This document shows, one piece after another, positions 1 through 64,000 of a stretch of DNA of 64,000 nt (position 1 is the stretch's first letter; every line of letters starts with the position of its first letter). Source of the stretch: Mycolicibacterium litorale (GTDB taxonomy: Bacteria > Actinomycetota > Actinomycetes > Mycobacteriales > Mycobacteriaceae); the NCBI RefSeq assembly GCF_010731695.1, contig NZ_AP022586.1, positions 3,410,001 through 3,474,000 on the forward strand, given 5' to 3'. The translations under genes were made by a program, and so were the position numbers. Under the pieces are notes generated by a model. It was not told the origin of the DNA. It saw only the letters and a program-made list of their open reading frames with translations, and searched no databases.

Positions 1-607
1 TGCGACACTGCGCCGGATCGGCTTGCGGGATCGCCTGCGGGAGATGGACTTCGAGTTCCCGCTAGCCGGTGGCGACGTGCGCGGACGGGCACCGTCGATC
101 ACGCTTGCCGACGTCGGCCGGCTACTCGCGCAGCACCTGCCGGCCGACGACGTGCTGGCACCCTACGTCGAGCGGCTCACCGACCGGGCGCTGGGCGCGC
201 AGTCACTCAAGGGCTACCTGACCGGATCGCTCGACGCCGTGCTGCGGGTCGGGGGGCGCTACCTGGTCGTGGACTACAAGACGAACTGGCTGGGCGAACC
301 CGACCGCCCGCTCACCGCGGCGGACTACGGCCGGCCGCGAATGACCGAGGCGATGCTGCACTCGGACTATCCGCTGCAGGCGCTGCTGTACGGCGTGGTG
401 CTGCACCGCTTCCTGCGGTGGCGGCAACCGGGATACGACCCCGACGAACACCTCGGTGGCGTGCTGTACCTGTTCGTTCGGGGAATGTGCGGCGAACGAA
501 CGCCGGTGGTCGACGGGCATCCGGCCGGGGTGTTCAGCTGGCGGCCGCCCGCCGCGCTGATCACCGCACTGTCCGACCTGCTCGATGCGGGTACCGCCGC
601 CGCATGA
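1..607 (+). CDS. recB: RecB, exonuclease V beta subunit, C-terminal nuclease domain (partial)
   Basis: The reading frame is open from the left edge, so only about the last 201 codons of the gene are present. The segment is the RecB-type nuclease domain. It has a Gly-Ser-Leu-Asp-Ala block followed by VVDYKTNW, whose Asp and Lys are the metal-binding and catalytic residues of this family. RecB works with RecC and RecD to resect double-strand breaks; in mycobacteria the complex acts mainly in single-strand annealing. recD lies 1.4 kb downstream on the same strand, which supports the call. The apparent TTG start at 23 is internal and is not a real start. Confidence 0.9.
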   Translation, partial: ATLRRIGLRDRLREMDFEFPLAGGDVRGRAPSITLADVGRLLAQHLPADDVLAPYVERLTDRALGAQSLKGYLTGSLDAVLRVGGRYLVVDYKTNWLGEPDRPLTAADYGRPRMTEAMLHSDYPLQALLYGVVLHRFLRWRQPGYDPDEHLGGVLYLFVRGMCGERTPVVDGHPAGVFSWRPPAALITALSDLLDAGTAAA

Positions 608-795
608 AATGTGACGTCGTCGGTCAGGAAGTTGCGTTGACGGGGGGCCGACCGCGTAGGGTTGGCAAAGGTTGATCATCCAGCCGCGGCTGTCGCACAG
701 ATCGGGCGGTAGGAAATCCCGTTGCAGACGCCGCCCCCTTCTTTCTTTCGCCCCTCTTTCGCGCCCGCTTGTGGCGCAGTTTCGGAGCTGAATCC
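608..795. other. Intergenic region after recB
   Basis: This 188-bp gap separates recB from the STAS gene. It carries a pyrimidine-rich tract at about 730-764. I see no convincing hairpin terminator or RNA gene. A TTGACG hexamer at about 635 has no well-placed -10 partner. Confidence 0.3.
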
Positions 796-1116
796 ATGCC
801 TTCCATCGATCATCTGAAGTTCTCCACCGAATGGCTCGCCCCGTTCGAGGTCCGCATCACCGTCGCCGGATCCGTCGACGCGGCCAACGCCGCCGAACTG
901 TCCGAATACGTCCTGCGTCGCGGCGCCAACTCGCGCCATCTGACCCTCGACATGACCGGTGTTGACTTCCTGTCCACCGCGGGCTTCTCCGTGCTGTGCT
1001 CGATCAGTGAGCGGTGCGCACGGGCCAACGTGGACTGGACGCTGGTGAGCAACCCGACGGTGCGCCGCGTCCTGGACATCTGCGATCCGCACCTGACACT
1101 GCCGCTGGCTTCCTGA
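796..1116 (+). CDS. STAS-domain protein (anti-sigma factor antagonist-like)
   Basis: This 106-residue protein consists of one STAS domain. The block DMTGVDFLSTAG (about residues 50-61) is the signature of SpoIIAA/RsbV-type antagonists, and its Ser-Thr pair is where a cognate anti-sigma kinase phosphorylates the protein. Such proteins usually free a sigma factor by partner switching, but no anti-sigma kinase or sigma gene is nearby, so the partner is unknown. The ATG at 796 is preferred over an upstream TTG at 769 because GGAG sits 8 nt before it. It lies between recB and the NYN gene, which is unusual company for a recombination locus. Confidence 0.75.
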   Translation: MPSIDHLKFSTEWLAPFEVRITVAGSVDAANAAELSEYVLRRGANSRHLTLDMTGVDFLSTAGFSVLCSISERCARANVDWTLVSNPTVRRVLDICDPHLTLPLAS

Positions 1117-1147
1117 TTCCCGGGGGCCATGGGCCACACTGGACAGC

Positions 1148-2038
1148 GTGACGGATCCGGGAGCCACACGCGTCGCGGTCTACCTCGACTTCGACAACAT
1201 CGTCATTTCGCGCTACGACCAGGTCAACGGACGTAGCTCGTACCACCGGGACAAGACCAAGGACGCCGACGCGTTCGCCGAGCGGTTGCAGCGCGCCACC
1301 GTCGACATCGGCGCGGTGATCGACTTCGCCTCGTCCTTCGGGACACTGGTGCTCACCCGCGCGTATGCGGACTGGTCCTCCGAGGTCAACGCCAAGTATC
1401 AGGGCCAACTGGTGGCTCGTGCCGTCGACCTGGTGCAGCTGTTTCCGGCGGCCGCCTACGGCAAGAACGGCGCCGACATCCGCCTGGCCGTCGACGCCGT
1501 CGAGGACATGTTCCGGCTGCCCGACCTGACCCACGTGGTCATCGTCGGCGGCGATTCGGACTACATCGCGCTGGCGCAGCGCTGCAAACGGCTCGGCCGC
1601 TACGTGGTGGGGATCGGAGTGGCCGGCGCGTCGAGCCGGTCGCTGGCGGCCGCGTGCGACGAGTTCGTCACCTACGACGCGCTGCCCGGTGTCCCGGTCC
1701 CCCAGCCCGACACGCCGCCCGCCGAAGCCGGTGCCGCGCCCAAGAAGCGCACCCGTCGCCGTAAAGCCGATGCCGACGAACCCGAACCCGACCCTGAGGA
1801 CGCCGCGACGGCGCTGCTGATGCGGGCGTTGCGGATCGGCTTGGAGAAGGACGACGCCGACTGGCTGCACAACTCGGCGGTCAAAGCCCAGATGAAGCGG
1901 ATGGATCCGTCGTTCAACGAGAGGTCACTCGGTTACCGGTCGTTCAGCGACTTCCTGCGCTCGCATGCAGATCTGGTCGAACTCGACGAGAGCTCGACCA
2001 CCCGGATGGTGCGGTTGCGGGCGCCCGCCGACTCATGA
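1148..2038 (+). CDS. NYN-domain (PIN-like) nuclease with C-terminal OST-HTH/LOTUS domain
   Basis: This 296-residue protein has an N-terminal NYN/LabA-like domain. It begins with YLDFDNI (Asp14 and Asp16) and later shows IVGGDSDY, the conserved acidic residues that bind metal in PIN-like nucleases. A basic, proline-rich linker (about residues 175-215) leads to a C-terminal winged-helix segment of the OST-HTH (LOTUS) type. That architecture suggests an RNA-processing enzyme. The GTG start at 1148 has no clear ribosome-binding site, and a CACACT hexamer seven bases upstream could make the mRNA leaderless. Its stop overlaps the recD start (ATGA), so the two are translationally coupled. The substrate is unknown. 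Confidence 0.8.
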   Translation: MTDPGATRVAVYLDFDNIVISRYDQVNGRSSYHRDKTKDADAFAERLQRATVDIGAVIDFASSFGTLVLTRAYADWSSEVNAKYQGQLVARAVDLVQLFPAAAYGKNGADIRLAVDAVEDMFRLPDLTHVVIVGGDSDYIALAQRCKRLGRYVVGIGVAGASSRSLAAACDEFVTYDALPGVPVPQPDTPPAEAGAAPKKRTRRRKADADEPEPDPEDAATALLMRALRIGLEKDDADWLHNSAVKAQMKRMDPSFNERSLGYRSFSDFLRSHADLVELDESSTTRMVRLRAPADS

Positions 2039-3717
2039 TCGCGTTCGCCGACGCCGAGGTGTTCGAACCCGCCGACGTGCACGTGGCGCGGCGGCTCACC
2101 GCGCTGGCGGGCGAGGATGACGAATCCGTCGCTCTGGCTGTCGCATTCGCGGTGCGGGCGCTGCGCAGCGGGTCGGTGCGCGTGGACCTTCGATCGGTGG
2201 CCTCGCAGGTCGGGATGCCGGAGTTGCCGTGGCCGGACGCGGATGCGTGGCTGGCGGCGGTGCGCGGGAGTGCGCTGACGGGTACGCCGCCGGTGTTGAG
2301 GTTCCACGGTGATGCGCTGTATCTCGACCGGTACTGGCGCGAAGAACAGCAGGTGTGCGACGACGTGCTCGCCCTGCTGCAATCGTCGCCGGCGGGTGAG
2401 GTGCCGGGCCTTGACCGGCTGTTCCCCGCCGCGGACTATCCCGAGCAGCGGGTGGCCGCTGAAATCGCTCTGTCGCAATCTCTTACGGTGTTGACGGGCG
2501 GGCCGGGCACGGGAAAGACGACGACGGTGGCGCGGCTGTTGGCGCTGCTGGCCGAGCAGGCGGCGCTCGAGAACCGGCCGCCGCTGCGGATCGCGCTGGC
2601 CGCCCCGACCGGTAAGGCGGCGGCGCGCCTGCTCGAGGCGGTGCACCTGCAGATCGGTGAGCTGGACGCCGTGGACCGCGACCGGCTGCCCGAGCTGACG
2701 GCGTCCACCCTGCACCGGCTGTTGCAGCGGCGCCGCGGTAATTCGTCGCGGTTCCGGCACCACCGGGAGAATCGGCTGCCGCATGACGTGATCGTCGTCG
2801 ACGAGACGTCGATGGTGTCGCTGACGCTGATGGCCCGGCTGCTGGAGGCCGTGCGGCCCGACAGCCGGTTGCTGCTGGTGGGCGACGCCGACCAGCTGGC
2901 GTCAGTGGAGGCCGGCGCGGTCCTGGCCGACCTGGTCGACGGGCTGGGCGCGCGCGACGACGTGCGGATCGCGCGGTTGGTGACCTCACACCGGTTCGGC
3001 GCGCCGATCGGGGCGCTGGCGGCAGCGATCCGCGACGGGGAGACCGATCGCGTGATCGAGCTGCTGCGCGAAAGCGGCCCCGGCATCGAGTGGGTGGACA
3101 CCGACAACCCCGGCGAACGGCTGCGCAATGTGCTTCTGCCCCATGCACTTCGGCTGCGGGAGGCGGCGATCCTCGGTGACGCCCCGGCGGCGTTGGCGAC
3201 GTTGGACGAGCATCGGCTGCTGTGTGCGCATCGGCGCGGGCCCTATGGGGTGCGGCACTGGAACCGGCAGGTGGAGCGGTGGCTGACCGATGTGACGGGT
3301 GAGCCGATCTGGTCGGAGTGGTACGCGGGGCGGCCGTTGCTGGTGACGGCGAACGACTACGGGTTGCAGCTGTACAACGGCGACACCGGGGTGACGATCA
3401 TGCGCGACGACGGGCTGGCGGCGGTGGTCGGCGCCGGGGCGGGGCCGCTCGAGTTCTCGACGAGCCGGTTGGCTGATGTCGAGACCGTGCACGCGATGAC
3501 GATCCACAAGAGCCAGGGCAGCCAGGCGCAGGAGGTGACGGTGCTGCTGCCCGACGAGGAGTCGCGGCTGCTGACGCGGGAGCTGTTCTACACGGCGGTG
3601 ACGCGGGCCAAGAACAAGGTCCGGGTGGTCGGGTCGGAGGCGGCCGTGCGGGCGGCGATCGAACGGCGCGTGGTGCGGGCGTCGGGTCTGGGCGAGCGGC
3701 TGCGCGCTTCGCATTGA
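2035..3717 (+). CDS. recD: RecD, exonuclease V alpha subunit (SF1B helicase)
   Basis: RecD is the 5'-3' helicase motor of RecBCD. The 560-residue protein has Walker A GGPGTGKT at residues 155-162, a DETSM Walker B block, the LVGDADQL motif III and a C-terminal MTIHKSQGSQ / YTAVTRAK helicase region. The length and sequence fit mycobacterial RecD from memory. The ATG overlaps the stop of the upstream NYN gene by four bases, so translation is probably coupled. In the mycobacterial gene order I know, recB and recD are near neighbours; here two extra genes separate them. Confidence 0.95.
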   Translation: MIAFADAEVFEPADVHVARRLTALAGEDDESVALAVAFAVRALRSGSVRVDLRSVASQVGMPELPWPDADAWLAAVRGSALTGTPPVLRFHGDALYLDRYWREEQQVCDDVLALLQSSPAGEVPGLDRLFPAADYPEQRVAAEIALSQSLTVLTGGPGTGKTTTVARLLALLAEQAALENRPPLRIALAAPTGKAAARLLEAVHLQIGELDAVDRDRLPELTASTLHRLLQRRRGNSSRFRHHRENRLPHDVIVVDETSMVSLTLMARLLEAVRPDSRLLLVGDADQLASVEAGAVLADLVDGLGARDDVRIARLVTSHRFGAPIGALAAAIRDGETDRVIELLRESGPGIEWVDTDNPGERLRNVLLPHALRLREAAILGDAPAALATLDEHRLLCAHRRGPYGVRHWNRQVERWLTDVTGEPIWSEWYAGRPLLVTANDYGLQLYNGDTGVTIMRDDGLAAVVGAGAGPLEFSTSRLADVETVHAMTIHKSQGSQAQEVTVLLPDEESRLLTRELFYTAVTRAKNKVRVVGSEAAVRAAIERRVVRASGLGERLRASH

Positions 3718-3770
3718 GCGCTGTCCACGCCATCACGCATGTGCGCTCAGACACAATCCGCGCCCGCGAT

Positions 3771-3801
3771 TTGGAGACCAACCCTCCAGTAGGGGTAGAG
3801 T
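3771..3801 (+). promoter_or_regulatory. MerR-type promoter for sulP-merR
   Basis: TTGGAG (3771-3776) and TAGAGT (3796-3801) are separated by exactly 19 bp, the overlong spacer that defines promoters untwisted by MerR-family activators. The spacer carries an ACCC...GGGT dyad (3781-3796). A merR gene is the second gene downstream, so self-activation is likely. The predicted transcript starts near 3808. Confidence 0.65.
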
Positions 3802-3884
3802 CCCTCCTCGGCATCGACCGCCCCTGAGCTGCAATGCCTTTCGCGCAGCGTTGCGCCCACCCGCAATCGAAGGGAGTGGCGGCT

Positions 3885-5375
3885 TTGGACACCACACCGC
3901 AGCAACAACAGTCGGTGCTCGCCGCCCTGCGCTCACCGCGCCGGCTCCGCACCGAGGTCCTCGCCGGACTCGTCGTCGCGCTCGCCCTCATCCCGGAGGC
4001 GATCTCGTTCTCGATCATCGCCGGCGTCGACCCCCGGGTCGGCCTGTTCGCCTCCTTCACCATGGCCGTCACCATCGCGTTCCTCGGCGGCCGGCCCGCG
4101 ATGATCTCCGCCGCCACCGGCGCGGTCGCGCTCGTCGTCGCCCCGCTGGTGCACAGCCACGGCCTCGACTATCTGATCGCCGCGGTGATCCTCGCCGGCC
4201 TCCTGCAACTCCTGCTCGGCGCCCTCGGCGTCGCGCGGCTCATGCGCTTCGTCCCGCGCAGCGTCATGGTCGGCTTCGTCAACGCGCTCGCCATCCTCAT
4301 CTTCGTCGCCCAGCTCCCCCACCTGGTCGGGGTGCCGTGGCTGGTGTATCCGCTGGTCGTCGTCGGCATCGCGCTGATCGTCCTGCTGCCCAGGCTCACC
4401 ACCGTCGTCCCGGCACCGCTGGTCGCCATCGTGCTGATCACCGGCGCCTGCCTCACCTTCGGCTGGCCGGTGCCCACCGTCGGCGACGAGGGCGAACTGC
4501 CGTCGACCCTGCCGTCGCTGCTTCTGCCCGACGTCCCCTTCACCCTGCACACCCTCGGCGTCATCGCCCCCTATGCGCTCACCATGGCCATCGTCGGCCT
4601 CATGGAATCGCTGATGACCGCCAAACTCGTCGACGACATCACCGACACCCACTCGAGCAAGACCCGCGAATCACTCGGTCAGGGCGCCGCCAACATCGTC
4701 ACCGGTTTCTTCGGCGGCATGGGCGGCTGCGCGATGATCGGGCAGACGATGATCAACGTGAAGGCCTGCGGGGCCCGCACCCGGATCTCCACGTTCCTCG
4801 CCGGCGCCTTCCTGCTCGCGCTGGTCGTCGGCCTCGGCGACATCGTGGGACAGATCCCGATGGCCGCGCTGGTCGCCGTCATGGTCATGGTGTCGGTGGG
4901 CACCTTCGACTGGCACAGCATCGCCCCGAAGACGTTGCGTCGCATGCCCAGGAGTGAGACGACGGTCATGCTCGCGACTGTCGCCGTCACCGTGGCCACC
5001 GACAACCTCGCCTACGGGGTCGCCGTCGGCACGCTGACCGCCATGGTGCTGTTCGCCCGCCGGGTGGCGCACCTCACCGACGTCGTCAAAGTCTCACGGC
5101 CCGACGAGAACACGCAGGTGTACGCGGTCAGCGGGCAGCTGTTCTTCGCTTCGAGCAACGACATGGTCTACCAGTTCGACTACGTGGGCGATCCCGACAA
5201 CATCGTCATCGACATGTCCGACGCCCACATCTGGGACGCCTCGACCGTGGCCACCCTCGACGCGATCACCACCAAGTACGAGGCGAAGGGCAAGACCGTC
5301 ACGATCGTCGGTCTCGACGACAACAGCGCCGAGCGCCACCGCCGCCTCAGCGGTCAGCTCGCCGGCTCCGAGTAG
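3885..5375 (+). CDS. SulP family anion transporter with C-terminal STAS domain
   Basis: This is an inner-membrane SulP (SLC26) transporter of about 496 residues with roughly 10-12 membrane segments, followed by a short STAS domain (about residues 410-490, around DMSDAHIWDAST). The family moves sulfate, bicarbonate and other anions; the substrate cannot be told from sequence. The TTG at 3885 is the preferred start because AGGGAG lies 8 nt upstream. An in-frame GTG at 3876 almost abuts that site, and an ATG at 3834 has none. It sits behind a MerR-type promoter and is directly followed by merR with no gap. A sulfatase lies 0.9 kb further on. Confidence 0.85.
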   Translation: MDTTPQQQQSVLAALRSPRRLRTEVLAGLVVALALIPEAISFSIIAGVDPRVGLFASFTMAVTIAFLGGRPAMISAATGAVALVVAPLVHSHGLDYLIAAVILAGLLQLLLGALGVARLMRFVPRSVMVGFVNALAILIFVAQLPHLVGVPWLVYPLVVVGIALIVLLPRLTTVVPAPLVAIVLITGACLTFGWPVPTVGDEGELPSTLPSLLLPDVPFTLHTLGVIAPYALTMAIVGLMESLMTAKLVDDITDTHSSKTRESLGQGAANIVTGFFGGMGGCAMIGQTMINVKACGARTRISTFLAGAFLLALVVGLGDIVGQIPMAALVAVMVMVSVGTFDWHSIAPKTLRRMPRSETTVMLATVAVTVATDNLAYGVAVGTLTAMVLFARRVAHLTDVVKVSRPDENTQVYAVSGQLFFASSNDMVYQFDYVGDPDNIVIDMSDAHIWDASTVATLDAITTKYEAKGKTVTIVGLDDNSAERHRRLSGQLAGSE

Positions 5376-5756
5376 ATGGCCGAGCGCCTGCAGATCGGCG
5401 AGGTGTCCGCCCGCACCGAGCTGTCGATCAAGACGATCCGCCACTACGACGACGTCGGACTGGTCACCCCCTCGGCGCGCTCGGCGGGCGGCTTCCGGCT
5501 CTACACCGAGGACGACGTCGAGCGGCTGCTCACCATCCGGCGGATGAAACCGCTCGGCTTCACCCTCGACGAGATGCGGGACCTGCTCGCCGCGCTCGAC
5601 ACCCTCGCCGGCACCGACGCCACGACCGCGCAGCGTGACCAGGCCGCAGCCCACGTCGCCGACTGCCACAGCCGCGCCGAACGGGCCTGCGCCGACCTCG
5701 CCCGCCAGCTCACCTACGCCCACGAACTGACCGACCGACTCGCCCGCTATCGCTGA
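5376..5756 (+). CDS. MerR family transcriptional regulator
   Basis: This 126-residue protein starts with a winged helix-turn-helix typical of MerR (IGEVSARTELSIKTIRHYDD) and continues into the coiled-coil dimerisation helix. The C-terminal effector part is short and holds two cysteines about nine residues apart (ADCHSRAERAC), which could sense metal, oxidant or thiol stress; this is inference. The ATG follows the sulP stop immediately, so the two are cotranscribed. The promoter upstream of sulP has the 19-bp spacer used by this family, which points to autoregulation of the pair. Confidence 0.88.
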   Translation: MAERLQIGEVSARTELSIKTIRHYDDVGLVTPSARSAGGFRLYTEDDVERLLTIRRMKPLGFTLDEMRDLLAALDTLAGTDATTAQRDQAAAHVADCHSRAERACADLARQLTYAHELTDRLARYR

Positions 5757-5776
5757 CCACCGCGCACCGGGCACCG

Positions 5777-5782
5777 TAGGGT
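5777..5782 (+). promoter_or_regulatory. -10 element TAGGGT of a probable leaderless transcript
   Basis: TAGGGT is followed by six bases and then the GTG start at 5789. No Shine-Dalgarno sequence precedes the start. This spacing puts the transcription start on the initiation codon, a common arrangement in mycobacteria. Confidence 0.5.
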
Positions 5783-5788
5783 GGCCCT

Positions 5789-6238
5789 GTGGTGGCACAG
5801 ATCAGTCGTCGCCGAACCATCAGCGCCGACCCCCAGACGGTGTGGGACGTGCTCGCCGATTTCGGGTCGATCCACGACTGGCTGCCCGGCGTCGACCACT
5901 CCTGCGTGTTGAGCACCGACCCCGACGGGCCGGTCGGCACCAAGCGGCGCGTCCAGATGGGCCGCATGACGCTGGTGGAGACCATCACCGAGTTCGACGC
6001 CCCGACCGCACTGGCCTACGACATCGCCGGTCTCCCCGGCTGGCTGCGCCGCTTCAACAATCGGTGGACCGTGCGGGCCGCGGGAGCCGGTACGACCGTC
6101 ACCGTGACCAGCACCGTGGATCTCGGTCCCGGCCGGCTGCGCGCGCTCGCCGCCCGGCTGGTCTGCCTGGCGATGGCCAAATCGTCCGACACCATGCTCG
6201 CCGGCCTGGCGGCACGATGGGAGACCGCACATGTCTGA
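5789..6238 (+). CDS. SRPBCC (polyketide cyclase/START-like) family protein
   Basis: This 149-residue protein has the START-like fold pattern: an opening beta strand with RRTISADPQTVWDVLADF, the W-LPG loop and a closing long helix. Members bind hydrophobic ligands in a central cavity, and some act as cyclases or lipid carriers. No catalytic residue can be assigned. The GTG start at 5789 appears leaderless; a second GTG follows at 5792. The end overlaps the sulfatase start by eight bases, so the two form an operon with the kinase/flippase gene. Confidence 0.75.
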   Translation: MVAQISRRRTISADPQTVWDVLADFGSIHDWLPGVDHSCVLSTDPDGPVGTKRRVQMGRMTLVETITEFDAPTALAYDIAGLPGWLRRFNNRWTVRAAGAGTTVTVTSTVDLGPGRLRALAARLVCLAMAKSSDTMLAGLAARWETAHV

Positions 6239-8030
6239 CCGCCCGGACATCGTCATCCTGATGACCGACGAGGAGCGCGCCGTCCCGCCCTACGAGGCAC
6301 CCGAGGTGCTGGCGTGGCGCGACCGCACCCTGGCCGGCCGCGCATGGTTCGACGACCATGGCGTCAGCTTCACCAGGCACTACACGGGATCGCTGGCGTG
6401 CGTGCCGAGCCGCCCGACGATCTTCACCGGCCAGTTCCCCGACCTGCACGGGGTCACCCAGACCGATGGCATCGGCAAGAGCGCCGACGACTCCCGGATG
6501 CGGTGGCTGCGCGCCGGCGAGGTGCCGACGCTGGGCAACTGGATGCGCGCCGCCGGCTACGACACCCACTACGACGGCAAATGGCACATCTCCCACGCCG
6601 ACCTCACCGATCCGGCCACCGGAGCGCCGCTGGCCACCAACGACGACGACGGCGTCGTCGACCCCGATGCGGTGCAGCGCTACCTCGACGCCGACCCGCT
6701 GGCGCCGTACGGATTCTCCGGCTGGGTCGGGCCCGAACCGCACGGAGCGGCCCTGTCCAACAGCGGGTTTCGCCGCGACCCGCTGATCGCCGACCGGGTG
6801 GTGGCGTGGCTGGAGGACCGCTACGCGCGCCGGCGCGCCGGTGACCCCGCCGCGCTGCGGCCGTTCCTGCTCGTGGCCAGCTTCGTCAACCCGCACGACA
6901 TCGTGCTGTTCCCCGCGTGGTCGCGGCGCAGCCCGATCGGGCCGTCACCGCTCGACCCGCCGCACGTGCCCGCCGCTCCCACCGCCGACGAGGATCTCTC
7001 GACCAAACCGGCCGCGCAGATCGCTTTTCGCGAGGCCTACTACTCCGGCTACGGTCCGGCGGCGGTGATGGAGCGCACCTACCGCCGCAACGCCCAGCAG
7101 TACCGCGACCTCTACTACCGGCTGCACGCCGAGGTCGACGGTCCGCTGGACCGGGTGCGCCGCGCGGTGACCGAGGGCTCCGGCGAGGCGGTGCTGGTGC
7201 GCACCGCCGACCACGGCGACCTGCTCGGCGCGCACGGCGGATTGCACCAGAAGTGGTTCAACCTCTACGACGAGGCCACCCGCGTGCCGTTCGTCATCGC
7301 CCGTATCGGCGCCGGCGCCACGACGGCACGCACAGTGGCCGCCCCCACCTCGCACGTCGACCTGGTGCCGACGCTGCTCGGCGCCGCGGGGGTGGACGTC
7401 GCCGCGACGGCCGCCGTCCTCGCCGAGGAGTTCTCGGAGGTGCATCCGCTGCCTGGGCGCGACCTGATGCCCGTCGTCGACGGTGCGGCCCCCGACGAGG
7501 ATCGCGTGGTGTACCTGATGACCCGCGACAGCGTGCTCGACGGCGACACCGGTGCATCGGGTCTGGCGCGCAAGATCAGGCGCAGCGTCGATCCGCCTGC
7601 GCCACTGCGTATCCGGATTCCCGCGCATGTGGCGTCGAACTTCGAGGGCCTGGTGACGCGGGTGGACGGACACCTGTGGAAGCTGGTCCGCAGCTTCGAC
7701 GATCCGGCCACCTGGACCGAACCCGGTGTGCGGCATCTGGCCGCCAACGGTCTGGGCGGAGAGGCGTACCGCGCCAGCCCGCTCGACGACCAGTGGGAGC
7801 TCTACGACCTCACCGACGACCCGACCGAGGCCGTGAACCGCTGGACCGACCCCGATCTCGACGAGCTGCGCGCCCATCTACGCCGTCAGCTCAAGCACCT
7901 CAGGACCGAATCGATCCCAGAGCGCAATCACCCGTGGCCGTACGCTGTCCGCCGCCCGCCGACCGGACCGGCGCGGACGAACCCGATCCGCCGGGCGCTC
8001 GCACGCCTGGGGGTCGGCGCCGCGGTTTGA
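6231..8030 (+). CDS. Sulfatase (formylglycine-dependent, Cys type)
   Basis: This 599-residue alkaline-phosphatase-superfamily sulfatase carries the CxPSR modification motif at residues 57-61 (CVPSR). The Cys would be converted to formylglycine by an FGE enzyme. Supporting blocks are the N-terminal metal site IVILMTDEE, the GKWH motif and TADHGDLLGAHGG. The protein has no signal peptide, so it probably acts on an intracellular sulfate ester, perhaps a sulfolipid or sterol sulfate; the substrate is not evident. The second metal-site acid is Glu where many sulfatases have Asp. It overlaps the SRPBCC gene and is followed after two bases by a membrane protein gene. Confidence 0.88.
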   Translation: MSDRPDIVILMTDEERAVPPYEAPEVLAWRDRTLAGRAWFDDHGVSFTRHYTGSLACVPSRPTIFTGQFPDLHGVTQTDGIGKSADDSRMRWLRAGEVPTLGNWMRAAGYDTHYDGKWHISHADLTDPATGAPLATNDDDGVVDPDAVQRYLDADPLAPYGFSGWVGPEPHGAALSNSGFRRDPLIADRVVAWLEDRYARRRAGDPAALRPFLLVASFVNPHDIVLFPAWSRRSPIGPSPLDPPHVPAAPTADEDLSTKPAAQIAFREAYYSGYGPAAVMERTYRRNAQQYRDLYYRLHAEVDGPLDRVRRAVTEGSGEAVLVRTADHGDLLGAHGGLHQKWFNLYDEATRVPFVIARIGAGATTARTVAAPTSHVDLVPTLLGAAGVDVAATAAVLAEEFSEVHPLPGRDLMPVVDGAAPDEDRVVYLMTRDSVLDGDTGASGLARKIRRSVDPPAPLRIRIPAHVASNFEGLVTRVDGHLWKLVRSFDDPATWTEPGVRHLAANGLGGEAYRASPLDDQWELYDLTDDPTEAVNRWTDPDLDELRAHLRRQLKHLRTESIPERNHPWPYAVRRPPTGPARTNPIRRALARLGVGAAV

Positions 8031-8032
8031 GT

Positions 8033-10396
8033 ATGCGAGTCGACGGGCGGGAGATCGCCGTATCGGGCAGTCTGCTGCTGCCTCTGACCCGTCGTACCAA
8101 CGACATTTTGCGGCTGGTGCTGGCGACGATCCTGCTGGCCGTCGTGATCACCAGCTCGTTCATCACCCGCTACGAGTGGAGCGCGCTCGAGCAGTCGATC
8201 TCCGAGATCGTCGGTGTGCTCACACCCACGCAGTCCAACCTGGTGTACCTCGCCTACGGCGTCTCGATCCTGGCGCTGCCGTTCGTGATACTCGTCGGGC
8301 TGATCCTGGTGCGGCAGTGGCGGCTACTCGGCGCGTTCGCCGCGGCCGGGCTGGTCGCGATCCTCTCGCTGTCGATCACCGGCAATGGAATCGCCGCGCC
8401 GCGTTGGCATCTCGACCTGTCCGAGCGCCTGGACACGCTGCTGTCACAGATCCTCGACGATCCGCGGTGGATCGCGATGCTCGCCGCGGTGCTGACCGTG
8501 TCGGGGCCGTGGGTGCCTGCCCGGTGGCGGCGGTGGTGGTGGGCGCTGCTGCTGGCGTTCGTGCCGATCCACCTGGTGGTCAGCGCCGTCGTCCCGGCCC
8601 GCTCGCTGCTCGGCCTGTCGGTGGGGTTCTTCGTCGGGGCACTGGTCGTGCTGGTGGTCGGCACTCCCGCGCTGGAGGTGCCGCTGACCGACGCCGTGCG
8701 CGCGCTCTCGCGACGCGGGTTCGACGTGACCGCGCTGACAGTGGTGCGGCCCGCCGGCCGTGGACCACTGCTGATGACCGCCGACACCGTGGGCCCCAGC
8801 TGCGCGACGGTGCACATGTACGGGCCCAACCAGCGCAGCGGCGGTGCGCTGCGGCAGGTCTGGCGCAAGCTGCGGTTGCGGTCGAGTGAGACAGCGCCGC
8901 TGCAGGCGTCGCTGCGGCGCGCGGTGGAGCACCGGGCGCTGATGGGCATCGCGATCGGTGAACTGGGGCTGGCCAACACGTCGGCGGTGGTGGCCGCGAC
9001 GCTGGCGCGCGGCTGGGCGCTGTTCGCGCACGACGAGGTGCGTGGCGAACCGCTCGACGGGACCACACCGCCGCATCTCGTGTGGGTGGCGCTGCGCCGG
9101 CTGCACGACTCCGTCATCTCCCACGGCGACCTGCGTCCCGCGGAGATCACCGTCGACGGCAGTGCGGTGCTGTTCGGCGGGTTCGGGCACGCCGAGTACG
9201 GCGCGACGGACGCGCAGCTGCAGACCGACATCGCGCAGCTGCTCATGACGACCGCACAGCTCAACGGCGCCGAGCGGGCCGTCGCCGCGGCGATCGAGGC
9301 GTTCGGCGCCGACGCTGTGCTCGTCGCGTCGCGCCGCCTCACCAAACACGCGGTGTCGTCGCGGTTCTGGAACGGGATGCCGGATGCCAAGGCCGTCGCG
9401 GCGGCCACCCGCGAGGAGGTCATGCGCCAGACCGGCACCGATTCGATCAGCCCGGAGAACATCACGCGGTTCACCCGCACGCAGATCATCCAGCTGGTGC
9501 TCATCGGCGCGCTGGTCTACGTCGCCTATCCGTTCCTCACCGCGGTGCCGACGTTCTCCAACGAGCTGCGCAACGTGAACATGTGGTGGGCGCTGCTCGG
9601 GCTGGCGGTGTCGGCGCTGAAGTATCTCGGCGCCGCGGCGGCGCTGTGGGCGTGCGCGGACGGGCTGGTGACGTTCCGGCATCTGGCGCTCATGCAGATC
9701 GCCAACACGTTCGCCGCGACCACGACCCCGGCCGGGGTGGGCGGGCTGGCGTTGAGCACGCGGTTCCTGCAGAAGGGCGGGCTCGGCGCGGTGCGCGCCA
9801 CGACGGCGGTGGCGTTGCAGCAGTCGGTGCAGGTGGTCACGCACATCACGCTGCTGATCGTGTTCAGCGCGGTGGCCGGTGCGTCGGCGAACCTGTCGCG
9901 CTTCGTGCCGTCGACCACACTGCTGTACCTGATCGGCGGGGTGCTGCTCGGTCTGGTGGGGGTGTTCCTCGTGGTGCCGCAGCTGCGCCGCTGGCTGCTG
10001 ACGACGGTGCGGCCGCGGCTGGTCGAGGTACTCAACGACTTCCGCGACCTGGCCGCCCAGCCGTCCCGGTTGGCGCTGATCGTATTGGGTTGCGCGGCAA
10101 CGACCTTGGGTGCGGCGCTGGCGCTGTGGGCGAGTATCGAGGCGTTCGGCGGCGATACGTCGTTCGTGACGGTGACCGTGGTGACGATGGTGGGCGGGAC
10201 ACTCGCGTCGGCCGCGCCGACCCCCGGTGGTGTGGGCGCGGTGGAGGCGGCGCTGATCGGCGGTCTGGCGGCGTTCGGGGTGGCCGCCGCGGTGGCGGTG
10301 CCCGCGGTGCTGCTCTACCGGGTGCTGACGTGCTGGCTGCCGGTGTTCATCGGCTGGCAGGTGATGCGCTGGCTGGCGCGCCGGGAGATGATCTAG
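8033..10396 (+). CDS. Multidomain membrane protein: kinase-like domain fused to UPF0104/MprF-type flippase domain
   Basis: The predicted product is 787 residues. The N-terminal third has about six membrane helices. The middle (about residues 230-470) looks like a protein- or lipopolysaccharide-kinase fold and keeps the catalytic-loop-like ISHGDLRP. The C-terminal third has about eight helices and the PTPGGVGAVEAALIGGL block of lysylphosphatidylglycerol synthase transmembrane (UPF0104/AglD) proteins. The aminoacyl-transferase domain of MprF/LysX is absent, so this is not a complete LPG synthase. A role in sensing or flipping an envelope lipid is inferred. The ATG at 8033 lies two bases after the sulfatase stop; longer in-frame starts inside the sulfatase are shadows. 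Confidence 0.75.
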   Translation: MRVDGREIAVSGSLLLPLTRRTNDILRLVLATILLAVVITSSFITRYEWSALEQSISEIVGVLTPTQSNLVYLAYGVSILALPFVILVGLILVRQWRLLGAFAAAGLVAILSLSITGNGIAAPRWHLDLSERLDTLLSQILDDPRWIAMLAAVLTVSGPWVPARWRRWWWALLLAFVPIHLVVSAVVPARSLLGLSVGFFVGALVVLVVGTPALEVPLTDAVRALSRRGFDVTALTVVRPAGRGPLLMTADTVGPSCATVHMYGPNQRSGGALRQVWRKLRLRSSETAPLQASLRRAVEHRALMGIAIGELGLANTSAVVAATLARGWALFAHDEVRGEPLDGTTPPHLVWVALRRLHDSVISHGDLRPAEITVDGSAVLFGGFGHAEYGATDAQLQTDIAQLLMTTAQLNGAERAVAAAIEAFGADAVLVASRRLTKHAVSSRFWNGMPDAKAVAAATREEVMRQTGTDSISPENITRFTRTQIIQLVLIGALVYVAYPFLTAVPTFSNELRNVNMWWALLGLAVSALKYLGAAAALWACADGLVTFRHLALMQIANTFAATTTPAGVGGLALSTRFLQKGGLGAVRATTAVALQQSVQVVTHITLLIVFSAVAGASANLSRFVPSTTLLYLIGGVLLGLVGVFLVVPQLRRWLLTTVRPRLVEVLNDFRDLAAQPSRLALIVLGCAATTLGAALALWASIEAFGGDTSFVTVTVVTMVGGTLASAAPTPGGVGAVEAALIGGLAAFGVAAAVAVPAVLLYRVLTCWLPVFIGWQVMRWLARREMI

Positions 10397-10416
10397 TCCC
10401 CCGCTTCTGCCTCTTG

Positions 10417-10479
10417 CGCCGAGCGTGAGCTCGTTGCCGATTTCCGGTCCACTTCCCGCCATCAAGTTCACGTTCGGCG
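10417..10479 (+). repeat. Imperfect 24-nt inverted repeat
   Basis: Arms 10417-10440 and 10456-10479 match at 18 of 24 positions in opposite orientation around a 15-nt loop. The element begins 20 bases after a stop codon. It may be a terminator hairpin without a T-tract or a copy of a dispersed palindromic repeat. Confidence 0.5.
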
Positions 10480-10549
10480 GGCCGTCTCCGCAAGAATCGC
10501 GCTGAGTCGAACCCGTGACCGGCCCACCGCGATCAGCAACGATTTCGCG

Positions 10550-12001
10550 GTGACTCGTGTGATCCGCTTCAACGCCTTCGACATGAACTGCGTCGCCCAC
10601 CAGTCCCCCGGGCTGTGGAAGCACCCCGAGGACCAGTCCTGGCGCTACAAGGACCTGCACTACTGGACCGAACTGGCCAAGCTGCTCGAACGCGGCCGCT
10701 TCGACGGCCTGTTCATCGCCGACGTACTGGGCACCTACGACGTCTACGGCGCCAGCGACGAGGCCGCGATCCGCCAGGCCGCCCAGGTCCCCGTCAACGA
10801 TCCGCTGCTGCTGGTGTCCGCGATGGCCTACGTCACCAACGACCTCGGTTTCGGCGTCACCACCGGCACCGGCTTCGAGCACCCCTATCCGTTCGCCCGT
10901 CGGCTGTCGACCCTCGACCACCTCACAGGGGGCCGCATCGGCTGGAACGTCGTCACCGGCTACCTGCCCGCCGCCGCGCGCAACATGGGCCAGACCGACC
11001 AGCCTGCCCACGACGCCCGCTACGACCACGCCGACGAGTACCTCGAGGTGCTGTACAAGCTGTGGGAAGGCTCCTGGGAGGACGACGCCGTCATCCGCGA
11101 CCGCGAGCGCGGGGTGTTCACCGACCCGGCCAAGGTGCATCACATCGGCCACGACGGCACGCACTTCACCGTGCCGGGCATCCACCTGTCCGAGCCGTCG
11201 CCGCAGCGGACCCCGGTGATCTACCAGGCCGGCTCCAGCCCCCGCGGTGTGCGGTTCGCCGCGGAGAACGCCGAGGCCATCTTCACCGCCGCCCCCACGA
11301 AAGCCCTACTGCGCGAGACGGTCACGACGATCCGCCGTGAACTCGAGATCGCCGGACGCGACCCGTATGCGGTGAAGATCTTCAATCTGTCGACGGTGAT
11401 CACCGCCGATACCGACGAGGAAGCGCACGCCAAGCACGCCGAGTACCTGTCCTACGGCGACGCCGAGGGCGCGCTGACGTTCATGTCCGGATGGATGGGC
11501 GTCGACCTCGCCCGCTTCGGACTCGACGAACCCGTCGGCAATGTGAACTCGAACGCGATCCTGTCGGCGGTCGCGGCGTTCCAGTCCGCCGACCCCGACG
11601 GCCGCGAATGGGCGGTCCGCGACATCGCCGAGTGGGGCAAGATCGGCGGCATGGGCCCGCGCATCGTGGGATCGGGAGTGACCGTTGCCGACACGATCCA
11701 GGAGTGGGTCGACGAGACCGACGTCGACGGGTTCAACCTCGCCTACGCCGTCACGCCGGGGTCGTTCGCCGACTTCATCGAGCACGTCGTGCCGGTGCTG
11801 ACCGCCCGCGGCGCCTACCAGTCGTCGTATGCGCCGGGCACGCTGCGCAACAAGCTGCTCGGCCGCGGCGACCGGCTGCCCGAGGAGCATCGCGGCGCCC
11901 GTTACCGTGTCGGCGGGCCCGCCTCCACCATCATCGACCGGCCCTCGACCGTGCCGTCCTCGGCGGCGTCGGTGGCATCGCAGCCGACCCGCGGGCGTTA
12001 G
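10550..12001 (+). CDS. NtaA/SnaA/DszA (DmoA) family FMN-dependent monooxygenase
   Basis: This 483-residue protein is a two-component flavin-dependent monooxygenase of the bacterial luciferase superfamily, closest in pattern to DszA, NtaA and DmoA. Recognisable blocks are the N-terminal FNAFDMNCVAHQSPGLW, GRFDGLFIADVLG, the GRIGWNVVTG flavin-site block and a C-terminal DGFNLAYAVTPGSF. Relatives oxidise sulfones, nitrilotriacetate or dimethyl sulfide using FMNH2 from a separate reductase, which is not encoded nearby. The GTG start at 10550 lacks a clear ribosome-binding site. An SsuD-like gene follows after eight bases and an SfnB-like gene after that, which favours sulfur scavenging. Confidence 0.85.
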   Translation: MTRVIRFNAFDMNCVAHQSPGLWKHPEDQSWRYKDLHYWTELAKLLERGRFDGLFIADVLGTYDVYGASDEAAIRQAAQVPVNDPLLLVSAMAYVTNDLGFGVTTGTGFEHPYPFARRLSTLDHLTGGRIGWNVVTGYLPAAARNMGQTDQPAHDARYDHADEYLEVLYKLWEGSWEDDAVIRDRERGVFTDPAKVHHIGHDGTHFTVPGIHLSEPSPQRTPVIYQAGSSPRGVRFAAENAEAIFTAAPTKALLRETVTTIRRELEIAGRDPYAVKIFNLSTVITADTDEEAHAKHAEYLSYGDAEGALTFMSGWMGVDLARFGLDEPVGNVNSNAILSAVAAFQSADPDGREWAVRDIAEWGKIGGMGPRIVGSGVTVADTIQEWVDETDVDGFNLAYAVTPGSFADFIEHVVPVLTARGAYQSSYAPGTLRNKLLGRGDRLPEEHRGARYRVGGPASTIIDRPSTVPSSAASVASQPTRGR

Positions 12002-12009
12002 GAGTCCTC

Positions 12010-13179
12010 ATGAGCATTCAATTGCACTGGTTCCTCCCCACCTACGGGGACAGCCGGCTGATCGTCGGCGGCGGCCACGGCATGCCGGCCGGGGCGGCGC
12101 ACGGCGACCGCGACGCGTCGATCGACTATCTGGGCTCGATCGTGCGGGCGGCCGAATCGTTCGGCTTCACCGGCGCGCTGATCCCGACGGGCGCATGGTG
12201 CGAGGACGCGTTCATCACCGCCGCGCTGCTGGCGCGCGAGACGACGTCGCTGGCGTTCCTCGTCGCGTTCCGGCCCGGCCTGGTGAGCCCGACGCTGTCG
12301 GCGCAGATGGCCGCGACGTTCGCCCGGCACGCACCGGGCCGCATCCTGCTCAACGTCGTCGTCGGCGGTGAGGCGCACGAACAGCGGTCGTTCGGTGACC
12401 ATCTCGACAAGGAGGGCCGCTACCAGCGCTGCGACGAATTCCTCGAGGTCGTGCGGCGGCTGTGGGCCGGTGAGACCGTCTCACTGGACGGGGAACACAT
12501 CCAGATCGAGTCCGCGGCGATCCCGACGCTGCCGAACCCGGTGCCGCCCTTGTACTTCGGCGGCAGCTCCGCGGCCGCCGGTCCGGTGGCCGCCAAACAC
12601 GCCGACGTCTACCTGACGTGGGGTGAACCGCCCGCCGCCGTGCGGGAGAAGATCGAGTGGATCCGCGGCCTCGCCGCCGAGGAGGGGCGCGACGTCCGGT
12701 TCGGCATCCGCCTGCACACCATCTCACGCGATACCGCCGACGAGGCGTGGACGCAGGCAGACAGACTGGTCGCCGCGCTCGACGAGGAAACCGTCCGCAA
12801 CGCGCAGAACGGTTTGCACCGCAGCGAATCCGAGGGTCAGAAGCGGATGCTCGCGCTGCACGAGGAGAACCGGCGCAACGGCAGCTGGCACGACGCCCGC
12901 TCGCTGGAGGTCGCGCCGAACCTGTGGGCGGGTGTGGGTCTGGTGCGCGGCGGCGCCGGGACGGCGCTGGTCGGCAGCCACGCCGAGGTGGCCGAGCGCA
13001 TCGCCGAGTATGCCGAGATCGGTATCGACGAGTTCATCTTCTCCGGCTATCCGCACCTCGAGGAGCTGTTCTGGTTCGGCGAGGGTGTGGTGCCGATCCT
13101 GCGCGAGCGCGGGTTGTTCAAGGGGCAGGCCTCGTCGGCGTCGCCGGCGCACATCCCGTTCATCGGCGCGACGCGATGA
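12010..13179 (+). CDS. SsuD-like alkanesulfonate monooxygenase (LLM class)
   Basis: The predicted 389-residue enzyme belongs to the luciferase-like flavin monooxygenases. Its features match SsuD: an opening LHWFLPTYGD, GRILLNVVVGG for flavin binding, PPLYFGGSS for phosphate binding and a C-terminal DEFIFSGYPHLEE. SsuD releases sulfite from alkanesulfonates with FMNH2 and oxygen. The ATG at 12010 has AGGAG overlapping the upstream stop, so translation is coupled to the NtaA-like gene. Its stop overlaps the next start (ATGA). No ssuE flavin reductase or ssuABC transporter is adjacent, so the exact sulfonate is open. Confidence 0.85.
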   Translation: MSIQLHWFLPTYGDSRLIVGGGHGMPAGAAHGDRDASIDYLGSIVRAAESFGFTGALIPTGAWCEDAFITAALLARETTSLAFLVAFRPGLVSPTLSAQMAATFARHAPGRILLNVVVGGEAHEQRSFGDHLDKEGRYQRCDEFLEVVRRLWAGETVSLDGEHIQIESAAIPTLPNPVPPLYFGGSSAAAGPVAAKHADVYLTWGEPPAAVREKIEWIRGLAAEEGRDVRFGIRLHTISRDTADEAWTQADRLVAALDEETVRNAQNGLHRSESEGQKRMLALHEENRRNGSWHDARSLEVAPNLWAGVGLVRGGAGTALVGSHAEVAERIAEYAEIGIDEFIFSGYPHLEELFWFGEGVVPILRERGLFKGQASSASPAHIPFIGATR

Positions 13180-14372
13180 CGGTGGTCGCCACCGCCGCGG
13201 ACGCACTCGACGCCGCGGCGAAACTGTCCGCGGAGTTCGATGCCGAGGCCTCGGCCCGCGACACCGACCGGCGGCTGCCACACGAGCAGGTGCAGGCCCT
13301 CAAAGACTCCGGCCTGCTTGCCATTTCGGTGCCCGCCGCGTACGGCGGCATCGACGTGCCGGCGACGGTGCTCGCCGAGGTGTTCCGGCTGATCGCCCAC
13401 GCCGACCCGTCGCTGTCGCAGATCCCGCACTCGCACTTCGTGTTCCTCGAAGCGCTGCGGTCACAGGGCACCGCCGATCAGCAGGCGTACTTCTACCGGC
13501 AGGTGCTCGACGGGGCGCTGCTGGCCAACGCGCAGTCCGAACGCGGTCCACATCCGATCGACGTCGACACCACGACGCTGACGAGGCGCTCGTCGGGCGA
13601 CTACGTGCTGCAGGGACGCAAGTTCTATTCGACCGGGGCGCTGTTCGCGGACTGGCTGGTCGTGCGCGCGTCGCTGGACGACGGTTCGGTGCCGACGGCG
13701 TCGACCCCGAAGGCGGTCGCGTTCGTCCCCCGCGACGCGGCGGGCGTGGAGATCGTCGACGACTGGGAGGGCATGGGGCAGCGGACGACGGCGTCGGGCA
13801 CGGTGACGCTGACCGACGTCGCGGTGCCCGCCGAACACGTCGTCCCGTTCACTCCGATCTTCGCCGAGCCGACGACCTACGGCGCGCGAGCGCAGTTGCT
13901 GCACAGCGCGATCGACGTCGGCATCGCGACTGGGGCGCTCGCCGCGGGTGTCCGCCAGGCCGAGCGGGCCCGTCCGCACTTCGAGGCCAACGTCGCGACC
14001 GCGGTCGACGATCCGACGCTGATCCAGGCCGCCGGTGAGCTCGCGGTGACGGTGCGCGGAGCCCAAGCGCTGCTCGTCGAGGCGGCGCGGGCGGTGGACG
14101 ACGCCACCGCCGACCTCACCGAGGAGTCGGCGGCCGCGGCGTCGGTGGCGGTGGCCGTCGCGAAGGTGGCCGCGGTGCGGGCGTCATTGGAGGCGTCGAC
14201 CGGACTGTTCGAATTGGGCGGCACGCGAAGCGCTTCGGTGTCGGGCAACCTGTCGCGCTACTGGCGCGACGCGCGCACGCACACCCTGCACGACCCGGTG
14301 CGGTGGAAGCTGCAGCACATCGGCCGCTACACGCTGTCGGGTACGCGTCCGCCCCGCCACGGCCAGATCTAG
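13176..14372 (+). CDS. SfnB/DszC-like acyl-CoA dehydrogenase-fold monooxygenase
   Basis: This 398-residue protein has the acyl-CoA dehydrogenase fold: a helical N-terminal domain, a beta domain around GRKFYSTGALFADW, and a helical C-terminal domain ending in RDARTHTLHDPV. That last block is typical of the SfnB and DszC branches, which act on organosulfur compounds with reduced flavin rather than on acyl-CoA. It starts within the stop of the SsuD-like gene (ATGA) and completes a three-gene sulfur operon. The gene at 16069-17265 encodes a clear paralogue of the same length. The stop meets the convergent MFS gene, with a four-base overlap. Confidence 0.82.
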   Translation: MTVVATAADALDAAAKLSAEFDAEASARDTDRRLPHEQVQALKDSGLLAISVPAAYGGIDVPATVLAEVFRLIAHADPSLSQIPHSHFVFLEALRSQGTADQQAYFYRQVLDGALLANAQSERGPHPIDVDTTTLTRRSSGDYVLQGRKFYSTGALFADWLVVRASLDDGSVPTASTPKAVAFVPRDAAGVEIVDDWEGMGQRTTASGTVTLTDVAVPAEHVVPFTPIFAEPTTYGARAQLLHSAIDVGIATGALAAGVRQAERARPHFEANVATAVDDPTLIQAAGELAVTVRGAQALLVEAARAVDDATADLTEESAAAASVAVAVAKVAAVRASLEASTGLFELGGTRSASVSGNLSRYWRDARTHTLHDPVRWKLQHIGRYTLSGTRPPRHGQI

Positions 14373-15565
14373 ACGGTGTGGGTGACCGGCCGTGCCACGC
14401 GCCTGCCGGCCGCCCACACCGCCAGCGCACTGATCGCGAACACGGCACCGATGACGCTGGACCCGGCCCAGCCGGCGACGGCGAACGCGGTGGTCGTACT
14501 CACCGCGCCAAGTGCCGATCCAACGGCGTAGAAGAGCATGTAGCTGCCGATGACGCTGCTGGTTCGATCCGGGTGAGCCGCGGTGAGCAGGTGTTGATTG
14601 CTGACATGCACAGCCTGCACGGCGAAGTCGAGGACGATCACGCCGACGAGGAGCAGCCACAGCGACCTTGGTGCCTGTGCTGTCGCCAGCCACGAGACAG
14701 CGAGGAGGGCGAGCGCTGACCCCGTGACCGTGTTCGCGAACCCGTCATCTGCCCACCTCCCGGCTCGGCCTGCGCCCAGCGCGCCCGCCAACCCGGCGAT
14801 CCCGAAGAGGCCGATCTGAGCGGTGCTCAGGTGCCACGGGGATGCCTCGAGCGGCAGCGCCAGTCCGGTCCAGAGTGCGCCGAAGGACGCGAACAGGAAG
14901 AAGGCGATCAGCCCGCGCGACATGAACAGTCGTTCGCCGAACAACGTGCGCGACGCGTTGAGCACCTGCCGATACCCGGGGCGGCCGGAGCGTCTGTCGG
15001 CCGGCAGGAGCGTCACGACGAGGAACGCCAGCACGATGAGAACGACGGCCAACGTGACATAGACGCTGCGCCAACCCCAGGCAGTGGCGAAAGCACCAGC
15101 GACGACCCGCGCACCGAGAATGCCGATGACGACGCCGGAGGTCACCAGGCCCAGAGTGCGTCCGCGTTCCTGCGGCGCGGATATGGCCGCGGCGTACGCG
15201 ACCGTTGTCTGCACGACGACCGCGAACAGGCCGGCGATGGCCACCCCGGCGAGCATCACCCACGCGTGGGTGGCGGTTGCCGCGGTCCCGACGCCGACGG
15301 CGGTGAGCAGCAGGTGCCCGATGATGAGCTTGCGCCGATCGACCATGTCGCCCAACGGAACCAGAAACACCAACCCCACCAGGTAGCCGAGCTGTCCCGC
15401 CGTCACGATCCATCCCAGGCCACCGCCCGAGACGCCCAGGTCACTGCCGATCTGAGTGAGGATGGGCTGGGCTGAGTAGATGGTCGCGACCGAAACCGCG
15501 CAGATCGCGGCGAAGAGGAGGCGACGACCGAGAGACGTTGACACCGACAGTCCAATCAGTAGCAT
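14369..15565 (-). CDS. MFS transporter
   Basis: This protein of about 398 residues has 12 predicted membrane helices and the loop-2 motif LVPLGDMVDRRKLIIGH of the major facilitator superfamily. Sequence resembles the drug/arabinose efflux (AraJ-like) group; the substrate is unknown. The ATG at 15565 is chosen over the ORF extreme at 15610 because the first 15 residues of the longer form are not membrane-like and overlap the promoter region. It is divergent from an HxlR regulator 60 bp away, which most likely controls it. Confidence 0.82.
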   Translation of the reverse strand: MLLIGLSVSTSLGRRLLFAAICAVSVATIYSAQPILTQIGSDLGVSGGGLGWIVTAGQLGYLVGLVFLVPLGDMVDRRKLIIGHLLLTAVGVGTAATATHAWVMLAGVAIAGLFAVVVQTTVAYAAAISAPQERGRTLGLVTSGVVIGILGARVVAGAFATAWGWRSVYVTLAVVLIVLAFLVVTLLPADRRSGRPGYRQVLNASRTLFGERLFMSRGLIAFFLFASFGALWTGLALPLEASPWHLSTAQIGLFGIAGLAGALGAGRAGRWADDGFANTVTGSALALLAVSWLATAQAPRSLWLLLVGVIVLDFAVQAVHVSNQHLLTAAHPDRTSSVIGSYMLFYAVGSALGAVSTTTAFAVAGWAGSSVIGAVFAISALAVWAAGRRVARPVTHTV

Positions 15566-15625
15566 TTTGCAACCGTTCAGACGGTACGCCACAATGGTTT
15601 CAAACAGCAACTATTGGAGCCCGTG
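15566..15625. promoter_or_regulatory. Divergent promoter region between MFS and hxlR
   Basis: Sixty bases separate the two start codons. The stretch is more AT-rich than its surroundings and holds the similar words TTTGCAACCG and TTTCAAACAG. These could be operator half-sites for the HxlR protein. No exact dyad was found. Confidence 0.35.
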
Positions 15626-16072
15626 ATGACCCAGCCGGCTACTGGCGACATCGATTGGACCGACCCACCCTGTCCCGTCGCGCGCACACTCGACGTGGTC
15701 GGCGACCGCTGGAGCCTCCTCATCGTTCGCGACGCGATGGACGGGGCACGGACATTCGGGGATTTCCAGCACGCCACTGGAATCGCGCGCAACATCCTCA
15801 CGGACCGACTCCGGCGACTCGTTCAACGCGGCATCCTCGAACGGAAACCCGCCCCGTCGGGCCGGCGGCACATCTATACGCTCACTCCCGCCGGACGGGA
15901 CTTGTTCACCGTCGTCGTTGCCTTACGTCAGTGGGGTGAGCGGCACGCATTCATGCCGACCGAGGAGCACTCCGTCCTCGTCGACGAACGCGGTCTCCCG
16001 ATCCCCGAGCTGCGACCCACAGACGCGACCGGCCGCCCCGTGGACCCCGATACGACACGCGTACAGATCTAG
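15626..16072 (+). CDS. HxlR family winged-helix regulator
   Basis: This 148-residue protein contains the HxlR signature: CPVARTLDVVGDRWSLLIVRD near the N-terminus with the conserved Cys at about residue 16, then FGDFQHATGIARNILTDRLRRL as the recognition helix region. HxlR proteins often respond to electrophiles or quinones through that cysteine. The ATG at 15626 has GGAG six bases upstream. The divergent MFS exporter is the probable target. Its stop overlaps the convergent DszC-like gene by four bases. Confidence 0.88.
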   Translation: MTQPATGDIDWTDPPCPVARTLDVVGDRWSLLIVRDAMDGARTFGDFQHATGIARNILTDRLRRLVQRGILERKPAPSGRRHIYTLTPAGRDLFTVVVALRQWGERHAFMPTEEHSVLVDERGLPIPELRPTDATGRPVDPDTTRVQI

Positions 16073-17265
16073 GTGTACAGCGTGATCGGCTGGATGTCGC
16101 CGGTCAGATAATGCGCACCGACTTCGAGCTTCTTGTAGTCGACGGGGTCGTGCAGTGAGTGGGTGCGGATGTTCCGCCAGAACAGGTCGAGGCCGACCTC
16201 GGTGCGCGCCGAGCTGGAGCCGGTGACCTCGTAGACCCGGTGGGCCACCTCCAGCGCCGTCTCGGTGGCCACCACCTTGAGCTGGGCGATCCCGATCTCC
16301 GCCTCGGTGCGATCGGCCGCGGTGACGTCGGCGCCGCGGGCGATCGCCGCGTCGAAGCGGGTGTTCCACCGGTCGGCGAGCGCCTCGACGGCGGCGGTGC
16401 GCGACAGCAGCTCACCGAACACGCGCTGCACGAACGGGTCTCGCGAATAGTGCTCGACGTTGCTCAGCAGCCAGGCGCCGCGCCGGTCGAGTGTCAGCTG
16501 CCGCGCCCGGGCCAGCGCCCCCTCGGCGATCCCGAGGTAGAGGTTGCCGAACCCGAGCTGCACACCCGGCGTGACGAGCGTCGAGTACGGCTCCTCCCCG
16601 ACCTCGCCGAGTACATCGTCAGCCGCGAGGGCGACATCGCGGAATTCGACGCTGCCGCTGGCCGACAGGCGTTGCCCCAGCGCGTCCCAGTCGCCGGCGA
16701 ATTCGACTCCGTCGCGGTCGCGTCCGACGACGAGTGCCAGCACCCGGCCGTGGACAGCGGCCATCGCCAGTATGACGTCGCCGGTCGACGCGCCGGTGGC
16801 GAACCGCTTGCGGCCGTTGAGCCGGTATCCGTCCCCCTCGGCGGTGAGCACCAGATCGGGGTCGACGGGGTTGACCGCGTCGCCCCACAGCCAGCTGCCG
16901 CCAGCGGATGCGGTGAACCAGTGCTCCCAGCGCTCGGCGGCACCGAAGAACACGATGCTCGCCTGGTTGCAGTAGTGGTAGCTGAGGATCTGCGCGATCG
17001 ACGCGTCGTAGCGAGCCAGGATGCGCACGGCGCGCATGGCGCTCGACCAGTGCCCGCCGTGGCCGCCGAACTCCCGCGGGATCAGCAGGTTGGCCAGCCC
17101 GGAGTCCTTGAGGAGCTTCAGCTCGCCGTCGGGTTGCTGGTTGGCGCGGTCGCGCTGCAGCACGTCGCGCGCGAGCAGGCGGCCCACCTCGTCGGCGGTC
17201 GCATCCCAGCGGTCGGTGTCGTCGGCGGTCAGCGGCGTCGTCCATGGAGTCCGTGGCACCGCCAC
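16069..17265 (-). CDS. DszC-like flavin-dependent monooxygenase (acyl-CoA dehydrogenase fold)
   Basis: This 398-residue protein is a paralogue of the SfnB-like protein at 13176. It shares the N-terminal LKDSGLANLLIPREFGG block, the GRKRFATGASTGD beta-domain segment and the C-terminal RNIRTHSLHDPV. DszC-type enzymes oxidise thiophenes or related sulfur compounds with reduced FMN from a partner reductase. The annotated GTG is at 17265. However, TAGGGT (17271-17266) is followed by six bases and a second in-frame GTG at 17259, so the true product may be two residues shorter and translated from a leaderless mRNA. A CUT1 ABC importer operon ends 48 bp upstream on the same strand. Confidence 0.82.
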   Translation of the reverse strand: MAVPRTPWTTPLTADDTDRWDATADEVGRLLARDVLQRDRANQQPDGELKLLKDSGLANLLIPREFGGHGGHWSSAMRAVRILARYDASIAQILSYHYCNQASIVFFGAAERWEHWFTASAGGSWLWGDAVNPVDPDLVLTAEGDGYRLNGRKRFATGASTGDVILAMAAVHGRVLALVVGRDRDGVEFAGDWDALGQRLSASGSVEFRDVALAADDVLGEVGEEPYSTLVTPGVQLGFGNLYLGIAEGALARARQLTLDRRGAWLLSNVEHYSRDPFVQRVFGELLSRTAAVEALADRWNTRFDAAIARGADVTAADRTEAEIGIAQLKVVATETALEVAHRVYEVTGSSSARTEVGLDLFWRNIRTHSLHDPVDYKKLEVGAHYLTGDIQPITLYT

Positions 17266-17313
17266 ACCCTATGACCGTCGGCGGCCGCAGTACCGGGTTC
17301 TACTCTGCGAGAA

Positions 17314-18366
17314 TCAAACTCGCTCACCCGAGGCGGCGTCGAACAGGTGCACCCGTTCAGGCCGGACCGTGACGTCCACCCCGTCGCCGGGAGCCGGTAC
17401 CGCCGGCCAGCTCGCGACCGTCGCGGCCTCCACCACCGCCGTCAACCGGTGCGCGCCCGCGCGGATGATCAGCACGTAGCGGGGGCCGAGCAGCTCGACC
17501 AAGTCGACGCGCCCCAGACCCGAGGCCGATGGCGTCACCAGCAGATCCTCGGGCCGCACACCCAACGTCACAGCGCCAGAACCAGCCACCGCGAACGTCA
17601 CCCCGTCCCCGGTGAACACCCCGGACTCGAGCCGCCCGGGCACCAGGTTCATGCTCGGTGACCCGATGAACCCCGCGACGAAGGTGTTGGCCGGCCGTCG
17701 GTAGAGCTCCTCCGGGGTGCCCTTCTGCGCGATGCGCCCGGCGTTCAGGACGACGAGTTGGTCGGCGATCGTCATCGCCTCCTCCTGGTCGTGGGTGACG
17801 TAGAGCGCGGTGATGCCGGTGTCCTGTTGCAGCCGCCGAATCTCGGAGCGCAGTTCGACGCGCAGCTTGGCGTCGAGATTGCTCAGCGGTTCGTCGAACA
17901 GGAACACCGACGGTGTGCGGACCAGCGCGCGGGCGATCGCGACGCGCTGCTGCTGTCCGCCGGAGAGCTGGCGCGGTTTGCGGTCGAGCAGCGCGGTGAT
18001 GCCGACCCGTTCCGCCGCCTCGCCGACCCGCCGGGCCACCTCGTCTCGGGCGACGCCGTTGTTGCGCAACGGAAAACCGATGTTGCCCGCCACCGACAGG
18101 TGCGGGTACAGCGCGTAGTTCTGGAACACCATGGCGACGTCGCGCTCGCGCGGGGTGGCGCGGGTGACGTCGCGTTCCCCGATGTGCACCGCTCCCCCGT
18201 CGGCCGGTTCCAATCCGGCCACGATCCGCAACGTGGTCGACTTCCCGCACCCCGACGGTCCGACCAGCACGGTCAGGGATCCGTCGGGCAGCGTCAGCGT
18301 GACATCGTCGACGACGGTGGTGGTGCCGTACGTCTTCGTCAGACCGGCCAGTTCGATGGTGCTCAC
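17314..18366 (-). CDS. CUT1-type ABC transporter ATP-binding protein (UgpC/MalK-like)
   Basis: The predicted 350-residue ATPase has Walker [10 protein letters not shown], the Q-loop, the [15 protein letters not shown] signature and Walker [19 protein letters not shown]-terminal OB-type regulatory region of about 110 residues follows, as in MalK, MsiK and UgpC. It powers import by the two permeases encoded just upstream. The GTG at 18366 overlaps the permease stop (GTGA); longer forms read into the permease gene and are rejected. It is the last gene of a four-gene minus-strand operon. Confidence 0.92.
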
Positions 18367-19154
18367 TTGGTCGCTCCCGTGGTGAGGCCGCCGACGAGGT
18401 AGCGCTGCGCGGCGAGTGCCAGCACATAGACAGGCAGCACGCCGAGCAGTCCGGCGGCGGCCTGCTGACCGAACTGCACGTTGCGGTCGCCCTGGAACAG
18501 GGACAGCCCGACCGTCAGCGTCTGGCTCTCCTTCGTCACCGCGAGGTAGACGGCGAACAGAAAGTCGTTGTAGCTCAGGAAGAACACGACCAGCAGCGCC
18601 GCCACGATGCCCGGCCACAGCAGGGGCAGCACCACCTTGCGGAACGTCGCGGCGACCGACAGCCCGTCGATGACGGCGGCCTCGTCGATCTCGACCGGGA
18701 TGCGGCGGACGAATCCGTCGAGCAGCCACACCGCGACCGGGACGCTGGCGATGCCGTTGACGAGAGTCAGACCGGCGACGTTGTTGGTGAGTCCGGCGTG
18801 CCGCAGCAGGAAGAACAACGGGATGATCGCGACGATCGGCGGGGCGCAGTAGCTGGCGAGCAACACGGTCAGCAACCGGTCACCCGCGGTGTGCCGGGCG
18901 GTGAAATAGGCGGCGGGAGCGGCGATCACGACGGCGAGCAGCGCCGCGCCGACCGCCGAGGCCCACGAGTTGCCGAGCATGGTGCCGAGTTCGATGGTGT
19001 CGAAGACCTTGACGACGTTGTCGAACGTCAACGATGTGGGCAGCAGGCTCGAGTTCAGCACGTCCTCGGCCGGGCGCACCGCGAGCGACAGCAGGTAACC
19101 GATCGGGACCAGCGTCAGCACGACGGCGACGCTGAGGACCAGACGCGCCTTCAT
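18363..19154 (-). CDS. CUT1-type ABC transporter permease (MalG/UgpE-like)
   Basis: This 263-residue inner-membrane protein has six predicted helices. It carries the EAA loop (IDEAAVIDGLSVAATFRKVVLP), which docks onto the ATPase, and the N-terminal pattern of the second CUT1 permease. It would form the translocation pore with the adjacent permease. The ATG at 19154 overlaps the stop of that gene, and its own stop overlaps the ATPase start, so the operon is tightly coupled. The longer in-frame extension to 20135 is an out-of-gene shadow. Confidence 0.9.
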   Translation of the reverse strand: MKARLVLSVAVVLTLVPIGYLLSLAVRPAEDVLNSSLLPTSLTFDNVVKVFDTIELGTMLGNSWASAVGAALLAVVIAAPAAYFTARHTAGDRLLTVLLASYCAPPIVAIIPLFFLLRHAGLTNNVAGLTLVNGIASVPVAVWLLDGFVRRIPVEIDEAAVIDGLSVAATFRKVVLPLLWPGIVAALLVVFFLSYNDFLFAVYLAVTKESQTLTVGLSLFQGDRNVQFGQQAAAGLLGVLPVYVLALAAQRYLVGGLTTGATK

Positions 19155-20020
19155 CCGTCGGCCTTCACCGCGCGGGCGCGCAGACCCGTCACCACGGTGG
19201 CGACGGCGCCGACCACGAACGCGAACACCAGCGTCTGCGCGGCGGCGGTGCCCATGTCGAAGCTGCCCCGCAAGCCGGTCTGATAGATCACGTACGGGGA
19301 CAACGAGGTCGAGAAGCCCGGCCCGCCTGAGGTGATGACGACGATGAGATCGAACACCTTGTACCCGATGACGAGTTCGAGCACCGCCACCGCCCAGATC
19401 GTCGGGGCGATGGCCGGCCACGTCACCGTGGTGAACGTGCGCCACGGGTTGGCGCCGTCGATGCGCGCGGATTCCAGCAGCTCCGGTCGGACCACGCCGA
19501 GCGCCGCGAACGCGATCAGGATCGCGAACGGTGTCCACTGCCAGATGTGGATCGCCAGCAGGACCACGAACGCACCGACCCCGGACCCCAACGGGTTGAC
19601 CCCGCCCAGACCGACGGCCGAGAAGATGCCCGCCAGCCCGCCGCCGACCGGCGCCAGCAGCAGCTTCCACGCCACACCGACCAGCACCGGCGCCGTCACC
19701 AACGGCAGTAGGAACAGGGCGCCGGCGACCCCGAACCGGGTGCCGCGGTGGCGCAGCAGCACCGCCAGCGCCAGCCCCAACGCGGTGGTGGCCACGGCGG
19801 CGGCGACCGCGAACACCGTCGACTTCACCAGCGACGGTGTGAACGCAGGCGCGGCAACGGCATTGGCGAAGTTCTCGACACCGGTGAAGGCCCGCAGCGG
19901 GCGGGCCAGCGAGGAGTCGGTGAGCGCGAGCGCCACCAGGTACACCGTCGGGTAGACCAGGAACAGGGTCAGCCCGGCGATGGCCGGAAGCGCCAGCCAC
20001 AGCGGGACGCGGCGCGTCAT
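19151..20020 (-). CDS. CUT1-type ABC transporter permease (MalF/UgpA-like)
   Basis: The predicted 289-residue permease has six membrane helices. Its EAA loop (ELLESARIDGANPWRTFTTVTWP) is in the usual place about 90 residues from the C-terminus. The ATG at 20020 overlaps the stop of the binding-protein gene (ATGA) and gives an N-terminus that enters the first helix directly, as expected. The substrate belongs to the sugar, polyol or glycerol-phosphate range by family; nothing in the sequence narrows it. Confidence 0.9.
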   Translation of the reverse strand: MTRRVPLWLALPAIAGLTLFLVYPTVYLVALALTDSSLARPLRAFTGVENFANAVAAPAFTPSLVKSTVFAVAAAVATTALGLALAVLLRHRGTRFGVAGALFLLPLVTAPVLVGVAWKLLLAPVGGGLAGIFSAVGLGGVNPLGSGVGAFVVLLAIHIWQWTPFAILIAFAALGVVRPELLESARIDGANPWRTFTTVTWPAIAPTIWAVAVLELVIGYKVFDLIVVITSGGPGFSTSLSPYVIYQTGLRGSFDMGTAAAQTLVFAFVVGAVATVVTGLRARAVKADG

Positions 20021-21369
20021 TGCGTGGCGCTGTCCCAGCTGGCCTGAGCCTTCTCCAGGGACTGCTCGACGGTCTGGGTGCCCGCGATCGCCAACGCGAG
20101 CTGATCCACCAGGTCCTGCAACAGTTTCGGCGCACCGGCCTGCTTCGGCCACACCAGCGGGTCCCCGTTCAGTCCCTCGCGGATCGGGTCGACGGCCTTG
20201 GTGACGACCTTCGCGTAACCGGGCGAGTCGAGCACCTCACCGCGCACCGGGTCGATGCCCGCCCCCGCGGTCGAGGACACCGCGAGGTTCTGCGGCGCGG
20301 CGGTCGCCCAGGCGATGAACGCGGCCGCGGCGTCGACGTTCTTCGACGCCGTCGAGATGCCGAGCCCGAACCCGGCGTCCAGCGCGGTGCGCGGGGTGGT
20401 GTTGGCGCCGCCGACGGGCAGCGACACCGCACCCCACCGGCCGGCGATCTTCGAGGCCGTCGGATCCTCGGCGCGCAGCGCCATATCGGTCCACGTGTCC
20501 AGCAGCGCACCCTGGCCGGTGAGGAAGGCGGTGTTGGCCTGGTCGAACCCGACCTGAAGCGGGGTCGGCAGCGCATTGGGGGCGACCGCGACGAGGTGCT
20601 CGAGCGCGGCGACCGACGCGTCGGAGGTGAGTTGCGGTTTGCCGTCGGCGTCCACCAGGTTGCCGCCGTAGCCGGTGAGCCGGTTGATGTACGAGCAGCC
20701 CAGGATCATCGGCACCTGTTGGCCGGAGACGATCGCGCCGTATGCCGCGCCACGGGCGTCGCGGGTGATCTTCGCGGCGATCTCGTCGTACTCGACCCAC
20801 GTGGTCGGCGGCGCGACCTTGTACCGGTCGAACAGTTCGGCGTTGTAGAACAGGATGTGGATGTCGCCGTCGTAGGGCAGTCCGTAACGGCGGCCGTCGA
20901 GCAGGGTGTACGGGTCGTAGATCGACTTCAGATAGCCGGGCACGCTCAGGTCGGACTGTTTGGCGTCGATCCAGTCGGTGAGGTCGGTGAGCGCACCGGC
21001 GTCGACCAGGTCGCCCAGACCGAAGTAGAAGTAGTCGAAGACGTCGAATTCGCCTGTGCCGCTCTGTACGTCGAGGATCTGCTTGCTGGTCAGCTGATCG
21101 TACGGGGCGGCGGTCACGTCGAGGGTGCCGCCGGTGGCCTCACGCCACTTCGGGGCGAGGACGTCACGGAACGAGGTGACGTGCGGTTGGTTGACGAGCA
21201 GCTTGAGGGTGACGCCTTCGAACCGGCCGGCCACCGGCGTCTCGGCCGAGAGCGCGCTGCCACCACCGGAGCCACCGCATGCCGCCAGGGCGGGCCCGAG
21301 AACGGCTGCGCCGCCGGCGAGTCCCAGCAGTTGCAGTGCGCGGCGGCGGGTGAAGACAGGAGGAGTCAC
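20017..21369 (-). CDS. Extracellular sugar-type solute-binding lipoprotein (family 1)
   Basis: This 450-residue ABC substrate-binding protein starts with a twin-arginine-like signal (RRRALQLLGLAGG) and a lipobox ending in LAAC at about residue 31, so it is probably exported folded and lipid-anchored. The body shows the family-1 layout, with YGLPYDGDIHILFYNAELF and a C-terminal helical region. It delivers substrate to the two permeases behind it. It is the first gene of the importer operon. The operon lies beside sulfur monooxygenase genes, so a sulfur-containing sugar is one possible ligand, but that is inference. Confidence 0.9.
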   Translation of the reverse strand: MTPPVFTRRRALQLLGLAGGAAVLGPALAACGGSGGGSALSAETPVAGRFEGVTLKLLVNQPHVTSFRDVLAPKWREATGGTLDVTAAPYDQLTSKQILDVQSGTGEFDVFDYFYFGLGDLVDAGALTDLTDWIDAKQSDLSVPGYLKSIYDPYTLLDGRRYGLPYDGDIHILFYNAELFDRYKVAPPTTWVEYDEIAAKITRDARGAAYGAIVSGQQVPMILGCSYINRLTGYGGNLVDADGKPQLTSDASVAALEHLVAVAPNALPTPLQVGFDQANTAFLTGQGALLDTWTDMALRAEDPTASKIAGRWGAVSLPVGGANTTPRTALDAGFGLGISTASKNVDAAAAFIAWATAAPQNLAVSSTAGAGIDPVRGEVLDSPGYAKVVTKAVDPIREGLNGDPLVWPKQAGAPKLLQDLVDQLALAIAGTQTVEQSLEKAQASWDSATQ

Positions 21370-21435
21370 GACGGGCGACAGTACAAACGCCGCGTGCCCG
21401 CGGACAGAGAAAAACTCAGCGCGATCTTGAACGGG

Positions 21436-21888
21436 TCAGCGGACGGTGTGCCCGCTGAGGATCGAGACGCGGTTGAAGGCGTTGATGGCGGTCGCCACCC
21501 AGATGATCGCGGAGAGCTCGTCGTCGCCGAGAACCTCGCGGGCGCGGGCGTATTCGCGCTCGGCCGTGTCGTGGTCGGGCAGCGTGGTGGTGATCTCGGC
21601 CAGGCGCAGCGCGGCCTGCTCCCGTTCGTCGAACAATTCGGTGTCCCGCCAGACGGATACGGTCGCGCGTTGCTTGGCGGTCACGCCGGCGTCGTCGGCG
21701 CGGCGATGGTGCACCTCGAGACAGGATGCGCACCCGTTGATCTGCGACACTCGGATGTTGACGAGTTCGACGAGCGATCGCGGCAGTCCGGTCTCCTTGG
21801 CCAGCGCGCTGACCGCCGTCGACACACCGACGAGCGCCTTGTACGCCGCAGGTGAGTGTTTGTCGATGTGGAGGTGCCGAGTTGTCAT
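21436..21888 (-). CDS. AhpD-like/carboxymuconolactone decarboxylase family protein
   Basis: This 150-residue protein has the AhpD core INGCASCLEVHH with Cys53, Cys56 and His60, preceded by a conserved Glu in SLVELVNIR. This CxxC-x3-H site performs thiol-dependent peroxide reduction in AhpD-type proteins. No ahpC lies beside it, so it may be a stand-alone peroxidase-like protein. It is transcribed leftward, 66 bp downstream-adjacent to the binding-protein gene and on the same strand. Confidence 0.85.
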   Translation of the reverse strand: MTTRHLHIDKHSPAAYKALVGVSTAVSALAKETGLPRSLVELVNIRVSQINGCASCLEVHHRRADDAGVTAKQRATVSVWRDTELFDEREQAALRLAEITTTLPDHDTAEREYARAREVLGDDELSAIIWVATAINAFNRVSILSGHTVR

Positions 21889-21928
21889 CGTCCGATGCTA
21901 CGCAGCACCGTCCGGCACCCGGGCGTGC

Positions 21929-22147
21929 TCAGCAGACAGTGCCGGTGATGATCGCGCCGGACAGCAGCGCGATGATGATCGCCGCCGTCGACTGCCCGAG
22001 CACGAGGGCGCCGATGATGCCGACCACGCCGACGATGAACACCGCGGTGAGCAGGACCGACTGAACGGTGTGGCGATCGGCGGGCTTGGCGCGCCGCGCC
22101 GCCGCGGGCTGAACCGGGGCCAGCGAACCGTCGTTAACCGCATCCAT
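21929..22147 (-). CDS. Small two-helix membrane protein
   Basis: This 72-residue product has a polar, basic N-terminus (about 28 residues) and two hydrophobic stretches (about residues 30-49 and 52-70) that look like transmembrane helices, ending in a Cys. I do not recognise the family. The ATG at 22147 has AAAGG seven bases upstream. A CRP-like palindrome lies 44 bp upstream and is shared with the divergent TspO-like gene. Confidence 0.6.
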   Translation of the reverse strand: MDAVNDGSLAPVQPAAARRAKPADRHTVQSVLLTAVFIVGVVGIIGALVLGQSTAAIIIALLSGAIITGTVC

Positions 22148-22190
22148 GGGTCAGCCTTTCGTTGTGGTGGCGGACACAATTTAAACTGAT

Positions 22191-22206
22191 CGTGATCGCA
22201 ATCACA
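22191..22206. promoter_or_regulatory. CRP-like operator
   Basis: CGTGATCGCAATCACA fits the TGTGA-N6-TCACA consensus of CRP-family regulators with one mismatch. It lies between two divergent membrane-protein genes, 44 bp from one start codon and 58 bp from the other. Mycobacterial Crp (Cmr/Rv3676-type) is the likely binder. Confidence 0.5.
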
Positions 22207-22263
22207 ACCCGATCCGGCAACGCGTGTTGTCATCCGTGTGCGAACCGGGAACGAAGCACTGTT

Positions 22264-23043
22264 ATGACGACCGCACCCGCCGCCCGTTCGAATGCGCCCT
22301 CCGTGACCACGTGGCGGTGGGTGGCGGCGGTCTTGGCGGTGAGTCAGCTGGTCGCGTCGCCGGTATCGCGTGCGGTGAACGGCGAGTTCCTGAAGTCCGG
22401 GGCGACGAACCAGGCACTCATCACCCCGGCGGGGTACGCATTCAGCCTGTGGGGGCTGATCACGCTGCTGAGTTCGGTGACCGCGGTGGCGATCGTCCGC
22501 TACGGGCTGGGCTCGCCGTGGGAGACCGACGCCCTGATCGATGCGAGCGTCGTGTTCGTCGGGTTCAGCGTGTGGTTGACGGTCGCCGCACAGGACTGGC
22601 TGTGGGCGAGCGTCGTGGTGTTCATCGTGATGGCGGCGGCGCTGGCGCACATCATGTGGCTGCTGGTACGCCACCGCGAGGAGTTGACGTGTCCGCGGTG
22701 GCTGGCGGTGCTGGCGACGGTGTCGTTCGGGCTGTACCTCGGATGGAGCAGCATCGCGGTGTTCGCGAACGTGACGGCGGCGCTGATCGCGGCCGGATGG
22801 TCGGCATCCGGGGCCGGGTGGCAGTTGGCGGTGCTGCTGGCGGCGTCCTTGACGGCGGTGGTCGCGACAGTGCTGCTGCGCGGGACGCCGGGGTACGTCG
22901 CCGGGGTGCTGTGGGCGTTGGTCGCGATCGCGATCGGGGCGTCGCAGCGGGACAGCGCGATGCTGTCGATGACGGCCGTGGTCGCCGCGGTGGCCGTCGC
23001 GGCGGTGGCCGTTTGGCAGCAGGTGCGCGCCAGGACCCGATAG
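22264..23043 (+). CDS. TspO/MBR-like integral membrane protein
   Basis: The predicted 259-residue membrane protein has about seven hydrophobic segments. The stretch ITPAGYAFSLWGLI recalls the tryptophan-containing helices of the TspO/peripheral benzodiazepine receptor group, though the protein is longer than classical TspO (about 160 residues). Ligand and role are unknown. The ATG at 22264 is preferred over an upstream start at 22162, which would add 34 polar residues over the promoter. A CRP-like site lies in that upstream region. Confidence 0.65.
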   Translation: MTTAPAARSNAPSVTTWRWVAAVLAVSQLVASPVSRAVNGEFLKSGATNQALITPAGYAFSLWGLITLLSSVTAVAIVRYGLGSPWETDALIDASVVFVGFSVWLTVAAQDWLWASVVVFIVMAAALAHIMWLLVRHREELTCPRWLAVLATVSFGLYLGWSSIAVFANVTAALIAAGWSASGAGWQLAVLLAASLTAVVATVLLRGTPGYVAGVLWALVAIAIGASQRDSAMLSMTAVVAAVAVAAVAVWQQVRARTR

Positions 23044-23086
23044 CAACCCATTGAGCAGGGGCGATGCGGTGTGGCAGCATCTGCCC

Positions 23087-23758
23087 ATGAATCCCCAGGA
23101 CGATCCCGAGGCCCGGATCCGGGACCTCGAACGCCCGCTGGCCGACCGGGCGCAGACGTCCGAGTTGGGCACTGCGCCGTATCCCGTCACCGGACCGTAC
23201 CCGCAACCGCCGTATCCGGTTGCGTCGCAACCACATTCGACGGGGCCGTCACAGGCGGGCGTCATCGCGCTGGTGGCCGTCGTGCTGCTGCTCCTGGTGT
23301 TCGGCGCGGGCGTGGCGATCTACTTCGCGAAGTTCGCGCCGGGCGACGGCAGCGTGACGGCGGGTCGGCCGACGATCGCCGGTGGCGGCGGCGCTCTGGA
23401 TCCCACGGCGGAGGCGCCCGCCACCGAAGAACCGCCCATCGTGATCCTGCCGGGCGGACCGGCGGGCGACAGCGACGTGGTTGCGCAGGCGCCGCCGGGC
23501 GGCCCGTTCAGCGTGGCGGGCGTCGAGGGCGACAAGCGGGTGGTCTGCAATGACAGCCTGATCAGCGTGAGCGGGGTGTCGAACACGGTGACGATCACCG
23601 GTCACTGCGTGAGCGTCACGGTGTCCGGGGTGAGCAACGAGGTGATCGTCGAGAGCGCCGACCGGATCAGCGCATCGGGCTTCGAGAACCGGGTGACCTA
23701 CCGGTCCGGTGACCCGCAGATCGACAGCTTCGGCGACAACATCGTCGAACGGGGTTAG
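23087..23758 (+). CDS. DUF3060 membrane-anchored protein
   Basis: This 223-residue protein has a proline-rich cytoplasmic N-terminus, one membrane helix (about residues 57-80), a low-complexity Gly/Pro linker and a C-terminal DUF3060-type beta domain of about 80 residues. The repeated words SVSGVSNTVTITGHC and TVSGVSNEVIVES show the short beta-helix-like repeats of this family. DUF3060 proteins are common in mycobacteria and have no known activity. Start is the ATG at 23087. The domain would lie outside the membrane. Confidence 0.75.
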   Translation: MNPQDDPEARIRDLERPLADRAQTSELGTAPYPVTGPYPQPPYPVASQPHSTGPSQAGVIALVAVVLLLLVFGAGVAIYFAKFAPGDGSVTAGRPTIAGGGGALDPTAEAPATEEPPIVILPGGPAGDSDVVAQAPPGGPFSVAGVEGDKRVVCNDSLISVSGVSNTVTITGHCVSVTVSGVSNEVIVESADRISASGFENRVTYRSGDPQIDSFGDNIVERG

Positions 23759-23824
23759 CCCGTCCAGTAACACCCGCCACGCCCATCACGATCACACCCT
23801 CAGCACCACACTTCGGGAGGGCGT

Positions 23825-24403
23825 ATGCGGAACACCTGGAAGACGGCCGTCGCCGCCGTCACGCTTGCGGCCGCCGCCCTCATCGGTGACGTCTCCCCCG
23901 CCGTCGCGCACGCGCAACCCGCGGTCGCGGTCAAGGACTTCTCGAAGCCGGCGATCGTCATCCTCGGCTACGGCCTCGAGCCCGACGGCACCATGCGCGC
24001 GATTCTGCGCCGACGCGTGATCACGGGTCTGACCGTGGCGCAGTTCTTCCCGCAGTCGCCGGTCATCGTGACGGGCGGCAACCCGCGCAACGGCGTGACC
24101 GAGGCCGCGGCGATGCGCCGGATGCTGATGATGCTCGGCTTCCCCGCGCACCGAATCATCGTGGAGGACAGGGCGAACAGCACCGTGCAGAACGCGCGGT
24201 TCTCGGTGCCGCTGGCCAAGGAGGCCGGCACGTCCGGGATCATCCTCGTCACCTCGTCGACGCATCAGGACCGCGCCGACGGCAACTTCGCCGATGCCGG
24301 CGCCAACGTCCTGGCCACGGTGAGCTACCCCGACGGCAGCCCACAGGTGAACGCCGTGCAGTTCGCCCGCGACGTGATCAGCCCGCTGGTCGGCATCAGT
24401 TAG
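23825..24403 (+). CDS. Secreted DUF218/YdcF-like protein
   Basis: This 192-residue protein begins with a Sec signal peptide (about residues 1-30, ending near VAHAQP). It continues with a DUF218 (SanA/ElyC/YdcF) domain. Family blocks visible are IVILGYGLEPDG, VIVTGGNPRNGVTEAAAMRRML and VEDRANSTVQNARFS. Members influence envelope integrity and peptidoglycan precursor use in other bacteria; the enzymatic activity is not settled. It stands alone, 66 bp after the DUF3060 gene. Confidence 0.8.
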   Translation: MRNTWKTAVAAVTLAAAALIGDVSPAVAHAQPAVAVKDFSKPAIVILGYGLEPDGTMRAILRRRVITGLTVAQFFPQSPVIVTGGNPRNGVTEAAAMRRMLMMLGFPAHRIIVEDRANSTVQNARFSVPLAKEAGTSGIILVTSSTHQDRADGNFADAGANVLATVSYPDGSPQVNAVQFARDVISPLVGIS

Positions 24404-24472
24404 CCGAGGGTTTCAACACGTCGGTGTCCGGGTAGTGTCCGGTGACGTCCGTCACCGAGTACCAGGGGTCCG

Positions 24473-25462
24473 ATGAAGGTTCTGATCACAGGCGGCACCG
24501 GGTTCGTCGGCGCGTGGACCGCCAAGGCCGTACAGGACGCCGGACACCAGGTCCGCTTCCTGGTCCGCAAACCCGAACGCCTGACCACCAGTGCCGCGCA
24601 GATCGGCGCCGACATCAGCGATCATGTCGTCGGCGACATCTCCGACCCCGAGTCGACGGCCGAGGCGCTCGATGGTTGCGATTCGGTGATCCATTGCGCG
24701 GCAATGGTTTCCACTGATCCAGCGATGGCCGACGAGATGCTGCGGACCAACCTCGAAGGCGCCCGGTACGTCCTCGGTGGCGCGGCCAAGGCGAAGCTCG
24801 ACCCCATCATCCACGTCTCGAGCTTCACGGCGCTGTTCCGTCCCGGCCTCGAGGTGCTGCACGCCGATCTGCCCGTCACCGGAGGGTCCGACGGCTACGG
24901 CAAGTCCAAGGCCGTCGTCGAGGCATACGCCCGCGGCCTGCAGGACGCCGGCGCCCCGGTCGACATCACCTACCCGGGGATGGTGCTGGGGCCGCCGGCC
25001 GGCGACCAGTTCGGGGAGGCCGCCGAGGGCGTCGAGGCCTCGGTGAAGATGCGCGGTGTGCCCGGCCGCGGGGCCGGCTGGATCGTCATCGACGTCCGCG
25101 ACCTCGCCGAGCTCCACGTGGCGCTGCTCGAGCCCGGACGTGGCCCCCGCCGGTACATGCTGGGTGGCCGCCGGGTGCCGGTCGGCGAGCTGGCCAAGCT
25201 GATCGGCGACGCCTCCGACCGCACCGTGGCGCCCATCCCGGTACCCGACATCGCGCTGCGCACGATGGGCCGGGTGTTCGACGTGATCGGCGACCAGCTG
25301 CCGTTCGAGACGCCGATCAACTCGGCGGCGATGCAGTACTACACGCAGATGCCGACGTCCGACGATGCGCCGGCCGAGCGCGATCTCGGCATCAAACAGC
25401 GCGACGTCGCCGAGACGATCGCCGACACCGTCGAGGGGCTGCGCACAGTCGGTCGCCTGTAG
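24473..25462 (+). CDS. NAD(P)-dependent epimerase/3-beta-HSD-like reductase
   Basis: This 329-residue extended SDR has the Rossmann motif GGTGFVG at residues 7-13, an active-site YGKSK (YxxxK) and PGMVLGPP, as in dihydroflavonol-reductase and 3-beta-hydroxysteroid dehydrogenase-like proteins. The substrate is unknown; in mycobacteria relatives act on sterols or lipids. The ATG at 24473 is preceded by AGGGG. An F420/LLM enzyme follows 38 bp downstream on the same strand and may be cotranscribed. Confidence 0.83.
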   Translation: MKVLITGGTGFVGAWTAKAVQDAGHQVRFLVRKPERLTTSAAQIGADISDHVVGDISDPESTAEALDGCDSVIHCAAMVSTDPAMADEMLRTNLEGARYVLGGAAKAKLDPIIHVSSFTALFRPGLEVLHADLPVTGGSDGYGKSKAVVEAYARGLQDAGAPVDITYPGMVLGPPAGDQFGEAAEGVEASVKMRGVPGRGAGWIVIDVRDLAELHVALLEPGRGPRRYMLGGRRVPVGELAKLIGDASDRTVAPIPVPDIALRTMGRVFDVIGDQLPFETPINSAAMQYYTQMPTSDDAPAERDLGIKQRDVAETIADTVEGLRTVGRL

Positions 25463-25500
25463 CGGGAATGCGACGACGGTCACACCGGTTGAGGCCAGTC

Positions 25501-26370
25501 ATGGAACTCGGCTACCACGTACCCATTTTCGACATCGACGGCGGAACGACCGCGATCGCCGGTGAGCTCGCCCGCGTCGGCGAGGCGGCGGAGGCCTCCG
25601 GCGCGACCTGGCTGTCGTTCATGGACCACTTCTTCCAGATCGAACCGACCGGCCTGCCGGCCGAATCGAACATGCTCGAGGGCTACACGAGCCTGGGCTT
25701 CATGGCGGCGCACACCTCGACGATCGAACTCGGCCTGCTGGTGACGGGCGTGACCTACCGGCATCCCGGGCTGCTGGCCAAGACGGTGACGACGGTCGAC
25801 GTGCTCTCGGGTGGACGGGCGTGGCTGGGGATCGGCGCCGCCTGGTTCGAACGCGAACACGTCGGCCTCGGGGTGCCGTATCCGCCGGTTGCCGAACGGT
25901 TCGAGCGGCTCGAGGAGACCCTGCGGATCTGCGCGCAGATGTGGGACCCCGACAACAACGGGCCCTTCGAGGGCAAGCACTACCGGTTGGCGGAGACGCT
26001 GTGTTCGCCGCAGCCGATCAACCGGCCGAAGGTGATGATCGGCGGTGGCGGTGAACGAAAGACCCTGCGGCTGGTGGCCCAGTACGGCGACGCGTGCAAC
26101 CTGTTCGGCTCACCGGAGGAGGTGGCGCACAAACTCGACGTGTTGCGGCGCCACTGTGACGACGTCGGTCGCGACGCCGCCGACATCCGCGTCACGATCC
26201 TCGCCCACGACGGCCCCACCCCCGACACCACCGACGAATTCGTCCGCGCCATGGCCGAATACGCGAAGGTGGGCGTGCAGACCGTCATCGTCATGCCGCC
26301 GGGCGGTTCGCCGTCGGCGTGGATCGACGGGATCGCGCCGGTGGTGCCGCAGTTGGCCGACCTGGGGTAG
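25501..26370 (+). CDS. LLM-class F420-dependent oxidoreductase
   Basis: This 289-residue luciferase-like protein has the typical opening MELGYHVPIFD, an AWLGIGAAWFEREH cofactor-binding region and PKVMIGGGGERKTLRL for the phosphate group. The pattern fits the mycobacterial F420-dependent subfamily rather than FMN monooxygenases. The ATG at 25501 is used; a longer ORF from 25468 adds basic residues not expected in the family. The stop abuts the convergent tetR gene with no gap. Confidence 0.82.
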   Translation: MELGYHVPIFDIDGGTTAIAGELARVGEAAEASGATWLSFMDHFFQIEPTGLPAESNMLEGYTSLGFMAAHTSTIELGLLVTGVTYRHPGLLAKTVTTVDVLSGGRAWLGIGAAWFEREHVGLGVPYPPVAERFERLEETLRICAQMWDPDNNGPFEGKHYRLAETLCSPQPINRPKVMIGGGGERKTLRLVAQYGDACNLFGSPEEVAHKLDVLRRHCDDVGRDAADIRVTILAHDGPTPDTTDEFVRAMAEYAKVGVQTVIVMPPGGSPSAWIDGIAPVVPQLADLG

Positions 26371-26973
26371 TCAAGCAGTGAAGGACCGCACGTAGTCCAC
26401 GGCGGCATTCACGTTGGCCCGCAACGCCTCCGGATCGCCGGTGACGAAGGTGAGCATCGCACCGCCCTGATGGGCGGCCACCAGTGAGACCGCGAGGTGG
26501 CGCGGGTCGGCGTCGGCGCGAAGGTCGCCGCGCTTCTTCATCGCGGTGAGCGCCGAGCGGAACAGCGCGATCCACTCGTCGTATCCGGCGGCGAGGTCGT
26601 CGCGGATCTGCGCTTCGCCCTCGATCAGCTCGGCGGCCAGCGACCCGTAGACGCACCCGCCACGCCGGTAGACGGCTTCGGTGTCGGCGACACAGGTGTC
26701 TGCCCAACCCTGGAGCGCTTCGATGCTGTCCAGAGCACCCATGCCGGTGTGGAACCGGGCGACCTGGCGGCGGCGTTCGGCGACGACCTCGCGGGTGAGC
26801 TCGCCCTTGCCCCGGAAGTAGTGCGACAGTTGCGATCCGCTGACCTCGGCGGCATTGCGGACGTCGTCCATCGTCGTACCGTCGATGCCGTGTTCGAACA
26901 TCAGCCGGGCGGTCGTGTCGACGATCCGGCTACGGGCGGCGACCCCTTTGCGGGTGAACCGCTCCTCGGTCAT
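26371..26973 (-). CDS. TetR family transcriptional regulator
   Basis: This 200-residue regulator has an N-terminal helix-turn-helix (ARSRIVDTTARLMF, then VRNAAEVSGSQLSHYFRGK) and a TetR_C-type ligand domain ending in AVDYVRSFTA. Its start overlaps the stop of a second tetR gene by four bases. The two proteins are recognisable paralogues with the same SGSQLxHYF recognition helix, so the pair looks like a tandem duplication. They may compete for one operator or form heterodimers. Confidence 0.9.
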   Translation of the reverse strand: MTEERFTRKGVAARSRIVDTTARLMFEHGIDGTTMDDVRNAAEVSGSQLSHYFRGKGELTREVVAERRRQVARFHTGMGALDSIEALQGWADTCVADTEAVYRRGGCVYGSLAAELIEGEAQIRDDLAAGYDEWIALFRSALTAMKKRGDLRADADPRHLAVSLVAAHQGGAMLTFVTGDPEALRANVNAAVDYVRSFTA

Positions 26974-27638
26974 GTGGCGCTCCGCTGGCGCCGCGGCCGG
27001 CGGGGTGGGCGTGGTGCGCGTTCGGCCGGGTCGACGGCGTACATGCGCAGGCGGTTGACGGCGAACCGCAGCGCGTCGGCCTGCGGCCAGGCCTCCCGGT
27101 AGACGAACGCCATCGTGCCGCCGGCCTGGTGAGCGCCGACCAGCACCAGCGCCAGCTGATGCGGGTCGGCGTCGTCAATCAGTACCCCGCGTTGTTTCAT
27201 CCGGCGGATCGCCTCTTCCAGCAAGGCAATCCACTGCCGGTAGCCGTCGGCGAGCACGCCGCGCACCGCGTCGTCGGACTTGGCGAGCTGACCGGCCAGA
27301 CCGTGATAGGTCGGGGTTCCGGAGAACCCGACCGCGCGCAGCTGACGCATGCTCGAGTCAAGCCAGTGTTCGAAGTCGTCGAACGTCTCCAGCTCCCGGT
27401 GTGAGTCGATCACGGTCTGCATCTGCCGCTCGATCAGCGCGCGGATGAGGTCCTGCCGATCGCTGAAGTAGTGCGCCAGCTGCGATCCGCTCACCGACGC
27501 GGCCTTGCGGACGCCGACCATGGTGAGTGCCGACAGCCCGTCGGTGGTGATGAGCTCGGCGGCGGCGGCCAGGATCCGTTCGCGGGTGGCCTGTCCCTTC
27601 GGAGTGAGCCGCCGCTGCGCCGGCGCCGGTACGACCAT
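26970..27638 (-). CDS. TetR family transcriptional regulator (paralogue of neighbour)
   Basis: This 222-residue TetR protein has the DNA-binding block ATRERILAAAAELITTDG and VRKAASVSGSQLAHYFSDR. The ligand domain aligns by eye with that of the adjacent 200-residue regulator. The C-terminus ends in a basic Arg/Pro tail (PRPPRRPRRQRS) absent from the paralogue. It starts 9 bp after the stop of an alpha/beta-hydrolase gene and overlaps the next tetR, so the three genes form one leftward operon. Confidence 0.9.
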   Translation of the reverse strand: MVVPAPAQRRLTPKGQATRERILAAAAELITTDGLSALTMVGVRKAASVSGSQLAHYFSDRQDLIRALIERQMQTVIDSHRELETFDDFEHWLDSSMRQLRAVGFSGTPTYHGLAGQLAKSDDAVRGVLADGYRQWIALLEEAIRRMKQRGVLIDDADPHQLALVLVGAHQAGGTMAFVYREAWPQADALRFAVNRLRMYAVDPAERAPRPPRRPRRQRSAT

Positions 27639-27647
27639 CCCTGAAGT

Positions 27648-28535
27648 TTATGGGGCGGCCGTCCCACTCATCGACACGCGACGGTCGAGGAAGTCGCGGA
27701 TCAGCGCGGTAACTTCGTCGAACGCCGACTCGAGCAGGAAGTGTCCGCCGTCGAGCAAGTGGATCTCGGCGTCGGGCAGGTCGTCGGCGAAGGCGCGGGC
27801 TCCGTCGGGACCGAAGATCTCGTCACCGCGGCCCCACACCGCCAGCAGCCGCACCCGGGAGGCACGGAAGTACTCGTGCAGGCGGGGATACAGCGGTGAG
27901 TTCGTGGCGTAGTCGAGGAACAGTTTCAGCTGCACCGCGTCGTTGCCGGGCCGCGACACCAGCGCGTGGTCGTGGTACCAGTTCTCCGGGTCGACGAGCG
28001 ATTCGTCGGCGACCCCGGTGACGTATTGCCAGCGGATCGCCTCCAGCGAAAGTGCTTCGCGCATGGCAGCTTCGGTCTCCGGCGTCTGCTGACTGTGGTA
28101 CGCCCAGACCGGCTTCCAGAAACTCTCGACGAATCCGGCGTCGTACCCGTTGCCGCTCTGGGTGATGATCGCGGTGATCGCCTCCGGGTTGGCGAGCGCG
28201 AGCCGCCATCCGATGGGTGCGCCGTAGTCCTGGACGTAGATGCTGTACCGGTCGACGCCCAGCTGCTCGAGCAGTCCCGCGGTCAGCGCGGTGAGGCCGT
28301 CGAAGGTGTAGTCGAACTCCTCGGCCCCGGGCGCATCGGACAGGCCGAAGCCGAGGTGGTCGGGGGCGATGACGTGCCAGCGGTCGGCGAGCGCGGGGAC
28401 GAGCCGCCGGAACATGTGCGAACTGGTCGGGAAGCCGTGCAGCAGGAGCAGGGTCGGGGCAGCCGGATCGCCGGCCTCGCGGTAGAAGAGCCGGTGGCCG
28501 TCGACGGTGGCGTAGCGGTGGTGGACAGCGGACAT
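27648..28535 (-). CDS. Alpha/beta hydrolase (haloalkane dehalogenase/epoxide hydrolase-like)
   Basis: The predicted 295-residue hydrolase has the oxyanion motif HGFP at 33-36, the nucleophile elbow VQDYGAP with Asp103, and a C-terminal GGHFLLE carrying the catalytic His. An Asp nucleophile points to haloalkane dehalogenases or epoxide hydrolases rather than esterases. The ATG at 28535 is strongly supported by AAGGAGG eight bases upstream. Two TetR genes follow in the same operon, so expression is probably induced by its own substrate. Confidence 0.87.
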   Translation of the reverse strand: MSAVHHRYATVDGHRLFYREAGDPAAPTLLLLHGFPTSSHMFRRLVPALADRWHVIAPDHLGFGLSDAPGAEEFDYTFDGLTALTAGLLEQLGVDRYSIYVQDYGAPIGWRLALANPEAITAIITQSGNGYDAGFVESFWKPVWAYHSQQTPETEAAMREALSLEAIRWQYVTGVADESLVDPENWYHDHALVSRPGNDAVQLKLFLDYATNSPLYPRLHEYFRASRVRLLAVWGRGDEIFGPDGARAFADDLPDAEIHLLDGGHFLLESAFDEVTALIRDFLDRRVSMSGTAAP

Positions 28536-28555
28536 GGGCGGAGCCTCCTTGTTTT

Positions 28556-28575
28556 GGGTTGAGTGACCCATTATG
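28556..28575 (-). promoter_or_regulatory. Operator overlapping -10 of the hydrolase-tetR-tetR operon
   Basis: The dyad GGGT-N6-ACCC (28556-28569) directly abuts a CATAAT -10 hexamer read on the minus strand (28575-28570). It lies 20-40 bp before the hydrolase start. A repressor bound there would block transcription, which suits the two TetR proteins in this operon. Confidence 0.45.
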
Positions 28576-28794
28576 GGCGCTTTTGAGCCGTTTGCGCCAC
28601 CGTGGCGATGGACAACCGCGCTGAGCTGCGACGATGTACCCACGGTTTGGGTGACACATCCCATTCCGCGTGCGCGCCATACGCGATGGGGAGGACGGTG
28701 ACGCGGTCGACTCGTAGCCCCCACGCCCCCGATGTCGCCGCCGTGGCCTAAGTTGGACGGTCGAGCACGGACGAGCACAGATCGAGGACTGCAG

Positions 28795-30234
28795 GTGAAC
28801 GACAACGGGGGGATGTCGGCCGCTGAGCTGCTCGAACTCAACCGCGACCTGCATGGATCCCGGGCGATCCGGCTGCTGGCCACCCACAATCTCGGGCTCT
28901 ACGCGACGCTGATGGAACGCCATCTGGCCGACGGCGTCGTCCCCGAGACGGAGCTGGTGGTGCGCCTCGAGCGTGATCTGCACGACCTCGACCCCGACGG
29001 GCAGTCCGGACTCGCGCTCATCAAGTCGTGGGCGAGCCAGGGCTGGCTGCACCGCATCGTCGACGAGCGCAGCGACCAGAACATCTGCTACCTCACCCAG
29101 GACGCCCGCCGCGCGCTGGACTTCCTGCGCGGGATGCGGCGCAACGACACCATCGCCACCGGCGGCTCGATCAACGGCATCGCGTCGCGACTCAAACAGG
29201 TCGCGATCCGGGTGGGCAACGACCCGGCACGGATCCGCAAGAGCATCGAGGCGGAGATCGCGGCGCTGCAGGCCGAGCTCGACGAGCTCGACGCCGGGCA
29301 GCTCCAGGAACCCGACGTCACCGACGCCTATGACGAGGCCCGCGCCATCGCGCTTCAGATGGAACGGCTGATCACCGACATCGGCCAGTACGGGTCGATG
29401 ATCGAGCAGGCCACCGCGGCGCTCGACGAGCCGATCGACAGCAACGCCGAGTACCGCGACCGGCAGCGCCAGATGTACGCCGACTACCAGGCGGCATGGG
29501 ATTCCCAGGGCCGCGACAGCCACCGCGCTTTCCTGCGGATGATCAACGACCCCGACCAGCGCGCCGAGTTCGAAGCCGACGTCGCCGCGGTCGCCGAGGC
29601 GCTGCCCGCGCTGGACCCGGCGCTGCGCAAGGTGATGGCCGGGTTCTTCGAACTGGTCGGCCACCAGATCGACGAGGTGGAGCGGATCCAGCAGCGCTGC
29701 GCCCAGCGGGTGAAACGCTTCACCGCGTTCGGCACGCTGGAGCAGAGCCGCGGGGTGGCCCGCCAGCTCAACGAGGCCATCGGCGCCGCGCGCGCCCTGC
29801 TGAAGACCTCGCTCACCGACTCGCGCCTGGGCATCGACGTCCCGCTGGCCCGCCACGCGATCAGCTCGGTCGGCGCGCTGACCTTCAAGATCGGCGACCT
29901 GTCCGCGCCGAAACCGGCCAAACCCGCGGACGGCGAGGTCGACCTGACCAGCTTCGCCGCGCTGACCACCCAGGTCGACGCGCCCGCCATGTCGGAGATC
30001 CTCAACAGCGCGATCAGCGCCGGACCGGTGTCGCTGCCCCAGGCCGTCGGCATGCTGGACAACGCGTACCTCGGCCACGTCATCGTGCTGTGGTCCTGGG
30101 CGCTCAGACAACCGGGCGCCGGGCCCGCACCGTCCACCACCGTGCGGTTTCGTTCCCTCGACGGCCGGGACCGCGAAATGGCCGTCCCTGAACTGCATTT
30201 CACCGAACCGATCACGTCTGGAGTGGCGTCGTGA
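28795..30234 (+). CDS. jetA: JetA/MksF-like kleisin subunit of Wadjet system (DUF3375)
   Basis: This 479-residue protein is the DUF3375 kleisin of the Wadjet/MksBEFG condensin-like complex that restricts plasmids; the mycobacterial version is known as Ept. The N-terminus is a winged-helix region ([23 protein letters not shown]), the middle is a long helical/coiled-coil region (about residues 150-300), and the C-terminus is a second winged-helix part. The GTG at 28795 has GAGG upstream; an ATG at 28813 is an alternative. The stop overlaps the next gene by four bases. It is the first gene of a jetABC operon. Confidence 0.88.
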
Positions 30235-30914
30235 CCACCGAGCCCGACATCGACTTCTCACAGTTGCCGCAGGTCGACCAGAACGCCCGGCCCCCGCACC
30301 AGCGCAGGCCGCGGTTCGACGGCGACGTCTCCGAGCTGCCCGACCGGGCGTGCTGGGCGCTGCAGAACCTGCTCACCCGCCGCTACATCAGCGCGGAGTC
30401 CGACGGCGACCTGTTCAGCTGGGTGCTCGAATACCGCAAGCAGCTCGCCGTGCGGCTCTCCGAACTCGACCTGTTGCTGCGCATCGTCGACGGCGCCGAC
30501 GTCGCGTTCGTCGAACAGGCCCGCTACGAATCGGCAAGGGGCGCCAAGCTTTTGCGCCGCGAGCCGCTCGGCACCTACGACTCGATCCTCGCGCTGCACC
30601 TGGCGCAGATGATGCGCGCGGCCGGAGGGCAGAGCGTGCTGATCAGCCGCGAGGAGATGCACGGGTTGTTCTCCGGCGTGCTCAACGACACCGACCGGGA
30701 TGCGGTCACGTTCGCGGCGCGTATCGACGGCGCCATCGCCCGACTGGCCGGGCTGGAGATTCTGCGCCGCAGCCGCGACGACGAGGACAGCTACACCATC
30801 AGCCCGGTGATCAACGCGGTCATGACGGCCTCGGTGATCACCGAATTGCAGCGGCAGTTCGAAACGCTGCTGAACGGCGGCACGCCGCAGGGAGAAGCAG
30901 AGCTGGATGACTGA
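30231..30914 (+). CDS. jetB: JetB/MksE-like KITE subunit of Wadjet system (DUF4194)
   Basis: This 227-residue DUF4194 protein is the small KITE-type winged-helix partner that joins the kleisin and SMC subunits. Typical features are the central [20 protein letters not shown] segment and the late [20 protein letters not shown] beta-wing. The GTG start overlaps the jetA stop (GTGA), and the stop overlaps the jetC start by eight bases. The order and overlaps match type I Wadjet operons. Confidence 0.87.
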
Positions 30915-33900
30915 ACAATTCCATCTGTCCCGGTTGCAGATCATCAACTGGGGCGTGTTCGATGGATACCACTCGATTCCGTTCAGCGTCGGCGGCGCAC
31001 TGATCGCGGGCGCGTCCGGTAGCGGCAAATCCTCACTGCTCGATGCGATCTCGCTGGGGTTTCTGCCGTTCAACCGGCGCAACTTCAACGCCTCCGGCGA
31101 CAACACCGCCGCCGGGTCGAGCGCCGGCCGGCGCACCGTCGACAAGTACGTGCGCGGGGCGTGGGGCCAGCGCAGCGACGGCGGTACCAGCCGGGTGATG
31201 TATCTGCGCGGCGAGGGCACCGCGTGGTCGGCGATCGCGGTCACCTACGCCAGCGACTCCGGACGCACTGTCACCGGGCTGGTCCTCAAGTGGCTGACCG
31301 GCGAGTCCCGGTCGGATTCGTCGAGCCGCTTCGTGATCGGCGACGGCGACCTCGACATCGAGGACGTGTGCAACCGGTGGGCGGCGGGCCGATTCGACAC
31401 CGGAGTGTTCAAGGAGGTCCGGGGCGAGCGAAGCGACGGGAAGAATTCCGGCTGGCGGTTCACCACCAAGGTGGAATCGCAGTACCTGGCGCAGCTGTAC
31501 GCGACGATCGGTATCCGCGCCTCCGACGCCGCCCAGCAGCTGCTGGGCAAGGCGAAGTCGCTGAAAAGCGTTGGCGGGCTGGAGCAGTTCGTCCGCGAGT
31601 TCATGCTCGACGAACCCTCCAGCCTGGCGCGACTGCCCGAGGCGCTCAAGCAGATCGACCCGCTGGTGGAGGCACGCGAGCTACTGGCGGTGGCGCAGCG
31701 CAAACGCAAGATCCTCGGCGACATCGAGAAGATCCAGCACCGCTACGCCTCGGAGTCCTCGGATCTGGGGATCATCGACCTGGTGGATCTGCCGATGGTA
31801 CGGGCTTACACCGACCACGTCCGGCTGGCGCAGTGCCCGGCGCAGATCGCGCAGCTCGACACCACGATCGACCAGCTCGACAACGAGTACGAGGATGTCA
31901 CCCGCTCGCTGAATCTGGCCAAGGCCGAGGCGGATTCGCTCAACGCGCAGATCAGCGGGTCGAGTGCGAGCATCGGACCGCTGCAGTCGCAGGTGACCGC
32001 CGCCGAGACCGAGGCCGAGCAGGTGTCGCGCCGTCGCAGCGCGTACGAGGACATGGTGACCGCGCAGGGCATCGACGTCCCCGACACCGCCGACGAGTTC
32101 TGGAACCTGCGCGAGGACCTGCTCACCGAGGCCACCGAACTGCTGGCCAAGGTGGAGCGGAACCGCGAGGCGTCCACCGATGCGGAGTACGCGCAGAAGG
32201 CGGCGCGCATGGCCCGCGACGAGGCCGCCAAGGAGCTCAAGCGGGTCGAGCAGGTGGGGTCGGCGCTGCCCGAGTTCGCGCTGGTGATGCGCGAACAGAT
32301 CTGCGCGGCAGTCGGTGTCGAGGCGGCAGAGCTGCCGTATGTCGCCGAGCTGATGGATCTGCGGTCGGATCAGACACGCTGGCGGATCGCGGTGGAGAAG
32401 GTGCTGCGCGGGCCGGGCTTGCGGCTGCTTGTGCCCGACGTGCACTGGACGGCGGTGCTGCGGTTCGTCAACGAGACGAACATGCGCGGGCGGCTGGCAC
32501 TGCACCACGTGCGGACGAAGATGTACGGCGCCGAGCCGGTCGGCCCCGAGCCGAACACGTTGGCGGGCAAGCTGTTCGCCGTCGACCCGTCGCATCCCTG
32601 CGCCGCGGAGGCCGTCGACGTGGTGGCCTCAGCCGGTGACCACGTCTGCGTCGACACCCCTGACGTGTTCGCGCGGTTCCGGCGCGCGGTCACCGACAGC
32701 GGCCTGTACAAGGACAGCGACCGGTTGGCGATCAAGGACGACCGGCGGCCGCTGAAGCAGTCGGAGTACCTGTATCAGGGTGACGTGTCGGCGAAGATCA
32801 ACGCGCTGACCGTGGACCTGGCCGCCGCGGAGGAGGCCTACCAGAAGGCCCGGCGAGTGGCCGACGAGATCGCCGCGCAGCGTCAGCAGTGGCGGGACCG
32901 GGCGTCGGCATGCCGGGCGATCTGCGAGCAGTTCCCGCAGTGGAGCCAGATCGACGTCGAGACCGCCGACGGCCACGCCGACCGGCTGCGCGAGCAGTAC
33001 GAGCTGCTGCTCGCCGACCATCCCGACATCGAGGCCCTCAACGCACGTGCCGACGAATGCTGGTCGCAGATCCAGGTGTTGATGACGCGCCGGGGTGCCA
33101 TCCAGACCCGCCGCGACGACCTCGATTCGCGGCGCACGCAGCTGCTGGAACTGTCGGAACGGCTGCAGCCGGCGTTCGTCTCCGAGCCGCTGACGGAGCT
33201 GCTGCACCGCTACGCCGGGCAGGTGCCGGTGTCGCTCGAGTTGTTGAACCCGGAGCCGCACCGCGACGCGCTGTTCGCCGCGATCAAGAAAGAGCGGGAG
33301 CAGTTGCGGGAGAGCCGCCGCCGCTCGTACGACGAGCTGGCCCGCATCCTCAACACGTTCGACACCGCGTTCCCGGACGCCATCCCCAACGACAGCACCA
33401 ACTTCGACGAGCGGGTGCACGACTACGTGGCGCTGTGCCGGCACATCGACGAGCGCGAGTTGCCCGAGGCGTACGAGCGGATGATGCGGCTGGTCACCGA
33501 GCAGGCGCCCGATGCGATCCTCACGCTGCACCGGGTCGCCGAGCAGGAGGCGCGGCGGATCGCCGAGCAGATCGAGCGGGTCAACACCGGGCTGGGCGCG
33601 GTGGAGTTCAACCGCGGCACCCGGCTGACGCTGCGGGCGACGCCGCGGTCGCTGACGGCGGTGTCGGAACTGACGGAGATCGTGCGGTCGATCTCGCGGC
33701 GCATCGCCGAGGTCGGCCTGGGCGACAAGCAGGCGATCCTCGACCAGTACGCGGACATCCTGCGGTTGCGCAACCGGCTGGCGTCCGCCGCGCCGGAGGA
33801 CAAGTCGTGGACGCGCGATGCGCTCGATGTGCGCAACCGGTTCACGTTCGACTGCGCGGAGTGGGATGTGGCGACCGGGGAGCTGATCCGCACGCACTCC

Positions 33901-34302
33901 AACGCCGGCGACAACTCCGGTGGTGAGCAGGAGAAGCTGATGGCGTTCTGCCTGGCGGGCGCTTTGAGCTTCAACCTCGCCAGCCCCGAAAGTACCGACA
34001 ACAGACCGGTTTTCGCTCAGTTGATGCTCGATGAGGCGTTCAGCAAGTCGGATCCGCAGTTCGCGCAGCAGGCGCTGTCGGCGTTCCAGAAGTTCGGGTT
34101 CCAGCTGGTGATCGTGGCGACCGTGCAGAACGCGACGACGATCCAGCCCTACATCGACAGCGTGGTGATGGTGAGCAAGACCGAGGCGACGGGCCGCAAC
34201 GCCCGCCCCGTCGCGACGGTGGCGACGCGGACGATCTCGGAGTTCAGCGCGCTGCGGCAGGAGATGCGGGCGAGCGCGAAAGTGCCGGCCCTCTCCCGCT
34301 GA
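30907..34302 (+). CDS. jetC: JetC/MksB-like SMC ATPase of Wadjet system
   Basis: This 1131-residue SMC-like ATPase has Walker [10 protein letters not shown] at residues 35-43, long coiled coils on either side of a hinge region (about residues 480-640), an ABC signature [12 protein letters not shown] near residue 1002 and Walker [12 protein letters not shown] near residue 1038. It extrudes DNA loops and, with JetA and JetB, presents circular plasmid DNA to the JetD nuclease. No jetD follows; the next gene is unrelated. The ATP-binding residues are intact, so the motor itself appears functional. Confidence 0.92.
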
Positions 34303-34326
34303 GACTGCGGATCGAGCCGAGGCGCG

Positions 34327-34345
34327 TTGACTCTGCGACCACGGC
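34327..34345 (+). repeat. 19-nt direct repeat, left copy
   Basis: TTGACTCTGCGACCACGGC matches 17 of 19 positions with 50592-50610 in the same orientation. The two copies bracket the segment that holds the large-protein operon. It may be a boundary repeat or a dispersed genomic element. Confidence 0.5.
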
Positions 34346-34580
34346 CGAGCGCCGCTCTTGTGACACCGATCGCGGACTATCCGAGAGCCTGGCTTCGACA
34401 GCGGGCCTGATCAAGTACCTGGCTACTCGCGACTCGGCGCCGTGACCTCGCTACGTTGCGACTGCGCTGTCAGCCAACCGTCAAGGAGAGCCAGCATCAC
34501 CGACGGCTCTGCCCAATCCCGCCAGAAGCGACCACCGCACATCACCATCGCGACCTGTCGGCGCGAGTCAAGTCACGTAG

Positions 34581-34592
34581 TCGAGTACTCGA
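34581..34592. promoter_or_regulatory. 12-bp perfect palindrome upstream of P5-like gene
   Basis: TCGAGTACTCGA is a perfect inverted repeat 95 bp before the start at 34688. The overlapping word GTAGTCGAGTAC (34577-34588) matches 9 of 12 positions of the GTAGTGAACTAC dyad found at 48084. Confidence 0.35.
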
Positions 34593-34687
34593 TACCACAC
34601 GCGCCCCGCGACATACGTTCTGTGACACGGACGCTGACATTCTTACGGCGGCCGCTCACCACCAGCCACAGAACACGGAGGGCACTG

Positions 34688-35344
34688 ATGTCGATCGTTT
34701 CAGGAGACCATGTGTGGTACTACAACGGGCTCGGCAACGCCGAGGCCATAGCGGGCGAGCAAATCACGACCGACCTGAGCATTCCTAGGACGCAATGGTT
34801 TCCGGCGGCCAATCCTCATGATCGCAACGACTACCGCGACAACGGTCGGTTCATCTTCAACTATGTCTTCTACGACTCAGAGATACGTGTCGGCCAGCCA
34901 CATCTGCGTTCCGGGGCAGGAAGTTTCGCGTGGCTGAACAACAACCCGGGCAACCTGACCGGCCATGTCGGCGGACCTGATTTCGGTCAGTACATCGACA
35001 AGTTCAACTGGCACAATTTCTTGATCTTCCCGGACTACGCAACGGGTTTCACCGCAATAGGCGCCTTTCTGCGCCAAGGGATCTATCCACCGCTGTCGAT
35101 CCTGGAGGCGTTTCGCAGGTATGCGCCCGCCAGTGACGGCAATACTCCGGACGTCTACGCAGCAGATGTCGCAGCGGCTGCCGGCGTGCCGATGGACACG
35201 CCCGTGGGTGATCTCGGCGATGACCAGATGTACGAGATGCAGCTCAAGATCGCGCAGATCGAGGGAACCGTCGAAGGCACGACGTACGCCTACAATTCGC
35301 CGGACCTGCCGCCGGCAATTCAAGCGCTCGTCAGCGAGCTCTGA
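34688..35344 (+). CDS. Phage P5-like peptidoglycan hydrolase/lytic transglycosylase-like protein
   Basis: This 218-residue protein contains NNPGNL at 85-90, FPDYATGFTAIGAFL at 114-128 and RRYAPASDGNTPDVYAADV at 143-161. This trio resembles the lysozyme-like domain seen in phage virion proteins often labelled structural protein P5. A Glu at about 140 could be catalytic. There is no Sec signal or membrane helix, so export would need another route. The ATG at 34688 has GGAGGG five bases upstream; longer starts lack one. It occupies the place where jetD is expected and ends 15 bp from the convergent large-protein operon. Base composition is lower in GC than jetC. Confidence 0.55.
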   Translation: MSIVSGDHVWYYNGLGNAEAIAGEQITTDLSIPRTQWFPAANPHDRNDYRDNGRFIFNYVFYDSEIRVGQPHLRSGAGSFAWLNNNPGNLTGHVGGPDFGQYIDKFNWHNFLIFPDYATGFTAIGAFLRQGIYPPLSILEAFRRYAPASDGNTPDVYAADVAAAAGVPMDTPVGDLGDDQMYEMQLKIAQIEGTVEGTTYAYNSPDLPPAIQALVSEL

Positions 35345-35359
35345 GCCACCGCGGCAGAC

Positions 35360-37111
35360 TCACGACTCCGAATCGGGTGTGGTCGCGTCGAAGCGCAATG
35401 CCGACGACGCTTCGCCGCGCCACACCCGCTTCTCTTTTCCGCGCCACACGAAGCTGCGGCCGTCGTGCGATCGCGCCAACTGGTCGACGAGACGGAGCCG
35501 GATTCCCGCCGAGCTGACCTCTTCCTCCCGGATGTCCGGCATCTCGGCCAAGACTGCGCTCTTGGTGGCGGTGGTGCGACCGCATGCGGTGTCCAGGATC
35601 GACGCGCGGCGCAGGAGTCGCGGCCCGTCTCCTCCGCCTTCCACAACGGCGACAAGCGGTGTCCACGTTTCCGCGACTGGTGTGGCGAGGCGCCAGACCA
35701 GTTCGAACTCCTCTGCGGAGATCGCCCGCGGCGGAATGAATGAGGACGCGAACCAGGGCCGCGGGACGGCCCGCCCTGCGGGTCCCATCACAGTCTGTTC
35801 GATCGACCAAGCCAGATTCGCCATCTCGTCTCGTTGCAGCGAGACCTCCTCCAGCGCAGGGGACGTCACCGTCGCGAGCGCGCTGGGAAGCACCACCAAC
35901 AGGGGGGTGTCCGCTGCGGCCCCATCGTCGGCGGCGTCGGGCTGGAACTGCCGCCCGACGCCGTCGCCGGCCTGGGTGCTCCTGGTGCCCACCAACGTAG
36001 CGACGCCGAAGGTATCGCGGACGATGACCCAGTCGATGCAACTGACGGATGCCACAGGGACTTCGACCGGGGCGAGATACCAGTCCGGGCTGTAGATGAC
36101 GGCGAATTCCGTCGCCAGCATCCGTGCCAGATCAGTCCTGCCGTGCGATGCGGTTCCCAGTGCCACCGACGCATCCTCCATCTCCCAGAATCGGCCTGCC
36201 GCCATGCCGGGGAAGGTCAGTGGACTGGGCAGCACTGTGGTGGCGCGTGCACCGACGCGCGCGTCTGCGTCGTTGGCGGCCCCGAGCGTGGCGCCGGGCA
36301 CGTGGTCCACTGAACTCCAGTGCATCCCTCTACCGTCATACTGCGCGGCGCCGAGCACGACTTCGTCGGTTGTTCCCGGCAGCGGCGGCGCCGCCAGCGA
36401 ATACGAGTACTCGAGCCGGTCCGGGATCCATGCCGCCGAGCCGGGTGTGGCGTCGGCGATTCCCCACTCCTCGTCGATAACGGTGGCCCATGCGGTGAAC
36501 AGGTCATCGAGGTCGTCGAGACCGAGCTCCGCGGGCAACGCACCGGACCTGTGCAGACCCAACACCTTGGCGCCGTCGATCGTACGCCCGACTCCGTCCG
36601 CCGGCCCCAGCAGGGCGCGGTAGCGGGCCTCCGTGCTCGCCTCGACGCGACTGTTGTTCGCGACGGCCTCCGCGTCCGGCGGGGCGAACATGGTCGACGG
36701 ATGGGCGGCGAGCGCTGCCGCGGCGGTGTCACGGCCCGCGGCGCGCAGCATCTCGGCCAACAGGGCGCCGGCTCGCACCGCCACGGTCCATGGCGTCGAG
36801 TCCGACCGGTCGAGTCGGATGACCGGTTCGCGCTCCACGACCGCCTCCAACGGCGGGCCGTCGGGGTCGTAGGGCACCGGTTCCGCCGGTGGGACTTGCT
36901 CCGTCGAAAGGCCACCTTCAGCGCGGTATCGGGTGAATCTCGACCAACTGGCACCGATGTCGATCGCGACGGGACTTCCGCTGTCGTCACCGGTCATCTC
37001 CCCGAATTGCCACTGACGCAACAACAACCAGAGTGGGTCGGCGACTTCACCGGCCAGGCCGTCGGCGATGTCGGTGGTTCGGCGGTGCGGTTCGACGCGC
37101 ATCCAGGGCAT
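35360..37111 (-). CDS. Uncharacterised large protein E (DPLWLLxRQWQ type), last gene of five-gene operon
   Basis: This 583-residue protein has no signal peptide, membrane helix or known catalytic motif. The N-terminal block ADPLWLLLRQWQFGEMTGDDSGSP (split at residues 24-47) and the later FWEMED plus DLARMLATEFAVIYSPDW (about residues 304-345) are strongly patterned. From memory they recur in large uncharacterised proteins of many bacterial phyla, which I could not verify. The protein is rich in Trp and acidic residues. The ATG is at 37111, 15 bp after the stop of the 1528-residue gene. It is the promoter-distal gene of the operon. Function unknown. Confidence 0.7.
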   Translation of the reverse strand: MPWMRVEPHRRTTDIADGLAGEVADPLWLLLRQWQFGEMTGDDSGSPVAIDIGASWSRFTRYRAEGGLSTEQVPPAEPVPYDPDGPPLEAVVEREPVIRLDRSDSTPWTVAVRAGALLAEMLRAAGRDTAAAALAAHPSTMFAPPDAEAVANNSRVEASTEARYRALLGPADGVGRTIDGAKVLGLHRSGALPAELGLDDLDDLFTAWATVIDEEWGIADATPGSAAWIPDRLEYSYSLAAPPLPGTTDEVVLGAAQYDGRGMHWSSVDHVPGATLGAANDADARVGARATTVLPSPLTFPGMAAGRFWEMEDASVALGTASHGRTDLARMLATEFAVIYSPDWYLAPVEVPVASVSCIDWVIVRDTFGVATLVGTRSTQAGDGVGRQFQPDAADDGAAADTPLLVVLPSALATVTSPALEEVSLQRDEMANLAWSIEQTVMGPAGRAVPRPWFASSFIPPRAISAEEFELVWRLATPVAETWTPLVAVVEGGGDGPRLLRRASILDTACGRTTATKSAVLAEMPDIREEEVSSAGIRLRLVDQLARSHDGRSFVWRGKEKRVWRGEASSALRFDATTPDSES

Positions 37112-37126
37112 GGTCGGGCCTTTCGC

Positions 37127-40100
37127 TCAGAGCTCGGCGTGGATACGGAGGGCATCGACGCCGATGGCGCGGGCTCTGGCGATGTCGGCGAACGCGTTGG
37201 GGCGGGGCTCGAGCGGCTTGACGCCGGACAACTCCTGCCGGACGTACGTCAGCGGGAAGAACTCGGCGGCCCCCGTGGGCGCCAGCTCGTCGAGCGTCAC
37301 CCCGCGCATCCGGCTCATCACCAGCGTGTCAGTGATCATCTCCGTCAACATGCGGTGGGTCCACACTTCGTCCGGATCGGCCGGCGTGGCAAGCAGAATC
37401 GATTGTGGCGCACGGGCGTTAGGAGCGTCGTAATGGACGGCCAGGCCAGTCGTCACAGTGGGCGACGGCAGTACCTCCCCCACCTCGTCGACGACCAGGG
37501 CGTGCATCCGCTGGGCCTGCAGGACCTGGTCAGGTGCCGCCACGACCAGATGAGCGCGGGGACCGGACGGCCGTCTCCACCGGCGCAACTCGTTGCGCTT
37601 CTGCCCGGGCGGCGGGTCGCCCGCCGCCGGTAGCGCTCCGCCAAGCCAGCCCTCGTCGGGGACGAACGGCAGTTGACTCACCGACAGCGGCGCAGGTTGT
37701 GCGACGAAGAGGCGCAGGTCCTCGTACGCGGCGATATTCGGACGTACCCGCCCCAGGCGCGTCAGCCATCGTCGGACATCATGCGGCGCGGCCGGGACAC
37801 TCGCCGCGGACAGTGTGTGCGCGACCGCCAGGGTGGGAACCACGGCACGCCCTGCGATTCGGCGTGTCACTTCCACGAGTACGTCGAACCTGTTGTCCTC
37901 GCGGCGCAGTGCCGCCAGGCGCTGTTCCCAGGCCATCGGTGCGTCGTCCGCGCCGCCGCGCGGCAGCAGTGCCGCGACGTCACGGAGGCTTGCCGCGGCC
38001 GTCTGTGCCACCGACACCGCGTCGTAGATGGTCACCTGCTCTGCGCGGAATTGGGCTCCCGGTATGCCGAGCGTGGTGAACACCCGCATCTCGTCGGCCG
38101 CGACCCTGGTGTCCTCGGTGGCCGTCTCGGCGGCCTCGATCACCCGCGCGACGGCGGCGCTCACCTGCTCGAGGAGCGTCCCGAGGGCCGCCACGACCGG
38201 GTGACTATCCTCGTCCGTGGGCAGCGGAGGCTCCGGTGCGACTGGGGTACTCACCGGGTCCGCCTCCGGTGGAGCGGTCAAGTCGACAGCGGTCGCGGGA
38301 CGCGACTTGGCCAGCACCTCGCCCGCGGCCTGAGCCAGGGCGACCAGCCGATCGTAGGTATGACCGAACGGCATCGCGTCGTCCGCTGAGAGGCCGGCCG
38401 CAGCACGCAGCCGGTCGGCGAACACTGGCGAGGACGCCTCCGCTTCGACACACACATCCAGCGCACACACCCCGAGATCCGCCAGGCGCACCGTCGGCCC
38501 GCCGGGTGCCTCGGACAACACCCAGTCCGTAGCCGGACCGATCACGGACTGCGCCCAGCGTTCCGCGTGCGGCGCCAATCGCGCCCGTGCGGCTTCGACA
38601 TTCCATCCCGCCAGCGGCGGTTCGGACGTCAGGCCCACGACCACCTTGTGCGTGATGGTGATGCCTGACCGGGGTTCGTGGGTGACCGCGGGATCCGGTG
38701 GCCGGGAACCGGTGGCGACCGCTGAGAACAGTGCTCCGGCGGTGTCACTGTGTCCGGTCGTCAGGGCGTGCACCCCCTCGGCCACAAGCAGATCCGACAC
38801 CGCTTCGACGCTGCGGGCCAGATTGTCGAGGGCTTTGAGACAGACTGCGTCACCGCTCACGCCGGGCAGGGCGATCACTTCGTCATGGTGCTCGTGCACC
38901 GCCAACCCGTCTACCACGGCCGCGGCAGTGACAGCATCGCTTCCAGCGGCCGCGTCCGCCACGTGACGGTGTGGGTAGCGGGCTCGCAAGGTCGTCACGA
39001 TCGTGTGCGAGCCGTGATCGCCGAGTTCGCGTTCGAGTTGGTACCCGAGCAGGGCTCCGAGCGATTGCCCGTTGGCAACGCCATCGAGCAACTGCGTGCC
39101 GACCCGGACTTGCTTGCTGGTCAGATCGATCGAGGCGAGGCTGCTACCGGTATCGCGGTGTGACAGCTCCCCTGATCGCAGCACCCCCGCCGTTCTGGCC
39201 TGATCCAGGGATGGTGCGTGCACGTATCCGACAGGCTGGGCCGGCAGCCGCAACTCACCGTCGGTGACCGCTGCGTTCTCCCAAAGCGCAGGAGCCGCAA
39301 CGTTGTTCGTGTGAGAGCGCCGTACGTCGACCAGGACTCCCCAGCAACCCAGCTGAATGCCGGTCGGGCGGCTTGCGCGCAGCGTCGCCAGTCGCTGCGT
39401 GGCCAATGAGGTGTACCAGGCGTCAAGGCGGGAGGCGCAGCAGTCCAGCACCTCGCCGGTCAGACGGGTCAGATCCCGCGGTTGCAGGTCCGCATCGGCG
39501 AGCACGCCGACCGCCTCCTGGGTGCCGGCGAAGTTGTTGGGCCGCGTCTTGGGTTTGTAGACCACCACCCGGAAGTCGTCTTGTTCGAGGGCATCGGTGA
39601 TGGACATGCCCATGAGTTCGTCGACACGCTGCTCGGTGAACTCCGGCCGGGCCAGCAGGGTGGGGCGCAGATCGGCCGTGAGTCCCTCGGCGACCGTGAG
39701 CGCGGCAAGTTGCTTCTTACGGGCACCGACGGTGCTCGCCGGATCGGCCTCCACCTGGCCGACAGAGCCGAGTAGCGACGCAAATGCCTCTCCGACGAAC
39801 GCGTGGTCGACGTGGGCGAAGCGTGTTCTCACATCGAGTTCCTTCGACAGGGCCAGCGCGTGCTCCAGGAGCAGATACAGCAAGTCCTCGGGGCGGTCGT
39901 CGATTTCCGCCGGAACGCCGGAGCCGGCGAGCTGCCTCAGGTACTCACGTGCGTCCGCGGTCGCGATGGGACGCCCCATCGGCTCCGGGGCGCCGCCGGA
40001 GCGCGAAAGCATGTCTTCGAGAAGGGAGCCCGTGACTGCGAATCCGATGTCGTCCGCGCTGACAGATTCGGCCATGATCGACTTGATCACGTCGACCCTG

Positions 40101-41713
40101 ACCTCCTCGACGATTTCCGCCTGTTGTCGAAGGGCGTACTCAGCCAGTGTGCTGACGGGAACCGCCGGCAAGGTCTTCAGGCTTGCCGCCTTGTCGACGA
40201 GGTGCATCACCCTGCCCAGGAACTCACGGCCCGCATATCCGCCCCGATGCGGCACCGGCGCCTGGGTCAGGATCTGTGCGGTCAGATCGGACACCGACAC
40301 GCCCGCGCGCGGCGACGTCACGAGGTTGGGCACGTTGCCGGAGGCCCGCAGCCACCATGGGCGGAGCCGGTCGAGCAGCGCCCGCAGGCGCTGTGAATAC
40401 GCCGGTTCGTCACCGGCGGTGGCGTAGCGAGCGCCGGCGAGTACGGGGAGGATCCCGTAAGGTTGGCGTCCGACGCGCACCGTGGGCAGCGGTCCGCGTC
40501 CGCGGACATACGATGCGAAATGCTCTCTGGCGAAAGGCATCACGGCGTCCACCTGGTCGAGGAACGCCGCGATCTCGTCGAATTCCATGCCGTACTCGCC
40601 GTCGGACGGGCGGGTCAGCACGGCAATGGCTTCACCCAGGGTGACCGGGAACAACGCCAGCGCCATCGCACGGGAATGTCGTTGTTCGCAGCCGTGGTAT
40701 CCGGCGATGGACGCCAGAGACCGGTCAGCCAGCCCGAGGGCGGACTCGAGGGACGCCCCGTCCGACGAGCCACCACGCAACGCGGAGATCTCGGGTTCTG
40801 CTGCGCCACCGACTCCCACGGCGAACAGGCGGTCGTATCCCGCGAACGGGTCGGTGGCGGCGGCGAATCCCGAAGCCCGCTCGGAGAGGTTGTTGGTCGG
40901 CGTTCCCTGCGCGATCAGTGACAGCTCCGTAGCGTCGGCGTGGGTGTCCAGCAGGCGGGTGAGCGCGAGTGCTTCCTCTGCCGGGCCGCGACCGGCGACA
41001 GGCTCCCGGACGCCGACGACCACGAGCGTGTCCACGCCCTCGGCAGCAACCCGGGGCAACCCGTCCAGGTCGATCTCGGCGGCCATTCCGAGGTCCAGAG
41101 CGCGGGAGAAGTCGGTGAGCCAGCGTGACTCGTCGTCGGACGGAATGATGTGCGGATCACCGGGGTCCAGAGCGTTGCGGCCGTCCTCGGCACCCGGTCC
41201 GGCGGCGAGGGACTCCCCGGCCGAGCAGACCACGTGGTGAGTGAACGCCGGTTCCGAGCCGAGGTAACCGGTGATCACCCACGCATCCGGCATCAGATGA
41301 GCACGCGGTCGCGGCGTACCCGCATCGACCGGATCCGGCGCGCCGTGGCGGCACAACGCCGCGACCGGGTAAGCCCGTTCCACACCGACGCGGCGGGTCA
41401 GCACCTCCCACACGGTGCGGGCGGCGTAGGCGGCGGCCGCCGGATCATCCGGGTGGGCGTCCAGCGCGGCGGCATGGTCCGCCCAGAACTGTGCGCCCGC
41501 CTGAATCTCACTGGTGGACACGCTTTCCCGGTCGGTGGTTACCGAAATGTCGTCGGGGTATATCCGGATCCGAAGCACCCCCGCGGGAGCTTCCGCACCA
41601 TCGCTGCGCCGAGTGCAGTAGCGGGTTTCAAGACGAATCGGCATCAACGCGATCGGGACGGCAGGGTCGAGGGTCGACCACAGTTCCGGCGGTGGCGCGA
41701 TGGGTGGTGCCAT
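37127..41713 (-). CDS. Uncharacterised giant protein D (1528 aa)
   Basis: This protein of 1528 residues is one of the largest products in the window. It has no signal peptide or membrane helix. The N-terminus reads PIRLETRY (25-32) and LRIRIYPDDISV (47-58), and VGRQPYGILPVL lies near residue 414. A Pro/Ala-rich linker at about 1140-1165 separates a C-terminal helical part. I recognise no enzyme domain. Long alpha-helical and mixed segments suggest a structural or scaffold role, but that is a guess. The ATG at 41713 has AGGGGA upstream and lies 9 bp from the preceding gene, so it is clearly cotranscribed. Confidence 0.7.
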   Translation of the reverse strand: MAPPIAPPPELWSTLDPAVPIALMPIRLETRYCTRRSDGAEAPAGVLRIRIYPDDISVTTDRESVSTSEIQAGAQFWADHAAALDAHPDDPAAAAYAARTVWEVLTRRVGVERAYPVAALCRHGAPDPVDAGTPRPRAHLMPDAWVITGYLGSEPAFTHHVVCSAGESLAAGPGAEDGRNALDPGDPHIIPSDDESRWLTDFSRALDLGMAAEIDLDGLPRVAAEGVDTLVVVGVREPVAGRGPAEEALALTRLLDTHADATELSLIAQGTPTNNLSERASGFAAATDPFAGYDRLFAVGVGGAAEPEISALRGGSSDGASLESALGLADRSLASIAGYHGCEQRHSRAMALALFPVTLGEAIAVLTRPSDGEYGMEFDEIAAFLDQVDAVMPFAREHFASYVRGRGPLPTVRVGRQPYGILPVLAGARYATAGDEPAYSQRLRALLDRLRPWWLRASGNVPNLVTSPRAGVSVSDLTAQILTQAPVPHRGGYAGREFLGRVMHLVDKAASLKTLPAVPVSTLAEYALRQQAEIVEEVRVDVIKSIMAESVSADDIGFAVTGSLLEDMLSRSGGAPEPMGRPIATADAREYLRQLAGSGVPAEIDDRPEDLLYLLLEHALALSKELDVRTRFAHVDHAFVGEAFASLLGSVGQVEADPASTVGARKKQLAALTVAEGLTADLRPTLLARPEFTEQRVDELMGMSITDALEQDDFRVVVYKPKTRPNNFAGTQEAVGVLADADLQPRDLTRLTGEVLDCCASRLDAWYTSLATQRLATLRASRPTGIQLGCWGVLVDVRRSHTNNVAAPALWENAAVTDGELRLPAQPVGYVHAPSLDQARTAGVLRSGELSHRDTGSSLASIDLTSKQVRVGTQLLDGVANGQSLGALLGYQLERELGDHGSHTIVTTLRARYPHRHVADAAAGSDAVTAAAVVDGLAVHEHHDEVIALPGVSGDAVCLKALDNLARSVEAVSDLLVAEGVHALTTGHSDTAGALFSAVATGSRPPDPAVTHEPRSGITITHKVVVGLTSEPPLAGWNVEAARARLAPHAERWAQSVIGPATDWVLSEAPGGPTVRLADLGVCALDVCVEAEASSPVFADRLRAAAGLSADDAMPFGHTYDRLVALAQAAGEVLAKSRPATAVDLTAPPEADPVSTPVAPEPPLPTDEDSHPVVAALGTLLEQVSAAVARVIEAAETATEDTRVAADEMRVFTTLGIPGAQFRAEQVTIYDAVSVAQTAAASLRDVAALLPRGGADDAPMAWEQRLAALRREDNRFDVLVEVTRRIAGRAVVPTLAVAHTLSAASVPAAPHDVRRWLTRLGRVRPNIAAYEDLRLFVAQPAPLSVSQLPFVPDEGWLGGALPAAGDPPPGQKRNELRRWRRPSGPRAHLVVAAPDQVLQAQRMHALVVDEVGEVLPSPTVTTGLAVHYDAPNARAPQSILLATPADPDEVWTHRMLTEMITDTLVMSRMRGVTLDELAPTGAAEFFPLTYVRQELSGVKPLEPRPNAFADIARARAIGVDALRIHAEL

Positions 41714-41722
41714 GGTTATCCC

Positions 41723-44700
41723 CTAGTCCAGGACGATGAACTCGGTAGCGGGAAGAAGAGCGCGGAAAGGTCTCTGGCACAGCCGCACACCGACCTGAGT
41801 GCTGGTCGCCGAGGCGGCGAGCATGCCTGCCGTCAGGTGACCGCCGTCGATGACCGGGTCGGGCAGCCCCTGCCACGACCAGTCAACCGGTCGGCGGCCG
41901 GCATTTGCGCCGCGGACATCGCTGCTCTTGTCGTCGAGACCGAACCGCGGCTCGCGAGTGTTCTCGAGCAGCGAGACATACCACCGATGGGCGTCGCCAT
42001 CGGGCGGCTCGAGCAGCCTGCTCGGGGCGATGTCGAGAATGCTGTAGTTGACGTCGTCGTCGATGTGGCCGCGGTCGATCTCCGCGGCCTCTTCGGTGCC
42101 CTCGAAACCGCCGCCGACGCGTCTGCCGCGTACCGCGCTCACGATCGTGGTCGGGTAGCGCCGCAACAGGTCTCCCTTGATGACGACTACCGTCAGATCC
42201 TGAGGGAGGGTGCCACCGGCGTGATTGTCGCCGAGGGACGTCCACGCGGCCAGCGGTTTGACATCGGGCTGCGGCAGGTCCCAGAACCGGCGGAAACAGG
42301 TGCCCCGCACGTCGGTGGGGTAACCGCGCCACGTCAGCTCCCGCATGATCTCGTGGTTCGCCCCGGCGAGGAAAGCCTCGATGAATCGAGCGTTGATCCC
42401 GAACACCGACACCGAATTGGGGGCGAGTCCGCCCACGCCGCCGAGTAGCCAGTCCTTGTCCACGACGGCCAGCCGTTTGACCAACGGTTGGGTGAACTTC
42501 GGCGCCGCACGCAGCGGGTGGAAGAACGACTTGCCCATCCGCACGACGTCGTCGCTGACCACCGTGTGGGCGTAGGCCAGCAGGTCGCGGTAGGTCTGCC
42601 GTGGGTCCAGTGCGGTGACCGCAGTTTGCGTGGCGGTCGCGTCGAACGCTGCGAAACGCGGGGGTTTCGCTGTGGTGGAGCGTTTTCGGGCTCGCAGATC
42701 GACAGCCGCGCGGAACGCCGCCACGTCGCCGTCGGACAACTGTCCGAGTCGCGCCGGCGCGCTCGACCGGGTGATGCCCAACTCGGCGAGCACGCTGATG
42801 CGTATCGCCTCGGCAGCTCCCAGCGCGGCGGCATTCGTGGGTTCGCTGATCGTGGTGGACAGCAATGTGCCCGGGGCCGAGCGCAGAGCCGGACCCAGCG
42901 CCAGACGGACATCTTCGGACGCGAGACTCAGTTGGACTCCGGCGGGAACAGGCAGTTCCTCGCGGTGTACTGCCGCGATCTGACGGACCGGCATTGTCAT
43001 GCGTGCGGGCGCCCGCACCGCATCCGGAACCCCGTCGACCCGCTGCGCATCGATGACCACGTCGGGATGCCTGCGCGCCAGCTTGGGCAGACGCTTGCCC
43101 AGCGCCTTCCTCAGCAACCCGGGGTCGGCCCCTTCCCTGAGCACTTTCGTGTCGATGCGTTGCTCGCGCCGGATCACCTCGTGCACAGGACGGTTGACGG
43201 TCTCGTGCACGACGAGCCGCTTGGCCCAATCCTGGTCGCCGATCTGCTCGGTGATTCGCGGCCCGATCCGCACAGCCACGTCATCGTGAACAGACATGTC
43301 ATCGCCGTCATCGGGTTCGACCAATCGGTCGGCAATGGTCGCCGTGATGGCCGAGACGTTCTCGAGCACGGCAAGCCTGCCGATCAGAGCATCTGACCCG
43401 AGTACCGTGCGCACCGCATCGAGGTCCACGCGCGGCTCGTGGGTCAGCCGCTGCGGAATCACCGTGGCAGAACCGGACGCGAGAGCGGTCACGATCGCCG
43501 CGCTGATAGTGGTCGGCGAGACCCTGGCATCGTGCAGTTCCGCAACAGCACTCGACGCGACCGCAGCGCGGCGCGCCCGGGCTGCGGCCCTGACCATCGA
43601 CGGACCCAAAGCCTCCAATGGCAGCGTCGTAGTCTGTAGCTCTGCGTGCAGGGTGCGTCCGGGGTGGACGGCGATACGGCCGAAGCTACTGGAGGTGAAC
43701 CGCAGTCTGATGTCGTCGGGAGCCGCGGCCAGCTTGGTGTGCAGCGTCTGAAGCGCGCTGGCCATCAGCGCGGCGATCCTGATGCGCCGGTTGGCATCCT
43801 CGAGATCTGCGAGCTGCTGCCAGGCCTCCGCCATCAGCGACTCCTGGTCGTGAGCGACGACGCGGGCGCCCAGTCCGGCAGCCATGCGCTGATAGGGGTC
43901 GGCATTGAGTTGTGTCACCCAGTGGTGAGTGTCCGAGACGTCCAGCGAACCCGCACCTGCGGCCCACTGCCCGTACAGCGGCGGCCCGACTACCGGTTCT
44001 GCCGCCTCGGCGGTGGCAACGAGGTCGACCAGTTCTTTCAGGCGGCTCTGCAGCCGGGTTGCGCGATCCGTGGGGGCGGCCTGGTCAGGGGCGAAGGGGC
44101 TCAGCGGTGGTTCTCCGGCCTGCCGATCGACCCTCGCGATTGCGGTCGGGACGCGCTCCACTCCCGGTGCGAAGTCGGGCTCCGGTTCTCCCTGGCCCTC
44201 TGGCCGCTCTTGCATCAGCGAGGCCCGGGCCTCGACGGCGACCCGTCGTTCGCCGAGCCCGGCGGCGGACGGCACCTTGCGCAGCTTGCGCGCCAGCGAC
44301 TCGAAATCCCCTGCGGGACCGGTGGTGAAGCTCCAGTGGTCGTAGGCGGGCAGCTGTAGTCCGTCACCAGGACTCCAGAACGCATAACCCGGCGGATTCA
44401 ACGCGGCGAAGCCTTTGCCCCCCGGTTCCCAGAACCGGTCATCGGGATGGGCGGGCACGTCGACGCCGAGGCCCGCCAACCGCCCCAGCTCGAAGGTGGG
44501 CACCAGGGCCGCGATGTAGTCGGTGTTGGGCGCCAACTTCGTCGGGCAGATGATGCGCGATCGCACCCCGGAGGCCTGCGGGTCGGCAGTGACGACAGCC
44601 CGCCCGTCGACGTCTCCCGCCACCTGGACGTGGGCGAACGCCCACGCCTGCGCGGGAGAACTCAGCGCAGTGCCGTCGAGCACGCGGAGCACTGGCCCGC

Positions 44701-45106
44701 GCGGACCGGACTGGATCCGGCCCTGCCGATGCGCACCCTTGCTCCGGACGACCACCAGCATCAACCACGGGTCGAATCTCCCGTCGCGTGCGCCACCGCT
44801 GAACAGCCACGGAAGATCGGCGTGCCCGAATTCGATGAGCGCGAGGAAGTTCGGCTCGTGCCGGCCGTCGCCCGGCACCGGGCTCCGTCGCACGATCTGC
44901 AGCGCATTGATGCCTTCGCAGTCGGCAGGACCGAGCAGCGTGACACCCGCTGCGGTCAGAGTCCCGTCGAGTGGCGTCGGTCCCTGATGGCCGCCCAGCT
45001 GTAGTGCGGGCGTCACAGTGCGCCTGCCATCACAGCGAACCTCCCCGGTCGGTGCGGCGGCAGCGCCACGGCGAGACCAGGAAAGCAGGGTCAGGGACTC
45101 GGTCAC
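41723..45106 (-). CDS. Uncharacterised giant protein C (NHExxRELxWRxYPTD type)
   Basis: This protein of about 1127 residues has no signal peptide or membrane helix. Its most conserved-looking part, at about residues 908-940, has GANHEIMRELTWRGYPTD and then RFWDLP. From memory this is the hallmark of a widespread but unnamed family of large bacterial proteins (unverified). The GTG at 45106 overlaps the stop of the upstream gene (GTGA) and has GGGAGG about ten bases before it; a GTG at 45124 would add six residues. No catalytic motif is seen. It is the third gene of the five-gene operon. Confidence 0.7.
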   Translation of the reverse strand: MTESLTLLSWSRRGAAAAPTGEVRCDGRRTVTPALQLGGHQGPTPLDGTLTAAGVTLLGPADCEGINALQIVRRSPVPGDGRHEPNFLALIEFGHADLPWLFSGGARDGRFDPWLMLVVVRSKGAHRQGRIQSGPRGPVLRVLDGTALSSPAQAWAFAHVQVAGDVDGRAVVTADPQASGVRSRIICPTKLAPNTDYIAALVPTFELGRLAGLGVDVPAHPDDRFWEPGGKGFAALNPPGYAFWSPGDGLQLPAYDHWSFTTGPAGDFESLARKLRKVPSAAGLGERRVAVEARASLMQERPEGQGEPEPDFAPGVERVPTAIARVDRQAGEPPLSPFAPDQAAPTDRATRLQSRLKELVDLVATAEAAEPVVGPPLYGQWAAGAGSLDVSDTHHWVTQLNADPYQRMAAGLGARVVAHDQESLMAEAWQQLADLEDANRRIRIAALMASALQTLHTKLAAAPDDIRLRFTSSSFGRIAVHPGRTLHAELQTTTLPLEALGPSMVRAAARARRAAVASSAVAELHDARVSPTTISAAIVTALASGSATVIPQRLTHEPRVDLDAVRTVLGSDALIGRLAVLENVSAITATIADRLVEPDDGDDMSVHDDVAVRIGPRITEQIGDQDWAKRLVVHETVNRPVHEVIRREQRIDTKVLREGADPGLLRKALGKRLPKLARRHPDVVIDAQRVDGVPDAVRAPARMTMPVRQIAAVHREELPVPAGVQLSLASEDVRLALGPALRSAPGTLLSTTISEPTNAAALGAAEAIRISVLAELGITRSSAPARLGQLSDGDVAAFRAAVDLRARKRSTTAKPPRFAAFDATATQTAVTALDPRQTYRDLLAYAHTVVSDDVVRMGKSFFHPLRAAPKFTQPLVKRLAVVDKDWLLGGVGGLAPNSVSVFGINARFIEAFLAGANHEIMRELTWRGYPTDVRGTCFRRFWDLPQPDVKPLAAWTSLGDNHAGGTLPQDLTVVVIKGDLLRRYPTTIVSAVRGRRVGGGFEGTEEAAEIDRGHIDDDVNYSILDIAPSRLLEPPDGDAHRWYVSLLENTREPRFGLDDKSSDVRGANAGRRPVDWSWQGLPDPVIDGGHLTAGMLAASATSTQVGVRLCQRPFRALLPATEFIVLD

Positions 45107-47136
45107 GGCACCGCCACCTCCCACGCACGACTGATCTGGAGGTCTGCGGGTCCCCCTGTGCGGACCAGGGATTCAGCGATTCCGGGGTTCCGCGTCATCG
45201 CCGCGATCGCGGTCGTGTCCTGGCCCAGGCGCGCGGCCAAGATGTCCGTCGCGGCGTTCAGCCCTTCGACGTGGGTGACGACGCCGATGGCGGGGTCGCG
45301 CAACGCGATCAGGGTCTCGGGCGGTGATGTGAACGCCGCGGCCGCCGCGCTGGTGGGCAACGTCACCACGGCGAGGGCCTGCCACGCGTTGGCGGAGATG
45401 ATGCGGGTTTCCGGGTCGAGGGTGATCTGGTCGGCGTCACCTACGACAGGGCTGCAGTCAACCGTGAAACCTCCGGTCAATTCGGCGTAGCCGGCCGAAG
45501 CCAGCCTGGCGTTGTCATCCATATCGAGGTACTGCGCCGGTGGGAATTGAGCGGTACACGGAGCGATCCGGCCGACCTGAGCAACGATGGTCAGTCGCGT
45601 CGGCGCGGCCAGGGGCACGAAATCCATGCGTGTGAGCTCCACATCCAGCGGCACGGCGTTTTGGACGAACGTCAACTCAGCGAGCGGATGGACCGCCGAT
45701 TCCCGATCGCTTCCCGGGCGCAATCGGACCAGCGCCGGTACTGCGGCGTTGGCGGCCGACCAGTTCTCGGTGCGCATCAGCTCGTCTCGCAGAACAGTGA
45801 CGGGGTTCCGAGCCGGCGGTAGCGCCTGGGTCGATCGCTGCCCCCACGTGAGTTCCGGGATGTCGACGCTGACGCCGAACCCGAGAACCTCGACCCGGGC
45901 GTGGCCGCGGATTCGCCAGGGCGACGTTCCGCTCAGATGCCCGCGCAATGTGACCGACGCGACGTCGAAGTCGGCGCACTCGACGCTGACACAGGCTGCG
46001 AAATCGGCCTGAAACCCGAATGGTTGCAACATGATGAGCGCGTCGAAGCTGAAGTTCCCGTGGATGCCGAACCCGTCGATTCCCGCAGTGAGTTCGGCAC
46101 GCGCACCGAACTGCAGCGAGCTGGTGGTGATCGCCAGGTAGGCCTCGAGGCGGGCGCGTAACAACGGTCCTGGTGAGATCTCGGTCCCGAGGCGACGCAT
46201 GCCCGCCATCCCGTCGGGCGGGGCGAACGCAGGATGGAAGCCGCCCGCGGACATCACGAACAGGCCGCTTGGGCCGCCGGCGATGCGCAACGCCATGTCT
46301 CCCTGCACCGGCATTCCGGCGATGTGTGAGTCCATCAGCGAGGCAGCGATGTTCAGGCCGTCGGAGGTGATGGTGCCGAGTACGGCGGCCTGCAGGTGTA
46401 TCAACGCCGCCCCGTCGAAGGGCAGGGTCATCGCGACCTTACCCACGATCACCACACCGTCGGTGGTGATGAGTACGCCTATGGCCGCGGCCACCAATGT
46501 GGGTGTGCCGAAACCGAGTTTGAGCATCGGGCCGACGACCATCGACCCGGTTTCCTCCGGAAAGAACCCACTCAGGGCGGGCAGTAGCCGGTCAGCTTCG
46601 GCGGCGGCGTCGCGGGGGAACATCAAGGCTCCGAGGGCGCCGGAGCCGAGCCCTTCTCGTAATGCCTCGATGTCGGGACGGCGGTTGATGCCGATGATGC
46701 CGCCGACGCCAAGTAGCGTGAATCCGAAGGACAACTGGATCGGCACGGCGAATTCGGCGGCCAGCAACACGAGCAGAGAGAAGTCGTCGCTCGACAGGAT
46801 CGCGAAGCCGTTGACGCTGACCGGCCCCAGGTCGGCGGTCAAGGCGCCGCGGTACTCGTCGCCGACCACGGCCAGATACCCGCCGCCCTCGACGCCGGGG
46901 ATGTTGAGCTCGACACCGGCACCGCTGACCGTGGGTTCGTCGAGCTCCGCGGCGAATCCGAACCGGCCTTCGGCGTCGGCCAGGGAGAGGCGGAGTGCGG
47001 CGCGGACTCCGGTGACGCGCACCTTCAGCCCAGGGAGGTCGGCACCAAGGTCGGCGGTGATGGCCACCTCGAGCGCGCTGTCGCGTCCGTCGGGTCGGCC
47101 GGCGAGATCCATCGACACGTCGACGTTGTCACCCAT
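45103..47136 (-). CDS. DUF6603-like beta-rich protein (protein B)
   Basis: This 677-residue protein is dominated by short alternating hydrophobic strands separated by Gly and Asp turns, as in an elongated beta structure. The segments GFTLLGVGGIIGINRRPDI and SAGGFHPAFAPP (about residue 294) fit the DUF6603 family as I remember it. There is no signal peptide and no catalytic motif. The ATG at 47136 has AGGAG seven bases upstream; the longer form to 47259 reads into the previous gene. It lies 10 bp after the first gene and overlaps the third. The function of DUF6603 is unknown. Confidence 0.68.
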   Translation of the reverse strand: MGDNVDVSMDLAGRPDGRDSALEVAITADLGADLPGLKVRVTGVRAALRLSLADAEGRFGFAAELDEPTVSGAGVELNIPGVEGGGYLAVVGDEYRGALTADLGPVSVNGFAILSSDDFSLLVLLAAEFAVPIQLSFGFTLLGVGGIIGINRRPDIEALREGLGSGALGALMFPRDAAAEADRLLPALSGFFPEETGSMVVGPMLKLGFGTPTLVAAAIGVLITTDGVVIVGKVAMTLPFDGAALIHLQAAVLGTITSDGLNIAASLMDSHIAGMPVQGDMALRIAGGPSGLFVMSAGGFHPAFAPPDGMAGMRRLGTEISPGPLLRARLEAYLAITTSSLQFGARAELTAGIDGFGIHGNFSFDALIMLQPFGFQADFAACVSVECADFDVASVTLRGHLSGTSPWRIRGHARVEVLGFGVSVDIPELTWGQRSTQALPPARNPVTVLRDELMRTENWSAANAAVPALVRLRPGSDRESAVHPLAELTFVQNAVPLDVELTRMDFVPLAAPTRLTIVAQVGRIAPCTAQFPPAQYLDMDDNARLASAGYAELTGGFTVDCSPVVGDADQITLDPETRIISANAWQALAVVTLPTSAAAAAFTSPPETLIALRDPAIGVVTHVEGLNAATDILAARLGQDTTAIAAMTRNPGIAESLVRTGGPADLQISRAWEVAVP

Positions 47137-47146
47137 CTCAGCTCTC

Positions 47147-48016
47147 CTAGGCCAGTGATCGTTGCTCGAAGGCGAACTGCGGTGTTTCCCCTTGCGCCAG
47201 TGAGATTCTCGGAGATACGCCCTGATGGATGTCGGCGACCGACAGGAGCGGCGAGTCACCGATCAGCTCCGCCGGTTTGAGGTGCGCTTCGATGCCCTCC
47301 TGCATGTTCCGGGCGGGGACGATCTGCAGGCTGAACGTGTACAGCGGCGAGCTGGAGGCGAAGGTAGCTGACAACCGGATCGCGCCCGCGGCGAACCCGG
47401 CGATCGGGGAAGAGGGCAGATCGGGCAGGGCCCAGGTGATCTCCGCGGTCAGCGCCAGCTCGCCCTCCGGCAATTGCGCACCCGATCCGAAGGCCCACTC
47501 CCAGTTCATTTCGTGAGGACCGGGTGCCTTCATGACGACCCTCAAGGGTGCGGCTTCGTCAGCGGGCAGACTGAATTCGGTGAATGCGGGTTCGACGTGT
47601 ACCTGCACTCCGCGCTTGGTGGTTGCGCCCTGCTCATCGTTCCTGTCAGTGATACCGAGACCCACGACCATCTCCGCCGCGCCGCCGGGGTCGCGCGCAT
47701 AACCCAGCGTCAGCATCCGCGACCAGCCGGGAGGATGCGTGGCGCCGACGCTGAGGTGGTCGGGATCAAGTTTGTGAATCTCCAGCAGGATGGCGGCCAG
47801 CAGGCTCCACCAGTCGGGAGGGTCAACGCTGTCGTGGAGGGCACTCAGGACATCCGCGGGCAGTTCCTTGGCGTTGCGCAGGCTGTCACCGAGTTCATCG
47901 GCGAGCCGGTCGAACGCCTGGCCGAGTCCATTCGGCGCATCGGCTGCCGCCTCGGCGGCGGATCGAATCAGCTCCCCGAGGACCGGAATGACATTGTCGG
48001 GCGTGGCCGTCGGCAT
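47147..48016 (-). CDS. Uncharacterised protein A, first gene of the five-gene operon
   Basis: This 289-residue protein has an alpha-helical N-terminal 70 residues. These lead to a W-rich hinge (PPDWWSLLAAILLEIHKLDPDH, residues about 66-87 in two parts), then a beta-rich C-terminal region. No known domain is recognised. The similar beta pattern to the adjacent DUF6603 protein, with matching operon position, suggests it works with it. The ATG at 48016 has AGGAG six bases upstream. The gene is divergent from the Ig-like membrane protein gene across 174 bp that carry two copies of a 12-bp dyad. Confidence 0.65.
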   Translation of the reverse strand: MPTATPDNVIPVLGELIRSAAEAAADAPNGLGQAFDRLADELGDSLRNAKELPADVLSALHDSVDPPDWWSLLAAILLEIHKLDPDHLSVGATHPPGWSRMLTLGYARDPGGAAEMVVGLGITDRNDEQGATTKRGVQVHVEPAFTEFSLPADEAAPLRVVMKAPGPHEMNWEWAFGSGAQLPEGELALTAEITWALPDLPSSPIAGFAAGAIRLSATFASSSPLYTFSLQIVPARNMQEGIEAHLKPAELIGDSPLLSVADIHQGVSPRISLAQGETPQFAFEQRSLA

Positions 48017-48083
48017 GCATCGCTCCTGACGCAGGTAGAGACTGTCGCGACCATGAAATCCGACGTGGGCTGGGAATGCGCGA

Positions 48084-48095
48084 GTAGTGAACTAC
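48084..48095. promoter_or_regulatory. 12-bp dyad GTAGTGAACTAC, copy 1
   Basis: GTAGT and ACTAC form a perfect inverted repeat around GA. It lies 68-79 bp upstream of the operon start at 48016. It is the best copy of a motif that recurs at 48135 (9/12) and 48650 (10/12). Confidence 0.45.
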
Positions 48096-48134
48096 CTGAC
48101 TTGCCGGTGCCTACGGGCATACAAGATAGAGGCC

Positions 48135-48146
48135 GTTGCGCACTAC
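48135..48146. promoter_or_regulatory. 12-bp dyad-like motif, copy 2
   Basis: GTTGCGCACTAC matches copy 1 at 9 of 12 positions and shares the following CTG. It sits about 45-56 bp upstream of the start codon at 48191. Confidence 0.35.
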
Positions 48147-48179
48147 CTGTTTTCGGCCGGGATGAGCCGATGTTGCCCC

Positions 48180-48185
48180 CATAAT
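48180..48185 (+). promoter_or_regulatory. -10 element CATAAT before the Ig-like gene
   Basis: CATAAT ends five bases before the ATG at 48191, and no ribosome-binding site is present. The mRNA may therefore be leaderless or nearly so. Confidence 0.4.
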
Positions 48186-48190
48186 CGGGC

Positions 48191-48637
48191 ATGGCGGAAA
48201 GTAATACGCTCAAGAACGTCAGCATCGTCGTGGGAATTGTCGCGACGCTTGTCACCACCATCATCGCCGTGTTCCAGTTCTTGGATCGCGACGGCTCCGG
48301 CGGGGCGACGTCATCTTCCACGGACGATGTCACGTCGATGGTCGACGCGAACGCTGGTTGTGGGATCGCCGCGCCGGCGGAGATCACGCTGTCGTCCGGG
48401 CAGGCCTCCCGAGGCGAGCAGGTCACGGTGTACGGATCCTGTTTTCAGCCGGACGAGCGTGTGACGATCAGGGTGCACGCCACTGAGGTGGGTTCGGCGA
48501 CAGCGGATTCCGAGGGCGGATTCACCCAAACCATCACCATTCCCGACTCGGCGCCCCCGTCAGGCTTCCCGACCGACATCAGCGCGACCGGCCGCTCGTC
48601 GGTGAAGACCGGTACGGCACCGTTCGAAACCGGCTGA
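48191..48637 (+). CDS. Membrane-anchored Ig-like (TIG-type) domain protein
   Basis: This 148-residue protein has a short cytoplasmic start, one membrane helix (about residues 9-30), a Ser/Thr linker and one extracellular beta domain of about 90 residues. The block LSSGQASRGEQVTVYGSCF is the usual first strand pair of bacterial Ig/TIG domains, and two cysteines could form a disulfide. It is divergent from the large-protein operon and shares its control region. It could be a surface anchor or receptor for that system; this is inference. Translation probably starts on a leaderless mRNA. Confidence 0.6.
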   Translation: MAESNTLKNVSIVVGIVATLVTTIIAVFQFLDRDGSGGATSSSTDDVTSMVDANAGCGIAAPAEITLSSGQASRGEQVTVYGSCFQPDERVTIRVHATEVGSATADSEGGFTQTITIPDSAPPSGFPTDISATGRSSVKTGTAPFETG

Positions 48638-48649
48638 TGCGCAAGTAGG

Positions 48650-48661
48650 GTAGTGCTCTAC
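48650..48661. promoter_or_regulatory. 12-bp dyad GTAGTGCTCTAC, copy 3
   Basis: This matches the 48084 dyad at 10 of 12 positions and keeps both outer arms. It lies 83-94 bp upstream of the M15-like peptidase start. Confidence 0.4.
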
Positions 48662-48743
48662 GCATGTGGGGATTCCGTTGGCTTCCGTACGTTTCGAATC
48701 GCCGGCATTCGCCGACGCGAAGACAGAAACGATGGAGGAAACG

Positions 48744-49475
48744 ATGAGTTATCCGGCTCGCGCGATGAGCAAGACCGAGGCATTCGCCGAACTGCAGGCG
48801 CTTGTCGATGAGGGCACACTGTTGTTCGAGGGGCAATCCGACGAGCACCACGTGAACCTCGACGGGCTCAACCCCTACACCGGTGAGAAGCAGGCCGGAA
48901 ATGTCGCCGGCGTCGTCATCCGCTACGGCGAATCAGCCGCTGCACCCGACTACCTCGATCCGCGCAATGCACTGGCGTTGGTGCGGCTCTGCCAGTACCT
49001 GTCCAGTGAGTTCGGCGTGACCGACCTGTTTCATCTGGGCATCAGCGGGGACGCGTCGGGTGGCCGTACCGACTGCCACGGTCAGGGACGGGCGGTCGAC
49101 TTCGCCGGGGCGGCACGCCGTGTCGGCGACGACACCGACTTTCACCTCACGGTGCTCAACGACTGGGGCAATGCATCAACCGCCTACACGCCCGACGGAA
49201 ACTGGCCCGACGGCACTGGGAGCGCAGTGACGTTCCGCCTCGACGGCGAAGGAACGTTCGCCGAGTCGTTCTTCCGCAGCGTGTACGACTTCATCGCCGG
49301 TCAGTGGCAGGACCGCTCCGCGGACCCCGACGGCGAGGATGCGGCCACGTCGATCGGTGAAGGGAGCTTCATCATGAGCCCCGACCATCCTGCGACCGCA
49401 CCCGGCACTCCGCATGGGCGTGAAGCGCACAAGGACCATCTGCACACGCAGATCGGGAAAACCGGCCACGAGTAA
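48744..49475 (+). CDS. M15/VanY-like zinc D-Ala-type peptidase, no signal peptide
   Basis: The predicted 243-residue protein carries the complete M15-type zinc motif. DCHGQGRAVD supplies His112 and Asp119 (H-x6-D), and HKDHLH near the end supplies the HxH pair His232 and His234. M15 enzymes cleave peptidoglycan cross-links or D-Ala termini; phage endolysins also use the fold. A segment of about 100 residues between the motifs is longer than usual. No signal peptide is seen. The ATG at 48744 has GGAGG five bases upstream. A copy of the dyad motif precedes it, so it is likely part of the neighbouring system. Confidence 0.6.
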   Translation: MSYPARAMSKTEAFAELQALVDEGTLLFEGQSDEHHVNLDGLNPYTGEKQAGNVAGVVIRYGESAAAPDYLDPRNALALVRLCQYLSSEFGVTDLFHLGISGDASGGRTDCHGQGRAVDFAGAARRVGDDTDFHLTVLNDWGNASTAYTPDGNWPDGTGSAVTFRLDGEGTFAESFFRSVYDFIAGQWQDRSADPDGEDAATSIGEGSFIMSPDHPATAPGTPHGREAHKDHLHTQIGKTGHE

Positions 49476-49542
49476 CGCTTGTCGCAAGAGGCTGCGTTGT
49501 TGCGCTGCATCTCGACTCGCGCACGACTCTTGACGCGCGACG

Positions 49543-49548
49543 TAGGGT
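49543..49548 (+). promoter_or_regulatory. -10 element TAGGGT of a probable leaderless transcript
   Basis: TAGGGT is followed by seven bases and then the ATG at 49556. This supports 49556 over the in-frame GTG at 49547 that overlaps the hexamer. Confidence 0.5.
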
Positions 49549-49555
49549 GCGATTC

Positions 49556-50575
49556 ATGCACGTCGACGTGATGACCACCCCGCAGCCTCTGCAGGCGATC
49601 GGCGGCCTGGCACGCCGCTGCCGGGATGCGGGATTCGACGGCCTGCTGTTCACCGAGACCGGGAGAACCGCCTACCTGAACGCCGCGGTCGCTGCCCAGG
49701 CGGCGCCGGGCCTGGAGTTGTCGACCGGCGTGGCGGTGGCGTTTCCGCGCAGCCCCTTCGTGACCGCGGCGACGGCGTGGGAGTTGCAGGAGGCGACGAA
49801 CGGCAAGTTCCGCCTCGGGCTCGGCACTCAGGTCCGCACGCATGTGGTGCGGCGCTACGGCATGGACTTCGAGCATCCGGGCCCGCGCCTGCGGGACTAC
49901 GTCCTGGCGGTGAAGGCGTGCTTCCGGGCGTTCCGGACCGGCAAGCTCGACCATCGCGGGGACTTCTACAGTCTCGACTTCATCACGCCCCAGTGGAGCG
50001 CCGGCCCGATCGACGCACCGGATCCCCACGTCGACATCGCCGCGGTCAATCCGTGGATGCTGCGGATGGCCGGTGAGGTGGCTGACGGCATCCACGTGCA
50101 CCCCCTGGGCGAACCGGGATACATCGCGCGGCATGTGTTGCCGAATCGCGCTGAGGGAGCGGCGAAGTCGGGCCGCTCGCCGGAGGACGTCGCGGTGATC
50201 GTGCCGGTGATGACGATCGTCGGAGACACCGACGAAGAGCGGCAGCGTGAGCGCGACCTGGTGCGGGCGAGCATGAGCTTCTACGGCAGCACGCCGAACT
50301 ACGCGTTCATCTGGGACGAGGCCGGCTTCGAGGGGACGACGGCCCGGATCCGGGAGAAACAGAAGGCCGGTGACTTCGCGGGGATGGCCGCCCAGATCAC
50401 CGACGAGCACCTCGCCACGTTCGCGACCGAGACCACCTGGGACGGCCTGGCCGACGCGCTCACCGAGAAGTACGGCCAGACAGCCACCCGGATCGTGCTC
50501 TACAACGCGATCGCCGACCCTGAGCGGTTCGAACGTTACGGTGCTGTGGCCCAACGTCTCTCGGCCGGGCACTGA
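49556..50575 (+). CDS. LLM-class F420-dependent oxidoreductase
   Basis: This luciferase-like protein of about 339 residues has the opening MHVDVMTTPQPLQ, a GKFRLGLGTQVRTHVVRRYGM cofactor loop (positions about 83-103) and PHVDIAAVNPWMLRMAGEVADG. It fits mycobacterial F420-dependent enzymes of unknown substrate. The start at 49556 is chosen from its spacing to a TAGGGT hexamer. It ends facing the WS/DGAT gene with a hairpin in between. It lies at the right edge of the large-protein cluster and looks like ordinary chromosomal DNA in composition. Confidence 0.82.
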   Translation: MHVDVMTTPQPLQAIGGLARRCRDAGFDGLLFTETGRTAYLNAAVAAQAAPGLELSTGVAVAFPRSPFVTAATAWELQEATNGKFRLGLGTQVRTHVVRRYGMDFEHPGPRLRDYVLAVKACFRAFRTGKLDHRGDFYSLDFITPQWSAGPIDAPDPHVDIAAVNPWMLRMAGEVADGIHVHPLGEPGYIARHVLPNRAEGAAKSGRSPEDVAVIVPVMTIVGDTDEERQRERDLVRASMSFYGSTPNYAFIWDEAGFEGTTARIREKQKAGDFAGMAAQITDEHLATFATETTWDGLADALTEKYGQTATRIVLYNAIADPERFERYGAVAQRLSAGH

Positions 50576-50591
50576 TCACCCGTCGCTCGCA

Positions 50592-50610
50592 TTGACTCTG
50601 CGCACACGGC
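50592..50610 (+). repeat. 19-nt direct repeat, right copy
   Basis: This matches 34327-34345 at 17 of 19 positions in the same orientation. Its first 12 bases are also the left arm of the hairpin here, which the left copy lacks. Confidence 0.5.
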
Positions 50611-50650
50611 GGTGAAGCACGCGAGGCGAAGGCCCTCAGCGCGGAGTCAA
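50592..50650. terminator. Hairpin between convergent genes
   Basis: TTGACTCTGCGC (50592-50603) pairs with GCGCGGAGTCAA (50639-50650) with one G-T type mismatch, around a 35-nt loop. It lies between two stop codons of convergent genes, so it can stop both transcripts. There is no T-tract, as is usual in mycobacteria. Confidence 0.55.
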
Positions 50651-52032
50651 CTGCGGTCGAGCAGCGCTTTCAGCTCCGGCTCGAAGCGGTTGGCCACGTC
50701 CCAGAGGTCGTCGACCAACTGCGGGCACGAGATGATGCCCACGTTCATCTTTCCGCCCTGCGACATCACGGTGATGTTCAGACCCGAACCGTGAAAGATC
50801 GGGCCGAGCGGATACAGCGCGGTGACCTCGGCGCCACAGGTGTACAACGTGCCCGGTGGGCCGGCGACGTTGGAGATCACCGCGTTGTGGATCGCCGTGT
50901 GGGTCAGCGGTGTGCGCGACATCAGCTTCAGCAGCCAGCCGAACGCTCCACGGGAGATGATCTCGGCCAGGTCCACCAGCAGCGTCGGCCCGAGCGATGA
51001 ACTGTGTTCCTTGGCATGCGAATTCGACTCGGCGATGGCCAGCAGCCGTTCCAGCGGATCGTCGACGTCGGTGTGCAGGTTGCAGAACATGCCCGAGAGT
51101 TGGTTGCGGCCGGGACGATCGGACTTGTCGCGCACCGAGGCCGGCACCACCGCGATCAGCGGACTGTCCGGCAGCTCGGCACGATCGGCCAGGAATCCGC
51201 GCAGCGCCCCCGCGCACAGGGCCATCACCACGTCGTTGACCTTGACGTCGAACCGGTTCTTCACCTGTTTCACGTCGTCCAGGTCGAGCTGCGCCAGCGC
51301 GATGTTGCGCTCCGACGTGAGCTCGGCGTTGAAGCGCGTGGTCGGTGCGGCGAACGGTGCTGCCATGGCCGTCCCGCTGACCGCACGGTTGACGGTCTTG
51401 ACGATCGTCGACGTCGCCTCGGGGATCACCCGGGTCAACTGCCACGGTCGGGTCAGGAACCGCAGCAGACCGTCGGCGGCGATCGCCCAGGGCGCGGCGT
51501 CGCCGGGGCCTTCGACGGGATCGGGAGGCGGGGCGTCGGGCTCGGGGTCACACAGCTGGTTGAGCAGGTTGGCCGCCGATACGCCGTCCACCGCGGCGTG
51601 GTGCAGCTTCAGCATCAACGCGAGCGGTCCGCCGTCCTGTGGGCCGGTGTCGGCCAGACCCTCGATCACCCACATCTCCCACAGCGGCTTGCTGCGGTCG
51701 AGGGGAACCGCCGCGATGTGCGCACAGACGTCGGCAAGCTCGCGGCGTCCGCCGGGCGACGGGACGCTGATCCGCTTGAGGTGACGGGACAGGTCGAACG
51801 CCCGGTCCTCCACCCAAACCGGATGGTCCAGGTTGAGCTGGCTGTCGGCGAGCTTCGCGCGCAACTCCGGCAGCGCGCTCATGCGCGCCGCCAGTTCGCT
51901 GCTGAAGCGCTCGAAGGTGTAGCCGCCCGGGACCGTCGACGTGTCCAACTCGACGATCGAGCACACGTGAAGCGGCACCGCGGACGACTCGCTGTACAAC
52001 AGGCCCGCGTCCAGCCCGCTCAACCGCTCCAT
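50647..52032 (-). CDS. WS/DGAT family O-acyltransferase (triacylglycerol/wax ester synthase)
   Basis: This 461-residue enzyme has the catalytic HHxxxDG motif as HHAAVDG at residues 144-150, the preceding PLDRSKPLWE block, and the C-terminal NVAGPPGTLY and LNITVMSQGGKMNVG motifs. The family joins fatty acyl-CoA to diacylglycerol or alcohols for storage lipid, and mycobacteria carry many copies. It begins with the classic MERLSGLDAGLLYSES. The gene stands 68 bp after the heme oxygenase gene on the same strand. Confidence 0.95.
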   Translation of the reverse strand: MERLSGLDAGLLYSESSAVPLHVCSIVELDTSTVPGGYTFERFSSELAARMSALPELRAKLADSQLNLDHPVWVEDRAFDLSRHLKRISVPSPGGRRELADVCAHIAAVPLDRSKPLWEMWVIEGLADTGPQDGGPLALMLKLHHAAVDGVSAANLLNQLCDPEPDAPPPDPVEGPGDAAPWAIAADGLLRFLTRPWQLTRVIPEATSTIVKTVNRAVSGTAMAAPFAAPTTRFNAELTSERNIALAQLDLDDVKQVKNRFDVKVNDVVMALCAGALRGFLADRAELPDSPLIAVVPASVRDKSDRPGRNQLSGMFCNLHTDVDDPLERLLAIAESNSHAKEHSSSLGPTLLVDLAEIISRGAFGWLLKLMSRTPLTHTAIHNAVISNVAGPPGTLYTCGAEVTALYPLGPIFHGSGLNITVMSQGGKMNVGIISCPQLVDDLWDVANRFEPELKALLDRS

Positions 52033-52100
52033 TCGCCTCCAATACCCCGGCTGACCGACCCGTCAAACCGCGGGGAGCTCGTTCCGAAAGCAAAACGACC

Positions 52101-52724
52101 TCAGCGTCGGTGAAGTGGCAAACTTTCCGCGAGCTCGTCGAACAACGCTTGATTGAGGGCGAACGCGACCTTGACCTCGTCGACCGTGCGGCCGATCTCT
52201 TCCCCGTTCAGTCCGAGTCCGTCGAGGCGGGCGCGGTAGGCGTCCTTGTACGGCTTGACCCGCACCGGGAAGTCGTAGAACGCCAGACCCGCTCCCCTCA
52301 ACCCGAACTCGCGGTCGAGGATCTTGCCCATCGCCTGCCCGCCCGACAGGTCACCGAGGTAGCGGGTGTAGTGGTGGGCGACGAGCGCCGGGCCCCATGT
52401 GATGCCTGTCAGGCGCTCGCGGTATGCCTGCGCCGCAGGCGAATCCACCTCACGAGCGATCCCGGGCGCCCAGTGATCGAGGTCCGCGTCGATCGCCGGG
52501 AGCCGCTCGAGCACCGGGTCGTAGACGGCGGCCACCACCGGGTCGTCGCGGCGGGCGCGCACCGCGTCTTCGAGTGCGCCGTAGACGATGCGCAACCGCA
52601 GCAGGTAGTCGACATATCCCGACGCGGCGACCCGGCCGTTGAGCAGTTCGGTGAGGAACGGGGACTGCTCGGCCGCGTCGTGCTCGGCGGCGGAGCCCTC
52701 CTTCATCGCGACGGACAGTGACAC
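52101..52724 (-). CDS. Biliverdin-producing heme oxygenase (HmuO-type)
   Basis: The predicted 207-residue protein is an all-helical heme oxygenase. The proximal His15 is in EHDAAEQSPF, and the distal helix carries YLGDLSGGQ at 122-130. It splits heme to biliverdin, CO and iron. It is of the classical type, not the MhuD/IsdG type better known in M. tuberculosis. The GTG at 52724 has GGAGG five bases upstream. A TetR gene ends 22 bp before it on the same strand, so the two are probably one operon. Confidence 0.9.
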   Translation of the reverse strand: MSLSVAMKEGSAAEHDAAEQSPFLTELLNGRVAASGYVDYLLRLRIVYGALEDAVRARRDDPVVAAVYDPVLERLPAIDADLDHWAPGIAREVDSPAAQAYRERLTGITWGPALVAHHYTRYLGDLSGGQAMGKILDREFGLRGAGLAFYDFPVRVKPYKDAYRARLDGLGLNGEEIGRTVDEVKVAFALNQALFDELAESLPLHRR

Positions 52725-52746
52725 GCTCACCTCCAGGTCGTTGCGG

Positions 52747-53292
52747 TCAGGCCAGCACGGTGGGACGGAAGAGGTCGAACAGGCGTTGCTCCCAGCCGTC
52801 GGCGACCTCACCGGTGCGGGCCCGTTCGGCGATGTGGGCGCCGACCACCGCGTCGATGAGCGTCGCCGGATCGACGTCGGCGCGGATCGACCCGTCGGCC
52901 TTGCCGGCGTCGATCGTCGACTCCAGTTCCGCCCGCTGGTCGACGAGGATCTGACGGAAGACCGCGGCGAACTCCGGGTCGGCGTCGGTGAGCAGCGCCG
53001 CGAAACCGCCGTAGCCGATGCCGTCCTCCACCGTCTCGACGGCGTGTTCGATCAGCCACCGAAGCCGGTCGTCCCCGGTTGCCTGCGCCGCAAGCGGTTC
53101 CGGCGCGGTGAGTCGTGACAGCGCACCGGAGAGCATCTCGCGCCGGTCGCGGTGGCGCCGGTAGATCGTGGTCTTCGCGATGCCCGAACGAGCGGCCACC
53201 GCCTCGACCGTCACGGACCGAGGCCCGCCCGTCCGCAGTAACTCCAGGGTGGCGTCCGCGATGCCGATGTCGACGTTGCGCCGCTGAACCAT
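52747..53292 (-). CDS. TetR family transcriptional regulator
   Basis: This 181-residue regulator has the helix-turn-helix VEAVAARSGIAKTTIYRRHRDR and a short TetR_C ligand domain. The ATG at 53292 is preceded by GGGGAGG at five bases; the longer ORF from 53427 crosses the operator. It is cotranscribed with the heme oxygenase and divergent from a small membrane protein gene. A perfect 12-bp palindrome and a repeated CGTAGCG word lie in between, the likely operator. Confidence 0.88.
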   Translation of the reverse strand: MVQRRNVDIGIADATLELLRTGGPRSVTVEAVAARSGIAKTTIYRRHRDRREMLSGALSRLTAPEPLAAQATGDDRLRWLIEHAVETVEDGIGYGGFAALLTDADPEFAAVFRQILVDQRAELESTIDAGKADGSIRADVDPATLIDAVVGAHIAERARTGEVADGWEQRLFDLFRPTVLA

Positions 53293-53346
53293 GCGCGCCT
53301 CCCCTTCACCGCGGATTACCTGCGGACGAGGAAACGCTACACTAGC

Positions 53347-53370
53347 CGTAGCGCTACGATACGCGTAGCG
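53347..53370. promoter_or_regulatory. TetR operator region
   Basis: CGTAGCGCTACG (53347-53358) is a perfect palindrome, and CGTAGCG recurs at 53364-53370, 17 bp further. Wider CGCTACACTA and TAGTGT words flank it. The site lies between divergent tetR and membrane-protein genes. Confidence 0.6.
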
Positions 53371-53395
53371 TAGTGTTCGATAGAGAGGTGCAGAC

Positions 53396-53788
53396 ATGAC
53401 GAGGAAAGTGCGAGGGGACTCGATCACCTATGCCGGGTACCTGGGCTTCCTGGTGGGGTTCATCGGGTTGGGCCTGTTCGTCTACGCATTGGCCGTGGGC
53501 AGCGCGGTCGCGGGCGTCATCGGCGCCATCCTGGTGGTCACCGACATCGCGACCGTCGCGTTGTTCCGCGCCGGCGCCCGCAGGCGCGCGGAAGAGAACG
53601 ACAGCGGCATCGAGATCCCCGGGGTGAACATCTTCGCGACGCCGCTCGAGCGCGACGAGATCGACCGGTACCTGATGCAGTATCGCGGAGTGCAGCGCAG
53701 CGATGACGACGAGCAGTCCGGCGCCCGCCTCGTGAGCATCCCCGCCGGGGCACCGTCGCGGCGGGAGGAGAACCGCCTGGCCGCTTGA
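53396..53788 (+). CDS. Small two-helix membrane protein
   Basis: This 130-residue protein has two membrane helices (about residues 12-31 and 34-57) and a polar C-terminal tail of about 70 residues with an ERDEIDRYLMQYRG helix. I do not recognise the family with certainty. The ATG at 53396 has AGAGAGG upstream. It is divergent from tetR-heme oxygenase and probably under the same TetR repressor, which may link it to heme or envelope stress. Confidence 0.65.
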   Translation: MTRKVRGDSITYAGYLGFLVGFIGLGLFVYALAVGSAVAGVIGAILVVTDIATVALFRAGARRRAEENDSGIEIPGVNIFATPLERDEIDRYLMQYRGVQRSDDDEQSGARLVSIPAGAPSRREENRLAA

Positions 53789-53958
53789 TCACACAACAGC
53801 GAAAGTCGCGGCCTGGCGGAGACGCAGGCGGACGTCAAGGACGCGCTCGACGACACGGCCCGGTGACCTTTCGGTGAATGCGCCGCGGGTCGGTGCACGG
53901 AGCCCTACATTGTCAGCGAACGGCCAGCGCTTCGCCGACGGGACGGGAGTCCAGCGCA

Positions 53959-54834
53959 GTGAATCCCAGCATCAGAAGGACGCTGCGGCTGGCGGGGATG
54001 CGCCCCGTTCCGCGCTGGCCGGCCCGCACGACATTCGATCTGCGCGGTAAACGAATCCTGTTGACCGGCGCATCCTCTGGGATCGGAGCGGTCGCCGCGC
54101 AGAAGCTCGCCGCCCAAGGCGCATTCGTCATCGCGGTGGCGCGGCGCGAAGCGCTGCTGGACGAGGTGGTCGAGCGGATCGTCGCGGCGGGCGGCAAGGC
54201 TACGGCGGTGCGCGCGAACCTCGCCGACCTCGACGAGATCGACGCGTTGGTGGAAAAGGTTGGCGCCGTTGACGTTCTGATCAACAACGCGGCCCGGTCG
54301 ATCCGCCGACCGCTGGCCGAATCGCTGGGGCGGTGGCACGACGTGGAGCGGGTCATCCAGCTCAACTACTACGCCCCGCTGCGCCTCATTCGGGGTGTGG
54401 CACCCGGGATGATAGAACGCGGCGACGGCCACATCATCAACGTCGCAACGTGGCGGGTGCTGCCGGAATCCTCGCCGATGTTCGCGGCGTACAACGCCTC
54501 GAAGGCCGCGTTGAGCGCGGTGAGTCGCGTCATCGACACCGAGTGGGGGCAGGCGGGCGTGCACTCCACGACCGTGTACTACCCGTTGGTGGCGACGCCG
54601 ATGATCGCGCCGACGCAGGCCTACAGCGGGGTCGCCGCGCTCAGCGCCGACGAGGCGGCGGACTGGATGGTCACCGCCGCCCGCACCCGGCCGATCCGCA
54701 TCGCCCCGCGCAAGGCCCTCGCGTTGCGCGCACTCGACGTCGTCGCGCCGCGCGCACTCAACAACCTCCTCGAACGCGAAACCAACCGGATGAATGCGAA
54801 CGCACGCACAGTCGTTGCGGCCCCAGAGGGTTGA
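53959..54834 (+). CDS. Short-chain dehydrogenase/reductase
   Basis: The predicted 291-residue SDR has the cofactor motif TGASSGIG, NNAA and the active-site YNASK. The residue 13 before the Tyr, normally the catalytic Ser, is Trp here (NVATWRV), so the serine function may be taken by another residue. The C-terminal VHSTTVYYPLVATPM block is typical of mycobacterial acyl-CoA-reductase-like SDRs. The GTG at 53959 has GGGAG upstream. An EamA exporter gene follows after two bases. Confidence 0.82.
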   Translation: MNPSIRRTLRLAGMRPVPRWPARTTFDLRGKRILLTGASSGIGAVAAQKLAAQGAFVIAVARREALLDEVVERIVAAGGKATAVRANLADLDEIDALVEKVGAVDVLINNAARSIRRPLAESLGRWHDVERVIQLNYYAPLRLIRGVAPGMIERGDGHIINVATWRVLPESSPMFAAYNASKAALSAVSRVIDTEWGQAGVHSTTVYYPLVATPMIAPTQAYSGVAALSADEAADWMVTAARTRPIRIAPRKALALRALDVVAPRALNNLLERETNRMNANARTVVAAPEG

Positions 54835-54836
54835 CG

Positions 54837-55733
54837 GTGTCGACTTCGCGGACCACGGTGGGCCACCGGCCCGAGAACCTCGCCCTGGGCGCGGCGCTCA
54901 CCACGGCGGCGTTCTTCTGCGTCGCGCTGGTGGGCACGCTGGCGAAGGTGTCGGGCCAGTACACCTCGACCGGGGTGCTGCTGCTGTTCCAGAACCTGAT
55001 CTGTCTGGTCTTCATCGTCCCGGTGGTGTGGCGTGACGGGTGGTCGTCGCTGCGGACGTCGAAGATCGGTCTGCATGTCACGCGGGCGGTCACCGGGACG
55101 GCGTGCTGGTATGCGTTGTTCTTCGCGATCACGCAGATCCCGCTGGCGAACGCGACCCTGCTGACCTACAGCGCTCCGCTGTGGATGCCGCTGGTGGCGT
55201 GGGTGGTCACGCGCCAGCGGGTGGCGCGGGCGACGTGGATCGGAGCCGGCATCGGCTTCGCCGGGGTGGTGCTGGTCCTGCAGCCGCAGACCCGCAGCTT
55301 TCACGTCGGTGAGGTGGCGGCGCTCGCCGGGGCGGTGCTGCTGGCGATCGCGATGATGTCGGTGCGCTGGCTCGGCGCGACCGAACCGATCACCCGGGTG
55401 CTCTTCTACTATTTCCTGCTTTCGACGGTGTTGGCGGTGCCGATCGCGATCGTCGACTGGCAGGCGTTCCCGCCGCGGGCGTGGGTGTGGCTGATCGCGC
55501 TCGGGTTCGCGCAGCTGTTCTCGCAGATCTTGATCGTGGTGGCGTACCGGTACGCCTCGGCGGAGAAGGTCGGACCGTTCATCTACTGCGTCATCGTGTT
55601 CACCGCGGTGATCGACTGGATCGTGTGGCATCACCCGCCGACGCTGTACATGTACATCGGGACGGCGCTGGTCATCGGCGGCGGGCTGGTGGCGGTGCGG
55701 GCGCGGGCGGCGCCGACTCCGGGTGGCGGTTAG
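54837..55733 (+). CDS. EamA/DMT superfamily transporter
   Basis: This protein of about 298 residues has ten membrane helices arranged as two EamA repeats of about 140 residues each. Members export metabolites or amino acids; the substrate is unknown. The GTG at 54837 has GAGGG six bases upstream; a TTG at 54831 is a weaker alternative. It is coupled to the SDR gene. Out-of-frame extensions into that gene are shadows. Confidence 0.85.
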   Translation: MSTSRTTVGHRPENLALGAALTTAAFFCVALVGTLAKVSGQYTSTGVLLLFQNLICLVFIVPVVWRDGWSSLRTSKIGLHVTRAVTGTACWYALFFAITQIPLANATLLTYSAPLWMPLVAWVVTRQRVARATWIGAGIGFAGVVLVLQPQTRSFHVGEVAALAGAVLLAIAMMSVRWLGATEPITRVLFYYFLLSTVLAVPIAIVDWQAFPPRAWVWLIALGFAQLFSQILIVVAYRYASAEKVGPFIYCVIVFTAVIDWIVWHHPPTLYMYIGTALVIGGGLVAVRARAAPTPGGG

Positions 55734-55788
55734 GTAACGCTTGCGCGGAGCCCGTCGACAGCGGCCGGTTGTGCGGCACAGTTGATCC

Positions 55789-56199
55789 ATGAGCGACAAG
55801 AAGGACCCGCCGCCCGGGGACGTCCGCGCGGCGGCGCAGGCTGCGCTGCAGGCGGCGCAGGAGGCGGCCAGCGGGGCGCTGCGGGTGCCGGCCGCGTCGG
55901 CTCAGATCGTCGCGCAGTTGCCCGGGTTGCTCGAGAACCTGGCGGCGGCGACCGAACGCCTCAACGCCACGCTGGACCGGATGGAGCGGTACATGGCGCT
56001 CGCGGACCCGACGCTGCAGGCGATGGACCGCATCCTGCCGCAGTTGGAAGCGCTTGCCGCCCAACGCGATGCCGCGCTGCGAGCTGTCGGCGATCTGCCC
56101 GGGGTGGGAGCGTTCGGGCGCTTCACCGGGCTCACGCCGAGGGAGGATCCGACGCAGGAAAAGGGCAAGTCCTCGAAGAAGCCGCGCCGAAAGGACTGA
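55789..56199 (+). CDS. Small helical hypothetical protein
   Basis: This 136-residue protein has an Ala-rich N-terminal helix (about residues 12-45), a Leu-heptad helix (LPGLLENLAAATERLNATLDRM in part, about 44-66) and a basic Lys-rich tail. The pattern resembles surface-associated amphipathic proteins such as phasins, but no family can be named. The ATG at 55789 lies six bases after a CACAGT hexamer, so the transcript may be leaderless. It precedes the HtrA protease on the same strand. Confidence 0.6.
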   Translation: MSDKKDPPPGDVRAAAQAALQAAQEAASGALRVPAASAQIVAQLPGLLENLAAATERLNATLDRMERYMALADPTLQAMDRILPQLEALAAQRDAALRAVGDLPGVGAFGRFTGLTPREDPTQEKGKSSKKPRRKD

Positions 56200-56319
56200 C
56201 CGGTCCGCGTCACTGAGACGCTGGTTTCGCCGTGCACCCATCGGGCGGACGGGCGCTCCTGAGTAGCGCCGTGGTGAGTGGCGGCATTATGGAGGGCGAA
56301 CGAGCTGAGTCGTCGATGA

Positions 56320-57750
<1,431 letters not shown>

Positions 57751-57767
57751 CAGCGAGGCCGGCCCGC

Positions 57768-57950
57768 TCAGGTTTCCCCTACCAGCCCGAGTTCTGCGGC
57801 GAGTACTTCCGCAGCCCATTCCGGCCAGCCCTCGATACGGTCCCAGTCGGGAAACCGGCAGCCGGTTTCGCGGGTGTGGTGCGGGCACCTCGGAGGTCCA
57901 ACCTGTTCGCGCAAGATGGATGCGATCCGACGCTCGATCTCAGGCACCAT
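57768..57950 (-). CDS. Small hypothetical protein with CPHH-C cluster
   Basis: The 60-residue product holds CPHHTRETGC, four possible metal ligands in ten residues, followed by a Trp-rich helix (DWDRIEGWPEWAAEVL). Coding is plausible but not certain. The ATG at 57950 is chosen; an upstream in-frame start at 57992 would add 14 residues. It lies convergent to the protease gene and marks the start of a lower-GC stretch shared with the next gene. Confidence 0.45.
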   Translation of the reverse strand: MVPEIERRIASILREQVGPPRCPHHTRETGCRFPDWDRIEGWPEWAAEVLAAELGLVGET

Positions 57951-58032
57951 AGGGTTCAACGGTAGGGATCGGAGCGTCCGCGCACGGATCATTGCGACGA
58001 AGAGCAGGCGCCACAGTTTCTCGCCGTGGTCG

Positions 58033-58740
58033 CTATGCCTTCTTCAACTCGAAGCGCACGCGATAGAGCAGCCATTCGCATCTGACGCCGACCTTCTCGG
58101 CGTGGACCTGTACTTGCTCGGCCAACTGCTCGTTGGGTTGTCCGGTGATGATCATCAGGCGCGCACCCTTGTGGCCTTGAGCTTCAGCCGCTGTCTTGAG
58201 GGCGTCCATGTATTTGGCGGCCTGCGCGACGATCCCCTCGTCCGGTGTTCCCGCCTTCAACTCGATGCCGACCAGTTCCTTGCTCTTCGTGTCTACCGCG
58301 ATCAGGTCAGGTCTCGATCCTGGCGCGAGCACTTTCTCGCGATCGGTGAGGCGAAGATGCTTTGTTGCCTGGCTCAAGAAGTGTTTGTTCTTCCAGAGAA
58401 AGTGCTGGAGTTGGGATTCTTCCTCGAACAACTCACGAGCGGGTTGCAGGCCTTGCACCGGCCGCTTGGCATCGAAGAAATGAATCGTTGTCTCCGGAGT
58501 ATTCGCATCGTCCGAGAGTTCGGGGCTGAAATCGACGCCGGCTTCCCGCAAGCGATCGCTGAGCTCTTCGAGGAGCCTGCGAGATCCCCGTTCGTAGCCG
58601 GCCTCTCTGACGAGCACACCCAGTTTGCTGCTCGGCATGTGCTTCAGCAGCCGCGTCTCGGGCGCGATGTTCTCTACGCGTTGTCGCGTCTTTCTCACGA
58701 GACGATCGAGGCGTTCTTCCTTCGTCAATTGTGCAGCCAA
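58033..58740 (-). CDS. PD-(D/E)XK-type nuclease (NucS/DUF91-like C-terminal domain)
   Basis: This 235-residue protein has a charged N-terminal helical half and a C-terminal nuclease-like core. The core consists of ESQLQHFLWKNKHFL (about 108-122), SRPDLIAVD with Asp145, and GIELKAG with Glu160 and Lys162. That D-x14-ExK layout matches NucS and related DNA endonucleases. Mycobacteria use NucS for mismatch repair, but this protein lacks the NucS N-terminal domain. Base composition is clearly lower in GC than the neighbours, which suggests recent transfer, perhaps as a defence gene. Confidence 0.65.
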   Translation of the reverse strand: MAAQLTKEERLDRLVRKTRQRVENIAPETRLLKHMPSSKLGVLVREAGYERGSRRLLEELSDRLREAGVDFSPELSDDANTPETTIHFFDAKRPVQGLQPARELFEEESQLQHFLWKNKHFLSQATKHLRLTDREKVLAPGSRPDLIAVDTKSKELVGIELKAGTPDEGIVAQAAKYMDALKTAAEAQGHKGARLMIITGQPNEQLAEQVQVHAEKVGVRCEWLLYRVRFELKKA

Positions 58741-58940
58741 GTGGACCCCACCTCTGTCGGCGCGCAGGTATCCCGCACGTTGTTCAGCAGAGTCCTACCA
58801 CGCAACTAACGGCTTCGTCACCGGTCTCGTGAGTAACCATCGCCGGAGAGTAAGGGACTGAAGCTTCTCAGGTTCGATATCGCCCGTGATACCGCATTCG
58901 GCGGCCCATCCTGTTACAGCCGCGCGCGCCGACTCTCCCG

Positions 58941-59597
58941 TCACCCATCCGCGCGACGGAACAACTCGGCCGGTCGTCCACGACCTCCAGTCGTGGTGGC
59001 TCCGGTCGCGACGAGCTTGGGCTCCATCGCCCGCCGGAAGCTGTCCCGCTGCAGCGACTCTCCGATGACGGCTTCGTGGGCCAGCCGTAGCTCGCGCAGC
59101 GTGAACTCCTCGCCGAGTAGCCGGTCGGGATCGGGATCGTCGGCGTAACGGGCGCGAATGTGCTCGACGGCCTGCACGATGATGTCGGCGTGGTCGTAGG
59201 GCAGCCGACCCGGTTGCTCGACGGGCATGAGCCGCGTCGTCTCCGTGAAGCGTGAGGCAAGCTGATCGGCGCGCACCACCTCGATGTGCGCCACCGACAG
59301 CACCCATCCGCGGTCGTCGCGTGCGGGGTCGTCGAACACCTGAAGCTGGTGCGGCCGCAGCCCACGGACGTTCGCCTTCGTCTGCAGCGACCGGTTTACC
59401 GCATCGGCCAACCGCTCCCCCTTGTGCAGGAAGGTGCCCGGCAGAGCCCAGCCGCGGCCGCTGTTGCGACGTACCTGCAGCACGACCAGCCGATGATCGG
59501 CGTCGAGGGTCAGCAGCGCGGTGTCGACCGCGACCGACGGACGCGGGTAATCGGTGAGCGGGCGCGATGTGCGGTCCCCGGGCGATTTCAGGTTCAT
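58941..59597 (-). CDS. NrtR-like regulator: Nudix-fold domain with winged helix
   Basis: This 218-residue protein has a Nudix-type N-terminal domain (DTALLTLDADHRLVVLQVRR, then GTFLHKGERLADAVNRSL). The canonical Nudix catalytic box GX5EX7REUXEEXGU is degenerate, as in NrtR regulators that sense ADP-ribose. The C-terminal part (GEEFTLRELRLAHEAVIGE) is a winged helix for DNA binding. It is divergent from an ADP-ribosylglycohydrolase gene across 66 bp holding a 20-bp palindrome. That arrangement supports control of NAD or ADP-ribose turnover. Confidence 0.82.
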   Translation of the reverse strand: MNLKSPGDRTSRPLTDYPRPSVAVDTALLTLDADHRLVVLQVRRNSGRGWALPGTFLHKGERLADAVNRSLQTKANVRGLRPHQLQVFDDPARDDRGWVLSVAHIEVVRADQLASRFTETTRLMPVEQPGRLPYDHADIIVQAVEHIRARYADDPDPDRLLGEEFTLRELRLAHEAVIGESLQRDSFRRAMEPKLVATGATTTGGRGRPAELFRRADG

Positions 59598-59627
59598 GTC
59601 AGAGCCTCAGCGTACAGTGATCCCCAA

Positions 59628-59647
59628 TTAGCGCATAAGTGCGCAAA
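59628..59647. promoter_or_regulatory. Probable NrtR-type operator
   Basis: TTAGCGCATAAGTGCGCAAA is a near-perfect palindrome with one mismatch between its 8-bp arms. It sits midway between the divergent starts at 59597 and 59664, so a bound repressor would silence both genes. Confidence 0.65.
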
Positions 59648-59663
59648 AGCTGAAGGGAGTGCC

Positions 59664-61184
59664 ATGACTTCATTTCACGATCGCATCGAAGGGGTCCTGC
59701 TGGGCATGGCGGCGGGCGACGCCCTCGGTGCGCCATACGAGTTCGGTCCGCCGCGCGGACCCGAGCTCGCGGTGGAGATGGTGGGCGGAGGCGTGTGGGA
59801 GCCCGGTGAGTGGACCGACGATACGGCGATGGCGATCGCCATCGCAGAGACAGCGGCGACCGGTACGGACCTGCGAGAGCCGGCGGCCCAGGACACCATC
59901 GTCGCGCGGTGGCATGCGTGGTCGTTGCGGGCCAAGGACGTCGGCATCCAGACCCGGTCGGTACTCACAGCAGCGGCACGCTCCGGCGCTGCGACCGCGG
60001 ATCGCGCCCGCGCCGAAGCGATCCGCTTGCACGAGCGGACCGGTCGCACCGCGGGCAACGGCTCGCTGATGCGTACCGCGCCGGTGGCGCTCGCCTATCT
60101 CGATGACGAGGACGCGATGGTCGACGCCGCACGGGCGGTCAGCGAACTCACCCACGTCGATCTCGACGCCGGTGATGCGTGCGTGGTGTGGTGCAGCGCG
60201 ATCCGGCATGCGGTGCGCACCGGTGAGCTCGATGCGCGAACGGGACTGCGGCACATCGAACACCGCCGCCGAAAGCTGTGGCAGGAGCGACTCGATGCCG
60301 CAGAATCGGGGCCGCCCGCGTCGTTCGCGAACAACGGCTGGGTGGTGGCGGCCCTGCAGGCGGCGTGGTCGGCGATCACGACCACGGCAGTACCGTCCGA
60401 CGACCCGGCTGCCGGGGTGTTTCGCGCTGATCATCTGCGGTTGGCGCTCGACGCCGCGGTGCGGGCGGGCGATGACACCGACACGGTCGCAGCAATCGCG
60501 GGCGCACTGCTCGGCGCCGCCTATGGCGCATCGGCGGTGCCGGTGCGGTGGCGGGCGCTGCTACACGGGTGGCCGGGGATTTCGGCGCACGGTCTCGTCG
60601 GCCTGGCATCGGCGATTGCGCGTGGCGGTGAGCCGGATTCGTTCGACTACTCGTATCCCGGTTCGCCGATCGACACGGTGGCGCGGCACCCGTACGACGA
60701 CGGTGTGCTGCTCGGTGGGATCGGTGTGCTGCGCCGGCTGCCGGCGGATGTCGATGCGGTGGTGTCACTGTGTCGGGTGGCCGATAGCGATGTGCCGCAG
60801 GGCATACCGCATGTCGAGGTGCGGTTGATCGACCGGGTCGACGAGGACGAGAACCCGCATCTGGATTTCGTCCTGCTGGAGGGGGTACGGGCGGTCGAGC
60901 AGCTGCGGCGGCAGGGTCGCACGGTGCTGGTGCACTGCGTCGGCGCGTACAGCCGCACACCGACAATCGGGGCGCTGTACGGCGCGCGACTACGTGCTGT
61001 CGACGTGGACACGGCGCTGGCTGATGTCGTGCGGGTGTTGCCGGGGGCACAGCCCAACCGGGCGTTCCGGGCGGCGCTGCGACGGTTGCACGGTGACCGC
61101 CCTGCTGCTCATGCGGTCACCACGAGTGGTCACACAGCGTGCAATACTGCCGCTCGTCGGTCGGGCAGCAGCCACCCATGCTGA
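59664..61184 (+). CDS. ADP-ribosylglycohydrolase fused to a Cx5R phosphatase domain
   Basis: The 506-residue product has an N-terminal ADP-ribosylglycohydrolase domain (DraG/ARH type). Metal-binding residues are visible in EWTDDTAM (51-54) and GDDTDTVAA (about 268-276). The C-terminal part is a dual-specificity-phosphatase domain with HCVGAYSRTP, where Cys425 and Arg431 make the Cx5R loop. It probably removes ADP-ribose from proteins and dephosphorylates a linked product or protein. The start is ATG at 59664 with GAAGGGAG upstream. The last 22 residues overlap the convergent gene by 68 bp and look unlike a folded extension. Confidence 0.85.
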   Translation: MTSFHDRIEGVLLGMAAGDALGAPYEFGPPRGPELAVEMVGGGVWEPGEWTDDTAMAIAIAETAATGTDLREPAAQDTIVARWHAWSLRAKDVGIQTRSVLTAAARSGAATADRARAEAIRLHERTGRTAGNGSLMRTAPVALAYLDDEDAMVDAARAVSELTHVDLDAGDACVVWCSAIRHAVRTGELDARTGLRHIEHRRRKLWQERLDAAESGPPASFANNGWVVAALQAAWSAITTTAVPSDDPAAGVFRADHLRLALDAAVRAGDDTDTVAAIAGALLGAAYGASAVPVRWRALLHGWPGISAHGLVGLASAIARGGEPDSFDYSYPGSPIDTVARHPYDDGVLLGGIGVLRRLPADVDAVVSLCRVADSDVPQGIPHVEVRLIDRVDEDENPHLDFVLLEGVRAVEQLRRQGRTVLVHCVGAYSRTPTIGALYGARLRAVDVDTALADVVRVLPGAQPNRAFRAALRRLHGDRPAAHAVTTSGHTACNTAARRSGSSHPC

Positions 61185-61980
61185 GCCACGGTTCCCACGA
61201 TTCCGGATCGACCGGCATCCCGTAGACGATGTCCTGCGTGCGCCGTCCGCCGCAGCGCGGGCACTGTGGGTTCTCCGCGAAGCGGAAGTCGAGGAAACTG
61301 GTGAAACCGCCGTCGCGCATGCGGTCCCGGCAGCGGCGGCAGATCACGGCCGGCCAGTCGGTGGCCTCGCTCCTCAGCCACGGCACGTGCGCCCGCTGTC
61401 GCGGATCGTCGTTCTCCCCCAGCCTGATCGGCGAATGTGGTTCCGGCCGGCGGTACGGATCGACGGTGTGCACATGCACTTGATCACGGGCGTCGGCTCC
61501 ACTCAGGTCGATTTCGCGTCTACATCCGCGACAAACACCATTGAAGCGCAGCAGGTTTCGCGCGGCGACGAGTGACGAGTGGCCACGCAGGTGATACGGG
61601 TCGCCGTGGATCCTGCTCTGGTGCAGCGCCAGGATGACCGACTCGGCGTCGTCGTCGTCAAGGCGCCAGCTGGTGAACGCGTTCTCGTTGAGGTTCAACA
61701 TCAACGTCATGGTGCTCAGATCGACGACGTCGATGCGGTATCCCTTGGGGTCCAGCAGTGCGCCGCCGATGGTTCCCTCGTCGCCGACGCGTGCGAGCAC
61801 CGTGAGCACCGACACCGGGTCGGTGCCCAGAACGAGCATCGCGAAGTCACCGGGCCGGGCCTCCCCGAACGCGTAGCGCCACGGCCGGTACGGCGACCGG
61901 GGCTCCAGCAGCGTGATGACACCGTCCTTCCAGTCGGCGGCCTCGAGGACGTGAAGGCGGTGATGAAGCGTTGGCGTCAC
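61117..61980 (-). CDS. Zinc-rich HNH-like protein
   Basis: The predicted 287-residue protein has a helical and beta N-terminal 135 residues. A Cys-rich half follows: C150/C153, the His pair H169/H171, C214/C217, C240/C243 and C280/C283, plus C271/C272. The arrangement CxxC, HVH, CxxC resembles an HNH-type nuclease core with an added zinc ribbon, but a typical HNH Asn is not obvious, so the call is tentative. The start is GTG at 61980 (VTPTLHHRL); longer starts extend to 62112. It overlaps the preceding convergent gene by 68 bp. Confidence 0.55.
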   Translation of the reverse strand: MTPTLHHRLHVLEAADWKDGVITLLEPRSPYRPWRYAFGEARPGDFAMLVLGTDPVSVLTVLARVGDEGTIGGALLDPKGYRIDVVDLSTMTLMLNLNENAFTSWRLDDDDAESVILALHQSRIHGDPYHLRGHSSLVAARNLLRFNGVCRGCRREIDLSGADARDQVHVHTVDPYRRPEPHSPIRLGENDDPRQRAHVPWLRSEATDWPAVICRRCRDRMRDGGFTSFLDFRFAENPQCPRCGGRRTQDIVYGMPVDPESWEPWLSMGGCCPTDERQYCTLCDHSW

Positions 61981-62130
61981 CTGTCGATTGTCCCAGCGAG
62001 GTATGACATTTCCCGGTCCGAGGACGTCAGCCGACGCCGCTGCAAACGGCGGCGGTGATCTGCGATGCTTCACGAGACACCGCCGCGAATCTCCGACTCG
62101 GCGGTGCGTCAACCCGCGCTCGAGGGCGGG

Positions 62131-63780
62131 TCAGGGGACGTTGAGCCGGCGCGCGAGATCCGGTCCACCCACCTCACGGATGAAGTCGGCGTCGCCGCAG
62201 ACCACGAGTTGATCGCGGGCACGGGACAAGCCGACGTAAAGGCGTTCGCGGGAGCGCTCGAACTCGCCCTCCTCGTTGACCACGAGCACGACGCAGCGGC
62301 GTTCAAGCCCCTTGAACCCCAGCACGTGCCCGTAGAACACCTGGTCGGTGTCCCAGAAGGAATCCCAGTACGCCGAGTGCCCGTCTTTCTGACGCTCCGC
62401 CTGCTCCGGATGGCGGCTCCCGGTCGTCAACAGCGCCAGATCCTCCGGGCGCCAGCCCTCGTCGAGGAGAAGGTCGATCTGATCGTCGCCCGCGTCCATC
62501 GCCTCGTCGCGGCTGCAGGCGACGAAGGTGACCGCCGGCCCTTCGCCGCCGAGGAACCGCATCGGGTGGTCGACGAGCGGCTGGAACGCGTTGGCGATCT
62601 GGCGCGTGTTGCGCAGATTGTGGTCCAGGATCAACGGAGCCAGCGGCACCGGCGGTGACCCCACGCGGTTGAACACGCGCTGACCCTCGTCGGTGAACAC
62701 ATACAGGCCGCCGTCGACCGGGTCGCGCAGGGCGGCCAGCAGCGGATCCCACCACGCGTCGGCGAAGTCCTGCGCCTCGTCCACCACGATCGAGTCGAAC
62801 CGGTGCCCCGGCTCGAGTTGCGCTGCGAGATCGGCCATGTGGAGCGGAAGGTCGTGCTCCCAGAACTTGACCGTCTCCTCGGTACGGAGAGCCTCGTCGG
62901 GCCCTTCCGGCGCGCCCCACTGCACGCCGAGAGCGTGGAACTCCCCGACGTACGCGGGTTGCTGCCGGCGCGGCCACGTGGCGGCGACGCGCTCGAGGTA
63001 CGACGCCAGGCCGTGGGAGTAGCAGACCAGCGCGACGCGTTGACCGCGCTGCGCCAGCCGACGCGCCTGTTCCATGGCGAGGAAGGTCTTGCCGCTGCCC
63101 GCGCCGCCGCGGACCTCGACGCGGGTGAGCAGACGGATGGCGTCGAGGATGACGGCCTGGTGCTCCGTCAAAGCGTCGGCGGCGTCCTCGTTGGCCAAGG
63201 CACGGGCGACGACGTCACGCTGCGGCAGACCGCGCCCGGACAGGGCGGTGTTGAGCTGATCGATGCCGTCCTTGGTGAGCAGCGGCCGGTCGAGTTCCTG
63301 ACGCACGAGGACATAGCGCAGCTTGTCGACGAGCTTGGGCAGATCAGTACGGTCGATCACCTTCCAGCGGGGGCACTCCGGTAGGCCGAAGTCGACCGGC
63401 AGTTCGGTGTTCGGCAGGACGACGACGTGGTCCCAGCGCAGCCGGCCCTGAGTCCAGCGCGGGTCCTTCTCGATGAAGTCCCGCAGCGCGTAGCAGGCTT
63501 CGCGGGCCTGGCGGACCGGTTCGATGGGGAACTCGCGACCGCCGCGGACCTGCCGCCAGCCATGGCCGTCGTGCCAGACCTCACCGCCCTTGACCTCGAT
63601 GCAGACGATGCCGGCACCCTCGATGGCGACGACGAAGTCGACCTCGTGGTCCTTGAGGTGGTCGGTGACGCGCTGGCCCGGCACCACGAGGTCGTTGGGC
63701 TCGAGCTGGTCGACCAGCGCCTGATAGGTACTGCGCTCGGAGCTCTTGAGGCGGGGGTGCTCATCAGGCGTGATGGTCAC
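62131..63780 (-). CDS. NERD-domain UvrD/Rep-like helicase
   Basis: The 549-residue protein begins with a nuclease-related domain (NERD). Residues Asp48, Glu62 and Lys64 in VDFVVAIEG and CIEVKGG are the PD-(D/E)XK-type site. The helicase core follows, with Walker A GGAGSGKT at 225-232, DEAQDF, and a C-terminal YVGLSRARDQLVV block of SF1 helicases. Such fusions are found in DNA repair and defence contexts. It is transcribed leftward, 27 bp from the next gene. Full length. Confidence 0.88.
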   Translation of the reverse strand: MTITPDEHPRLKSSERSTYQALVDQLEPNDLVVPGQRVTDHLKDHEVDFVVAIEGAGIVCIEVKGGEVWHDGHGWRQVRGGREFPIEPVRQAREACYALRDFIEKDPRWTQGRLRWDHVVVLPNTELPVDFGLPECPRWKVIDRTDLPKLVDKLRYVLVRQELDRPLLTKDGIDQLNTALSGRGLPQRDVVARALANEDAADALTEHQAVILDAIRLLTRVEVRGGAGSGKTFLAMEQARRLAQRGQRVALVCYSHGLASYLERVAATWPRRQQPAYVGEFHALGVQWGAPEGPDEALRTEETVKFWEHDLPLHMADLAAQLEPGHRFDSIVVDEAQDFADAWWDPLLAALRDPVDGGLYVFTDEGQRVFNRVGSPPVPLAPLILDHNLRNTRQIANAFQPLVDHPMRFLGGEGPAVTFVACSRDEAMDAGDDQIDLLLDEGWRPEDLALLTTGSRHPEQAERQKDGHSAYWDSFWDTDQVFYGHVLGFKGLERRCVVLVVNEEGEFERSRERLYVGLSRARDQLVVCGDADFIREVGGPDLARRLNVP

Positions 63781-63807
63781 GGCGTCGATGCTAGCGAGGT
63801 ACGCGGG

Positions 63808-64000
63808 CTATTCGTCGGCCATCGCGTACACCCGGCTCTGACGCGACGGCAGTTCGATGTCGTTCTCGTCGTAGGCGCGCAGGATGTCGCGACGTAGTCG
63901 CCGCTGCACCGACCACTGCGCATTCGGGCGCGTCTTGATGGTCATGCGCAGCGTCAGCAGGTCGGGCGACAGTTCCTGAACCCCCAGCATCTCCGGCTTG
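63808..64000 (-). CDS. MscS-type mechanosensitive channel, C-terminal fragment (partial)
   Basis: This minus-strand reading frame is cut by the right edge, leaving about 63 residues of the C-terminus. The sequence KPEMLGVQELSPDLLTLRM and a following NAQWSVQRRLRRDI helix match the cytoplasmic C-terminal domain of MscS channels. That domain forms the cage below the pore. The rest, including the membrane helices, lies outside the window. Its stop is 27 bp from the NERD-helicase start. Confidence 0.75.
   Translation of the reverse strand, partial: KPEMLGVQELSPDLLTLRMTIKTRPNAQWSVQRRLRRDILRAYDENDIELPSRQSRVYAMADE

Follow-up and report, generated by a model that had tools for sequence, protein, structure and literature searches.

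The window analysed here is a stretch of 64,000 nucleotides from Mycolicibacterium litorale (contig NZ_AP022586.1, positions 3,410,001 to 3,474,000). It contains five adjacent genes on one strand, designated A to E (Table 1). A and B are separated by 10 bp, B and C overlap by 4 bp, and gaps of 9 bp and 15 bp lie between C and D and between D and E. The GC content by codon position is of the coding type in all five genes, and their spacing suggests transcription as a single unit. The arrangement is more than chance, because the B-C-D-E core recurs in this order in distant taxa. The first-pass annotation, made from the sequence alone, had proposed a five-gene operon, and its gene sizes, shared strand, gaps and overlap agree with the coordinates throughout. 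The five genes are indeed adjacent; the conserved unit, however, comprises the four genes B-C-D-E, as A most likely corresponds to the N-terminal domain of B. The annotation was also right about the lack of signal peptides, as a simple hydrophobicity scan found an N-terminal hydrophobic stretch in none of the five proteins. On the Kyte-Doolittle scale, one 19-aa segment of B has a mean above 2.0 (2.18); it lies in a stretch modelled as beta strands.

Table 1. Genes and features of the cassette and its surroundings in the window.
Feature	Position	Strand	Description
A	47147-48016	-	289 aa, ATG start
B	45103-47136	-	677 aa, ATG start at 47136
C	41723-45106	-	1127 aa, GTG start
D	37127-41713	-	1528 aa; no known family; putative largest carrier subunit
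E	35360-37111	-	583 aa; no known family; putative last carrier subunit
F	34688-35344	+	~218 aa, presumed start; endolysin-like, convergent with E
G	48744-49475	+	~243 aa, presumed start; divergent
H	48191-48637	+	148 aa; one N-terminal membrane helix; weak TIG match
Variable island with cassette	34270-49537		between JetC and a luciferase-like gene

B is the only protein of the five above the Pfam cut-off. It belongs to DUF6603 (PF20248), with an E-value of 4.8e-94 and 316.2 bits against a curated cut-off of 27 bits. Pfam assigns no function to this family, and a literature search found no paper naming DUF6603 or PF20248. A, C, D and E gave zero matches at E ≤ 1 in Pfam and NCBIfam. Among the PHROGs, D weakly matches one 97-aa family that has no name (E 2.8e-4); a match of A is at chance level.

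The distribution of the core was analysed at two scales. Of 198 genomes from the phylum of the window, four contain B, and the same four contain C, D and E, all clustered. D has 558 relatives (120 of these listed), and a search of genome contigs with D gave 370 coding stretches, from which 79 loci were kept. Gene content was counted at the 47 loci that leave enough room to either side of D. All of them have B and C, and 46 have E; the order B-C-D-E was scored in 45; L002 was scored as CBDE owing to an over-extended C reading frame, and L072 is without an E match. The other 32 of the 79 loci lacked such room and were left out of the count, including L022 and L040. In these two the order is D-E-slot-B, the slot being the position of the gene before B, which counts against the main reading. 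The cassette is defined by B, C, D and E lying together, in order and on one strand, as they do in the window, and it is also found on a haloarchaeal plasmid. The annotation had proposed to look across genomes for joint occurrence in a fixed order, and both the 198 genomes and the 47 loci bear this out for B-C-D-E, with L022 and L040 as exceptions. Across scattered bacterial and archaeal taxa, the B-C-D-E set is inherited as a single block. DUF6603 itself is not confined to the cassette, since Filimonas zeae carries a second DUF6603 gene in whose vicinity C, D and E were not detected; this too counts against the main reading.

The four proteins are likely to form a physical assembly. They might instead be separate proteins that are inherited together, each acting by itself in a single metabolic or surface process. 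This is very improbable in view of the all-or-none presence in the 198-genome sample, the near-fixed order, the overlapping genes, and the fusions and splits within the block, such as a D-E fusion in one genome (G193).

The most informative feature of the cassette, which the first-pass annotation had not noticed, is an exchangeable enzyme gene directly before B. Outside the window's clade, this slot usually holds such an enzyme, namely a PhoD phosphatase, subtilase, trypsin-like protease, M64 peptidase, tyrosinase, galactose oxidase or phospholipase D. Pfam families were matched at E ≤ 0.01 by 19 of the 26 slot proteins searched; they cover at least seven enzyme kinds, and a few of the matches fall below the curated cut-off. 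The M64 labels of L016, L020 and L066 and those of several PhoD and protease loci were assigned by motifs or by grouping in BLAST with a protein typed by Pfam, and not by a Pfam match of their own. Two further labels, each for a single protein, follow from motifs seen by eye, which we take to be beta-lactamase-like (L039) and LAS-type (L074). On a D tree of 40 loci, for which D proteins longer than 2100 aa were trimmed to their last 1750 residues, slot type requires 17 changes, the least possible number being 11. With shuffled labels the mean is 25.8, and a value as low as 17 was reached in 0 of 200 shuffles; this and the other permutation tests shuffle labels without a tree model. Slot types are therefore clustered on the tree, so that the cargo in part follows the core in its inheritance, a further point against the main reading.

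Exchange is most apparent between L033, with a trypsin-like cargo, and L060, with a tyrosinase cargo. Their DNA aligns over 13,044 columns with 86.4% identity from about residue 486 of B through E, and not upstream. The two loci differ in the slot gene and in the N-terminal domain of B, for which the similarity score is 0.05 vs 0.87 for DUF6603. Among 28 of the 30 labelled loci (L054 and L065 are absent from the alignment), B N-domains are more similar in same-slot than in different-slot pairs after regression on DUF6603 similarity (difference 0.077, null SD 0.010, p 2e-4). The B N-domain thus tracks cargo type beyond core similarity.

A C-terminal domain named WHR is common to the S8 (subtilase) and trypsin-like cargoes. 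In 27 genomes, all 15 matches of the WHR profile with E < 1e-20 lie directly before a B gene, and two weak matches lie elsewhere; as the profile was built from cassette loci, the independent evidence is the near-absence of matches elsewhere. Where WHR cargoes differ in their catalytic domain, the similarity of their B N-domains is 0.174, vs 0.069 for WHR/non-WHR pairs, and the difference persists after regression on DUF6603 (p 5e-4). An unfiltered search of 24 slot proteins found no WHR domain in PhoD, M64, tyrosinase or oxidase cargoes, so WHR docking covers S8 and trypsin-like cargoes only. The S8 cargo of L075 has no WHR domain, and L045, with a galactose oxidase, combines a WHR-type B N-domain with a cargo in which WHR is not detectable.

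In the window's clade of loci, which is supported by an SH-aLRT of 100, the place before B is taken by A, and homologues of A occur at 10 of the 79 loci. Alignment of A with the N-terminal part of long B proteins by hhalign gave an E-value of 1.5e-5 (probability 57%) in global mode and of 0.001-0.003 (probability 10-20%) in local mode. This weak profile match and the position of the gene suggest that A is most likely the N-terminal adaptor domain of B, encoded separately. The window slot itself is empty, as the gene upstream of A is H, which is divergent. H matches Pfam TIG below the cut-off (E 0.0052) and reaches a 19-aa hydrophobicity of 2.64 at residue 9. G contains the motifs H.G.A.D and H.H, noted by eye and presumably metallopeptidase-like, and has no match in Pfam, PHROG or the PDB. 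F matches PHROG profiles for endolysin (E 6.5e-6) and tape-measure protein (E 2.5e-5). It is present in one of the 198 phylum genomes, the window's own; of 12 genomes whose loci are of the A type or related to it, three have F, near the cassette each time. F is therefore a candidate accessory or cargo of the window's cassette, the cargo role being a guess. A whole-genome search did not uphold a BLAST result that had placed L006 with the F family.

The structural model of B (AF2; pLDDT 85.6, pTM 0.65) contains about 24 consecutive amphipathic beta strands, whose face difference is 3.07 vs 1.20 ± 0.18 when shuffled. The strands are read as one antiparallel amphipathic sheet. The top Foldseek match of B is ApoB-100 (E 1.7e-4); rows for ApoB or large lipid-transfer proteins and for beta-barrel porins have an RMSD above 10 Å, a TM of ~0.2 and 4-9% identity. 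Weak coiled-coil design rows for B and a bL20 row for E (E 0.008), obtained from PDB sequence searches with family profiles, were taken as chance. The model of C (AF2; pLDDT 74.3) has beta domains at both ends and a helical middle. C had no Foldseek match in the PDB at E ≤ 0.001, and Z was low in a structural search. In 15 of 75 C homologues, a hydrophobic hairpin is predicted in the middle; the window's C is without it.

These features could also belong to a cytoplasmic platform at the cell's own membrane, anchored by the C hairpin, in which the B sheet would handle lipid in the manner of ApoB or lipid-transfer proteins and the enzyme would act at the inner membrane, with nothing exported. 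The ApoB-100 match is in line with this, as are the hairpin flanks, whose charge adds up to a net positive value, though single rows deviate, as in ordinary positive-inside anchors. No clear N-terminal signal-like stretch is present in the window proteins; L084 and L087 likewise lack one in their slot protein and in B, C, D and E, as do 23 of 25 scanned slot proteins (L018 and L027 reach 1.7). The platform is nevertheless rather unlikely, as most C proteins, including the window's, lack the hairpin, and the lamin tail, FG-GAP and Kelch domains on some C and E proteins at other loci resemble domains of exported proteins. Moreover, tyrosinases, galactose oxidases, subtilases, M64 peptidases and peptidoglycan-binding classes are mostly known as exported enzymes.

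The clustering of genes beside the core, in which immunity, lysis and secretion genes were looked for, revealed no other widely recurring family. Given this and the lack of signal peptides in the five window proteins, delivery beyond the cell is not directly supported. In the window, the immediate neighbours of the cassette are JetA-JetB-JetC, which match Wadjet (PADLOC). The relative G074, the one used for this comparison, has both flanks of the variable island (94% and 88% translated identity), and ~8.5 kb of different DNA separates them. G074 possesses JetC and lacks a DUF6603 gene; different DNA comes after its JetC, so Wadjet is a neighbour of the cassette and not part of it. An anti-phage defence system, with exchangeable effectors and the giant proteins as sensors, would fit this position, as one relative carries helicase and HerA-like genes in the island's spot, and defence systems typically exchange effectors and are patchily distributed. 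Such a role is improbable, as PADLOC matched none of A to E at E ≤ 0.01, nor the two cargoes tested, and Pfam and NCBIfam detected no NTPase or nucleic-acid-sensing domain in the core. To our knowledge, defence systems do not usually employ tyrosinase, galactose oxidase or peptidoglycan-related proteins as effectors.

The annotation had read the operon as a multi-protein assembly and had named a fold shared with phage tails as possible support. The assembly is partly supported, by co-occurrence and order, and neither A as a core member nor the tail fold is upheld. C had no Foldseek match at E ≤ 0.001 in a viral library, a search that covered C and not B, D or E. Scans of viral contigs with D, E and B found no relative, A to E had no structural match among the PHROGs, and the ten flanking genes had no tail-type match in Pfam. 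Sheath, tube and baseplate genes were sought in the window and none was found; other loci were judged by gene-family recurrence, and the tail genes expected beside the core would have emerged as a widely recurring family. Derivation from a phage tail, as a tailocin or eCIS-like particle whose recognisable tail genes have been lost, is thus highly unlikely, even with giant structural-looking proteins, cargoes without signal peptides, occurrence in bacteria and archaea, and the profile matches of F in its favour. MT835531, an unverified fecal metagenome scaffold labelled 'Bacteriophage sp.', contains C, D, E and part of B and would also favour it; the scaffold is presumably a bacterial contig.

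Two known delivery systems invite comparison. In Tc toxin complexes, the cargo is the C-terminal end of the RHS cage, whereas in the cassette it is encoded separately, ahead of the carrier genes, and has an adaptor of its own. The RHS, SpvB and TcA families are unmatched in A to E (Pfam, NCBIfam, PHROGs). The likeness to Tc (ABC) complexes lies in giant subunits and a constant translocator with a variable enzyme. The cargoes of eCIS are without signal peptides, like those of the cassette. The cassette consists of four constant proteins and not of a tail, and A to E have no structural PHROG match. Many-cargo toxin delivery in environmental bacteria and archaea, as described for eCIS (PMC8213781), would be a further shared trait.

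The locus is probably one example of a modular cassette encoding a large multi-subunit carrier for exchangeable enzyme cargo, with a matched adaptor. The constant carrier would consist of the DUF6603 sheet of B together with C, D and E, and the adaptor of the N-terminal ~450 residues of B, or of the separate gene A in the window's clade. The cargo would be the enzyme encoded directly before B, for which the linked endolysin-like F is the best candidate in the window. The adaptor may bind a docking domain of the cargo, WHR in two protease classes, and couple the cargo to the B-C-D-E complex. The amphipathic sheet of B and, in some lineages, the C hairpin might engage a membrane, where the complex would present or deliver the enzyme. 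More tentatively, and with somewhat less than even confidence, the cassette could represent an undescribed class of enzyme-delivery nanomachine in bacteria and archaea, unrelated to phage tails and Tc toxins, in which a membrane-engaging carrier is built from four giant proteins and a cargo with a docking domain is swapped between lineages together with its adaptor.

The cassette unites four families of no known function, present across many bacterial phyla and also in archaea, in a single unit and offers a testable logic of constant carrier, matched adaptor and cargo. DUF6603 thereby becomes accessible to experiment, through its binding partners and the destination of the complex. If the proposed reading is true, the cassette would be a new route for microbes to deploy enzymes, and the carrier with its docking domain a natural protein-loading device to study.

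Four genes of the window, B, C, D and E, are read here as the core of a cassette in which the DUF6603 domain of B would form a carrier together with C, D and E. This carrier would hold an exchangeable enzyme through an adaptor, either gene product A or the N-terminal ~450 residues of a long B (the N-domain). The sizes (289, 677, 1127, 1528 and 583 aa for A to E), strand and gaps given in the first-pass annotation agree with the gene coordinates throughout. Pfam identifies DUF6603 (PF20248) in B (E 4.8e-94), and A, C, D and E have zero matches in Pfam and NCBIfam. None of the five is matched by PADLOC, and the single PHROGs match of note is a weak one in D (E 2.8e-4). The window has a GC content of 69%, which together with its genes would point to an actinobacterium, and its genome is one 5.58-Mb contig in which DUF6603 is matched once. 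No paper found in open-licence PMC names DUF6603 or PF20248, and the topic combinations searched there likewise gave none; a description elsewhere is possible.

A search for relatives of D returned 558, of which 120 were listed. Scanning an alignment of 18 D sequences against genome contigs yielded 370 coding stretches, from which 79 loci were kept. By record title, these originate from Actinomycetota, Pseudomonadota, Nitrospira, Acidobacteria, Bacteroidota, Cyanobacteria, Chloroflexi, Planctomycetota, Verrucomicrobia, Bacillota, Myxococcota and a Methanosarcinales MAG, among others. D was also found by tblastn in 13 records of a plasmid collection, four of them haloarchaeal. The one haloarchaeal record inspected, a Salinigranum plasmid, has the order slot gene, B, C, D, E, where the slot is the gene place directly before B and its product the cargo. 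Distribution is patchy: among 198 genomes sampled from the window's phylum, 4 carry the cassette.

Co-occurrence of all five families in one order had been proposed as a check, and the four core families co-occur, nearly always in one order. Searched separately, B, C, D and E each occur in the same four of the 198 genomes (G000, G193, G051 and G108) and in no other, G000 being the window's own genome and part of the sample by design. Loci selected by D are a fair test for its neighbours, not for D itself; among the 47 that have 8 kb or more of sequence upstream and 2.5 kb or more downstream, B and C are present in 47 each and E in 46, and the order B-C-D-E was scored in 45. The expectation does not extend to A, which is present in 9 of the 47. 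Two loci without that room, an archaeal MAG (L022) and L040, show D-E-slot-B, so the order is not invariant; this may reflect rotation or two adjoining copies. In G193, D and E form one reading frame of 2101 aa, and a WD40 protein occupies the slot. C and D are each split into two adjoining, overlapping genes on a Rhizobium lusitanum plasmid, and these splits likely mark domain borders. C, D, E and part of B are also present on a scaffold of fecal origin recorded as 'Bacteriophage sp.' (MT835531, unverified).

Outside the window clade, the gene directly before B usually encodes an enzyme of variable type, frequently with a 4-bp overlap with B. Of 26 slot proteins submitted, 19 have a Pfam family at E ≤ 0.01, the matches of L068, one L033 gene, the L037 PKD gene and L162 lying below the curated cut-off. 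The enzymes comprise PhoD phosphatase, subtilase S8, NAL1/trypsin-like, M64 peptidase, tyrosinase, galactose/glyoxal oxidase and phospholipase D; other matches are SCO1, PKD, WD40 and a peptidoglycan-binding domain. Seven have no Pfam family (L019, two of L039, L074, L022, L040 and L029), although the L029 protein matches a PHROG protease (E 4.4e-23); that several cargoes lack a known family counts against so simple a picture of the carrier. On a tree built from the D proteins of 40 loci, a quick tree flagged for long branches and compositional unevenness, slot types change 17 times (least possible 11), compared with a shuffled mean of 25.8 and 17 or fewer changes in 0 of 200 shuffles. Cargo type thus follows the descent of the core in part, yet it is often swapped. 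On the same tree, the clade in which A is a separate gene forms one side of a branch (SH-aLRT 100). In L066, the cargo is M64-like by clustering and its HExxH motif is degraded; it is possibly a dead enzyme retained as cargo.

Sequence comparison indicates that cargo and adaptor move together. The loci of a Methylococcales MAG (L033, trypsin-like cargo) and Nitrosomonas ureae (L060, tyrosinase cargo) align at the DNA level without interruption over 13,044 columns (86.4% identity), starting at B residue ~486 and running through C, D and E. Upstream of this stretch, neither the cargo gene nor the beginning of B is matched. Similarity begins near the same place in three further pairs with differing slot types (L033/L072, L060/L072 and L054/L020), which are 65–73% identical over long stretches, so that weaker conservation of the N-domain could by itself account for where their similarity begins; this DNA-level comparison covered different-slot pairs. 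Across 28 loci, the mean normalised N-domain score is 0.151 for same-slot pairs (58) versus 0.071 for different-slot pairs (320), with DUF6603 similarity nearly equal (0.351 versus 0.337). Regressing out DUF6603 similarity leaves a difference of 0.077 (null SD 0.010, p 2e-4, slot labels shuffled without the tree).

Subtilase and trypsin-like cargoes, whose catalytic folds are unrelated, have in common a C-terminal domain of ~115 residues with a W-H-R..GP core (WHR). It is matched 14 times in the reading frames of the loci and 17 times in 11 of 27 whole cassette-carrying genomes. Fifteen of these 17 matches have E < 1e-20, and each of the fifteen precedes a DUF6603 domain by no more than 4 kb, the other two being weak and elsewhere. 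Since 11 of the 15 were used to build the profile, the independent evidence is that matches are nearly absent from other places. N-domain similarity is 0.174 among WHR cargoes with different catalytic domains (15 pairs; DUF6603 0.460) and 0.069 for WHR/non-WHR pairs (160 pairs; DUF6603 0.352), a difference that persists after regression on DUF6603 (p 5e-4). This fits a role of the N-domain as putative cargo receptor. L045 does not fit this simple picture, since there the N-domain is WHR-type though no WHR domain is detectable in the galactose-oxidase cargo.

With moderate confidence, A may be regarded as a detached adaptor, because it aligns to the N-terminal part of long B and precedes a short B. 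Over its length, A aligns to this part with a global hhalign E-value of 1.5e-5 (probability 57%), and locally with 0.001 to 0.003 (10–20%). B downstream of A starts close to the edge of DUF6603, and the border seen in L033/L060 lies some 50–70 residues further on. A parallel is found in Methylocaldum, where a second cassette encodes the N-domain in a gene of its own (332 aa) ahead of B.

In the window, the slot before A is empty, the neighbouring gene H being divergent. The island that the cassette fills is bounded by JetC and a luciferase-like gene, and the stretch from JetC to the cassette showed no JetD. The relative G074 retains both flanks with ~8.5 kb of other DNA between them, so the spot after JetC looks like an insertion hotspot. 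Of the 198 phylum genomes, the window's own is the 1 that has gene F. Among the 12 genomes holding the window, the ten A-bearing loci, L006 and L010, F occurs in 3, namely those of the window, L003 and L007, each time near the cassette.

Coordinates of the cassette, its neighbours and the loci compared
Feature	Position	Strand	Remark
A	window 47147-48016	-	
E	window 35360-37111	-	
F	window 34688-35344	+	endolysin-like, near cassette; PHROG E 6.5e-6
G	window 48744-49475	+	metallopeptidase-like, near cassette; motifs by eye
H	window 48191-48637	+	
JetA, JetB, JetC	window 28732-34302		Wadjet-type, directly left of island; PADLOC E down to 0
D + E fusion, G193	L164 8692-14994		
Split C and D, R. 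lusitanum	L086 8480-21073		
Second cassette, Methylocaldum	L159 4369-18207		
Spot after JetC, G074	L130 1600-10070		PIF1-like helicase, DUF2293 protein, HerA/AAA protein
Galactose-oxidase cargo	L045 253-3225		
M64-like cargo	L066 812-3415		
Second DUF6603 cluster, Filimonas zeae	L160 2430-17281		788, 1199, 621 Kelch, 679 PQQ, 589 FAD oxidase

A second DUF6603 gene of Filimonas zeae lies in a different gene cluster, and the 19.5 kb read there contain no detectable relative of C, D or E, which counts against so simple a picture; this cluster may be a sister system that uses a different carrier.

The AlphaFold2 model of B (mean pLDDT 85.6, pTM 0.65) contains ~24 long strands in succession, joined by short turns, and is read as one predicted antiparallel sheet. 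Its strands alternate strongly between hydrophobic and polar residues (mean face difference 3.07 versus 1.20 ± 0.18 shuffled). The best structural matches are ApoB-100 and porins (rmsd > 10 Å, TM ~0.2), which the model would resemble in style of sheet, membership not being implied. For the model of C (mean pLDDT 74.3), neither the PDB nor a viral library gave a convincing match. A hydrophobic stretch of 31–52 residues (40–50 in 12 cases), its flanks positive in sum, occurs mid-C in 15 of 75 homologues and is absent from the window's C; in the 14 of these included in alignment A3, it lies at one position, which aligns with residue 610 of C in the window, within the low-confidence region. This hairpin accompanies several cargo types (L033, L039, L043, L075 and 11 others). 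Because of the sheet of B and the hairpin of C, the carrier is proposed to engage a membrane. This could be the producer's own, with the cassette serving as a platform there, a reading we consider less likely. Delivery of the enzyme to other cells is the preferred reading of what the carrier would do, since most of the cargo classes are enzymes that bacteria export and since eCIS are loaded with diverse cargo lacking signal peptides.
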